39,339 bases of DNA from a virus. This document shows positions 1-39,339 of this stretch, piece after piece (within the stretch, counting starts at the first letter, position 1; each line of letters starts with the position of its first letter). The notes under the pieces were generated by a model. That model ran no database searches and had not been told where the DNA came from. It saw only the letters and a program-made list of their open reading frames with translations. The DNA lies in the IMG/VR virus record IMGVR_UViG_3300031673_016560, positions 1-39,339 of that record; one strand, 5' to 3'. The translations under genes were made by a program, and so were the position numbers.

Positions 1-450
1 ATGGGATTCGAGCTTAATATATTTGGAGACAAGCAGCTTGAGGCCGATTTTGTCGAGTGGCTTGTCGATGAACGATCGGTAGATATTCAGACGCACTTCA
101 CCAAGCTGTGGGAATACTACACAAACCCGATGTACGAAGCCTGCGGAACCGGTGTGTTCGACAGGAAGGTGAACGAATCGGGCAGATGCTATGTGCAGGC
201 ACAGGAGTACGGGCTGCCGGCGCGGATAACGGGACTGGTGCACGCTGCGAATACGGGGGTATTCGGGGCGAGGAGCGTGCGTGATGTGCAGCGTAAAGAG
301 GTGGTAATCGAGAACGATATAGCATGGCGGATAAATGCGGCGGTTGATTTTTTGTTCGGGAAGCCGGTTGGTTTTGTTTCCAAGGCGCCGAATAGCCAAA
401 AACGTGCAGAAATTGGGTCTATATTGAAGGCAGTGTTTGAGGCTAACTGA
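1..450 (+). CDS. Phage portal protein, N-terminal part (gene split by the element)
   Basis: This is the first part of a portal protein, the ring at the capsid vertex through which DNA is packaged. It encodes 149 residues ending in KAVFEAN and a stop supplied by foreign DNA. The gene fragment at 24519-25685 begins with the same VFEAN and continues GAIGFFQDMAVLGSVYGF, so the two join in one frame into a protein of about 530 residues of the SPP1 gp6 type. The ATG is at the first base of the window, so its ribosome site is not visible. As it stands the fragment lacks the core of the portal and should not be functional. Confidence 0.85.
   Translation: MGFELNIFGDKQLEADFVEWLVDERSVDIQTHFTKLWEYYTNPMYEACGTGVFDRKVNESGRCYVQAQEYGLPARITGLVHAANTGVFGARSVRDVQRKEVVIENDIAWRINAAVDFLFGKPVGFVSKAPNSQKRAEIGSILKAVFEAN
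429..443 (+). repeat. Left attachment repeat (attL core)
   Basis: GGCAGTGTTTGAGGC is repeated exactly at 24530-24544. The base after it differs (T here, G on the right), then AAC is shared again. In both places the repeat is read in the same frame (GCA GTG TTT GAG GC), so recombination between the copies rebuilds the portal gene without a scar. It lies 37 bp from the end of the integrase gene. Confidence 0.85.
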
Positions 451-480
451 AATCCTGTTTTTTTGCAATTAAACGGCATT

Positions 481-1692
481 TTAGGCCCCTTTTCCGCTCT
501 CATACGTCATTTCTACGTCAGTCAGCAGCCGGTCAATGGCATTTGCGGCCTTTTCCTTTTGCTCTTTCGTCGCCTGCGAGTAATACTTCATTGTGGTTGT
601 CAGGTCTGAATGGCCTGCCAGAGTCCGTACGATTTCGGGGTTCGGGTTTTCGTTTGCCCAATTCGTTATGCAGGACTTACGCAACGTGTGAATAGTCAAA
701 GTGCCGGTCGGGATAATGCCTGCCCGTCCTACATCCCTTTGGAATCTGCGTGGCGCGCTCGGGGCCATATCTTGGTTACGCCACGGGCGATTGTTTTCCC
801 GGTCGCGCTTATATTTCACAAGCACCTGTCTGTACTGCCTCTCGTCGAGTAAAACATAAGGCGTTTCGTCGGTCTGTTCATTATAGAGTCGTAGGTCTAT
901 CAACAAATTCAGGCATTGCTCAGGTATAGGTATGGTTCTTGTTTCATAGTCCTTAACAAAAAAGGGTGGTCGCCCATCGGCGGCGGCCTGGTTCTGAATG
1001 GTAACTTCGCGTCCGTTAAAATCAATATCACCCCAAGTTAGTGAAAATAATTCGCCGAATCTCAATCCACAACAGTAAGCCAGACCATAGAAACATTTCC
1101 ACCGCAAGCCTGCAAACCCAAGCAGCCTCTTGTACTCGCCCGGCGTGATGTAGTGCCATTTCGGGATAGTACACTTCGGCGGCCTGACGGCAGTAAAGGG
1201 GTTCTGCATAATTTTCTGCCACTCAACAGCGGTTTGGAAAAGCGTTTTGCAGTTTCGCAGAATAAGTTGCGCCGTCCAACGACAGAGGGGCTTGTCTTGG
1301 CCGTCTATTCGGGTTAATCCAGCGATAAACTCTGCGGCGGATTGCGGCGTGATATTTGATAAAAGACAATCCGGCCCAAAAAAAGAGAGCAACCTTTTGA
1401 TGGTGTTTTCATACAGGCTGACCGTTCCGCTTCGCAAGTCCGCTTTTCGTACCCTAAGAAACGAATCGCAGAAATCGCTTAGGCTTGTTTTTCCGGCTGC
1501 GTCCCGTTGAGTGCCCTTACGAAAAGCCTCGCGTTGGTCGGCCTGAAACGCCTCGGCTTCCACCTTTAGCCTGAAAGACCGGCTGTATCGCCTCTGCCTT
1601 TCGGTGGCGGGGTTATACTCGCCGAACCACCGAACCGCCCACGGCTTATTTTTGTTTCGTGGGTCTCTGTAAACTCCAATTTTCTCAATCAT
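481..1692 (-). CDS. int: Tyrosine recombinase / integrase
   Basis: This integrase inserts and excises the element by recombining short core sites. It is about 403 residues. The arm-binding and core-binding regions fill roughly the first 180 residues, followed by the catalytic domain. The catalytic set is visible: Arg of GLRFGEL (near 211), His-x-x-Arg of HTLRKS (335/338), His of LAGHSD (361) and Tyr of MKYY (near 370). I chose the ATG at 1692 because GGAG lies 7 bases upstream; an in-frame TTG at 1710 is less likely. The gene's 3' end faces the attachment core, and its last codons contain the left pair of putative arm sites. Confidence 0.95.
   Translation of the reverse strand: MIEKIGVYRDPRNKNKPWAVRWFGEYNPATERQRRYSRSFRLKVEAEAFQADQREAFRKGTQRDAAGKTSLSDFCDSFLRVRKADLRSGTVSLYENTIKRLLSFFGPDCLLSNITPQSAAEFIAGLTRIDGQDKPLCRWTAQLILRNCKTLFQTAVEWQKIMQNPFTAVRPPKCTIPKWHYITPGEYKRLLGFAGLRWKCFYGLAYCCGLRFGELFSLTWGDIDFNGREVTIQNQAAADGRPPFFVKDYETRTIPIPEQCLNLLIDLRLYNEQTDETPYVLLDERQYRQVLVKYKRDRENNRPWRNQDMAPSAPRRFQRDVGRAGIIPTGTLTIHTLRKSCITNWANENPNPEIVRTLAGHSDLTTTMKYYSQATKEQKEKAANAIDRLLTDVEMTYESGKGA
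503..520 (+). promoter_or_regulatory. Putative left arm-type site pair
   Basis: TACGTCA occurs twice with an 11-bp period (503-509 and 514-520), one helical turn, 60 bp inside the left att repeat. The same arrangement (CACGTCA then TACGTCA, 11 bp apart) occurs about 120-140 bp inside the right repeat. Matching paired motifs at both ends are expected for integrase or excisionase arm-binding sites. The pair lies within the integrase coding sequence. Confidence 0.55.
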
Positions 1693-1714
1693 AACCTTGC
1701 TCCTTTTCAAAAAG

Positions 1715-1782
1715 CATAACCAGGGCTGATGGCGTTCGCTAAGAACGCAGTCGTCCTTACGGATAGACTGGCCCTGGTTATG
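1715..1782. promoter_or_regulatory. Three-way-junction structure in the integrase leader
   Basis: A perfect 12-bp inverted repeat (CATAACCAGGGC at 1715-1726, its complement at 1771-1782) encloses two further hairpins: GCGTTC/GAACGC (1732-1748, 5-nt loop) and AGTC/GACT (1749-1769). Together they would fold as a closed three-way junction in RNA or as a cruciform in DNA. It ends about 20 bases upstream of the integrase start and lies between xis and int, so it could control integrase translation or transcription. It is not a tRNA: there is no anticodon or T-arm arrangement. Confidence 0.55.
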
Positions 1783-1868
1783 ATTCTTGAGTTACAAAAC
1801 AGGTTTGATTTAGCGATTCCATCATCTCTAATCATAGTCGTTTTTTCTTTCATGTCAAGATTTTTTTA

Positions 1869-2138
1869 CTATTTTTTTGTCATTTCTTCCAAAAATTCAT
1901 CCAGTGCTTTTCTCGTATAGAACAGCCTGTTGCTTATGAAGGTTCCGCGCAGTTTTTTTTGTTCTCTGTAATATCGCAGAGTCTTAAGCGGGTCTTTTAG
2001 GTCGAGTGTGTCGAGTCTTAAGTATCTAACCGCCTCGGCCTCGGTCAATAGCGCCGGGCAAGGTGCAAAACCACCGTTGCCATCGGGCAGCACCGCCGGA
2101 GCCGCTAACACAATGTTATTTTCAGTCGTAGTTGCCAT
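1869..2138 (-). CDS. Excisionase-like HTH protein
   Basis: This 89-residue protein has a MerR/HTH_17-type DNA-binding fold in its second half: LLTEAEAVRYL, then DPLKTLRYYREQKKL, then a wing ending RLFYTRKALDEFLEEM. Small proteins of this fold next to a tyrosine integrase often act as recombination directionality factors. The position, directly upstream of int and reading the same way, supports that role. The first 25 residues are Ala/Pro/Gly-rich and look unstructured. It could instead be a transcription regulator of the replication genes. No strong ribosome site precedes the ATG. Confidence 0.75.
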   Translation of the reverse strand: MATTTENNIVLAAPAVLPDGNGGFAPCPALLTEAEAVRYLRLDTLDLKDPLKTLRYYREQKKLRGTFISNRLFYTRKALDEFLEEMTKK

Positions 2139-2142
2139 TTTC

Positions 2143-2355
2143 TTAAAGTGGGGCTTTCCATTTCATCCTTCTTTTTGTTTCTCTCGTGTGGTTCGGTTTA
2201 CCAGACACGAAGTACCTCACAGCATGCCTTACTCTTTCAGTATGCCTATTTGCTTTTTGACCGAACGCTTTATTCTCTGGATTCTGTTCGCAACGCCGTT
2301 TTATGTCTTGTAAAACACCTGGCAAAATCTCACCTAAACGCACCGGCTCACTCAT
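2143..2355 (-). CDS. Small basic protein between dnaB and xis
   Basis: This protein of about 70 residues was not recognised. It is rich in Arg and Lys and begins MSEPVRLGEILPGVLQDI. I chose the ATG at 2355 because AAGGA lies about 9 bases upstream; an in-frame TTG six bases earlier is less likely. It starts 12 bases after dnaB ends and stops 4 bases before the excisionase gene, so it is probably co-translated. The opening LGEILPGVL loosely recalls the helicase-loader-associated DciA/DUF721 family, which would suit a gene beside dnaB, but the resemblance is too short to rely on. Confidence 0.55.
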   Translation of the reverse strand: MSEPVRLGEILPGVLQDIKRRCEQNPENKAFGQKANRHTERVRHAVRYFVSGKPNHTRETKRRMKWKAPL

Positions 2356-2366
2356 AATCAATTTCC

Positions 2367-3686
2367 TTACTTACTTTGCACCCCCGCCGTCTCATTAAGG
2401 TCGCCAAACGCAACACGGTTATCAAGAAAAATGAGTTTCGCTATTCCTGTTGGCCCGCGCCGGTTTTTCGCAATTATCAGTTCAGCAGCGCCATCGCACT
2501 TTGCTTCTGGGTCTTCGCTTCGACGGTAATAATCCTCTCTGTGAAGCAACATTACGATATCAGCGTCTTGTTCTAAACTGCCGGATTCTCTCAGGTCGCT
2601 CATTCGCGGGCGGTGGCTTGTTCGGCCTTCGACCGCTCTGTTCAACTGAGAAGCGGCGATAATCGGGACGTGCTCCTGCATGGCCGCCAGTTTCAATTTG
2701 CGGCTGATGGCGGTAATTTCCTGATACCGGCTTTCGGCCTTATTGCCGGAACTCATCACTTGTAAATAGTCCACGAAAACCGCGTCAACCTTGCCAATTT
2801 TCTTTCGGGTCTTAATGTAAGCAAGCTGGGCTTCCGGTGTTGCTACGCCTTCGTAGATACGAAGGTCGAGGTTTTTCAGACCAAGGGCCGTTTGATATAG
2901 CTTGTCAAGTTCGGGCTGTGGCGCATTGCCGCTCTTTATAACTTCCATATCAACATCGGCCAAATTACAAAGTGCACGTTCTATCAAGGATTGATAAGAC
3001 ATCTCCAGCGTAAAGAACACTACGGATTTTCCGGCCTTTGCCATTCTCAGGGCAAACTCTAAAACCAAGCCGCTTTTGCCCATACTTGGCCGTCCGGCAA
3101 CGAGGATAAGTTCGCCAGGTGCTACACCATGAATTATCCGGTCGATGTTTCTAAATCCTGTGGGTATAAGGTGACAGTTATCCTGCATGTCGGTCGCTAC
3201 TTGCGTAGCTACTTCACAAATAGCAACGTCTTTTCGTTCTGGGCTCTCAATCGTTAGACCAAGTGCAATATCTTGTAACTTCTGCACCTGCTCGTCTATA
3301 TTGGCTGTGCCATCGGGGACTTTCTTAATGTTTTCAATGGCATTTATCAATTGCCGGTATCGTTGCTTTTCCTTGACGATTTTGGCGTAATATACGGCGT
3401 TTGCGGCTGACGGTACGCTGTCCATAAGGCTTGCGATATACTGAACACCGCCGATGCACTCCAAGTCGTCGCCGAGTTCGTCCCGAAGCATTACAGCATC
3501 AATCGCCACGCCAGCCAAAAATAACCGCTGCAAGGCGATGTAGATTCGTTGATGTTCGGCTTTGAAAAACGCAGCCTCATCGGGCAGAATGGTTATCACC
3601 TCTCCACAACATTCCGGGCCGACTATCATAGAGCCGAGTACACCGGCTTCGGCTGCTATAGACCAGAGTTTATCCGCGTCCAGCAT
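2367..3686 (-). CDS. dnaB: Replicative DNA helicase (DnaB family)
   Basis: This hexameric helicase unwinds DNA ahead of the replication fork. It is about 439 residues, near full length for DnaB. The N-terminal helical domain fills the first 110 residues. The RecA-like motor follows, with Walker A GRPSMGKS (about 198-205), Walker B in VFVDYLQVM, and the arginine-rich tail LIIAKNRRGPTG. I chose the ATG at 3686, which overlaps the end of the DUF1376 gene by 17 bases. An in-frame TTG 15 bases upstream is less likely. With the neighbouring initiator-like protein it suggests the element replicates autonomously after excision. Confidence 0.95.
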   Translation of the reverse strand: MLDADKLWSIAAEAGVLGSMIVGPECCGEVITILPDEAAFFKAEHQRIYIALQRLFLAGVAIDAVMLRDELGDDLECIGGVQYIASLMDSVPSAANAVYYAKIVKEKQRYRQLINAIENIKKVPDGTANIDEQVQKLQDIALGLTIESPERKDVAICEVATQVATDMQDNCHLIPTGFRNIDRIIHGVAPGELILVAGRPSMGKSGLVLEFALRMAKAGKSVVFFTLEMSYQSLIERALCNLADVDMEVIKSGNAPQPELDKLYQTALGLKNLDLRIYEGVATPEAQLAYIKTRKKIGKVDAVFVDYLQVMSSGNKAESRYQEITAISRKLKLAAMQEHVPIIAASQLNRAVEGRTSHRPRMSDLRESGSLEQDADIVMLLHREDYYRRSEDPEAKCDGAAELIIAKNRRGPTGIAKLIFLDNRVAFGDLNETAGVQSK

Positions 3687-4479
3687 TTTGTTCCCTTTCA
3701 AGTTTGCGTTGTTCCTCTAAAATCTGAGCCGGTGTTTTGTCGCCTATCAGTGTAAGGGGTGCAGGGGCCGCATCTTTCGGTCCCATTTTCAATTCGAGCT
3801 TGTCGTAATGCTCGCGCAGTTTGACGGTGCTGAGAATATTGTTTTTCCAAAAGTCGTCCTCCTGACACCATCGAATAACCCTCTCGATACTTTCTGGCTT
3901 GCGGCCATCGAACCTAATCATCCTGTCCACGTGAACGGCCCATTTTTGCAGGATGGGTTTCTTGTAATCAGCCTTTCGTTTTTGAATTTCAGAAAGTAGA
4001 AGTGAGGCAAGTCTAAACTCGGTAGAGTTTGGACTATATTCTTTAGAAGAAGAAGATGAAGAAGAAGAGTTGCCCTTTGGTTGCCGTTTGGTTGGTACGG
4101 TGGTTGAACCACCCTTGCCTGCATCGCCGCCACTTAACTTCTTATGTTTTCGCCTCTTAGCAGATTTAAGCCCGCCTTGCCGACTTTTTTCTTTCCAAAT
4201 CCTTTGCTTAGTCCGCTCTTTCATCAACCGCCGGTTGTACAATTTGGTTCCCTGTTTCTTGAAGCACTTCCGTATTTTTGGGCCGGAACCATTGAACCAA
4301 TCTGCGCCCAATCTGGACAAGGCCGCTAATTGCTCATCATCATCAGGTAGGCCGCCATTCATCCAACAGATCGACAACAGGCGGATATACGCCCCTTCTT
4401 CAGCCGGTGTCATCAACATTATCCTCGGTGAGCTTAGCCAGTCGTTGGGATAAAACTGAAATGCCGGGGACGTAGCCAT
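3670..4479 (-). CDS. DUF1376 replication-initiation-like protein
   Basis: This 269-residue protein begins with a clear DUF1376 domain: FYPNDWLSSPRIMLMTPAEEGAYIRLL and a following acidic DDDEQLAAL stretch. Such proteins occur in phage replication modules, usually next to a helicase or helicase loader. A basic segment and a run of eight serines (from an A/G-rich tract near 4046-4070) form a linker. The C-terminal part (residues about 160-245, with RVIRWCQEDDFWKNNIL) resembles the C-terminal domain of phage O-type replication proteins. It is directly upstream of dnaB and overlaps it. Its function as origin-binding initiator is inferred. Confidence 0.8.
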   Translation of the reverse strand: MATSPAFQFYPNDWLSSPRIMLMTPAEEGAYIRLLSICWMNGGLPDDDEQLAALSRLGADWFNGSGPKIRKCFKKQGTKLYNRRLMKERTKQRIWKEKSRQGGLKSAKRRKHKKLSGGDAGKGGSTTVPTKRQPKGNSSSSSSSSKEYSPNSTEFRLASLLLSEIQKRKADYKKPILQKWAVHVDRMIRFDGRKPESIERVIRWCQEDDFWKNNILSTVKLREHYDKLELKMGPKDAAPAPLTLIGDKTPAQILEEQRKLEREQNAGRG

Positions 4480-4509
4480 TATTTATTGGTCCTTTTAGTT
4501 GCCGTGGGG

Positions 4510-4575
4510 ACCTTACACGCGCACGGGAGGAACTTGAAAGCTTCTCTTGACAGACACTCAGACTCAGTGTAAGGT
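4510..4575. promoter_or_regulatory. 9-bp inverted repeat upstream of the replication genes
   Basis: ACCTTACAC (4510-4518) and GTGTAAGGT (4567-4575) form a perfect inverted repeat with 48 bp between. It sits in the 154-bp gap between the HTH gene at 4634-4870 and the DUF1376 gene start at 4479. A regulator binding both arms, perhaps that HTH protein, is a reasonable guess. A TGACGTAA motif follows at 4580-4587. Confidence 0.35.
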
Positions 4576-4633
4576 TTGTGACGTAAGTTGTTGTACCAGA
4601 CCGCGGTTGCCCAAGCGGCCTTTTTTCTTTCCG

Positions 4634-4870
4634 CTAACATTTTTCACCCCCTCTCATCGCTTCAAAGGTCTGCCGGTCGGGACAGCCCATATCTATCCAG
4701 CTTTCAATCGTCGAGTTTGCCCAGCGCACCGAACCGCCGATACGAATCGGAGGGGGCAGTTTCCCACAGCAGCTGAGGCGAAAAACTTGACGCTTAGATA
4801 AGCTTAGCAGACCGCCCAACTGTTTTGCTGTGAGTAATTGGATTTCAGATTGTGTGTGTTTTGTTTCCAT
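4634..4870 (-). CDS. AlpA/HTH_17-type regulator
   Basis: This 78-residue DNA-binding protein has the excisionase/AlpA winged-helix pattern: LLTAKQLGGLLSLSKRQVFRL, then PPPIRIGGSVRWANSTIESWI. AlpA-like proteins regulate integrase or replication genes in prophages and islands. The ATG is preceded by AAAGG about 9 bases upstream in an AT-rich gap. It lies between the replication genes downstream and the unknown operon upstream, reading the same way. Its target is not known; it could also serve in excision. Confidence 0.8.
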   Translation of the reverse strand: METKHTQSEIQLLTAKQLGGLLSLSKRQVFRLSCCGKLPPPIRIGGSVRWANSTIESWIDMGCPDRQTFEAMRGGEKC

Positions 4871-5057
4871 AATTCAGCACCTTTCAATAAATTGTTGTTC
4901 TTCGCAACCAAAGGCACTGAAATAAACCTTCCAATCAACCTTCTAAGAAAAAAAAGCTTGCAACCATAGCCATAGCAGGGAGTTATAAAATTTGAAAAAA
5001 TTGTTGCGAGGTTGATTTTAGAGTTGAAAAAAATATGAGAGAGGATGAGCGAAGGGT

Positions 5058-5666
5058 TCAAATATCTTCGTTTGAGATATTTGTTTGTCCCCGTCTGTCT
5101 TCCGGTAGTTTTTGAGCTTTGCTAAGATTTATCGAGCGTGAATTTCGGGCTTTCATTTTAGCTTCAGCTTTTTTAAGCAGATTTGAAACATTTTGAGGTG
5201 AACATCGCATCTCAATAGCGGCTTGTTGCTGAGTTTTTCTCTTAACGTTTATCAGGGTGAAAACTTCGGTTTCTTTTGGGGTTAAGTCTGACGATACTTT
5301 TATATTTCTTCTTTTGGTTTTCCTTTTTGTATAACCCAAAGCTTCAAGCTTTTCACCGCTGATTTTCCATTGCCTTAGCCGGTTAAGGTCAACTTCAATT
5401 CGGCCTATATCCGGATTTCGGGTACAGACAGAAACACCAGTTGCTACGCCGGTATTCGGATTGGTTCTTATGTTTGGCTCTATGAAACAATTTTCTTCAC
5501 ACTCATCGCATACCAGCCCCTTTGCATGTTCGATTTCTACTAATACCCCCGCCTCTACAAGCTCGTCAAGTTTTCCGGTCGGCCAGTCCTTAGTCTCATC
5601 GGCGGTTATTATTTCGGAGTCGGGAATTTGTAACCTATCTGCCAACTGCTGTAGGAATTTATCCAC
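5058..5666 (-). CDS. Cys-cluster protein with sigma-region-4-like HTH
   Basis: This 202-residue protein is the last gene of an unrecognised three-gene operon. A cysteine cluster (CDECEENC, residues 53-60, and C81) could hold a metal. The C-terminal third has a helix-turn-helix like sigma-70 region 4 or LuxR: LTPKETEVFTLI (128-139), then QQQAAIEMRCSPQNVSNLL. It overlaps the 389-residue protein's gene by 8 bases, so translation is probably coupled. It may read out a state sensed by its partners as a transcription regulator. No named family was recognised beyond the HTH. Confidence 0.7.
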   Translation of the reverse strand: MDKFLQQLADRLQIPDSEIITADETKDWPTGKLDELVEAGVLVEIEHAKGLVCDECEENCFIEPNIRTNPNTGVATGVSVCTRNPDIGRIEVDLNRLRQWKISGEKLEALGYTKRKTKRRNIKVSSDLTPKETEVFTLINVKRKTQQQAAIEMRCSPQNVSNLLKKAEAKMKARNSRSINLSKAQKLPEDRRGQTNISNEDI

Positions 5667-6828
5667 TTACAAGCCCCCACTTCTCGATATATTTTTTTGC
5701 TATCTGGTCAAGCGGGTCGTCCTTCAAAGTGCAGCGGTCGGGACTGGATATTTCAAAGGTTAAGGATTTTCCTTTTTTGCCGTCTCTTGCAGAAAATTTG
5801 ATTTGTATCTTTGCTCTTGTAATAACAGCCTTATCGAGAGAGATATTGGATTTATTCAATGCCTTTTCAATCAGCGTATAAACCGGCTGTCCGTCTCCAG
5901 ATGAGCTTGCCTCAAGTGTTATCCGCCTGTTGCCGATTCCTGGCAAATCCAGACGAAGCATTCTCAGTATAACTTTTTCTATACCGTCTGCCGGTTCTGT
6001 AACAAATTTCAGGGTCTTATCGTTAAGCTTTGATAAGTCGAAGTGTCTTTTGTCCAGCTTCGGCAAACCGTCAAGCCCTAAAATGGTCTTGCAGAATATC
6101 TCCTGTAATGCCTCGACAACCTTCTTTCCGCCTTTGGCACTTACTTCCAAAATACCACTTTCAGGCCGGTAAACAAAAATCACCTCAAAAGCAGGTTTTC
6201 TTAACTGGTGGTAAAATTTTCCCTCATCGTCAAAACCCAATTCCGTAGTGGCGTAATCTTCGGGATATACAAAATAACAGTGTCTTTCCGGCTGTTGTCT
6301 TAAGTAGTTGTCAACATGGCAGCGCTGCCCCCGTCCCTGCTTTTTGTAAAACTCGCTTACTCCATCGGCCAGATTTCGCTTGTCCTTCTCTTCTACAGCA
6401 GGGACTAATCCTGCTCCGACCTTCCGGCTGCTCCACGAGCCGAGGCTGTCCATATATGCCAAATCACAGGCAATCCCAAAAACAACGGGGTGATTCAGAA
6501 ATACCCAGAAGGCTTTTTCATAGTGGTTTTTCATCGGCTCAAAAATCGGAAGTAAATCTATATTGTGAAAAACAGAACCAGCTTCCTCAATCAGAAGCAG
6601 AACCCCTTTTTCACAGGCCATTTCGTTTATCTGCCGAAGGTCTGCTTCTGTTTCATTCCTTTGTTTATCAGACAATTTATCCATCGCTGCAAAAATAGGC
6701 TCCATCTCAGTTTCACCCAGCTTGTCAAAGTCAATGTCTTTAAGCAGCCCTTTCCGTTGGAAGTATTCTTTAAGAATTGTGTTCGGCGTTTGCCTTAAAA
6801 ATGTTTTCGGTGAATAGTTTCGGCTCAT
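5659..6828 (-). CDS. Unrecognised 389-residue protein of a three-gene operon
   Basis: No family was recognised. There is no membrane segment, signal peptide or P-loop. The first 130 residues are rich in helix-formers and charge; the last 150 residues alternate strands and helices with an S-x-D-x-x-K style LTFEISSPDRCTL near the end. The gene overlaps its upstream neighbour by 4 bases and its downstream one by 8. Around residues 135-145 the peptide VGAGLVPAV is encoded by a small palindrome (6397-6415), which looks like an in-frame insertion of a short repeat. Position between replication and restriction genes suggests regulation or defence, but that is only context. Confidence 0.7.
   Translation of the reverse strand: MSRNYSPKTFLRQTPNTILKEYFQRKGLLKDIDFDKLGETEMEPIFAAMDKLSDKQRNETEADLRQINEMACEKGVLLLIEEAGSVFHNIDLLPIFEPMKNHYEKAFWVFLNHPVVFGIACDLAYMDSLGSWSSRKVGAGLVPAVEEKDKRNLADGVSEFYKKQGRGQRCHVDNYLRQQPERHCYFVYPEDYATTELGFDDEGKFYHQLRKPAFEVIFVYRPESGILEVSAKGGKKVVEALQEIFCKTILGLDGLPKLDKRHFDLSKLNDKTLKFVTEPADGIEKVILRMLRLDLPGIGNRRITLEASSSGDGQPVYTLIEKALNKSNISLDKAVITRAKIQIKFSARDGKKGKSLTFEISSPDRCTLKDDPLDQIAKKYIEKWGLVSG
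6397..6415. repeat. Small palindrome inside the 389-residue protein gene
   Basis: AGCAGG and CCTGCT flank a 7-base loop. On the coding strand this is the sequence for GAGLVPA, an odd hydrophobic peptide between two charged, lysine-rich stretches. Short palindromic repeats that insert in frame into genes are known in several bacterial groups; only one copy is visible here, so the call is tentative. Confidence 0.35.
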
Positions 6829-7073
6829 AATCTTGTTTTCTCCTCTTGTGAAAATCTCGTAGCGAGTATTTCTACAAAAATTTTTAGTTCATCAGCAGAC
6901 ATACTCTTGGCTTTAACAAGGGCTGCATTCTGAGCATTTTCGTTATTTGGCGCACCCTTCGCTATGACGTATGCCTTCCGCTTTGAAATGTTTCCTGTCA
7001 GTAATTCTATGCGAACATTCTCCGCGGCGTTGTTGCGAATGAAATCACCGTCTTTTCCGTCAAATACTCCCAT
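6825..7073 (-). CDS. Unrecognised 82-residue protein, first gene of the operon
   Basis: This small soluble protein has no recognised family. It begins MGVFDGKDGDFIRNNAAENVRIELL and ends in a predicted amphipathic helix (SADELKIFVEILATRFSQEEK). AAGGTGG precedes the start. Its stop overlaps the next start (ATGA), so it is probably made in step with the 389-residue protein. Small size, charge and first position recall antitoxin or adaptor genes, but nothing in the sequence proves this. Confidence 0.65.
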   Translation of the reverse strand: MGVFDGKDGDFIRNNAAENVRIELLTGNISKRKAYVIAKGAPNNENAQNAALVKAKSMSADELKIFVEILATRFSQEEKTRL

Positions 7074-7087
7074 TTAGTTTATCCACC

Positions 7088-7744
7088 TTACGTCTGGGCT
7101 GCACAACTATCGAGGCAAGCGGGAATTTCCTCTGGCGCGCGGACAACAGTATATGCCCAATTACCGAAACTTCGTTCGGCATTTACAGCGTTCACCCATC
7201 GTATAGCGGCCTGTGCCTTAACACTTTCAAGCGGGTCAAATCCCTTCGTTTCAAGAATCAAATATCGCTGCAAAGGCCCTCTCAATCGGATAATAAAATC
7301 GGGCGGATAATCGTGCAACTGGCCGTTATCCAAATACGGTATAGCAAGCCCCAAACCAGTATTCTTTACAAAAGCCTCAACCGCCCTGTGCCCGTCAATG
7401 TAATATGCTGCCGACTGTTCCCACTGTTTGGTATCAGCAACAACGTAGTTCAGGTGACTCAAACTTGGCGGCAGTTCCCCAAATTTTGCTTCAACAGACT
7501 GCCTCCAAGCGGATATTTCCGTGTAATTGGCACCCGTGACGCCATTTTGCTCGTCAACACCTATGAGCCAGAGAATTGGCTCGCCGCCCGCCGCATTGGC
7601 GTGTCCCGCTATCTGACGGGCTGCCTTCTTGTGGTCTTCCGGCCATACGGCCTTTAACTCAACCCGTGAGTCCTCGACGGGTTGACTTGATTCTACACGC
7701 TTTATTATGCTGAGTGCCCAGTACTCGATGTCATTCGGCCTCAT
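7088..7744 (-). CDS. AlbA_2/Schlafen domain fused to a restriction-enzyme C-terminus
   Basis: This 218-residue protein appears chimeric. Residues about 28-70 match the AlbA_2/Schlafen pattern (ELKAVW, then IAGHANAAGGEPILWLIGVDE, then GVTG). From about residue 98 it reads like the C-terminal end of a large helicase-type restriction endonuclease (the family NCBI names BPTD_3080): YVVADTKQWEQSAAYYID, PPDFIIRL, ILETKGFDPLE, KAQAAIRWVNAVNAE. Those two domains are normally in separate neighbouring genes, so an internal deletion may have fused them and removed the motor and methylase. AAGGA precedes the ATG. Function, if any remains, is unknown. Confidence 0.65.
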   Translation of the reverse strand: MRPNDIEYWALSIIKRVESSQPVEDSRVELKAVWPEDHKKAARQIAGHANAAGGEPILWLIGVDEQNGVTGANYTEISAWRQSVEAKFGELPPSLSHLNYVVADTKQWEQSAAYYIDGHRAVEAFVKNTGLGLAIPYLDNGQLHDYPPDFIIRLRGPLQRYLILETKGFDPLESVKAQAAIRWVNAVNAERSFGNWAYTVVRAPEEIPACLDSCAAQT

Positions 7745-7764
7745 AGAATATTCCTTTCACTTCC

Positions 7765-7821
7765 TCACTGCCAGCCGCCGCGTGCATCAGTTACCTCATC
7801 CAAATCGCAAAACAGTTTCAT
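7765..7821 (-). CDS. 18-residue coupled peptide ending in GGWQ
   Basis: This short reading frame encodes MKLFCDLDEVTDARGGWQ. Its ATG overlaps the stop of the Mrr-type gene (ATGA), the usual sign of coupled translation. It ends 20 bases before the next gene. It shares the tail A-x-G-G-W with the 20-residue peptide at 8892-8954 and with a start-less copy at 9544-9582, each in a gap of the same operon. Repetition argues it is real, but length alone would not. Confidence 0.5.
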   Translation of the reverse strand: MKLFCDLDEVTDARGGWQ

Positions 7822-8864
7822 TCACTTTCCCCTTCTGGTTTTGCAACGGTCCAGATGTGCTTGAGCGGCAAGTCGGCTCGGACATCTTCATCAAGCCTGT
7901 CATAGTGGGCCAGCAACTGTTCAATCAAGTCCTTTTGGTCCCAAAGCCGCACCCTAAAGAATTGTATTGCTTCTTCTCTATCTACCGAAGCCTTGAACCC
8001 TCCCCACGACACCAATAGTCCCTGCTGGGCCTGAACGTTCTGCATCGTTCCGAGGAGTTGGTCAAGTGTAGGCCTGTCGAGTGGACTGTCCCCTGACTTG
8101 ACTTGCACGCATATCCTGGGTTCGCCAAAGCCAAGCGTTCCCTGCCCGGCAAGAATATCAATGCCCTTATCAGGTCCCTCAGCGCTAATATATGTTGTAT
8201 ATCCTTGCGCTCGCAGTATCCCATCTACCAATCTGGCCAAGCCGTGACCCTTGAATTTTGTTATGATCAGCTTAGCGATTTGGTCTTGGGCTAACTGTTC
8301 AAGGTCAGCTACCTCCGGTTCTACTTCGTTCTCATCCCCCTTACCGGGAGGAAGCGGAGTTGGGGGCGGGCCACCCTTGCGTTTCCAGCCTGTCTTCGCC
8401 ATCGCCCGCACCCTATTTTCGGCATCGTTTCGTTGGACTTGAGAGACTGTTCTGAACGCACCAAAGGAATAGAGCAAATCCTGGTCAAAATTCGAACGCG
8501 GGATGTCGGTTGCAATCCATTTTACATCTCGGTAGTGGTAGTATGGGTCTTCTGCTCGCGCATCAAATTTATACTCGCCTGTTATCTCCGCAATACATAC
8601 CGCGCGCTTCAGCTTGCTCGGAACGATTACCCAATCTCCCCGGTCCATTTTCCGGTAAAACGCCCAAATCTGGCCTGAGTAATTGCTCAATGCGCCAACT
8701 GAGTAATCGTAAGTCTTCTTAAGTAGTTTGCGCAGTTCGGCCATCGTAGAAATTTGCCGCAGATCATAATTCAACTGTTTCCACGTTAAGTAGACGCGTT
8801 GCGTGGTCAAGAACTGCTGTTCATACTCACCGTGACTACCCGCCCGAATTACCCAAAGCGCCAT
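7818..8864 (-). CDS. Mrr-type restriction endonuclease
   Basis: This 348-residue protein should be a type IV-like or stand-alone endonuclease. The C-terminal third carries an Mrr catalytic domain: GHGLARLVDGILRAQGY (about 206-222), then GPDKGIDILA with Asp 236, then CVQVKS with Gln 254 and Lys 256, a PD-(D/E)xK nuclease core. The first 155 residues form a separate N-terminal region common to such enzymes (ALWVIRAGSHGEYE at the start), likely a DNA- or modification-sensing domain. A proline-rich linker joins them. GGAG precedes the ATG. It sits in a restriction cluster downstream of hsdMSR. Confidence 0.85.
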   Translation of the reverse strand: MALWVIRAGSHGEYEQQFLTTQRVYLTWKQLNYDLRQISTMAELRKLLKKTYDYSVGALSNYSGQIWAFYRKMDRGDWVIVPSKLKRAVCIAEITGEYKFDARAEDPYYHYRDVKWIATDIPRSNFDQDLLYSFGAFRTVSQVQRNDAENRVRAMAKTGWKRKGGPPPTPLPPGKGDENEVEPEVADLEQLAQDQIAKLIITKFKGHGLARLVDGILRAQGYTTYISAEGPDKGIDILAGQGTLGFGEPRICVQVKSGDSPLDRPTLDQLLGTMQNVQAQQGLLVSWGGFKASVDREEAIQFFRVRLWDQKDLIEQLLAHYDRLDEDVRADLPLKHIWTVAKPEGESE

Positions 8865-8891
8865 TTCTGTCTCTCCACAAAAAGAATAGGA

Positions 8892-8954
8892 CTATTTTAT
8901 TGGCCAGCCGCCGTGGGCGGCGATTATGTCGTCATATTTCTGCCCGTTTCTCAT
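8892..8954 (-). CDS. 20-residue coupled peptide ending in GGWPIK
   Basis: This short frame encodes MRNGQKYDDIIAAHGGWPIK. Its ATG overlaps the stop of the metalloprotease gene (ATGA). The DNA for its last residues (GGCGGCTGGCCAATAAAAT) recurs in the gap at 9544-9582, and a related tail ends the 18-residue peptide at 7765-7821. Three occurrences in three successive gaps of one operon make chance unlikely. Function is unknown; a coupling leader, a regulator or a tiny partner of the neighbouring enzymes are all possible. Confidence 0.55.
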   Translation of the reverse strand: MRNGQKYDDIIAAHGGWPIK

Positions 8955-9529
8955 TTGTGTTTATCACTCCAATTCCGGATTCGTTCGACGTTTTCTTTGC
9001 ATAGAAATGGCCACTCCCCAACTGTTTCCTTAGTTGGTGCATATTGCATGAGACAATTACGCAATTCACAGGTAGTTCTGCTGTTCGGATTATTGCAATC
9101 ATAGCAGTCATCTGCACCAAAAAGATGGAGTGCTTCGTGCCAGAGGATATATTTATTGTTTTGATTGTATACTGCGGAGATATATGGCTGTTGCGTATAT
9201 CCCCATTTGGCCAACGGCTGGTTCTTTCGTATCGCCTCGGCTATATAAGAATTTGGGCGGCAATATACAAGTATCGGAGTACATTTATCCCTGCTCACTT
9301 TCTTGCTTATATCAAAGTAACAATTCGATAGTGGTTCTGCGGTATCTTTAGGGGGCTCACTCAGAACTTCGTCCGCTATCTTGGCAGATTGCTCATCGAG
9401 CAGTGTTGCTTTAAGATTGACCTTTGCTGGAGAGATTATTAGAAGATTGGTTAGTTCGGCGAAGCTTTCGGTTACGAATTGCCTGTCTTTCTCATTTCCA
9501 TCTAAACAATACCAAAATACCTTCAACAT
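8951..9529 (-). CDS. Metzincin-like zinc metalloprotease
   Basis: This 192-residue protein has a zinc-protease signature of the metzincin type: HEALHLFGADD (residues 131-141), matching HExxHxxGxxD, followed by a plausible Met-turn CLMQY (159-163). Several cysteines lie around the site (CYDCNN, TCELRNC). No signal peptide is visible, so it probably acts inside the cell. AAGGA precedes the ATG. It lies between two restriction-type genes and beside a second metallopeptidase, an unusual setting that suggests a defence or regulatory protease; the substrate cannot be told. Confidence 0.7.
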   Translation of the reverse strand: MLKVFWYCLDGNEKDRQFVTESFAELTNLLIISPAKVNLKATLLDEQSAKIADEVLSEPPKDTAEPLSNCYFDISKKVSRDKCTPILVYCRPNSYIAEAIRKNQPLAKWGYTQQPYISAVYNQNNKYILWHEALHLFGADDCYDCNNPNSRTTCELRNCLMQYAPTKETVGEWPFLCKENVERIRNWSDKHK

Positions 9530-9543
9530 ATTCTAAATATCCT

Positions 9544-9582
9544 TCATTTTATTGGCCAGCCGCCTTGAGTAGCATCGCTGTC
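9544..9582 (-). other. Start-less third copy of the GGWPIK tail
   Basis: In the gap between the YgjP gene and the metalloprotease gene, the bases reading DSDATQGGWPIK then stop repeat the tail of the 20-residue peptide at 8892-8954. Two stop codons (TAATAA) stand directly in front and there is no ATG, so this copy cannot be translated alone. It looks like the remnant of a third peptide gene, cut when the neighbouring gene arrived. Confidence 0.5.
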
Positions 9583-9592
9583 TTATTAATAA

Positions 9593-10309
9593 TTAGTAAT
9601 TCCAATCAGGGTGGCTAATCGGAAATCGGTTCAATTCCTCTTTATAGGGTCGCCACTGTGGAATAAATTCGTCCAAATAAGCTATAAAACGGTCACTGTG
9701 ATGGCGTTCCAAGAGATGCAACATTTCGTGGACCAAAATATATTCTAAACAGTGCTTGGGTTTTTTGGCTAATTCCAGATTAAGCCAAATACGTTTGGCT
9801 TTAATATTACAAGTACCCCATCTTGTTTTCATTTGTTTGATGCCCCACTCTTTTACGCGAACGCCAATAATATTCTGCCATTTTTCAATTAGAGGAGGGA
9901 TTTGTTCTTTGAGCCGTCCCCGATACCATTCTGTCATTACCTTTTGTCGTTGCCGTTGTGAGCTTCCTTCCCGAACATACAGATCAATATATGCCTTATT
10001 ACGAAGTATGACTTTTGGTGGGGCTGCGTGTTCAATTATATTTAGAAGATATCGGTTTCCCTGGAAATAGTGGCTTTCCCTGTAAACATATTCTCGCCTT
10101 GATTGCCTCTGCTGATTTCTAAACTTTGTTTGTTGTTTTCTTATCCAGGCCAATTTCGATATGGCAAACAAACGAACGGATTCATCATCTACTTTTAGCG
10201 GCGTCGCAATTCGTACTCGTCCCGCCGGTGGATAAACAGCAAGATGAAGATTTTTGATGTCCTTTCTCACGACATCAACTAACATACTTCCAACTTGAAT
10301 TTGATGCAT
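9593..10309 (-). CDS. YgjP/DUF45-type metallopeptidase
   Basis: This protein of about 238 residues belongs to the M48-like YgjP/DUF45 family. The zinc site is HEMLHLLERHHS, with MKTRWGTCNIKAKRIWLN in front, both family hallmarks. Genes of this family are frequent neighbours of hsdR in type I restriction operons, although their role there is not established. The start could be the ATG at 10309 or an in-frame GTG at 10321 overlapping the end of hsdR; I give the ATG. Either way translation is likely coupled to hsdR. Confidence 0.9.
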   Translation of the reverse strand: MHQIQVGSMLVDVVRKDIKNLHLAVYPPAGRVRIATPLKVDDESVRLFAISKLAWIRKQQTKFRNQQRQSRREYVYRESHYFQGNRYLLNIIEHAAPPKVILRNKAYIDLYVREGSSQRQRQKVMTEWYRGRLKEQIPPLIEKWQNIIGVRVKEWGIKQMKTRWGTCNIKAKRIWLNLELAKKPKHCLEYILVHEMLHLLERHHSDRFIAYLDEFIPQWRPYKEELNRFPISHPDWNY

Positions 10310-10310
10310 C

Positions 10311-13300
10311 TCAGTATTCACTTTGGTTTTTTACCAATTCAAAAATTCTTTCTACTTCCGCTGTATCTTTTACATACTTTCGAATGGCACTTTTGACTTC
10401 GCGTTCCTTGATTTTGTTCCCGCGCCAGCCATCCTTCTTAGTAGAAATAATCTCTGCATCTAAAGCAGTCGCTATAGCCTCGTTTTTATTCAGATTGTCA
10501 TACAACGCTCTTTTGGGACGGGAGTTCAAAGTTCTCGGATAGTCCGTTGAAATGTCAGGTCTTTTTATTTTATTAGTAAGCTCGACGATTTTCGCCAAAT
10601 ATTCCTCGTAGCTTCTGGCCTCTTGTTTGCGTTCCCTTATTAGCTGCTCCAATAGTTCCGACATCTTTTCATAATATTTTGGATTTGCTGGCTGTTCATC
10701 AATAATTACTTTACGCAAATTATTTTCGACAGTTTCAGCAACAGCTTTCTTATTTCTACTTATATTTGTTGGCAAATCGTTCAGTGCATCCGCTCCTCGT
10801 TTAACTATCAGGTCTATCAAAGTCATATCATCGAATGCGGATACTTTTTTGCTCTCTTCGGCGCTGATATAGGTATCTATTAAATGTCGCATAGCGGGCT
10901 CATACGCCTTCAAGTCAATATAATCTCCGCTTGCAAGTTTTATCTCTGCTCTGACGTTCTCAAAATATTTAACGTCGGCTTTTATCTGCTCGGTTTCTTT
11001 TAAAGCGTAGCCCGCCTCTACCATTTCATTGGCAAGGTTGGCATATGCTCTAACCAGGGCAGCCGTATGTTTATATAATGCGGCTCGCTTCTGTTCATGT
11101 TCGCTTAAATCGTCAGCGTCTTCTGTATTTCCGCAGAAATATCGAATATAGGCCAAAGTGTCCTTGGGATGTTCTACGGGTTCGCATAATGCTTTAATGA
11201 CTTCAAGGGCATCGTCCAATTGTTCCTTACTTTTTTGAAGCCTGTCATTTAGCAGGCCGGTTACATCTTCCTTTTCATATTCATCAAATGCTTCTGAAGT
11301 ATAATCCTTTATGGAATTTTCCAGACTCCTGAAAAGATCTTTGTAATCAATAATATAGCCATACCCTTTATCATCGCCGTCTAAGCGGTTTACACGGCAA
11401 ATGGCTTGAAACAGGCCGTGGTCACGCATGCTCTTGTCTATGTAAAGATATGTGGCTGGAGGAGCATCAAAGCCGGTAAGCAATTTATCAACCACAATAA
11501 GCAGCTTCATTTGTGCCGGTTCTTCAACAAATTTCTTTTTTACTTCTTCTTCAAATAATTCAACGTCCTTCCCGTTTAGCATTTTCTGATATATTTCGTA
11601 TTCCTTCAGTCTTTCCGTTGGAGCATCTTCGCCGGTGCTTTCACCCTTTATATCGCTGGTGCCCGGCACAAATGAAGTAACAACAGCGCACTTTGCCAAA
11701 CCTGCCTTTTGAAACAATTCATAATATTTACACGCCTGATAAATGCTGCCGGATATTAACATGGCGTTGCCTCTGCCGTTTTGTAAACGGTCTTTGGTTT
11801 CCATGTCGAGCATAATATCAGCAACTATTTTTTCCAATCTCGATTGCGAGCTAAGGACACGCTTCATAGTGCCCCATCTTTTTTTAAGCTCAGTTTTGGC
11901 GGTATCAGTCAATCCTTTTGTTTTTGCCTCAAACCACTGGTCTATTTTGTCCTGCGAAGTGATATTCTGGTCAACGCTTCTGGCTTCGTATTGCAAATCA
12001 AGCACGACTTCATCCGTAACTGCTTCATCGAATTTATAGGTATGAATATATGGGCCAAATACCTCAATACTTCTGAGCTTGTCTGTTTTAAGCAAAGGTG
12101 TGCCGGTAAACCCGATAAACAAGGCATTGGGCAAAATATCTTTCATTGCTTTGTGCAGTTCGCCTGACTGAGTGCGATGGCATTCATCAACGAATACGTA
12201 GAGGTCGCCTTTTGCCCTGAAGTCCCTTGGCAAACTGCGCCTTATGTCTTCAATATACCCATCATAATCCGCTTCTTCTCTGTTACCGAATTTATGGATA
12301 AGTGAACAGAGCAACCACGGTTTCGTAGAATGCAGCTTCTCTATTAAATCATTACAGCTTTTGGTGCGGTAAATATCTTCGCTTACACCTTTGAATATCT
12401 TTTCTATTTGCTTGTCCAGCTCATCACGGTCGGTAATGATAAGGACCCGTGCATCTGACATACTCTCACGAATCCATTTGGTGAGCCAAACCATAATCAG
12501 GCTCTTGCCGCTGCCCTGAGTATGCCAGATGATACCGCCTTCCCGCTTGCGAACTCGCTGCTGCGCAGCTTTTACGCCAAAATATTGATTATGTCGGCAT
12601 AGCTTTTTGATGCCACGGTCAAAAACGATAAAATCATGAATAAGCTCAATGAACCGTTCTTTGTCGCATAATTTGAGCAGGTGCTTATCCATCGGGCTTT
12701 CTACATCGGTATCTTCTTTCCAGGTGAGATAATACTTTTCAGGAGTTTCGATAGTGCCGTAACGCAAACCTTCGGTGTCATTACCGGCCATAACGAACTG
12801 GATGGTTGTAAAAAACTGTTTTATGAAAATCTCTTTCTGATTATCGAGGTTTTGACGTATGCCTTCTGAAACAGATATGGTGCTTCGTTTTAATTCCAGA
12901 ACCCCCAGCGCAATACCGTTTACATACAGGACTATATCAGGGCGTTTATCATGTTGACCTCTAACGGTGACCTCTTCGGCTATGGCGAAATCATTTTTTA
13001 GGGGCTCTTTCCAGTCGATTAGCCATACGGTTTGCTTGTTATCCCCAACATCTTCTTTGACTTGGACACCATAGCGCAACAAGCTATAGACTTCCTTATT
13101 GATGTCATATAAGCTTTTATTTTGGTCGCCTGCGGCTTTGTTTAACTCATACAGGGCTTTATTGATGAGCGTGTCACTATACCTTTGTTTGTCTTTAAGG
13201 AAACTGCGCAGGTATTCTTCTTCAATATTGCTGTTGTTTTCGCGGTCGTGCCAGTCGCCCAGATAGGCATATTTCAATTGGTCTTGGAATAGTTTGACCA

Positions 13301-13343
13301 CACGGTTTTGTGTTTCCTTTTCTCTTTGGCCTACCTTGTTCAT
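10311..13343 (-). CDS. hsdR: Type I restriction enzyme, R subunit
   Basis: HsdR is the motor and nuclease of the type I complex: it pulls DNA through and cuts when the target is unmodified. It is 1010 residues, full length. The N-terminal nuclease has Asp 136 and ELK (150-152). The helicase has Walker A GSGKS (277-281) and DECH (386-389), later GFTGTP and the second RecA domain with DKLLTGFDAP and QAICRVNR. The C-terminal part binds HsdM. It overlaps hsdS by 4 bases. All key residues are present, so restriction should be active. Confidence 0.97.
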   Translation of the reverse strand: MNKVGQREKETQNRVVKLFQDQLKYAYLGDWHDRENNSNIEEEYLRSFLKDKQRYSDTLINKALYELNKAAGDQNKSLYDINKEVYSLLRYGVQVKEDVGDNKQTVWLIDWKEPLKNDFAIAEEVTVRGQHDKRPDIVLYVNGIALGVLELKRSTISVSEGIRQNLDNQKEIFIKQFFTTIQFVMAGNDTEGLRYGTIETPEKYYLTWKEDTDVESPMDKHLLKLCDKERFIELIHDFIVFDRGIKKLCRHNQYFGVKAAQQRVRKREGGIIWHTQGSGKSLIMVWLTKWIRESMSDARVLIITDRDELDKQIEKIFKGVSEDIYRTKSCNDLIEKLHSTKPWLLCSLIHKFGNREEADYDGYIEDIRRSLPRDFRAKGDLYVFVDECHRTQSGELHKAMKDILPNALFIGFTGTPLLKTDKLRSIEVFGPYIHTYKFDEAVTDEVVLDLQYEARSVDQNITSQDKIDQWFEAKTKGLTDTAKTELKKRWGTMKRVLSSQSRLEKIVADIMLDMETKDRLQNGRGNAMLISGSIYQACKYYELFQKAGLAKCAVVTSFVPGTSDIKGESTGEDAPTERLKEYEIYQKMLNGKDVELFEEEVKKKFVEEPAQMKLLIVVDKLLTGFDAPPATYLYIDKSMRDHGLFQAICRVNRLDGDDKGYGYIIDYKDLFRSLENSIKDYTSEAFDEYEKEDVTGLLNDRLQKSKEQLDDALEVIKALCEPVEHPKDTLAYIRYFCGNTEDADDLSEHEQKRAALYKHTAALVRAYANLANEMVEAGYALKETEQIKADVKYFENVRAEIKLASGDYIDLKAYEPAMRHLIDTYISAEESKKVSAFDDMTLIDLIVKRGADALNDLPTNISRNKKAVAETVENNLRKVIIDEQPANPKYYEKMSELLEQLIRERKQEARSYEEYLAKIVELTNKIKRPDISTDYPRTLNSRPKRALYDNLNKNEAIATALDAEIISTKKDGWRGNKIKEREVKSAIRKYVKDTAEVERIFELVKNQSEY

Positions 13344-14593
13344 ATCAATCTCTTCTTACCTGTGAGTAATTCCTGCATCATACCTTCTTTTATCATTTTG
13401 TATTTTTCCAGTTTTGTCTCCAAGGCTGTTATTTCGGCGTCCATATCGCTGAGAACTTCTGCGATTGCAGTTTGTTCAGACTTGTCTTTCGGGATGTAAG
13501 CCTTATATTCTAAAATGTCGCCTTTGCCAATATTTCCCTGTGCCCCACCCTGAGCATTGACAATCATTTTATTTAAAAATTTCCTATCATTTAAAAGATA
13601 GAAAAAGAAGTCTATATCTATATCAATGGGAATCAATTTTCCTACTCGCTGATTGAGAAGTGTATTATTGGCATTCACTCTACATATTCTTCCAACATTA
13701 CCGGTCATTGAAATGAGCAGGTCACCATAGTAGAGAATTTGATGTGCCTGAATATCCTTTGGTAACTCTGAAATCCTACTACATTCTAAAATATCCATGC
13801 GACCATCTTGGACATTGGCTATTGTTATGATTAAATATTCTCCATTGTCATTGTAAGTGTTGCTTTTGAACGCGTAGCCATTCTCTAATTCACAAACCTC
13901 CCCCAACTTCTTCGCCTCCCACTTGCCGCTAAATCCCGGCAGGCGTTTTTTGCCGGTGAGAAACTGCTGCATTGCCCCTTGTTTGATATTTCGCTTTTTG
14001 GCAATGAGTTTTTCTAAAGCAGTAATCAATTCATCAGCATCGCTTAGAACTTGGGCAATGGCGGTTTGTTCGGCTTTGGTGGGCGGGAGGGCAAGGTGAA
14101 TTTTATGAACCGTTAGTAAACTCATCCCAGCCTTAGCCCCGGAGTCCGTTAAAGCGCGGAATAGCTTTTGCGGCTTTGCAGAAGCCAAAAAGTAACTGAC
14201 AAACTTTGAATCAGTATTTGATGAATCAAATCGCACTAATGCGATATGCTGGTTAATATAGGCTGGTTTCGGAACGTCCTCGGAAACGTAGCCTATGATG
14301 CCAATATCGGCCGTAATCGAAATTAAGACATCATTATCTTGAAGCTGCGTTCTAATACTCTCACTTGTATCCTGTGGAAGGTTCACCAATCGCAAATCTT
14401 CTAGGTCCAGGTAGATTGATTCTCTGGACAGATTAGTGATGCGGATGAACGGTGCACCTCGCTCTGAATAGTATGCAGCCCAACCACGAGACCCGCTGGT
14501 GACGAAAGGCTCGAAATCGCCAATTCGCTTCACCACCCAATCCTCCGGAATCACCCCTACCTCGGTCTGTTTATAGCCGGGTTTCACTTCCAT
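13340..14593 (-). CDS. hsdS: Type I restriction enzyme, S (specificity) subunit
   Basis: HsdS chooses the DNA target for both methylation and cutting. It is 417 residues with the usual two target-recognition domains. Each is followed by a conserved helical spacer (EQTAIAQVLSDADELITALEKLI and EQTAIAEVLSDMDAEITALETKL), and a repeated Q(Q/E)xLTGKKRL closes each half. The two spacers are near copies, which allows domain swapping. It overlaps hsdM by 10 bases and hsdR by 4. The target sequence cannot be read from the protein. Confidence 0.96.
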   Translation of the reverse strand: MEVKPGYKQTEVGVIPEDWVVKRIGDFEPFVTSGSRGWAAYYSERGAPFIRITNLSRESIYLDLEDLRLVNLPQDTSESIRTQLQDNDVLISITADIGIIGYVSEDVPKPAYINQHIALVRFDSSNTDSKFVSYFLASAKPQKLFRALTDSGAKAGMSLLTVHKIHLALPPTKAEQTAIAQVLSDADELITALEKLIAKKRNIKQGAMQQFLTGKKRLPGFSGKWEAKKLGEVCELENGYAFKSNTYNDNGEYLIITIANVQDGRMDILECSRISELPKDIQAHQILYYGDLLISMTGNVGRICRVNANNTLLNQRVGKLIPIDIDIDFFFYLLNDRKFLNKMIVNAQGGAQGNIGKGDILEYKAYIPKDKSEQTAIAEVLSDMDAEITALETKLEKYKMIKEGMMQELLTGKKRLI

Positions 14594-17025
14594 GAGAAAC
14601 CCATCCTTTCCAAGTGGCGGTTCACTTTCGCATCCAACTCGGCCGTGCGGCTGAGCATCCGGGGCAGCGGTGTTTCATATCGCTGGGCTAATTCTTTTAT
14701 TCGTTGTGTAAGGCGTTGGGAAATACGATTCATTTCAGTTTTGATATCCCGTTCAACAGCAGCCATCCATTTATCATCCACCACAAGTGTTTTTATCTCA
14801 TTTTCTGTAAGCACTTTGTATCTTGCTATAACCTTTTTCTCCAAGTCAGATTGTGCTTCTTTAATCTTCTTTTTGGCTTCTGCTTCCCGCTCTATCAGCT
14901 TCTGATAATCCTGTAACACCTTCAGTTCATCATCGTAAGCATTATCGGCTTTTATTTCTTTGATTCGTCTTTGCACTTCGCCTTTGGCAATCTTGCCTTT
15001 ATCATCTATGACCTCTGCAAGCAATCCTTCTTCGCCGCTGTGTTCTTCCACCATTTCTTCCTGTTGACGGACAATATCATCCCGCTGCGATTCGAGCTGC
15101 TCGATGCCTTTCCGTTCTGCGGCAAAGTAGCGATTTATGACAAGTTCAATAGGAATCAGCTTTCCTTCCAAACCCTCTAATCCCTCAATTTCCTTTTTCT
15201 TTTTGTCTTTGTATTCCCTTATTTTTCTTATGACAATATTCCCGGCCTTCCAGCCATCGACAGCCAATATATACATATCATCCTGCATTATCTCGTTCCA
15301 GTAAGTCATCAGATGTTGATACACATCGTATTTATCAATCAATTGTTCATCAGCGAAGCTTTTTAGTATGTCTTCGGAAATGGTTACAATAATTTGCTTG
15401 GGTTTAGCGCCCACGTGAACAGCTTTAAGCAATTTCGTGTTTTTCTTTTCCCATCCGGCAAAAACAGCATCCATTTTCTGAGAGAAGCTTACAAATTCGG
15501 GATGGGTAAAAATGGTTTGCTTAATTTCGTCCTGAGCTATCTTGAGCTTGCTGTAGCCCTTGCGTGAACCTGCAATAAACAGTTTACTCTTTAGTGATGG
15601 GTACACCTTCCAGTAATTCTCCAAGTTGTCAATGTCCCTATTGGGAATATCACCGAGCAAATGCGCCTCAATATCCTGAAGGTCTTCGGGTTCCTGGCTG
15701 TCAATATAACGTGGAATATTGAGGTTATATTCGTTTCGCTCAATTTCTTCCACTGGCACCATTCTTGAGTATTTTGGAATCTCAAGCTGCTTTGTAAATA
15801 CATCCACGATTTTGTGAATGTCCTGCTCGCGCAGGCGGTTTTTGTTGCCGTCCTTTACAAATCCTTTACTTGCATCTATCATAAAAATGCCTTTACGGCC
15901 TTCGGCATTTTCCTTATCAATTACAACGATGCAGGCGGGAATACCGGTGCCGTAAAAGAGGTTGGCAGGCAGACCGATGATGCCCTTTATATATCCTCTG
16001 CGGATAATGTTTTTGCGTATTTCGGCTTCGGCATTGCCCCTGAAAAGCACGCCGTGCGGCAGAATAATCGCGCCCTTGCCCTTGCTTTTGAGCGAACGAA
16101 CAAGATGGAGCAGGAAAGCATAATCACCGTTTTTTGCCGGTGGTATGCCATACCCTGTAAAACGTTCATAAACATCATTTGCAGGGTCAAAACCATTACG
16201 CCATGCCTTGTTGGAAAATGGAGGATTGGCTACGGCAAAATCAAAGGTTTTCAAGTGTCCGGTTCTTTCATCGGTAAACTGTGGAGAAGCCAATGTGTTA
16301 CCTTGCTTAATTACAGAGGTAGGATTATCGTGCAGCCACATATTCATTACGGCTAAGGCGCGTGTGGGATTGTCCATTTCCTGCCCATAGATAGAAATCT
16401 TAACAGACACTTCATCGGCGGTTTTCAGCAACAGCGAACCTGAACCACATGTCGGGTCGTAAACGGTGGTGTCGGCTCTTTGGACCTTAGCGGTCCCGAT
16501 TACTTTGGCCATGATGCGTGATACTTCAGCAGGAGTATAAAATTGCCCTTTGCTCTTGCCTGATTCGGTTGCAAAATGCCGCATAAGATATTCGTAGGCA
16601 TCGCCAAGAATATCATCACCTTCGGCCCTGTTTCCGCTGAAATTTAGGTTTTCGTCTTCAAATATGACTATCAGGTTGGAAAGCCTGTCCACCATTTCCT
16701 TGCCCTTGCCTAATTTGTCCGAGTCGTTGAAATCTGCCACATCAATAACTCCTTTTAGGTCATTGGCTTCGGCCAGCTTTCCGATGATTTTATTGATTCC
16801 CTCTCCTATGTCAGCTTTGCCTTTTAATGCGGACATATCCTTGAAACTGCCGCCATTTGGAACTTCGATCGGTGCATTTTTAATTGCGTAGTATTTATCC
16901 GACACATATTTCATGAACAGCAACACCAATACGTAATCTTTGTATTGGGAAGCATCCATTCCTCCCCTTAATTCATCACAGCTTGCCCATATGGAGCTGT
17001 AAAGTTCGCTTTTCTTAATTGCCAT
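14584..17025 (-). CDS. hsdM: Type I restriction enzyme, M (methylase) subunit
   Basis: HsdM methylates adenine N6 at the HsdS target. The SAM-binding motif DPTCGSGSLLL (190-200) and catalytic NPPF (267-270) are intact. At 813 residues it is much longer than classical HsdM (about 500-530): the extra C-terminal 300 residues are charged and coiled-coil-like (EGKLIPIELVINRYFAAERK, then EKKVIARYKVLTENEIKTLV), an extension also known in other long HsdM forms. AAAGG lies upstream of the ATG. It is the first intact gene of the M-S-R order. Confidence 0.97.
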   Translation of the reverse strand: MAIKKSELYSSIWASCDELRGGMDASQYKDYVLVLLFMKYVSDKYYAIKNAPIEVPNGGSFKDMSALKGKADIGEGINKIIGKLAEANDLKGVIDVADFNDSDKLGKGKEMVDRLSNLIVIFEDENLNFSGNRAEGDDILGDAYEYLMRHFATESGKSKGQFYTPAEVSRIMAKVIGTAKVQRADTTVYDPTCGSGSLLLKTADEVSVKISIYGQEMDNPTRALAVMNMWLHDNPTSVIKQGNTLASPQFTDERTGHLKTFDFAVANPPFSNKAWRNGFDPANDVYERFTGYGIPPAKNGDYAFLLHLVRSLKSKGKGAIILPHGVLFRGNAEAEIRKNIIRRGYIKGIIGLPANLFYGTGIPACIVVIDKENAEGRKGIFMIDASKGFVKDGNKNRLREQDIHKIVDVFTKQLEIPKYSRMVPVEEIERNEYNLNIPRYIDSQEPEDLQDIEAHLLGDIPNRDIDNLENYWKVYPSLKSKLFIAGSRKGYSKLKIAQDEIKQTIFTHPEFVSFSQKMDAVFAGWEKKNTKLLKAVHVGAKPKQIIVTISEDILKSFADEQLIDKYDVYQHLMTYWNEIMQDDMYILAVDGWKAGNIVIRKIREYKDKKKKEIEGLEGLEGKLIPIELVINRYFAAERKGIEQLESQRDDIVRQQEEMVEEHSGEEGLLAEVIDDKGKIAKGEVQRRIKEIKADNAYDDELKVLQDYQKLIEREAEAKKKIKEAQSDLEKKVIARYKVLTENEIKTLVVDDKWMAAVERDIKTEMNRISQRLTQRIKELAQRYETPLPRMLSRTAELDAKVNRHLERMGFSWK

Positions 17026-17031
17026 CGATTT

Positions 17032-17259
17032 TTAGCCTTTATACGTATCTTTTTCAGTGATAGAAATTGTTTCATTTCCCATCATAATGCGGATTTGTGG
17101 AACCTGCTGCCATGATCCTTCAAGCTGTAACAGGGAACGAACTTCGAATACGCCGGTGGCAATATCCATTTTTTGGAGGTTTGGCGCAAGCTTCTGAAGG
17201 GCTTGAAGCACCGTGTTATCGCCGCGATTGTCTATTATTACCGGTATCTTGTCCGCCAT
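17032..17259 (-). pseudogene. Truncated N-terminus of a PLD/helicase-type defence protein
   Basis: This frame of 75 residues reads like the start of a phospholipase-D-like domain at the front of large SNF2-type helicases: KIPVIIDNRGDNTVLQALQ, then DIATGVFEVRSLLQLEG, then VPQIRIMMGNE. It stops where the rest of the domain should begin, six bases before hsdM. I chose the ATG at 17259 because GGAAAGG stands just upstream. It is most simply the remnant of a replaced defence gene, now acting as a leader cistron for hsdM, but a stand-alone small protein cannot be excluded. Confidence 0.55.
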
Positions 17260-17303
17260 GTCTGCCTTTCCGCAAAAGTATAACAAGAGACAATTCCGGC
17301 CAA

Positions 17304-17331
17304 ATCATACCATCGCAGGCCAAGAATGCAA
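17304..17331 (-). promoter_or_regulatory. Putative promoter of the leftward restriction operon
   Basis: On the minus strand TTGCAT and TATGAT are 16 bases apart, about 45 bases upstream of the start at 17259. No gene is read leftward between here and the rightward His-Xaa-Ser genes, so a promoter is needed in this gap. It would drive the truncated gene, hsdMSR and probably the genes below. Confidence 0.45.
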
Positions 17332-17449
17332 GCCAATTTTGGACGCCAAGAAGTGAAAACTTGAGCCTCTTTATGCCCAAAAGCCCCCCAAAAGCCCCGA
17401 TTCCTGCCCAAAACGCCGCTTCATTACTCTGGTTTGGTCTGTTTTTTCC

Positions 17450-17477
17450 TTGCTTTTCAGCGGGGATAGTATATAAT
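17450..17477 (+). promoter_or_regulatory. Putative promoter of the His-Xaa-Ser operon
   Basis: TTGCTT and a perfect TATAAT are 16 bases apart, about 115 bases upstream of the DUF6804 start. This is the only consensus-like rightward promoter seen in the gap, which spans 17260-17590 and otherwise holds the divergent promoter and a leader hairpin. Confidence 0.5.
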
Positions 17478-17493
17478 CCTCATAGTTTTTAGC

Positions 17494-17534
17494 GGATTGG
17501 GTTGAGGTGAGCCGTTCAACCACACCCCAATTCC
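17494..17534 (+). promoter_or_regulatory. Leader hairpin of the His-Xaa-Ser operon
   Basis: GGTTGA (17500-17505) pairs with TCAACC (17516-17521) around a 10-base loop, and GGATTG (17494-17499) with CAATTCC (17528-17534) can extend it. It lies between the putative promoter and the first gene, so it would be in the 5' untranslated RNA. No T-run follows, so it is not a simple terminator. Confidence 0.35.
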
Positions 17535-17590
17535 GGGAGCTTTTGATGTAATATCGCCGCGTTCCGACTAATTCAGTAAGGAGCGAAAAT

Positions 17591-17917
17591 ATGAAAAGAC
17601 GCCCCCATTTAATTCCTGCTCTGATTGCAGCTCTCATGTTAGTTGGTGCTTTGGAACGCTGGCCTTACGGTTACTATCAACTGCTCAGATTGGTAGTGTG
17701 TGGCGTCGGCGTGTTTGTAGCCTACATGGCATACAACTGGAAGAAACTGTGGGTAACTTGGGTGTTTGGCTTTGTGGCTTTATTGTTCAATCCACTGGTT
17801 CCGATTCATCTTTCGCGTGAGATATGGCAGCCGATAGATTTAATCTGCGCCATATCGTTTACTGTTGTTGCATTCGTTTTGAAAGAGCCGATGAAAGAAA
17901 GAAAGGAAGGACAATAG
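17591..17917 (+). CDS. DUF6804-type small membrane protein
   Basis: This 108-residue protein has about four membrane-spanning helices (IPALIAALMLVGA; LLRLVVCGVGVFVAYMAY; WVTWVFGFVALLFNPLVP; LICAISFTVVAFVL). The pattern PYGYYQLLRLVVC and NPLVPIHLSREIWQPIDL fits the DUF6804 family of unknown function. AAGGAG precedes the ATG. It is the first gene of the rightward block and reads into the hxs genes. It may help anchor or export the modified peptide, but the family occurs in other settings too, so this is only context. Confidence 0.8.
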   Translation: MKRRPHLIPALIAALMLVGALERWPYGYYQLLRLVVCGVGVFVAYMAYNWKKLWVTWVFGFVALLFNPLVPIHLSREIWQPIDLICAISFTVVAFVLKEPMKERKEGQ

Positions 17918-17918
17918 C

Positions 17919-18056
17919 TTGCGCCAGCCACACTTAGGTCGATGGTTGCGTTGGCAATTCTCGCTACTTCTATGTGTCTTTGTGTGTGCGCCAGCCGTGT
18001 TGCCTCTGGTAGTGTTGGCTCCACATTTGAGCGAAAAAAGGCAAGGATTGAAGTAA
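17919..18056 (+). CDS. 45-residue hydrophobic peptide in the hxs operon
   Basis: This short frame starts at TTG two bases after the DUF6804 stop and ends in TAA, 30 bases before hxsD. It encodes a basic start (RQPHLGRWLRWQ), one membrane helix (FSLLLCVFVCAPAVLPLVVL) and a charged tail. AAGGAAGG lies about 10 bases upstream. The orderly positive-hydrophobic-charged layout and tight spacing suggest a real small membrane protein, but the start codon is weak. Confidence 0.45.
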   Translation: MRQPHLGRWLRWQFSLLLCVFVCAPAVLPLVVLAPHLSEKRQGLK

Positions 18057-18086
18057 ACAAGTGACCATATTTAAGGATGGCGGACA

Positions 18087-18422
18087 ATGAATCCTGGTAA
18101 TTTGGAACATATGCCTAACGGCAAGGTCAAGGTTAGCTTGGATGTTGGCCTTTACTCCCGTGATGCGATTCTCAGTACGGCGTACCGCTTCACACACAAG
18201 TGTTTTATCAACTTGCTGTCGTATGGAGTTGAAATAGCACACGTCGAATTCTCAAATAAGAATGACGACAAGTCCGACCTCACTGTTCTGGTTAACGAAT
18301 TTTTGAACGAACTTATAGACCAACAACTCAGATTTCGCATCAACAGTGAAACAAAAGACATCCAGCGTGCAATTGTGAAGGAGGCATTTGCTCCACTTGA
18401 GAATATCCCTGGGTCCGATTAA
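18087..18422 (+). CDS. hxsD: His-Xaa-Ser system protein HxsD
   Basis: This 111-residue protein sits where HxsD is expected, before the two radical SAM enzymes. Its sequence (VSLDVGLYSRDAILSTAYRFTHKC, then a C-terminal LVNEFLNELIDQQLRFRINSET) fits the small HxsD family known only from this system. Its biochemical role is not established; a scaffold or recognition partner is plausible. AAGGA precedes the start; an internal ATG at 18111 is an alternative. It lies 23 bases before hxsB. Confidence 0.8.
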   Translation: MNPGNLEHMPNGKVKVSLDVGLYSRDAILSTAYRFTHKCFINLLSYGVEIAHVEFSNKNDDKSDLTVLVNEFLNELIDQQLRFRINSETKDIQRAIVKEAFAPLENIPGSD

Positions 18423-18445
18423 TAACACGTTACGTTCAAAGCAGT

Positions 18446-19927
18446 ATGCCGAACCAAGAGAACTATAAACTGTTGCCCTTCAAGTTTCTCCGCCTCAAGA
18501 ATAAAACAATAGTTACGAACATGGGCGGAGATTTTCTGCTTCTTCCCGATGACGTTTTCAGACGATTCGTAAACTATGAAATACAACAGTCTGAACGTGT
18601 ATATTTAGACCTAAAAGCCAAACACTTTATCTACGACGAGTCTCCACATTTGCCCATCCAGTTGCTTGCCACGCAGTATCGCACGAAGAAGAGTTTCTTA
18701 CGGAACTTCACATCGTTGCACATGATAGTGGTAACTTTGCGGTGTAATCAGAAGTGCCGATATTGCCAAGTATCCAGCGAGCACGCAGATGCAGAGCAGT
18801 TTGACATGACAAGTCAGACAGCAAAGAAATGTGTTGACTTGATATTCAAAACTCCCTCCCCATACGTAAAGATTGAATTTCAGGGCGGGGAGCCTCTTTT
18901 GAATTTTGAGGTCATAAAGTATATCGTTGAATATGCTGAGAGTGTAAATCGCCAATACAATAAAGACTTGGAGTTTGTTATCTGTACGAATTTGGTTTTG
19001 ATTACAGACGACCAGTTAGTTTATTGCAAGGACCACGGAATTAACATTTCAACATCAATTGACGGTCCGCCCGATGTACACAACGGCAATCGACTCACCG
19101 AAGACGGCAGAGGTAGTTATGACAAGGTGCTAAAGGGCCTTGAAAAAGCTCGTAGAATACTGGACTTTAATAAAGTCGCTGCGCTTATGGCTACCACAAA
19201 AGCAAGCTTGGGTCGTTTCCCTGAGATTGTTGACCATTACATTCTCCTTGGTTTTCACCGTATATTCTTCAGGTCGCTTAATCCATATGGCAGGGCAAGA
19301 AAGCATCAGAAAATTCTTGGCTACAGCACGGACGATTTCTTGCAATCGTGCTGTGAAGGGTTGGAACACATAATCAAGCTCAACTTGGCAGGAACGCACT
19401 TTGTGGAAGAATACTCATGCTTACTATTAACACGGATGCTCACACCATTTACCACTGGCTATGTTGACCTGCAATCACCGACGGGGGCCGGTATCGGTGG
19501 CGTAATATATGATTATGATGGTCGAATTTATGTAGCCGATGAAGGTCGTATGTTAGCCAAGGAGGGTGATACGAAATTCTTGATGGGGCATGTTGACGGT
19601 CAGTTTGAGGCTATTTTTGGTGGTGCTACCGTACGAAGAACAATAGAGGTATCCTGCGTCGAGTGCTTGCCGCAGTGTATAGATTGCGCTTTCCAAATGT
19701 GGTGCGGAGCTGACCCGGTACGCAACTATGCCATTCAAGGTGACCTGGTTGGCCATCGACCGACTAACGAATTTTGTAGGAAAAACATGGGGATAGTAAA
19801 ATATTGGCTGGAGAAGCTTGACAATGCTGACGACGCCCTTTGGGACGTTATTTGGTCTTGGGTCACGGCCGTGCCTATCAGTACTATTTGCTCGTTTGGA
19901 ATGAAACATAGTATATGCGAAGCATAA
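18446..19927 (+). CDS. hxsB: Radical SAM maturase HxsB
   Basis: HxsB is one of two radical SAM enzymes of the His-Xaa-Ser system, presumed to modify the HxsA peptide. It is 493 residues. The iron-sulfur motif is CNQKCRYC (Cys 100, 104, 107), followed by QGGEPLL for SAM binding. A C-terminal cysteine-rich segment (SCVECLPQCIDCAFQMWCG, then a later EFC) fits a SPASM-type domain with extra clusters. No P-loop or signal peptide is present. The reaction is unproven. It overlaps hxsC by 13 bases, so both enzymes are probably made together. Confidence 0.92.
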   Translation: MPNQENYKLLPFKFLRLKNKTIVTNMGGDFLLLPDDVFRRFVNYEIQQSERVYLDLKAKHFIYDESPHLPIQLLATQYRTKKSFLRNFTSLHMIVVTLRCNQKCRYCQVSSEHADAEQFDMTSQTAKKCVDLIFKTPSPYVKIEFQGGEPLLNFEVIKYIVEYAESVNRQYNKDLEFVICTNLVLITDDQLVYCKDHGINISTSIDGPPDVHNGNRLTEDGRGSYDKVLKGLEKARRILDFNKVAALMATTKASLGRFPEIVDHYILLGFHRIFFRSLNPYGRARKHQKILGYSTDDFLQSCCEGLEHIIKLNLAGTHFVEEYSCLLLTRMLTPFTTGYVDLQSPTGAGIGGVIYDYDGRIYVADEGRMLAKEGDTKFLMGHVDGQFEAIFGGATVRRTIEVSCVECLPQCIDCAFQMWCGADPVRNYAIQGDLVGHRPTNEFCRKNMGIVKYWLEKLDNADDALWDVIWSWVTAVPISTICSFGMKHSICEA

Positions 19928-21090
19928 AATGCCATACCATACGGTTGCCAGGCTCTATACTGGCTAAAGCAACCCGCATTCCGCAGAAGAAAAGACTTCG
20001 TGCCGATTACATATTACTAACGGACACAGGGGCAATTAGAGATTACAAGGGATATGCAGCTATTGTTGTCGAGGATGCCAAGGTAGACATTTGCAAGAGC
20101 CAACTAAAGAACGTACCTTTGATTGTGGTGACCGATGGCCTGTCCGACGTACATGAAAATGATATAGCGCAGGTAGATTCGGAGGGCAAAGTCCTTTCTA
20201 TTCTATACGAAACTGAGTCGCCACACAATTCTTTGTTCTTAACAGAGCGCTGTAATTCCATGTGTATTATGTGTCCTCAGAGACCGAAGCCGGGCGCTAA
20301 GGATAGAATCGAGACCAACAGGCACTTAATTCGACTGATTGCCCAAAGCCCTGTCCAAGCCCCTGAGTACCTAACCCTAACGGGCGGCGAACCAACACTA
20401 TTGGGCGATAGATTGATTGACTTGATAAAAGAATGTCTCCAGAAGCTTCCGCAAACAAAGCTTGTGCTTCTTACAAATGGCCGCAGGTTTAAAGATATTA
20501 GTTATGTCGACAAATTAGCCATGGTTGCCCAGGGGCGCTTAAGGATAGACATTCCCCTATATTACGATGTGGATACAGAACACGACAGGACCATGGGAGT
20601 GAAGGGAGCTTTTGTTGAAACGATTCAAGGGCTGCATAATCTGGCCCTATACGAATTGCCAATTGGAATTAGAATTGTTATTTTAGCATCGAATTACACC
20701 AGACTTCCAGAAATTGCTGATTATATCTATCGTAACCTGACCTTTGTTTCCCACGTGGCACTGATGGGTTTAGAAGTGCGTGATTTGGCCGAAGACAATC
20801 TTGAGCGCGTATGGGTTGACCCATATGATTATCAGAGTCACCTTTTGAAGGCTTGTAAGTACCTGTTTCGGCGAGCCATACCGGTTTCAATTTACAATCA
20901 CCAATTGTGTGTTATCCCCAAAGACCTGTGGCCGCTTTCGAGAAAATCTATATCTGCTTGGAAAAATATCTATATCCCCATCTGTAAGGATTGCCAAGAA
21001 AGGCAAAGGTGCGGGGGGTTTTTTGCTTCGGCGACTCTAAACCACTCGGCGCATATATCTCCAATCAGTGTTTCACAGAACTTCGTCTGA
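19915..21090 (+). CDS. hxsC: Radical SAM maturase HxsC
   Basis: HxsC is the second radical SAM enzyme of the cassette, 391 residues. The cluster motif is CNSMCIMC (Cys 113, 117, 120), after an N-terminal domain of about 105 residues lacking cysteine motifs; TGGEPTLL follows. The tail has CKDCQERQRCGG, the three-cysteine signature typical of HxsC, then a short Ser/His-rich end. Its start lies inside the end of hxsB. It is expected to act on HxsA with HxsB and HxsD; the chemistry is unknown. Confidence 0.92.
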   Translation: MRSIKCHTIRLPGSILAKATRIPQKKRLRADYILLTDTGAIRDYKGYAAIVVEDAKVDICKSQLKNVPLIVVTDGLSDVHENDIAQVDSEGKVLSILYETESPHNSLFLTERCNSMCIMCPQRPKPGAKDRIETNRHLIRLIAQSPVQAPEYLTLTGGEPTLLGDRLIDLIKECLQKLPQTKLVLLTNGRRFKDISYVDKLAMVAQGRLRIDIPLYYDVDTEHDRTMGVKGAFVETIQGLHNLALYELPIGIRIVILASNYTRLPEIADYIYRNLTFVSHVALMGLEVRDLAEDNLERVWVDPYDYQSHLLKACKYLFRRAIPVSIYNHQLCVIPKDLWPLSRKSISAWKNIYIPICKDCQERQRCGGFFASATLNHSAHISPISVSQNFV

Positions 21091-21105
21091 AGAATAGCCT
21101 CAAAG

Positions 21106-21124
21106 CAGTAGAACTGTTTTTTTT
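21106..21124 (+). terminator. Weak terminator-like hairpin after hxsC
   Basis: CAGT-AGA-ACTG is followed directly by eight T. The stem is only 4 bp, so termination would be partial. It separates hxsC from hxsA, which has its own promoter. Confidence 0.35.
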
Positions 21125-21235
21125 GATTGAGAAAATATCGGCATAGTACAGTTTTTTTGCATCCCTAAGGCATTGTAAAAGCGTAGCTTAAGGTCTTGTG
21201 GCATCTCCCGACCAGAGAAATCCCGAAAAATTTGC

Positions 21236-21265
21236 TTGACAAAAAGGACCAAGAGCTGGTAAATT
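21236..21265 (+). promoter_or_regulatory. Putative promoter of hxsA
   Basis: A perfect TTGACA is followed after 18 bases by TAAATT, about 50 bases upstream of the hxsA start. A separate promoter for the precursor gene would allow it to be made in excess over the enzymes. Confidence 0.55.
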
Positions 21266-21313
21266 GCTAAAAAGTGGCTTGTTTGAACCGGCTTTCTGGT
21301 GAGAGGTCATATT

Positions 21314-21628
21314 ATGAGGAAGCTAAGGTTTTCGTTCAGCAAATTTTTGCGGAAGCTGTTCTTTCGTAAGTTGTTCTACCTGGTAAGCTCTGCGGTGGTG
21401 AGCTTAACATTGCTGGGCAGTTCGGTGAAAGCTGCACCGGGTGGTAGTGCAGGAAGTGCTCAGAGTGAGTTGAAGCGACCGTCAAAGCGGTTAATTCTTA
21501 AGCAAGCCGCATCTTATCTTGGCAATCAGGAACTGGACCATTGTTGGCATTCATCGCACGTATCCCATGCATCCCATGCGTCCCACGCGTCCCACGCGTC
21601 GCATGCGTCCCACGCGTCCGGATTCTAA
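21314..21628 (+). CDS. hxsA: His-Xaa-Ser repeat precursor peptide HxsA
   Basis: HxsA is the presumed substrate of the radical SAM enzymes. This one is 104 residues. A strongly basic start and one hydrophobic segment (LFYLVSSAVVSLTLLGSS, ending AAPGG) form a signal peptide or anchor. A middle region follows (SKRLILKQAASYLG). The C-terminus has eight H-x-S triads (HSS, HVS, then six HAS) ending GF, with one Cys just before. The protein is likely exported. AGAGGT precedes the ATG at 21314; an in-frame GTG 15 bases upstream is less likely. Confidence 0.9.
   Translation: MRKLRFSFSKFLRKLFFRKLFYLVSSAVVSLTLLGSSVKAAPGGSAGSAQSELKRPSKRLILKQAASYLGNQELDHCWHSSHVSHASHASHASHASHASHASGF
21548..21619 (+). repeat. 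9-bp tandem repeats encoding H-x-S triads
   Basis: Eight 9-base units of the form CAY GCG TCC lie in frame at the 3' end of hxsA. The last six encode HAS. Unit-number change by slippage would alter the number of triads without shifting the frame. Confidence 0.85.
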
Positions 21629-21798
21629 GATAAGTCCGGCTCCGAGGCTAAAGGGTCAGAACGGCTATCTGTTCACACGGTCTGGAAATCATCAGGAAGC
21701 TATATAAGGTGGTAGTACAATCGCTATTAAAGAAAGCGAGGTCGCTCCACGTGCTGTGGGTTTCCAATTCTAAGTAACGAAATAAAACAGAAGCCTTA

Positions 21799-21860
21799 GA
21801 GGGTACTCACCCTGTTCTCGTCGTAGAATTCTATTGATTTCCCCTATTGGTAGTACCCTC
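21799..21860. repeat. 9-bp inverted repeat downstream of hxsA
   Basis: GAGGGTACT (21799-21807) and AGTACCCTC (21852-21860) pair perfectly across 44 bases. Related GGTAGTAC and ACCACTACC stretches flank it, so a larger fold is possible. Confidence 0.4.
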
Positions 21861-22161
21861 AATTACCACTACCTGCTTCGAGTCAGTCCGGTCGATGGCA
21901 ACCATGACATAGTCTCGACACTCCCCGACTGCCAGTCAACTCCGCCTAAGGTCGTGCCCACCGGTTTTGCCTCGATTACTCCCGCTGCTTTGCGGTCTGT
22001 GGCTCTGGGCCTGTGGAGATTTTAGCCCCCCTGCCCCCTTATTGCGGGCTATGTGCTATCCTGACACCCCTAAAAAGGCTCAAATAGGTCACATGCGCCT
22101 ACCTCAGCCTGCAAAATCAGCGAATTTTGCGTGAGCGGATATATGGAACCATCGCAAGCCA

Positions 22162-22189
22162 CCCCCCCTGCTTCGGGAACGTGGGGGGG
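22162..22189. repeat. C7/G7 hairpin
   Basis: Seven C (22162-22168) face seven G (22183-22189) across a 14-base loop. Such a stem would be very stable; no T-run follows on either side at once. Confidence 0.4.
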
Positions 22190-22444
22190 CCTTGTCAAAA
22201 AAACCCTTGAAAAAAAAGACGCTGCTGGGCCTGCGGTACACGCTTGGCGCACCCCAGAGATTTAATAGGCCCCCCACCGTTTGCCCCAGCACGCCCAAAA
22301 ACGGCCAGCAAGGGGCGGTTTACGCAAAAAGTCCGCCCGGACCGTCTTGGACTACCCTTTTTTTTCAAAACCGGCCTCTAACAAGGGCTTTATTGCGGGC
22401 TGCGTGCATCGACAATCTCAAAATGGGGCCAGCTTGATATGTGG

Positions 22445-22476
22445 GGCCCCCTGTTTTTCCGAACTCAGGGGGGGCC
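22445..22476. repeat. GC-rich hairpin downstream of terS
   Basis: CCCCCTG (22447-22453) pairs with CAGGGGG (22466-22472) across 12 bases, and outer GG/CC can add pairs if two G bulge. On the minus strand it lies about 55 bases beyond the terS stop and may end or stabilise that transcript. Confidence 0.4.
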
Positions 22477-22531
22477 TTCCCCCCTCCCCCCCCGCCCTTA
22501 GCGGTTATTGTGAATACTATGGCAAAAGGCT

Positions 22532-22978
22532 TCACAATACTAAGCCATTGCCAGCGCTTTCGGCGCTCTCCAACAACGCCAACTGCCCTTGTAACCACTT
22601 TTTACGCTCCTCTGGCTCTTGAGGTGGCTCAAAAGGCCTGACAACGTGCTCCTTACGCTCGGTGAAGATGTTTTTGTATTTGCCGAGAAGCTCAAGCGCC
22701 CGCAGCCTGTCCGAATTGTTGACCCGTGCATCGTCAGAGGCAAAAGCAATAGCCTTGAGGCCAGAGATAATCTCTTTGACCTCTACCTTGTTCTCAACGG
22801 TAATATCGGCACTCAGTCTGTCAATTTCCGCCCGAACCTCAACATTTTTCAACAGTCTTTGCCCTTGCGAGTACGCAGTCTTCGGGCTGTAGCCTGTTCT
22901 CTTTGCTGCCTTTGTTGCGTTCCAGTCTTTGATGTACTCTCGGCAAAACGCTTTCTGTTTGTTGTTCAGTCTTGTCAT
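22532..22978 (-). CDS. terS: Small terminase subunit
   Basis: This 148-residue protein fits the Terminase_2-type small subunit, which recognises the DNA to be packaged and hands it to the large terminase. The N-terminal HTH region reads LNNKQKAFCREYIKDWNATKAAKRTGYSPKTAY, followed by an oligomerisation part (LLKNVEVRAEIDRL) and a C-terminal tail. AGGAG precedes the ATG. It is the last gene of a leftward operon inside the element and is not next to a large terminase, so it may redirect a helper phage's packaging, as terS does in PICI satellites. Confidence 0.85.
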   Translation of the reverse strand: MTRLNNKQKAFCREYIKDWNATKAAKRTGYSPKTAYSQGQRLLKNVEVRAEIDRLSADITVENKVEVKEIISGLKAIAFASDDARVNNSDRLRALELLGKYKNIFTERKEHVVRPFEPPQEPEERKKWLQGQLALLESAESAGNGLVL

Positions 22979-22986
22979 ACGTGCTC

Positions 22987-23097
22987 CTAATCTGCTGTTT
23001 TGTGTTGGTTCTGTTCTACCGTCGAAATGTGAGCCTGCACCAAGGTTCTAATTGCCGCTTTGATATGCTCCGTTAGCTCCGAGCAAGCCTCGGTCAT
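22987..23097 (-). CDS. 36-residue coupled peptide upstream of terS
   Basis: This short frame (MTEACSELTEHIKAAIRTLV and on) starts in the ATGA overlap with the stop of the HTH protein gene and stops within the ribosome site of terS. The predicted product is one amphipathic helix. The close packing on both sides suggests a real small gene of the packaging operon. Function is unknown. Confidence 0.55.
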   Translation of the reverse strand: MTEACSELTEHIKAAIRTLVQAHISTVEQNQHKTAD

Positions 23098-23498
23098 CGT
23101 TTCTGCCCTTCAAGCCTCTGTTCTATGGCCTCTATCCGTTCCAGTAATTCCCTGAGTTCTTTGTGCTTTAGAAAGTGCTCTATGATGTCTTTCGCCGTCA
23201 GCCGCTTCAGGCGGTCGTCTTTGTGGTCCAGCAACCCCACGAGTGTCTCAACTGCCTTCGTCAAACTCTGCGATAATACCCCGAAAGCCTCAGAGGTAAC
23301 CTCGTCCCGCTGCCGGTCAAGCTCAGCCTTAAACTCCGGCATTTTCAGCCACTCGTAAAGCGTTGTCCTGTTGAGGTCGGCTTTCTTGCAGGCTTCGGTA
23401 TACGTCGCGCTTGTAACTATCAGCGGAATAGCCTTAAGTTGCCTTTCGGTCAGTTTCTGTTCTTGGCCGTTTTGTTGTTTTTCGTTGGATTCTGTCAT
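23094..23498 (-). CDS. HTH/coiled-coil protein, terminase-small-like
   Basis: This 134-residue protein has an HTH of the type used by small terminase subunits (LTERQLKAIPLIVTSATYTEACKKADLNRTTLYEWL, given here as residues about 15-50), then a long helical region ending RELLERIEAIEQRLEG. I chose the ATG at 23498 because it overlaps the previous stop (ATGA). It may be a second DNA-recognition protein for packaging, or a transcription regulator of the operon. Two terminase-like HTH proteins in one operon is unusual. Confidence 0.65.
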   Translation of the reverse strand: MTESNEKQQNGQEQKLTERQLKAIPLIVTSATYTEACKKADLNRTTLYEWLKMPEFKAELDRQRDEVTSEAFGVLSQSLTKAVETLVGLLDHKDDRLKRLTAKDIIEHFLKHKELRELLERIEAIEQRLEGQKR

Positions 23499-23854
23499 TT
23501 TTTCTTTGCCTTCGCTTTGTTCTGTTCTACAAGCTTTTGGATGGATTCGGGAACTATCTGCTCGCACACGTAAAGTTCGTAGTCAAGCTTTTCGTAGAAC
23601 TCCTTTACCTCAGGGTCATTTCGGTCTTGCTTCAGTTGGGGGAGAAGGGCTTCTCCGTGCCTTATCTGGCGTTCCGTTGCTGCTATATCTTCCTCAGTAA
23701 AATCCTCAGGATGGGCCTTTTGGTAGTCCCACAATACGACATAGAAAGCGTAATTGCCTATTGGGTTCTTGTTCCAAAGAGTATGCTCTGCTACCGGAAG
23801 GACCTCAAAGACCTTCTTTTCGAGAGTATCCAGGCATCTCTTAATGCTGCTCAC
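23495..23854 (-). CDS. Unrecognised 119-residue protein of the terS operon
   Basis: No family was recognised. It begins with an amphipathic helix (SIKRCLDTLEKKV) like those of its two upstream neighbours, has a central aromatic stretch (NYAFYVVLWDYQK) and an acidic helical second half, and ends in a lysine-rich tail (KAKAKKK). It overlaps both neighbours by 4 bases. A structural or assembly-modifying role is possible, but unproven. Confidence 0.6.
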   Translation of the reverse strand: MSSIKRCLDTLEKKVFEVLPVAEHTLWNKNPIGNYAFYVVLWDYQKAHPEDFTEEDIAATERQIRHGEALLPQLKQDRNDPEVKEFYEKLDYELYVCEQIVPESIQKLVEQNKAKAKKK

Positions 23855-24114
23855 ACTTGTCCCTCCGTACCGTTGCTATGTATCGAACCAAATCTTTCCT
23901 TTCGTGCTGCAACCTCATTCGAAGCCATAAGGATGCTTACCGTGTGGCCAGGGCCTTTTGGTTGCGTAAGGGTTAGCCACTCCTCCACCGGCGGCAACGC
24001 TTCTTGCTCTGGGTCTCCTTCGCGGAACAGGATTATCCTCGTTATAGTTCCTTGGCTTGGACCCATGCCCAGTTTCCGTTCAATTTTCTTGACCCGGCTT
24101 GTCAGGTAACTCAT
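23851..24114 (-). CDS. Unrecognised 87-residue protein of the terS operon
   Basis: No family was recognised. It begins YLTSRVKKIERKLG, then GTITRIILFREGDPE; the next protein upstream has the same plan (SIERRVARIEGKLR, then TVHIAYFGDDE). An N-terminal helix followed by one beta strand suggests a shared small fold. Its stop overlaps the next start by 4 bases and it starts 5 bases after the upstream gene. Confidence 0.6.
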   Translation of the reverse strand: MSYLTSRVKKIERKLGMGPSQGTITRIILFREGDPEQEALPPVEEWLTLTQPKGPGHTVSILMASNEVAARKERFGSIHSNGTEGQV

Positions 24115-24119
24115 GGTCT

Positions 24120-24308
24120 TTACCGAATCCCGGCTTTGGGTTCACTCCTTACATCTTTGTAATGGAAATGCTTGCAGACAAAGACGCCTTGGCCGTCGTC
24201 TGGAGGTAGCTCGTCGTCGCCAAAATAGGCTATATGTACGGTCACGGGTTCGTGGCGTACCCTGAGCTTGCCCTCTATTCTCGCGACTCGCCTTTCTATG
24301 CTCTTCAT
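24120..24308 (-). CDS. Unrecognised 62-residue protein, first gene of the terS operon
   Basis: This is a small soluble protein related in layout to its downstream neighbour (R-x-x-R-I-E-x-K-L helix, then a V-T-x-x-I strand and acidic loop). GGGAGG stands upstream of the ATG, the strongest ribosome site of the operon. The operon promoter should lie in 24309-24529, near the right attachment site. Confidence 0.6.
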   Translation of the reverse strand: MKSIERRVARIEGKLRVRHEPVTVHIAYFGDDELPPDDGQGVFVCKHFHYKDVRSEPKAGIR

Positions 24309-24529
24309 AACGTTTATCCTCCCTTCTGCGTTGCCTTGAACGCTTCTGCCAGTGCTTTTATTGACTGCCTGATAATGCTCTGGCAGCTCTCACGTCACTC
24401 TTACGTCATTCTTGCTTTGGTTTGGCCTATGTTGAGACTTTGTCACCAGTGTGTTGTCATTTTGTAACCCCTCTTTAAGCAAAAATAACGCGGGTAAGAA
24501 CCGTTCAGACAAACACTTATGACCGCTGC
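24309..24529. other. Gap between terS operon and right attachment site
   Basis: This stretch of about 220 bases holds the start region of the leftward operon and the right arm-type motif pair. No gene is seen. The putative arm sites at 24391-24408 lie where the operon promoter should be, so integrase or excisionase binding could affect operon expression. Confidence 0.5.
24391..24408 (+). promoter_or_regulatory. Putative right arm-type site pair
   Basis: CACGTCA (24391-24397) and TACGTCA (24402-24408) are 11 bp apart, the same spacing as TACGTCA twice at 503-520 near the left end. Both pairs have the same orientation on the plus strand. Confidence 0.55.
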
Positions 24530-25685
24530 GGCAGTGTTTGAGGCGAACGGCGCTATTGGATTCTTTCAGGATATGGCAGTGCTCGGAAGTGTTTACGGTT
24601 TTGTCGACTGTTTTGTCAGGCCTGGCAATGAGATCTTAGAACGATGCATTTCCTCTTCCTCCCAAAGTCTTTCACTTGAAGACGTGCTGCAATTGGCGCA
24701 GACGGTCGGCCTTGAACTGATTGAAGCACCGAGGGCACTGCCTGTTCTGGAGGAGGACGACTACAAGAAAATCAAGTACTACGTGCAGCACTTTTACCAG
24801 AAGAAGAATGAGCTGGGCAGGAAAAGCTCGTTCTTATCAAGACTACTGTCGGGGTTTTCCCAGAGCGGGAGCCCACAGAACAGACAAAACAGCGATAGTC
24901 GGCGGGTGGTTGCGGTGACGGAGATTACCTCGGAGAGGGCGTGGCAGAGGTATGAGAACAAGGAACTGGCGGCCGAAGGTGAGGCGGCGTGGGGGTTTTT
25001 GCCTGTGGTACACATACAGAACATTGCTCAGCCGTGTTACTACGAGGGGATGAGCGATGTCGAGCCGCTGATACCGCTGCAGGACGAGCTGAATACCCGG
25101 CTGAGTGACAGAGCCAACAGGATAACTTTTCAGTCGTTCAAGATGTATCTGGGCAAGGGGATAGAGGGCTTTGAGGACAGGCCGGTCTCGCCGGGCAGGA
25201 TGTGGTGCACGGACAATCCGGAGGCGACTATCGAGGAGTTTGGCGGGGATGCCGCGGTACCGAGCGAGGATATGCACATCGCGGAGATAAGAGAGGCGAT
25301 GGACAAGACAAGTGGAGTGACGCCGCTTGTGGCGGGGGTTTTGAAGAGCAAGCTCGGCAACCTGACAAGCGCGGTGGCGCTGAGACTGACGCTGATGGGG
25401 ATGCTGTCGAAGACGGAGCGCAAGAAGTTCACATACGGGGAAGGGCTGAAGAAAATCTGCGGGATGGTGCTGGATATTCTTGATAAGGCGAATATTTACA
25501 GAACGAGGGAGGCGGACCGTGAGGTGGATGTTATTTTCCCCAGTCCGCTGCCTGAGAACATGACGGAAAAGTTGAAAGAGGCTCAGATTAAGAAGGAGCT
25601 GGGCGTGTCAACTGAGCAAGTGCTCAGAGAATTGGGTTATGAGACCGCGGGAGACAGGTACGATTCCGGTCAGGAGGTTGTATGA
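24519..25685 (+). CDS. Phage portal protein, C-terminal part
   Basis: This is the larger part of the split portal gene, 388 residues. It continues from VFEANGAIGFFQDMAVLGSVYGF through the portal core (VVHIQNIAQPCYYEGMSDVE and PLIPLQDELNTRLSDRANRI) and the clip/crown region (ALRLTLMGMLSKTERKKF), as in SPP1 gp6-type portals. The first four residues MTAA come from the element. Without excision the first 145 residues are missing, so the product should not assemble. It overlaps the scaffold gene by 4 bases (ATGA). Upstream of position 1 one would expect the large terminase. Confidence 0.9.
   Translation: MTAAAVFEANGAIGFFQDMAVLGSVYGFVDCFVRPGNEILERCISSSSQSLSLEDVLQLAQTVGLELIEAPRALPVLEEDDYKKIKYYVQHFYQKKNELGRKSSFLSRLLSGFSQSGSPQNRQNSDSRRVVAVTEITSERAWQRYENKELAAEGEAAWGFLPVVHIQNIAQPCYYEGMSDVEPLIPLQDELNTRLSDRANRITFQSFKMYLGKGIEGFEDRPVSPGRMWCTDNPEATIEEFGGDAAVPSEDMHIAEIREAMDKTSGVTPLVAGVLKSKLGNLTSAVALRLTLMGMLSKTERKKFTYGEGLKKICGMVLDILDKANIYRTREADREVDVIFPSPLPENMTEKLKEAQIKKELGVSTEQVLRELGYETAGDRYDSGQEVV
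24530..24544 (+). repeat. Right attachment repeat (attR core)
   Basis: This is an exact copy of the 15 bases at 429-443, in the same portal reading frame. An ATG contributed by the element at 24519 stands in frame just in front, but no good ribosome site precedes it. Confidence 0.85.
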
Positions 25686-26209
25686 GTCCGATTGAGATGC
25701 AGGAAGATATTTTGTCAGAGACAGAAGCGGGACACAGTGACGGTGAAAATCTGAAGCTTGTTCCGGTTGCCGAATCAATCCGCTATCGAAAGCGGGCACA
25801 GAGCGCTGAGAAGAAAGCCGAGTCGCTGGCTGAGCAATTGGCTGAGGCGAAGGCGAAGGTTTCCGAGATGGCAGAGCAATTGAGCAGTGTAGAAGCGGAA
25901 CAGGAACTGACAAGGAAGCTGGCAGCGGCGGGGACTGTTGATGTGGAAGCGGCGGTCTTGATTGCGAAGGCCAGAATGAAAGGTCGGACGGAGGCGGATT
26001 TGGACGGCGTGATTGAGCAGTTGAGGAAAGAGAAGCAATATCTGTTCGCCAGTCAGCAAGCGGCCTCTAATGCGAAGAAGACTGCAGGTGTCAGGGACAG
26101 AATGCAAAACAGCCAGACAATCCTGGAGAGAGCGGCGAAGAAAGCGGCGATGACGGGCAGTCGAACAGATTTGCAGGAGTATCTTAAGCTGCGAAGAAAC
26201 TTTTTTTGA
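25682..26209 (+). CDS. Scaffold-like protein
   Basis: This 175-residue, highly charged protein is mostly coiled coil (repeated Ala/Glu/Lys heptads from about residue 30 to 140, such as AEKKAESLAEQLAEAKAKV). Its place between portal and capsid genes is the usual one for the scaffold that shapes the procapsid and is then lost. It overlaps the portal gene by 4 bases. There is no catalytic motif that would mark a protease. The assignment rests on composition and position. Confidence 0.75.
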   Translation: MSPIEMQEDILSETEAGHSDGENLKLVPVAESIRYRKRAQSAEKKAESLAEQLAEAKAKVSEMAEQLSSVEAEQELTRKLAAAGTVDVEAAVLIAKARMKGRTEADLDGVIEQLRKEKQYLFASQQAASNAKKTAGVRDRMQNSQTILERAAKKAAMTGSRTDLQEYLKLRRNFF

Positions 26210-26256
26210 TGGTGAAAAACTGAAAGAAATGGCGACTAAATAAAGGAGAGCAATAC

Positions 26257-27411
26257 ATGGCATTTACGGGAAAAGCAACTTATTCAGCGGGTACGACTCT
26301 GCCGGAAGTGGCGGAAGACGTATCGGATTTGATAGGGATAATCTCACCATACGAAACGCCGCTGCTGGATGCGCTGGGGGACCCGATGAGAGAGGCGACC
26401 AGTACGCACCACGAGTGGCTGGAAGACGAACTTCTGCCGAACAAGGATGCTATCAACGACAGTACGTATACGGACCCGAGCGCCGATACGGACTTTGTGG
26501 TCGATAACGGCAGCAGATTTCGGATTGGCGACCAGATTCAGGTCGAGGGGTCGGAGGAATTGATGCTGGTTACAGGCATCAATAGTAATACTCTGACAGT
26601 GGTTCGCGGCTATGCGGGCACTACGCCGGAGAATCTTGCCGATAACAAGGTGATAAACATTCTTGGAAACGCGGCGCTTGAGGGCGCCGACAAACCCAGT
26701 GCGAGGTTTACGAATCGCACTCGGTGCGGCAACTACACGCAGATATTCACGGCCGCGGTGGAAGTGAGCGGGACTGATATGGCAGCCAGCCAACTGGGGC
26801 TTGCCGACGAGTTGGACTACCAGAAGCAGGAGCGGCTGCGAGAGCTGATTCGCGATTTGGAAAATACCGTGCTAAACGGCGGTAAGCCCACGAGCACTCC
26901 GGAAGGCAGCGGCACGGTGAGAAGGTCTATGAAAGGTATTGTCCAACACCTTTCAATGAACGTTTTCCACACGGGGGATACTGGGTTCCCGACGGGTACC
27001 GACCTTGACGAGGCCAAGGTTAATTATGTTCTCAGGCAGATTTGGGAGAACAGTAACGGCAACGTGGATTTGGTTATTGTCGGGGGGTTCCAGAAGCGAA
27101 AGATAAACAGCTTTTGCTCTGAGAGCCGGAGTTACGGAGCGACGGATACCACTTTCACCGACATGATTAGCATTTATGAAAGTGATTTTGGTATTTGCAG
27201 GATTGTTACTACGCGGTGGATGCCGCAGGACGCGGCATTGTTTTTGGATTCTTCACGTGTCAGCGTGCTGCCTCTGGCGGGGCGAAGCTTTCATTTTAAG
27301 CCGTTGGCCAGCGGCGGTGACTACGAATGCGGCGAGCTGATTGGTGAATATACGCTGGAACTCAAGAACGAGGCTGCCCACGGGCTTATCCGCGACCTTA
27401 GTACCAGCTAA
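26257..27411 (+). CDS. Major capsid protein (DUF5309/SU10 type)
   Basis: This 384-residue protein should form the shell. It fits the DUF5309 family of HK97-fold capsid proteins: DLIGIISPYETPLLDAL near the start, then a small beta-barrel insertion (RIGDQIQVEGSEELMLVTGI), then the HK97 core (QKQERLRELIRDLENTVLNG and YEVSDFGICRIV-like region). AAAGGAG precedes the start. No prohead protease is seen nearby. It has the highest expected expression of this module. Confidence 0.88.
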   Translation: MAFTGKATYSAGTTLPEVAEDVSDLIGIISPYETPLLDALGDPMREATSTHHEWLEDELLPNKDAINDSTYTDPSADTDFVVDNGSRFRIGDQIQVEGSEELMLVTGINSNTLTVVRGYAGTTPENLADNKVINILGNAALEGADKPSARFTNRTRCGNYTQIFTAAVEVSGTDMAASQLGLADELDYQKQERLRELIRDLENTVLNGGKPTSTPEGSGTVRRSMKGIVQHLSMNVFHTGDTGFPTGTDLDEAKVNYVLRQIWENSNGNVDLVIVGGFQKRKINSFCSESRSYGATDTTFTDMISIYESDFGICRIVTTRWMPQDAALFLDSSRVSVLPLAGRSFHFKPLASGGDYECGELIGEYTLELKNEAAHGLIRDLSTS

Positions 27412-27456
27412 GCAAGGGTAATGTTCAGGAAGCGAGATAATTCGTCGGTGCGGGGT

Positions 27457-27484
27457 TGCCCAAAGGGACGGCGCCCTTTGGGCA
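27457..27484. repeat. Perfect 11-bp hairpin after the capsid gene
   Basis: TGCCCAAAGGG (27457-27467) and CCCTTTGGGCA (27474-27484) enclose a 6-base loop. No T-run follows. It sits 45 bases after the capsid stop in a 112-base gap and may partly stop transcription or protect the capsid message. Confidence 0.6.
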
Positions 27485-27523
27485 CCCGAGCCCGCCGGTA
27501 AGGCGAGAAGGGGACGGAATAAA

Positions 27524-28180
27524 ATGGTTATGTTTTCAGGCGATGCGGACATTCTGAAATACGAGCCAGCACTGTTCGGAGAGTTGCACCTGGCAGCACA
27601 GGTATTGGCGGTCGGAAGCGGCGGGATACTCAGCGGGACGACATTTACTGCAAGCGGGGCGGATTTCGTGAGCTCGCAGGTTTCGGCCGGTGGAGTTGTA
27701 TATCTGCGGTCCGCGGATGGGGCGTTGGATGGCGCCTACGAAATAGTCTCGGTGGATTCTGCAACGGAGCTAACCGTTTCGGTAATCAGGTCGGACCCGG
27801 GTGATGAGGCGGTTCCGCCGCCTGCGGCGGAGGATATATCCTATCGGGTCAGCACGTTGGGGCCACAGGCGAGCGAAGTGGGTTTTCAGTTAACCGAGTA
27901 TTTCGGCATTGCTCCGGGCAATCCGGCAAGTGACATGGATGTGGAGGACGTTTTGGATACGGGGGTTTTGAGGAGGGCCTCGGTTTTTGCGGTGATTTCG
28001 AGTGCTTACGCGACATTGGCGAGCAAGGCCGAGGACGAGAATTTCTGGAAGAAGAGCCTGCATTATCAGAGGCTTTTCGAAAAGGCGAGGGAGCGTTGTC
28101 GGCTCAGTATCGACCTGGGCAGCGATGGTGTAGCTGATGTCACCAAATCCGGCGCTTGCGCGAGGTTGGTGAGAGATTAG
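27524..28180 (+). CDS. Putative head-completion/connector protein
   Basis: This 218-residue protein was not firmly recognised. Its N-terminal half is beta-rich with a small barrel-like module (DGAYEIVSVDSATELTVSVI); the C-terminal half is helical (VISSAYATLASKAEDENFW, SLHYQRLFEKAREROCR-like stretch), as in head-tail adaptor proteins that follow DUF5309 capsids. GGGGA precedes the ATG. A role joining head and tail is inferred from position. Confidence 0.55.
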   Translation: MVMFSGDADILKYEPALFGELHLAAQVLAVGSGGILSGTTFTASGADFVSSQVSAGGVVYLRSADGALDGAYEIVSVDSATELTVSVIRSDPGDEAVPPPAAEDISYRVSTLGPQASEVGFQLTEYFGIAPGNPASDMDVEDVLDTGVLRRASVFAVISSAYATLASKAEDENFWKKSLHYQRLFEKARERCRLSIDLGSDGVADVTKSGACARLVRD

Positions 28181-28199
28181 TTCGCGAAGGGAAAGAGGG

Positions 28200-28571
28200 A
28201 TGAGCGTCACTTTAGACGGACAAAGGTTGTTTGAAGGCGACGAGTCAGAGATTGAGCCGGGCAGTTTCAGTCGGGATTCGGTGGAGAGAGCAGCGCCTGG
28301 ACTGGATGGCGTGCTCAGTATCGACCTGGGCGGACGGTCCAGGAAGATAAGGCAGAGCGGGGTGCTACGGGCGACAAGCCGGTCTCAAATGAATGAGCGA
28401 ATCAGTGCTATATCGGCCTATATGGACGGCGACACGCATGTCCTGGTGAGCGGGACCGGGCAAGAGTATGATAACCTTCGGATGGATGCTTTGAGGGTGA
28501 CGAAGGAAAGAACGAGCGGCGGGAGCATAGCTGTTGACTATGAAATTGTGTATACGCAGTTAGCGGTTTAG
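28200..28571 (+). CDS. Small phage structural protein
   Basis: This 123-residue beta-rich protein was not recognised by family. It includes APGLDGVLSIDLGGRSRKI and VSGTGQEYDNLRMDALRV and ends YEIVYTQLAV, a layout common in tail-tube or baseplate initiator proteins. It starts 19 bases after the previous stop and ends 4 bases before the next gene. Tail or connector role is inferred only. Confidence 0.55.
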   Translation: MSVTLDGQRLFEGDESEIEPGSFSRDSVERAAPGLDGVLSIDLGGRSRKIRQSGVLRATSRSQMNERISAISAYMDGDTHVLVSGTGQEYDNLRMDALRVTKERTSGGSIAVDYEIVYTQLAV

Positions 28572-28575
28572 CGAC

Positions 28576-29349
28576 ATGGGACTTATTAGCAGCGGCATAG
28601 ACAGGATAAGGGCGTTTGAATTGCCTGCCGGTATTTGGGGTGACGGCACTAATATCGGCGCGCCGAGGACAGCTTTGGTGAGGTGGCATTCGTGCTGGAA
28701 CGATAAGTTCTATCAGGTTTACGTCAACGGTCAGTATACGGGAGTGACGGTTGACACGCACCAGAGAGAAATGATTGTTCAAATACCCACCTCCTTTGAG
28801 ACGGCGGTACGGATTGAGGTTTTTGCCGTTGAAGCTGGTGAGGCCGATGATGATTTTAGCGGCGAGATTGAGTTATCCGGCGATAAGACGGGCAGGGTCA
28901 GAATAACATTTTTACGCGGGCAGGATTTGCCGATAGATGCAGCCGTGGAAATCTACTCTGACAACGGCACCGGCGAAATAGATTACGGCAATGCTCTGAC
29001 CGGCCAGCCGATAAGGGTCTGGCCAGCCTGGCAGGATAAGGCGGGGTTTGGAACGAGCGGGTTTGGGGCGTGTGATTTTGGTTATGACTCGGCGGCGGCG
29101 GTGGGGTATGGAAAGGGCAGCTTCGGGAGGGGGCAGTTCGGCATCGATGCTGATACGTTCGAGTGGGTTAGCCAGCCTTTGGGAGCAGGTGTTTACAAAT
29201 TCGCCGTCAAGGTTACCGACGGAAGGGGCAATGAGAGTATCAGCGAGACCGGTGCAATCACGGTGACACCGTCAGCAAGACCGGCTGAGCGGGTGAGCGT
29301 TTCTTCATTCGACAAACAGACAAATCAATTGGTGTTGAGTGTTTCGTAA
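28576..29349 (+). CDS. Phage structural protein with FN3-like modules
   Basis: This 257-residue protein has two beta-sandwich-like modules. The second contains VEIYSDNGTGEIDYG, a motif recurring in the protein at 32010-32699 (FRIYGDGGTGQIDYE). Between them is a Gly-rich stretch (GFGTSGFGACDFGYD, then KGSFGRGQFGID), typical of flexible tail or fibre proteins. The end DGRGNESISETGAITVTP is fibronectin-III-like. It is likely a tail appendage. Confidence 0.6.
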   Translation: MGLISSGIDRIRAFELPAGIWGDGTNIGAPRTALVRWHSCWNDKFYQVYVNGQYTGVTVDTHQREMIVQIPTSFETAVRIEVFAVEAGEADDDFSGEIELSGDKTGRVRITFLRGQDLPIDAAVEIYSDNGTGEIDYGNALTGQPIRVWPAWQDKAGFGTSGFGACDFGYDSAAAVGYGKGSFGRGQFGIDADTFEWVSQPLGAGVYKFAVKVTDGRGNESISETGAITVTPSARPAERVSVSSFDKQTNQLVLSVS

Positions 29350-29369
29350 GGCACTAACAGGGAGGGCTT

Positions 29370-30158
29370 ATGGCTGAGGTATATCCATCTGATAATGAGT
29401 TGTTGAATATACAGTGTGACGGTGAGACCGGCGTCGAGTATATACCGACCGGCACGGCACCTTATTATCTGCAATTCAGGAAGCTGCTGTATAGGCTGCT
29501 TCTTGCTGCGAGGCGCGCGAATGACTTAAGAGTCTATGACGAGGGCGGACTTGATATCGGTGTTAAGAGCGGCAAGTTCTGGCTGGGTACGGAGCCGGTC
29601 AGCTATAGCGGCTCTTCGAGCAATACTCTGGCGGATGGCAAGGCAAATATTTATATATATCTGGATTCGGCGGGTAATCTTGTTATCAACGAGTACAACA
29701 GTTTTCCGGATATGGCGACGACGCCTCATATTCGGCTGGCGGTAGTAACCACATCGGCCGGGGACATCACGTCGATAACTGACTGGCGGACGGGTCATAA
29801 CTATGTGATGCCGTACGGCGCCGGCGGAGTTAAGAGGACGGTCGAGGAGCACATCAGTAATGATACACTGACCGCGGCAGAGTCCGGCAGCGTTCATACG
29901 AATCTTGGCGCTACCGGGACGGTCACGCTTACAATTCCTGCGTCGGCTCCTGCGGGTACGGAATTTAGTTTTGCAGTGCAGGCCGCGCAGGAGCTTCGCA
30001 TTGATCCGGGTGCGGCGGCAATCAGAGACGACAGCGGGCAAACGGCAGATAAGTACAAGTCGGCAAACACCATCGGTGCGTCTCTGACACTTGTGGCCGA
30101 TTCAAACGGCGACTGGGCAACGGTAGCCAAGAACGGGACATGGACGGAAGAAGCGTAG
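29370..30158 (+). CDS. Putative tail fibre or spike protein
   Basis: This 262-residue protein begins with a helical part, then a long beta-rich region rich in Thr, Ser and Gly (SGKFWLGTEPVSYSGSS, then VTLTIPASAPAGTEF). SITDWRTGHNY and the final repeat-like strands fit receptor-binding or fibre proteins. GGAGG lies upstream of the ATG. No catalytic motif is seen. Exact role is inferred from the neighbouring tail genes. Confidence 0.55.
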   Translation: MAEVYPSDNELLNIQCDGETGVEYIPTGTAPYYLQFRKLLYRLLLAARRANDLRVYDEGGLDIGVKSGKFWLGTEPVSYSGSSSNTLADGKANIYIYLDSAGNLVINEYNSFPDMATTPHIRLAVVTTSAGDITSITDWRTGHNYVMPYGAGGVKRTVEEHISNDTLTAAESGSVHTNLGATGTVTLTIPASAPAGTEFSFAVQAAQELRIDPGAAAIRDDSGQTADKYKSANTIGASLTLVADSNGDWATVAKNGTWTEEA

Positions 30159-30176
30159 TACCTCTTTCAGTATGCC

Positions 30177-30281
30177 ATGATGTTATTTGAAGCGGCTGTT
30201 TCTGAAGGCGACTTTGCAGTGTTATTCGCAAAAAAAGGGTTCAACATGTTGCTCTTATTGTGGACGAAAGATCGGAGGTGA
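30177..30281 (+). CDS. Possible 34-residue peptide
   Basis: This short frame (MMLFEAAVSEGDFAVLFAKK and on) runs to a stop inside the ribosome site GGAGG of the next gene. It lies in a gap of 129 bases in an otherwise densely packed module. There is no clear ribosome site of its own, so it could be chance. Confidence 0.3.
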   Translation: MMLFEAAVSEGDFAVLFAKKGFNMLLLLWTKDRR

Positions 30282-30287
30282 GCTGAC

Positions 30288-30779
30288 GTGGCAAGCGGAG
30301 ATACATTATTGATATTTACTCCATTAAACAATGAGCCTCCTGCATCGGCTTACGCGACGCTTGATATACGAAACCAGCATTCGGTGCTGGATTTTGATGC
30401 GGCAAGCAACGAGTCTGCGGTGTTCAGCGGAGTGATGCCGCGCAGTTACGGCGGGGGCGGGATTACAGTTTACCTTCATTATGCAATGTCCAGCGCGACT
30501 TCCGGCACGATTGACTGGGACGCGGCATTTGAACGTGTCGGGGACCAACAGCAGGATATTGATAATGATGGTTTTGCTTCGGCGAAGAGTGCGGATGATA
30601 CCACAGTCCCTTCACAGTGCGGGCTTGTGGATGTAGTGGCGATAACGTTCTCAGATGGGACGGAGATGGACAACATCCAGACGGGGGAGGGGTTCAGACT
30701 GAAGATAACCCGGGACGCGGTAAATGACGATGCTGCAGGCGACGCCGAACTGTTGTTTATGGAGCTGAAGGAAACATAA
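30288..30779 (+). CDS. Phage structural protein, beta-rich
   Basis: This 163-residue protein starts at GTG after GGAGG. It is beta-rich (TLDIRNQHSVLDFD, ITVYLHYAMSSATSGTIDWDAAFER), resembling small tail proteins that often precede fibre genes in such modules. No enzyme motif is seen. It shares its last base with the start of the LamG-domain gene. Confidence 0.6.
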   Translation: MASGDTLLIFTPLNNEPPASAYATLDIRNQHSVLDFDAASNESAVFSGVMPRSYGGGGITVYLHYAMSSATSGTIDWDAAFERVGDQQQDIDNDGFASAKSADDTTVPSQCGLVDVVAITFSDGTEMDNIQTGEGFRLKITRDAVNDDAAGDAELLFMELKET

Positions 30780-31525
30780 TGGCACGGTCTTTTGTTGCAG
30801 ACTTATGTCAATTCCTTATGCGGGACCAGGCTGCAGCCTCCGGCTATCCCTTTACGATGGCATGCTGGTTTTGCAGCGTTAATGATGAAATATGGCAGAC
30901 ACTAATGTGTCTTGGCAACAGCGCTGCGGGTACGAATTATGCTCAATTGGAGATTCGCGGAGACCTGGGTGAGCCGTTAATTAAGTGCCTGCGATTAATA
31001 GTCCGGGACTCGGGCGGGTACGTGTACGCCGATACTACTACAGGTTATTCCGCGAACATCTGGCATCATGCTTGCGGTATTTGCGTCTCATCCACGGAAA
31101 GGCATGTTTTCCTTGATGGCGGTTCGAAAGGGTCGAACACACAATCCAAGAATTTCCCTTCGGGCATCAACAGGACCGGTATCGGCGCACGCGTCCCGGG
31201 TGCTTCTCCGAGTGCGTTCTTTGACGGGAGAATCGCTGAAGCAGCAATCTGGGAGGCGGCTTTAAGTGAGTCGGAGGTTGCTGTTCTGGCACGGAACTTC
31301 TGTCCGTTGTTTGTTCGCCCCCAGAGTCTGATAGCGTACTGGCGGCTGTTTAATCCGGATGCCGGTGTAAATCCGGAAATGATGGGCGGTTTGTACCTGA
31401 GCGATTACAATTCACCGGGAATGGGCGACCATCCGCGAATTATTTATCCCGGCTTTCCAACTACTTTGGTGAGGGCAGCGGGAGGGATAAGTCCGCTTTT
31501 GCTTCGGGCCATTGAAAAGTACTGA
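30779..31525 (+). CDS. LamG/concanavalin-like tail protein
   Basis: This 248-residue protein fits the LamG/Concanavalin-A-like sandwich: YPFTMACWFCS at the start, then WHHACGICVSSTERHVFLDGG, then FFDGRIAEAAIWEAALSESE, the usual three-strand signature. Such domains bind sugars or surface polymers, so it is a likely host-receptor binder. It overlaps the previous gene by one base and reads into the baseplate genes. Confidence 0.75.
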   Translation: MARSFVADLCQFLMRDQAAASGYPFTMACWFCSVNDEIWQTLMCLGNSAAGTNYAQLEIRGDLGEPLIKCLRLIVRDSGGYVYADTTTGYSANIWHHACGICVSSTERHVFLDGGSKGSNTQSKNFPSGINRTGIGARVPGASPSAFFDGRIAEAAIWEAALSESEVAVLARNFCPLFVRPQSLIAYWRLFNPDAGVNPEMMGGLYLSDYNSPGMGDHPRIIYPGFPTTLVRAAGGISPLLLRAIEKY

Positions 31526-31536
31526 GGGACAGTAAA

Positions 31537-32010
31537 ATGCAAGGTATATTTTTGAGAAAATACGGTGCAGAGACAAAGATAGATTTTGACCTCTACGAAA
31601 CGGACGCAAGCGACCTCAAAACCGACGCTGTTTACGCTTCGGGAGACACGAAAATAATGAAGGATGAAGGGGCCGAAGCCGATACCGTCAACGGTTTTGC
31701 AGACGAGGGCCACGGATATTCCATAACGTTGACCGCAGCCGAGATGCAGGCAGCTCGAGTAAAGGTTTATGTGGTGGACCAGACCAGCCCAAAAGTGTGG
31801 CTTGATACAACGCTTGTCGTTGAGACGTACGGCAATGCAAACGCTCAACATTCTTTCGATGTTGAGAAGGCGGTCAAGGTGCTTGTAAACAAGGCCGTCC
31901 AGACCAAGAGTACGGGGGTAATCAAGTATTACGATGACGATGGACAGACGGTCATCCTGACTCATACTCCCGAAGATAGCGACTTGAGTATTGCGAGAAC
32001 GCCAAGCTGA
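31537..32010 (+). CDS. Small phage structural protein (baseplate/fibre-associated)
   Basis: This 157-residue, acidic, beta-rich protein (FLRKYGAETKIDFDLYETD at the start, then ITLTAAEMQAARVKVYVVD) resembles small upper-baseplate or fibre proteins seen next to LamG-type tail proteins. GGACAG lies near the start. Its last base is the first base of the next gene. No named family is claimed. Confidence 0.55.
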   Translation: MQGIFLRKYGAETKIDFDLYETDASDLKTDAVYASGDTKIMKDEGAEADTVNGFADEGHGYSITLTAAEMQAARVKVYVVDQTSPKVWLDTTLVVETYGNANAQHSFDVEKAVKVLVNKAVQTKSTGVIKYYDDDGQTVILTHTPEDSDLSIARTPS

Positions 32011-32699
32011 TGGAGACACAGTTTCGAAAAGATGCTTTATTTATCGGCATGACGGCCAATGCCTTCAAGCTGGGGACGGTTTTGACGGGGGGATGGTTCT
32101 GGCCGCGCGTCGGGGGCTGTTCCATGCTTTATCGGGGCGAGAGCATGGAGACGATTGATTTTGCAAATGTGCTGGCTGTGGCGGATTCCGACTCGGGGGA
32201 GATCTCGCCGCCCACATACCTACAGCATGAGGCCGGCTCAGTGTGTTTCTACGTAGTCCGTCGGGTTAATTGTTGTGGGGACATGGAGCGGACCTTATCT
32301 GCGGCAGTGAAGGTTTCGATAGATGCTGAGGGCGACTTGGCTGAGCCGCAACCAAACGGAATTCTTGACGTGAAGGCTGAACAAGTTGATGGTGATAGAA
32401 TACGGCTCGTCTGGTTCTATTGCCCTCTCGGTCAGGAATCACCGGCGGCATGGTTTAGGATTTACGGGGATGGCGGCACGGGACAGATCGATTACGAAAG
32501 CGCAGTTGCCAGCGTTAGCTATGCCGGCCGAAAATATTACAGTTATGAGAGTGAATCGCTTAACCTAGGCCAATATCTGTTTTGTATAAAGGCGGAAGAT
32601 GCTGCAGGCACGGAGGGTTGTTCGTCGGCGTGGTTACGGCTTCAGTTAAATAGTGGGGGCCCCGGTGCAATCGACATTTTGAGCATCGAGACTGTGTGA
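32010..32699 (+). CDS. Structural protein with FN3-like module
   Basis: This 229-residue protein has an N-terminal region with cysteines and Trp (GGWFWPRVGGC) and a C-terminal FN3-like module (IRLVWFYCPLGQESPAAWFRI, then the YGDGGTGQIDYE motif shared with 28576-29349). It is probably a tail appendage and may have arisen by duplication of the module in the earlier gene. Confidence 0.55.
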   Translation: METQFRKDALFIGMTANAFKLGTVLTGGWFWPRVGGCSMLYRGESMETIDFANVLAVADSDSGEISPPTYLQHEAGSVCFYVVRRVNCCGDMERTLSAAVKVSIDAEGDLAEPQPNGILDVKAEQVDGDRIRLVWFYCPLGQESPAAWFRIYGDGGTGQIDYESAVASVSYAGRKYYSYESESLNLGQYLFCIKAEDAAGTEGCSSAWLRLQLNSGGPGAIDILSIETV

Positions 32700-32717
32700 T
32701 ATCTTAGAGATTTGTTT

Positions 32718-34556
32718 ATGTCCAACCGAATTGATTTTTTTCAGTCTGCTGAAACACGACTTTCACTGCCGGCGGCGACGGTCTCAATTTCAGTGGATGG
32801 TGTGTTGTGTCCTTATCTTGAGCTAAAGGAAATCGTGCGTGCAGGTTGGCCGGAATTTGGTTGGGCCAGGCTGGCTTATAATGCTGCGGCGTACACCGGT
32901 CCCAGATTAATGCGGTCGGAAGAGATTGAGGCTGAGCTTGCGATTGGTAAGTCCGTTCGTATTGAGCAGATTTACAATGGTTGTGCGCCAGGCGGAGGGG
33001 CTATTACTTTTGCTGTTTTTGCCGGCCAAGTGGAAGGTATTGAAACAAAATTGGGACCTGACGGCGAGAGTGTAGAGATAGTAGCAAGGGATTTCAGCGC
33101 GACGCAGAATCGAGTCGCTGTTTATGGTCAGCGGGTGGGCAATTCTGACGGTTCGAGCTTGTTCCTGGCCGGTCTCGGTACTGTTTTTAACGCGGAAGGC
33201 AAAGGCAATGCCAAGATCGAGCCGGTGGAGAACAACGGCGGCGTCTATACAGTATTCTGCGCCGAGCCGTTGCAGGGAAAGCCCTGGAGCTATGCGGAAG
33301 CGATTCGTTACCTGCTCTGTGAATACTCGCCGAGCGGTCAGTTGCAGATGCCGAGCCTGGCGCAATTGTTTGCGATGACCGACTATCAAATGGCCCGTGA
33401 ACTTGACGTGACGGGGCTGAACCTCGTGGATGCGCTGCACCAGTGCTGTGAGCGGGTTGGTTTGGAGTTGAAGTTTGTCCCTCGGCCCGTGCCGACCGGC
33501 CCTGCTCAGGCGATTACATTCTACCGGCCGGGCAGAGGCAGGGCGGTAGAGTTGAATTGCCAGCAAGCCGGTGAGCGTTTGAGTATTTCGAAGACCGATG
33601 TCGCTCGCCTGCGCAGCAGAAAGAGCTTCTGGCCCATAACAAATAAATATATCGGCCAAGGCGACTTCAAAGTCTACGAAGCGACCTTTGAGCTGGTACA
33701 GGGATGGGACCCAGCCGGAGAAGATACCGATTATGATAAATTCTCGCCTTCGACAAATGCGGATTTCTATAAAGTGAAAGACGTATATCGCAAGTGGTGC
33801 CTTAATGAAGCGGGGGACTACAGCGGGGCCCCATACAATCGTGGCGATGCGTTCGATTTTTCGAGGATTTTCGGGAGCGGCAATTTTGTTCGCCGCAGAC
33901 GGCGGTTTTGGCCGACATTGACCACCGACCAGCAGGGAAAGTCACTGGGTTACTTCGTGGAGGTATCGTTCGACAATGGGCTGCATTGGTGGCAGTACCT
34001 CTACGCTTTCAACAATTTGCTCGACGAGTGTGGACTGTGGCTCAGCAGCGACCAGCTCGATGTTAATACCTGGGTTGCGGCTTTGAAGGGGGGATTGAAG
34101 TTCAGGATTACAGCCTCGGTAATCGGGGATGAGAGACTGAGCTGTGCGGTAGCTGACGGTCCTGTGAATTCAAGTATTCCGGTTGTAGAGCATATAGTCA
34201 GACTTTCCCGGCGGTTCCAATATCGCAAAGTCTCCGGTCAGAGTATTTTTGCAAATGCCTGCGATGATGCGCTCGGCGTGCCGGACGAGGCTGACGATTC
34301 TGGCGCGCTTTACGAGTTTGTGCGAAAGAAGGCTCAGGGGGCGTCTGAGGTCATCGAGACTGTCGATGTGCAGACGCCGTACCTGGCCTTTGATTATCAA
34401 GTCGGCGACAAGGTGACATCGAGTCCGGAAAGTCGAGACCTGCTGAGTTTTCGGAGGGATAATCGGAGCACCAGTTTGATAAAGCGGGTGCAGATGGACT
34501 TTTCAAAACAACGTACAAATTTGACAATAGTTCGGCAAAGAAAGTGTCAGCTATGA
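32718..34556 (+). CDS. Large tail-hub-like protein
   Basis: This protein of about 612 residues is the largest of the module. Its first 150 residues (VSISVDGVLCPYLELKEI, then AVFAGQVEGIETKLGPDGESVEIVARDFSA) resemble the beta-barrel start of gpD/gp27-type tail hubs. The rest has no recognised domain. An ATG at 32718 is preferred over a TTG six bases earlier. It would form the tip or hub through which DNA passes. It overlaps the next gene by 4 bases (ATGA). Confidence 0.6.
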   Translation: MSNRIDFFQSAETRLSLPAATVSISVDGVLCPYLELKEIVRAGWPEFGWARLAYNAAAYTGPRLMRSEEIEAELAIGKSVRIEQIYNGCAPGGGAITFAVFAGQVEGIETKLGPDGESVEIVARDFSATQNRVAVYGQRVGNSDGSSLFLAGLGTVFNAEGKGNAKIEPVENNGGVYTVFCAEPLQGKPWSYAEAIRYLLCEYSPSGQLQMPSLAQLFAMTDYQMARELDVTGLNLVDALHQCCERVGLELKFVPRPVPTGPAQAITFYRPGRGRAVELNCQQAGERLSISKTDVARLRSRKSFWPITNKYIGQGDFKVYEATFELVQGWDPAGEDTDYDKFSPSTNADFYKVKDVYRKWCLNEAGDYSGAPYNRGDAFDFSRIFGSGNFVRRRRRFWPTLTTDQQGKSLGYFVEVSFDNGLHWWQYLYAFNNLLDECGLWLSSDQLDVNTWVAALKGGLKFRITASVIGDERLSCAVADGPVNSSIPVVEHIVRLSRRFQYRKVSGQSIFANACDDALGVPDEADDSGALYEFVRKKAQGASEVIETVDVQTPYLAFDYQVGDKVTSSPESRDLLSFRRDNRSTSLIKRVQMDFSKQRTNLTIVRQRKCQL

Positions 34557-34915
34557 GCAGCAAGCCAAATATTGAGAACAGCCCTAACGTGCCCTGCGGA
34601 CCCCTGTGCGACGGTCCTGAGGCAATAGCGCAGATGCCAGCTATAACTTCGGCTGGTGGCAGGGCCGGGGCAGGACAGATGAACGAACAGAGCTGGCGCT
34701 TTAATCGTCAGATAAGCGTCTCGGTGCTCGTGCAGTTGGTGTTGCTGGCCTCTTTGATTGTGGGTAGCTGGGTCAATTTGCAGCGGCAGCTTGATTTGCT
34801 GCAGCGTGATGTCACGTATTTGTGCGAGTGCCAGAAGAACGTCGAGCGTAAGCTCGAACTGCTTCACGAAAAGAGCATTTCATACGAGTACCGTCTGCGA
34901 GCCGTTGAAAAATGA
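34553..34915 (+). CDS. Membrane plus coiled-coil protein (holin/spanin-like)
   Basis: This 120-residue protein has a flexible start, one membrane helix (VLVQLVLLASLIVGSWVNL) and a following coiled coil (QLDLLQRDVTYLCECQKNVERKLELLHEK). One membrane helix plus a periplasmic coiled coil is the layout of an inner-membrane spanin, though the same form occurs in other small phage proteins. A lipoprotein gene about 2.2 kb on could be its outer-membrane partner. The ATG overlaps the hub gene's stop. Confidence 0.55.
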   Translation: MSSKPNIENSPNVPCGPLCDGPEAIAQMPAITSAGGRAGAGQMNEQSWRFNRQISVSVLVQLVLLASLIVGSWVNLQRQLDLLQRDVTYLCECQKNVERKLELLHEKSISYEYRLRAVEK

Positions 34916-34961
34916 ATGTCGACAGCAGGTACTGCAGGGGGGTGTCTCCGACCCTGACTAA

Positions 34962-35918
34962 TTGAGGCAATTGAGCAGGAGAAATCCGGCCCTCGCCGAA
35001 AGGGTTACAGGTTTTGAAGGGATATTAGCTGTGCTTAGCACGTTGCAGGATTTCGTCAAGGAGAGGTTTTGCCCCTCTGGGATATGGCAGCTAAGTAATG
35101 TCATGAAATCAGTGCTCATTAACGAGATACTACGTTTTCCCAAAGGTATAGTCTCGGAGATTGAGACACGCTATCCCACTAAGCCTCCAGAAATGAGAGC
35201 TTTTTTGATAAAGTTCTTTACCAGACACTATTTTCAGACACAGGACAGCCTTATTGGTTACATGACCTCTCAGGATTTTCTCAATATCGTCGCTTCAGGC
35301 CGCATAAAGATGCTTGATGTGGGTTCTGGACCAGCGGTCGCTTCTTTGGCGATAATTGAAATGCTTTCTTGCATTGTCGAATATCTCGGGTGGCAGTCAG
35401 CGCGCAGGACGGTCAAAGTAACTTGTGTTCTCAACGACACCTCCCGCATTTGCCTCGGGACCGGCCAGCACATGTTGGCCAATTATTTCCGAATGCAAGG
35501 ACGCCAAACAAGAGGAGTTGTCAGCGACCGAATAATCTGTGTCCAGGAAGGCTTTCCAAGCAACATTGACCGACTTCGGTGGGCGGGGGTCCGTTCTGGA
35601 GCCTATGACTTGATTGTATTTTCTTACGTTATTTCACCCTTGGATGAGTACGAGGGACTTGGCGGTCTTGTCGAGGGGCTGTTGAATGTCGAAAGACTCT
35701 GTAGGGAGCAGGGAAGAATTCTAATCACTCAAGACAAGTATGAGACGGCTCTTGTACGGAGGTTGAGCCGAGTGATAGGAGCTACGAGGAGCAGACGGTC
35801 ACTCACACAGTGGGTTTATCCAATCAGGAACAGGAATGAGACTTACACATACACGTATTACAGTTGTTTGTATCGACCGATGAGAAACGTCGTAGCGCCG
35901 CAGGATTCAGTGGCGTAG
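34962..35918 (+). CDS. Class I SAM-dependent methyltransferase
   Basis: This 318-residue frame has a clear SAM-binding motif LDVGSGPAVASLAIIEML (residues about 116-133), preceded by a helical region, and a DLIVFSYVISPLDEYE stretch that fits motif IV. It resembles Rsm22-type ribosomal methyltransferases, but I am not certain. The start is unclear: a TTG at 34962 follows a stop, and the first internal ATG is much later. It converges with the radical SAM gene beyond it, 3 bases apart. Target is unknown. Confidence 0.65.
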   Translation: MRQLSRRNPALAERVTGFEGILAVLSTLQDFVKERFCPSGIWQLSNVMKSVLINEILRFPKGIVSEIETRYPTKPPEMRAFLIKFFTRHYFQTQDSLIGYMTSQDFLNIVASGRIKMLDVGSGPAVASLAIIEMLSCIVEYLGWQSARRTVKVTCVLNDTSRICLGTGQHMLANYFRMQGRQTRGVVSDRIICVQEGFPSNIDRLRWAGVRSGAYDLIVFSYVISPLDEYEGLGGLVEGLLNVERLCREQGRILITQDKYETALVRRLSRVIGATRSRRSLTQWVYPIRNRNETYTYTYYSCLYRPMRNVVAPQDSVA

Positions 35919-35921
35919 CCG

Positions 35922-37118
35922 CTACCACGCGACGCAGTTGCATTTTGCAGGCTCGCAGCGGCTGCTAAGAATGCTCCAGATATCAGGCGTCTCCCGGCAG
36001 AGGCTGATGGAAACTGTCTTATCGAAGCTGCGAATAACATCAATTAGTAAGGTGTAGAATTCGATGCGTTGCTTTGGTTGGTACCGGAGCTTGGCATCCG
36101 AGGCCCCCCTGGCAAAGCTGTGGTCACAGAGTTTTCTGCCTCGATTTCTATAAGCATCCTTTGCAAGGTGAAAGTGGCCCGGCAGAAGCCTCAACATGCC
36201 GAGCGTGATGTTTTCGGGTCTTATGACGCTGAGGGCCTTTTGAATTAGGTCCGCGTACCCGGCTTGCCAGTCTGGGTGCAGGATGCCGGGGTCAATACGA
36301 AACCGGATTCTGTAGCCGTGTTCCTGGCACAGCCTGGCAGCTTTCAAACGCTCGGCAAGGCTGGCGGTACCCGGCTCAAATGTATCAATTGCGTACTGGC
36401 TGTTCAGGCTCCAGGAGACAATGGTCTGGTTGTTGGGTCTGGCGGCCAGGAGGTTGTCGATGTTGCTGCTCTTGGTCAGAAGCATGAGAAAGCCGTGTGA
36501 GAAATCAGAGAAAAATGGGACCAGCATTCTTGTCAGGTTGGTTATGTGGTCGAGTGCAAGGCTATCGAGCATTTCTCCCATGTTGAAGCTGACTTTGCGA
36601 TTGGAATTGGCTAAAGCTTCTCTTATTTGCTCGAACATGGTGTCGTAGTTGATGTTGATTTTGATAAACGGTCTGAACTTGCGATAGACATACGCGAGAT
36701 AGCAATAGGTACAGTAGTAAGGACAACCGTTCGAGATGGGAACAAGTTTGTAATAGGATCGACAGTGAACATTCAGGCATTTTTTGTTTTGTGGAGCCTT
36801 ATGCAATGAGAAGCCGGTGGGTCGGCCGTCGAAGTGACCAACATAGGACCGGGTTTCCCCTATCATCAGTGTCCTCTTGCCCCTGAGCAGGGCCTGGCCT
36901 TGCGGCATGTTTGGCAAAGGAGGTTTGAGCTGGTATTTGATTAGGTGGACCTTCGCCGATGGAAACAAACCCAGGATTCGCTGGGCCTCAGGGTGCTCGG
37001 CGACGTTCCGCCACAACAGTATTGTGCTCGGGTTGAATTTCTTGGCTATGTCCATAAAAGGCGTATTCCCAATATCTGTCACTTTGTCTTGCGGGTCCGC
37101 ATAGCGAGATTGTAGCAC
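35922..37118 (-). CDS. Spore-photoproduct-lyase-type radical SAM protein
   Basis: This 398-residue protein has the radical SAM cluster motif CPYYCTYC (Cys 132, 136, 139) and the SPL-family layout: SYYKLVPISNG in front, YRIRFRIDPGILHPDW in the barrel, and RETPDIWS near the end. Family members repair UV-induced spore photoproduct in DNA, but relatives in non-spore-formers have unknown substrates. It starts at GTG. It converges with the methyltransferase and diverges from the lipoprotein gene. It may be a phage cargo gene or host gene. Confidence 0.8.
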   Translation of the reverse strand: MLQSRYADPQDKVTDIGNTPFMDIAKKFNPSTILLWRNVAEHPEAQRILGLFPSAKVHLIKYQLKPPLPNMPQGQALLRGKRTLMIGETRSYVGHFDGRPTGFSLHKAPQNKKCLNVHCRSYYKLVPISNGCPYYCTYCYLAYVYRKFRPFIKININYDTMFEQIREALANSNRKVSFNMGEMLDSLALDHITNLTRMLVPFFSDFSHGFLMLLTKSSNIDNLLAARPNNQTIVSWSLNSQYAIDTFEPGTASLAERLKAARLCQEHGYRIRFRIDPGILHPDWQAGYADLIQKALSVIRPENITLGMLRLLPGHFHLAKDAYRNRGRKLCDHSFARGASDAKLRYQPKQRIEFYTLLIDVIRSFDKTVSISLCRETPDIWSILSSRCEPAKCNCVAW

Positions 37119-37155
37119 GAAAGCCTAACGACATCCAAGATTGAGGAGAAAACTT

Positions 37156-37734
37156 ATGAAAAAAATAGTCGTGATATCGATCATGTCTTGTCTGGCATCA
37201 GTCGGGTGTGACAGTCTGCGTTTTGCGCCTGGCGAGATCCAAAAACAAAACGCGTGGCTGCACAGTCGGACGGTCGCGCTGGCCGCTGAGCAGGCCCGCC
37301 GGGAGGCTGCCTCTGAAAAACTACAGGCTTTGACGGGACTGGGTGAATTGCAGAGCAGGGCGTTTATCGGCTACTGTGGGCTACCGAAGGAATTTCCCCC
37401 GGCCGATACGGCCGAGCAGATACTCTCACAATCGAGTTTTGAGTTGGCCGGGGCGGCCTTGTCGGAATCTGCCGAGCGCCCAGACGTGTGGCAGGTGGCG
37501 GATAATGTGTTTGAATTAGCTATCGGCATATCGGCCCTGTTGGGCGGAGTGTACGGCACCAAAGCTGTTCGATTCTTACAGGAAGCAAGGACGAAATCGA
37601 AGGCCTTGAAGGAGATTATTGAGGGCAACGAACTTTTCAAGAAAGAGCACGGGGCCTACACTAACGCATTCAAAGAAGCCCACAAAGACCAGTCGCCCGA
37701 AACTCGTCAAATAGTGGCTCAACTGAAATCGTGA
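37156..37734 (+). CDS. Lipoprotein with membrane segment
   Basis: This 192-residue protein has a lipoprotein signal (KKIVVISIMSCLASVGC; Cys near 18). GAGGAG precedes the ATG, and an in-frame TTG 15 bases earlier is less likely. A second hydrophobic stretch (VFELAIGISALLGGVYGTKAV) lies in the middle, with charged helical ends. Position after the tail genes and the coiled-coil membrane protein suggests a lysis-related or outer-membrane spanin-like role, but no family was recognised. It overlaps a 41-residue frame by 4 bases. Confidence 0.6.
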   Translation: MKKIVVISIMSCLASVGCDSLRFAPGEIQKQNAWLHSRTVALAAEQARREAASEKLQALTGLGELQSRAFIGYCGLPKEFPPADTAEQILSQSSFELAGAALSESAERPDVWQVADNVFELAIGISALLGGVYGTKAVRFLQEARTKSKALKEIIEGNELFKKEHGAYTNAFKEAHKDQSPETRQIVAQLKS

Positions 37735-37856
37735 CTAAGCGATTGCTGTTATCAAAACTCGGGGGCTTGGCTGTGCCTGGACTGGTGCGGTTAGGCGAGA
37801 TTTTACCGGCGGCGATGGCCGAGATTGGGCGGAGACGGCGGGAGAAAGAAATATAA
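37731..37856 (+). CDS. 41-residue basic peptide
   Basis: This short frame starts at GTG in a GTGA overlap with the lipoprotein stop, and encodes MTKRLLLSKLGGLAVPGLVR followed by a short acidic and then Arg-rich tail. The first half is amphipathic. Overlap with the previous stop favours coupled translation. It could be a small membrane-active lysis-related peptide, but this is inference. Confidence 0.45.
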   Translation: MTKRLLLSKLGGLAVPGLVRLGEILPAAMAEIGRRRREKEI

Positions 37857-37858
37857 TC

Positions 37859-38116
37859 GTGCCCCAAGCGTGGCGAAAACTCGGTGCTGAGGAAGGCGAG
37901 CAGTGTCACAGAGGTAAAGGCTTGGAAGAATTTTTCATTTGTAAGACCTGTGGCAACAAAGGGTTACAGCTTTGCGGCAAAAAAGGACTTGACTCGGGAT
38001 GCAATTTTCCCGATAATTTAATTGTACATCTACCTAGAGTAGAAGGTGCTGAGCGGCCGGCTACCGAAGTCAGGCCGCAGTTTTTTATGACCCCATCCGG
38101 TTTTGAAACCTTCTAA
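37859..38116 (+). CDS. Possible 85-residue cysteine-rich protein
   Basis: This frame starts at GTG three bases after the previous stop and carries four cysteines in a possible metal-binding order (CKTC, then two more). It has no convincing ribosome site and overlaps the convergent gene by 32 bases. It may be a short zinc-ribbon protein or a chance frame; no family was recognised. Confidence 0.3.
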   Translation: MPQAWRKLGAEEGEQCHRGKGLEEFFICKTCGNKGLQLCGKKGLDSGCNFPDNLIVHLPRVEGAERPATEVRPQFFMTPSGFETF

Positions 38117-38576
38117 ACAGGTCGTCTTCTTTCCAAGGTTCGACGTAGAATGCGGTAATCCAATAGTAGTCGTATTTCCTTTTCTTCAGGATGACCGCAT
38201 AGTGTCCTTGTTTGAACCAAATGTAGTGTCGAATTCCCATCCGATCGCTTCCTTCATAATACCAAAAGGAGATCACTTCGCTATGCTCCGGCAACTCCAT
38301 CAGCGGTTTAGCCCAAGGCAGTCTTTCCGCGCGGCGATAGTCAATTAGGCGGCTTGTTTTGGAGCCATTCTGGCGCGTTACTACGTGCCAAAAACCTTCC
38401 ACTTTCCCTTGGCTGAATTCGTTGATAACGGCATTAAAGGCTACTCGGCGTTTAAGGTGCAGGGCTTTGCTTTCAATGAAATCTTTGCGAAAGACGTTGT
38501 ACAATCTTTCTATTATTTCTTCGTAGGACCCATCGAGATTAATCATCGGAGGAAGGAAATCAGGCTGGGCGTCCAT
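38085..38576 (-). CDS. Unrecognised 163-residue protein, possible nuclease-like fold
   Basis: This protein begins with an acidic helical part (NLDGSYEEIIERLYNVFRKDFI) and ends with a strand-rich part including HYIWFKQGHYAVILKKRKYD and YYWITAFYVEPW. The ending recalls the final strands of phage-encoded barnase/RelE-like nucleases, but no catalytic set can be assigned with confidence. Its start overlaps the DUF3800 gene by 17 bases, so the two form a small leftward operon. Confidence 0.5.
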   Translation of the reverse strand: MDAQPDFLPPMINLDGSYEEIIERLYNVFRKDFIESKALHLKRRVAFNAVINEFSQGKVEGFWHVVTRQNGSKTSRLIDYRRAERLPWAKPLMELPEHSEVISFWYYEGSDRMGIRHYIWFKQGHYAVILKKRKYDYYWITAFYVEPWKEDDLFRRFQNRMGS

Positions 38577-39294
38577 GGTTCAGTCTCCGCGGGTGAAAGA
38601 TAAATACGTTAAATTTATCCTCCCAGGGTGGGGAAGTCTGAGTCAGCTCCGTTGCTGTGCGAGTTGTTATGGTTCGGATAACGCCGAGCTTGGCCGGACT
38701 TTTCTTCTGAATGTCGTTCCTATTGCAGTGGCCGACGGCTCCAGTAAGAAAGTCCGTGAGTTGAACCAACTCCGATTCATGAGACCTCACAAGCTGAACT
38801 TGGGGGATGGTTGACTGCTCCTGGTCGCCTAGTTTTGTATGGAGTATCCTGCGTAATTCTCGTATTCTTCTACTTCCGCGTGTATCCTTAATATCAAGAT
38901 AGATATTGAATTTGCTGTCCGGCCTACTGACGATATTCAAGAGCAGATAATAGTACATTTTATAGTAAAATGATTCATGGCTGCCCTGGTTGAAGTAATC
39001 ATGGTTAAGGCGGTCTTTTCCAACGACAACCACGCATCTGAAATTGAGGTCTTCCTGGCCAAAGAAATAATCCAAGACCTCTTCGTAAAATTGTGACCTG
39101 CTTTCAGATACCTTTTTCCATTTGAGCTCACCTCTGGCGTTATGTTTTTGCTTAAGGATTCTTATTTCCTTTGAAATGCTCTTGGCTTTGTCGGCTGGAC
39201 ACCAGACTGCTCCTAGTAGTCTGTAACTTATAAGATGCAGGCATAGTGGTTTTTTTGCCGATATGAATAAAAAAAGTCGGTAAGGAGACCACAA
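38560..39294 (-). pseudogene. DUF3800 protein, N-terminus lost
   Basis: From about residue 24 (YRLLGAVWCP, then GELKWKKVSESRSQFYEEVLDYFF, then IYLDIKDTRG and LVQLTDFLTGAVG) this reads like a DUF3800 protein, a family of unknown, possibly nuclease-like function. The expected start, with its conserved D-E-S motif, is missing. The first 23 residues differ and come from DNA directly in front of an IS630-like gene, so an insertion appears to have cut off the N-terminus. Confidence 0.65.
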
Positions 39295-39295
39295 A

Positions 39296-39339
39296 ATGCA
39301 AAAGAAATATGTAGTAGAATTGACAAGTGAAGAACGAAT
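39296..39339 (+). CDS. IS630-family transposase, first residues only
   Basis: The last 44 bases of the window encode MQKKYVVELTSEER with AAGGAG about 9 bases upstream. This is the usual beginning of IS630-family transposases (a KKY-V-x-L-T-x-E-E-R start). The rest is outside the window. The left end of the insertion probably lies near 39220-39240, where the DUF3800 protein ceases to match. Confidence 0.6.
   Translation, partial: MQKKYVVELTSEER

Follow-up and report, generated by a model that had tools for sequence, protein, structure and literature searches.

The His-Xaa-Ser (hxs) system corresponds to the protein families TIGR03976, TIGR03977, TIGR03978, and TIGR03979 (Haft and Basu, as cited in PMC9062424), and the literature passages on the system that we found report no product for it. 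Like the described system, the 39,339-nucleotide stretch of DNA analyzed here (the window) encodes HxsD, HxsB, and HxsC above their family cutoffs, in adjacent genes, together with a precursor carrying His-Xaa-Ser repeats; it differs in that its HxsA is short and falls below the TIGR03979 cutoff, the gene order is D-B-C-A, and the cassette lies inside an integrative element. Our preferred reading, to which we give a probability of about 0.7, is that a planctomycete-like chromosome carries a 24.1-kb phage-derived element integrated in the portal gene of a conserved capsid cluster, with the hxs genes as cargo alongside type I restriction genes and an Mrr nuclease, and that the cassette works as proposed below. 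The system is present in hundreds of genomes, and a bounded mobile unit with hxs cargo is now given.

The ends of the element are precise. A 15-bp direct repeat, GGCAGTGTTTGAGGC, the longest word common to both portal fragments, occurs once at each end (attL-like, within the portal gene, positions 429 to 443; attR-like, positions 24530 to 24544), with 24.1 kb between the two cores. Positions 1 to 450 (plus strand) encode a 149-residue 5' fragment ending in AVFEAN, which corresponds to residues 1 to 149 of the intact 527-residue portal protein of genome G001 (74 to 75% identity); the 3' fragment is a 388-residue open reading frame (positions 24519 to 25685, plus strand; PF05133, phrog_64; 80 to 83% identity to the G001 protein) in which portal homology begins at position 24546. 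In 17 planctomycete genomes the portal gene is intact and runs unbroken through the insertion point (identity in G001, 81%), and in a DNA comparison with an intact homolog (L110), the attL flank matched up to the core and the attR flank matched after it. In-frame stops within the portal genes of some relatives were considered and rejected, as their positions are at the conserved C-terminal end or past it. The cassette had originally been predicted to be mobile cargo, and its position inside an integrase-encoding element with such ends bears this out. The mobility of the element is read from one copy, because no relatives with the same integrase were found (best, 37% identity; 294 genomes). Searches of these genomes for the integrase, DnaD-like, and small terminase proteins recovered distant pieces only, and single-protein searches of viral contigs gave a weak 25% match for the integrase and no relatives for the portal protein. 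A comparable module of integrase, DnaB, and DnaD-like genes was seen in genome G190 (L177).

The genes of the element outside the hxs region that we could assign are all on the minus strand. Those for integration and replication encode a tyrosine integrase (positions 481 to 1710; PF00589, E = 2e-20), a DnaB-like replicative helicase (2367 to 3701; PF03796, E = 1e-77), a DnaD-like helicase loader or replication initiator (3670 to 4479; phrog_2514, E = 2e-29), an excisionase/AlpA-like DNA-binding protein (4634 to 4870; phrog_66, E = 4e-5; phrog_2790, E = 8e-5), and a regulator resembling sigma-70 region 4 (5058 to 5666; PF08281, E = 3e-6; phrog_1190). The predicted presence of restriction genes beside the cassette was confirmed: an Mrr-type nuclease (PADLOC PDC-S02; 7818 to 8864; PF04471; PDLC04815, E = 3e-143) is followed by the type I subunits HsdR (10311 to 13343; PDLC03044, 1,491 bits), HsdS for specificity (13340 to 14593; PF01420; PDLC03098), and the methylase HsdM (14584 to 17025; TIGR00497 above cutoff; PF02384). 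Beyond the cassette lie a terminase small subunit (22532 to 22978; PF03592, E = 1e-26; phrog_51) and a second small subunit-like gene (23094 to 23567; phrog_2538, E = 2e-15); none of the element's open reading frames scanned matched a capsid protein or large terminase.

The cassette itself is complete, as had been predicted. On the plus strand, hxsD (positions 18087 to 18422; TIGR03976, 73.6 bits; cutoff, 50), hxsB (18446 to 19927; TIGR03978, 577.9 bits; cutoff, 370), and hxsC (19915 to 21090; TIGR03977, 333.6 bits; cutoff, 267.9), the last two encoding radical SAM maturases, were judged against curated NCBIfam cutoffs, and hxsA follows. All reading frames are open and complete, and the radical SAM cysteines are kept (CNQKCRYC in HxsB and CNSMCIMC in HxsC). 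Two upstream open reading frames on the same strand had been suggested to belong to the cassette and to one shared transcript, and neither view is supported. None of 50 other hxs-bearing genomes or records contained the membrane protein DUF6804 (17591 to 17917; PF20619, 96.7 bits; cutoff, 27), in a search whose positive control worked; we reject it as a conserved hxs partner and regard it as a passenger. The 45-residue open reading frame (17919 to 18056), with a TTG start, no family match, and nothing independent to back it, is a doubtful gene. A single transcript is unsupported because hxsC and hxsA are separated by a 223-bp gap containing a promoter-like TTGACA-N18-TAAATT sequence (21236 to 21265, plus strand; 10 of 12 consensus positions), although such sites occur in the region at chance level. 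Promoter and terminator scans of the region were likewise at chance level, and hxsA may have its own promoter.

The hxsA-like gene, 3' of hxsC (positions 21314 to 21628, plus strand; an alternative upstream GTG start is possible at 21299), encodes a 104-residue precursor with a signal-peptide-like N terminus. Its eight H-x-S triads, the number originally predicted, are consecutive (HSS, HVS, and six HAS; 21548 to 21619) and lie on a 9-bp tandem repeat in which both CAT and CAC and both TCC and TCG codons are used. The protein scores 20 bits against TIGR03979 (cutoff, 121.65) and is also below the HxsA2, HxsA3, and HxsA4 cutoffs. A comparable H-x-S open reading frame accompanies hxsB at 95 of 107 other loci; a hydrophobic N terminus is found in 82 of 96 HxsA proteins versus 22.5% of control open reading frames, and across the 107 loci the repeats are typically preceded by a short hydrophobic motif, RLILKQA in the window. 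By these sequence features, HxsA is typically a predicted exported peptide. Some long forms bear peptidoglycan-binding or Ig-like domains.

HxsB models as a maturase similar to CteB, a radical SAM/SPASM enzyme that forms thioethers in its peptide substrate. The predicted structure (pLDDT, 93) aligns with CteB (5WGG) over 403 residues in the range 11 to 462 (Z score, 36.2; root mean square deviation, 3.5), N-terminal domain included, while sequence identity is 20% and the HxsB substrate has H-x-S repeats rather than being Cys-rich; the alignment with TigE (8vpo) starts at residue 3. Judged within the full-length model, residues 13 to 81 have a topology like that of a recognition element (RRE), with strands at 13 to 17, 20 to 24, and 30 to 34 followed by helices at 35 to 42, 51 to 58, and 68 to 81; the first part of CteB is an RRE. 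HxsD, also considered for this role, does not look like an RRE: its AlphaFold2 model (pLDDT, 91) has the order strand-helix-strand-strand-long helix, which differs from that of an RRE, and Foldseek returned no match at an E value of ≤0.001.

These features suggest an order of events that can be tested. The element probably entered the portal gene by site-specific recombination. HxsA would be synthesized as a short precursor that begins with an export signal and contains the hydrophobic motif and the eight triads; the RRE-like domain of HxsB would dock the segment before the repeats, and HxsB, HxsC, and HxsD together would use radical chemistry to modify or cross-link the triads in the cytoplasm. 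Modified HxsA would then be exported and act in or at the cell envelope, and the cassette would benefit the element. The precursor, defined in sequence and with its eight triads, is well suited to mass spectrometry.

At somewhat below even odds, hxs could be an envelope housekeeping or stress system, its exported His-rich peptide serving in metal binding or cell wall attachment, that merely hitchhikes on mobile DNA. Many hxs matches in genome contigs are chromosomal, including the nearest relative of the window cassette, locus L010 of Planctomycetota metagenome-assembled genome MohnsGC08_bin191. The predicted exported His-rich architecture and the peptidoglycan-binding tails of some HxsA proteins fit such a function, as does constraint on the sequence: pN/pS relative to L010 is 0.27 to 0.30 for HxsB, HxsC, and HxsD, values that are rough because synonymous sites are saturated. 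In the HxsB tree, however, hxs is patchy over many phyla with mixed branching, and plain metal binding would require neither strict H-x-S spacing nor two radical SAM enzymes. The result originally named as refuting mobile cargo, hxs loci confined to fixed chromosomal positions, does not hold: plasmids account for 346 records with hxs (275 typed conjugative, mostly Klebsiella), and Leptospira phage LE1 (vB_LnoZ_CZ214-LE1; KF114877) and 19 IMG/VR records carry it as well. The viral-contig relatives were found by HxsB alignment; a single-protein search with the window HxsB gave none. In this survey of other hxs loci, the originally predicted link to mobile elements was recovered, whereas that to DUF6804 was not. 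The system was also already known on islands.

It was also originally suggested that hxs has a role in competition or defense, and the survey hints that hxs loci sit among defense genes. The flanks of 34 loci (130 proteins) matched 59 PADLOC families, among them DpdF, GajB, AbiU, ThsB, AbiEi, and DUF3644, compared with 7 in the control (108 proteins), the figures being models matched rather than proteins and the control set not being matched for position. Annotated plasmid hxs loci adjoin AbiEi/AbiEii and also a helicase, an AAA ATPase, and DUF3644. Modified HxsA might on this basis be a surface shield, a bacteriocin, or an abortive effector, hence its place beside restriction genes. We consider such a function doubtful: variable regions gather defense genes with any cargo, the hxs flanks of L010 are housekeeping-like, and the only PADLOC models that HxsB matches are those of viperin, weakly, as is expected of many radical SAM proteins. 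What the survey shows is an association.

A reading of the whole window as one prophage, or as a satellite with its own capsid genes, carrying hxs as cargo and a portal gene split by decay, is improbable. IMG/VR files the window as a virus record, and portal, scaffold, capsid, integrase, replication, and small terminase genes all lie within it. Yet the portal split is a precise insertion, with its 15-bp repeat beside the integrase, and the major capsid protein gene (positions 26257 to 27411, plus strand; phrog_1328, E = 2e-82; 86% identity to G001) is part of a conserved, virus-derived chromosomal portal-scaffold-capsid cluster and does not belong to the element. On related chromosomes this cluster stands alone, without integrase, replication genes, or terminase, and in G001 ordinary genes flank it. 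There was no PF03237 or PF04466 match, i.e., no recognized large terminase, in 13 of the 17 genomes with an intact portal gene, and in the remaining genomes the matches were on contigs other than the cluster's. The description of the locus as phage-associated consequently needs rewording, because the capsid genes come with the interrupted cluster and not with the element. The portal ATG is the first codon of the record, so that the sequence to its left is unseen and the planctomycete-like host is deduced from related proteins; among the open reading frames scanned in the window, some small ones excepted, no large terminase or tail gene was found. No paper on a domesticated planctomycete capsid cluster was found in the literature searched, and this terminase-less cluster, exposed by the landing site, is worth study in itself. 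As a long shot, planctomycetes may have kept it as their own and a satellite-like element may target it; the split portal would switch the cluster off, precise excision could switch it on, and the hxs and restriction genes would give the host envelope-level and intracellular defense that repays the cost. That the cassette is a nonfunctional remnant, as the low HxsA scores and the single copy seen might suggest, is very improbable given its open frames, intact cysteines, and rough pN/pS of about 0.3 for HxsB, HxsC, and HxsD.

Phage-inducible chromosomal islands (PICIs) and similar phage satellites are characteristically about 10 to 20 kb. Like them, the element has an integrase, an excisionase-like regulator, a replication module, and small terminase genes, with no capsid or large terminase gene recognized among its open reading frames scanned; unlike them, it spans 24.1 kb and encodes DnaB and a type I restriction system, and no capsid-remodeling gene was recognized on it. 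It is not classed as a PICI, and it could be a decayed prophage because small terminase genes and a phage-type replication module are present. As to the cargo, the window HxsB is sister to a planctomycete copy (support, 100). L010 shares the order D-B-C-A, 67% HxsB identity, and a similar 103-residue HxsA, whereas DUF6804, restriction genes, and an integrase, all present in the window, were not recognized in the L010 flanks read. The hxs loci of Leptospira phage LE1 and of Klebsiella/Enterobacter, Aeromonas, and rhizobial plasmids are likewise on mobile DNA, but their HxsB proteins are 46% or less identical to that of the window and they do not lie inside a portal gene; Leptospira and Paraburkholderia forms have the order A-D-B-C. 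The window thus holds a known kind of cassette, ordinary in itself and with a function that we infer, in an unusual and well-resolved carrier at an unusual landing site.

The portal gene is split in the window, which is a complete 39,339-bp IMG/VR record: residues 1-149 are encoded by its first 450 bases, and the remainder starts at 24546. The core sequence GGCAGTGTTTGAGGC is common to both junctions (429-443 and 24530-24544), and a tyrosine integrase gene lies immediately inside the left end of the intervening element. The two flanks, joined as a query for an intact portal, matched 21 of 294 planctomycete genomes, and 17 homologues crossed the junction without a break. The portal of one planctomycete genome, G001, which also carries the closest HxsB among the matches listed, is 81% identical to the joined flanks and unbroken across residues 1-526; G001 DNA resembles the left flank as far as the core and the right flank beyond it. 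The unbroken portal of relatives and the match of G001 DNA to both flanks show that a 24.1-kb insertion split a portal gene that had been intact. The same gene is also broken in G163 (C1, 3226100-3294595), with the pieces 67 kb apart, and in G288 (C41, 58179-73078), where the portal-scaffold-capsid segment is inverted, indicating that it has been struck repeatedly.

The genes for portal, scaffold, and capsid, and most of those downstream, have matches in G001 in identical order, with pN/pS values of 0.10 to 0.22, and the G001 cluster sits among ordinary-looking chromosomal genes. Terminase families PF03237/PF04466 had no match anywhere in 13 of the 17 genomes with an unbroken portal; in the others, matches lay on contigs other than the portal's. 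This chromosomal setting, together with the 13 genomes lacking a match, indicates that the cluster is most likely a retained, virus-derived chromosomal unit. The virus label of the record is doubtful, and the genomes of relatives suggest a planctomycete host. The cluster at 24546-37734 (also in related stretches L130, at 6364-19855, and L132 to L145) has the order portal, scaffold, capsid, a protein of about 220 aa, and lipoprotein; conserved in planctomycetes and under purifying selection, it looks like a domesticated capsid cluster. Within it, a gene judged by eye to be a SplB-like radical SAM gene (35922-37118) has a 68% identical copy in G001 and was found in none of the other clusters compared.

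All four hxs components predicted at 17591-21628 were recovered. HxsD, HxsB, and HxsC score above their curated family cutoffs; the HxsA-like open reading frame (ORF), with eight H-x-S triads at 21548-21619, falls below those of TIGR03979 and HxsA2 to HxsA4. Upstream of hxsD, in the same orientation, are a DUF6804 gene and an ORF of 45 codons. The original prediction suggested that these membrane genes share a transcript with the cassette; DUF6804 was absent from 50 other hxs genomes or records in a search that recovered the window copy, and the chromosomal hxs locus of Planctomycetota MAG MohnsGC08_bin191 (L010) has a different upstream membrane protein (177 aa), so they are best seen as local passengers. 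Left of the cassette, on the opposite strand, lie genes for HsdR, HsdS, HsdM, and an Mrr nuclease, with two small metalloprotease-like ORFs between HsdR and Mrr (8951-10321; one a weak M12 match, the other with a HEMLH motif seen by eye). Between hxsA and the small-terminase genes, about 900 bp (21629-22531) contain no credible gene and have raised G+C (53.6%).

The HxsA N terminus is hydrophobic in 82 of 96 loci; the figure for control ORFs is 22.5%. Most loci also have a short motif of the LVLKHA or FVLKR type (RLILKQA in the window) some 10 to 20 residues ahead of the repeats. Several long HxsA proteins end in peptidoglycan-binding or Ig-like domains, tails that point to the envelope as a possible location. 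In divergent loci L009 and L097, HxsA has an internal hydrophobic segment directly before the repeats; L009 may also carry, by eye, a prepilin-peptidase-like gene as well as an additional ORF between hxsD and hxsC. The HxsB model (pLDDT 93) starts with three strands followed by three helices, as in an RRE. Its alignment with CteB spans residues 11-462 (403 residues aligned; Z 36.2; rmsd 3.5), that with TigE starts at residue 3, and CteB and anSMEcpe are the nearest solved relatives of HxsB by sequence. HxsD gave no significant fold match in a structure search, and the arrangement in its model does not look like that of an RRE. On these grounds we propose HxsB as the docking protein: HxsB would dock HxsA, HxsB and HxsC would modify the triads with HxsD as an accessory, and the modified product would be exported.

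Searches with an HxsB alignment brought up at least 547 related stretches from the genome collection and 19 from IMG/VR. An HxsA-type ORF occurs in 95 of 107 loci and all four parts in 85; loci without HxsA are mostly short stretches or end close to the operon. The cassette was predicted to be mobile cargo, and it does lie inside the element; nor is hxs confined to fixed chromosomal genes, since tblastn found it in 346 plasmid records (316 from Klebsiella) and in Leptospira phage LE1. Published descriptions list hxs genes alongside those of mobile elements in Pseudomonas aeruginosa, and in Vibrio parahaemolyticus they place them at a variable region (PMC8446631, PMC6537148); together, these occurrences mean that hxs on mobile DNA was already known. 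In the HxsB tree, the window copy is sister to the L010 copy (support, 100), and planctomycete copies fall at three separate places, a pattern that fits transfer without proving it. Among 130 proteins beside 34 hxs loci, 59 PADLOC families were matched (E≤1e-20), versus 7 among 108 control proteins that were not position matched; these counts are of families, several models may match a single protein, and ORFs were called mechanically. Names include DpdF, GajB, AbiU, ThsB, AbiEi, and DUF3644. This supports residence of hxs loci in defense-rich variable regions, with L010 as a counterexample, but not a defense function itself. Genes resembling staphylococcal nuclease (thermonuclease family) are found repeatedly next to hxsC (L006, 8591-9307; L189, 8982-9518; three members of flank set A3), and SNase is the commonest Pfam family in the hxs flank set.

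Besides hxs and restriction genes, the element encodes the integrase, an excisionase-like protein, a DnaD-like loader, DnaB, a sigma-region-4-like regulator, and two small terminases; no capsid or large terminase match was found among the element ORFs scanned. The small-terminase genes, which differ from each other, adjoin at 22532-23567, with no large terminase recognized on the element. The predicted phage association was loosely put: the capsid genes belong not to the element but to the chromosomal cluster that it interrupts. At 24 kb and with no helper known, the element is not classed as a PICI; it looks like either a phage satellite or a prophage that has been stripped down, and its hxs cassette is a further example of a known system in a well-defined, unusual carrier.
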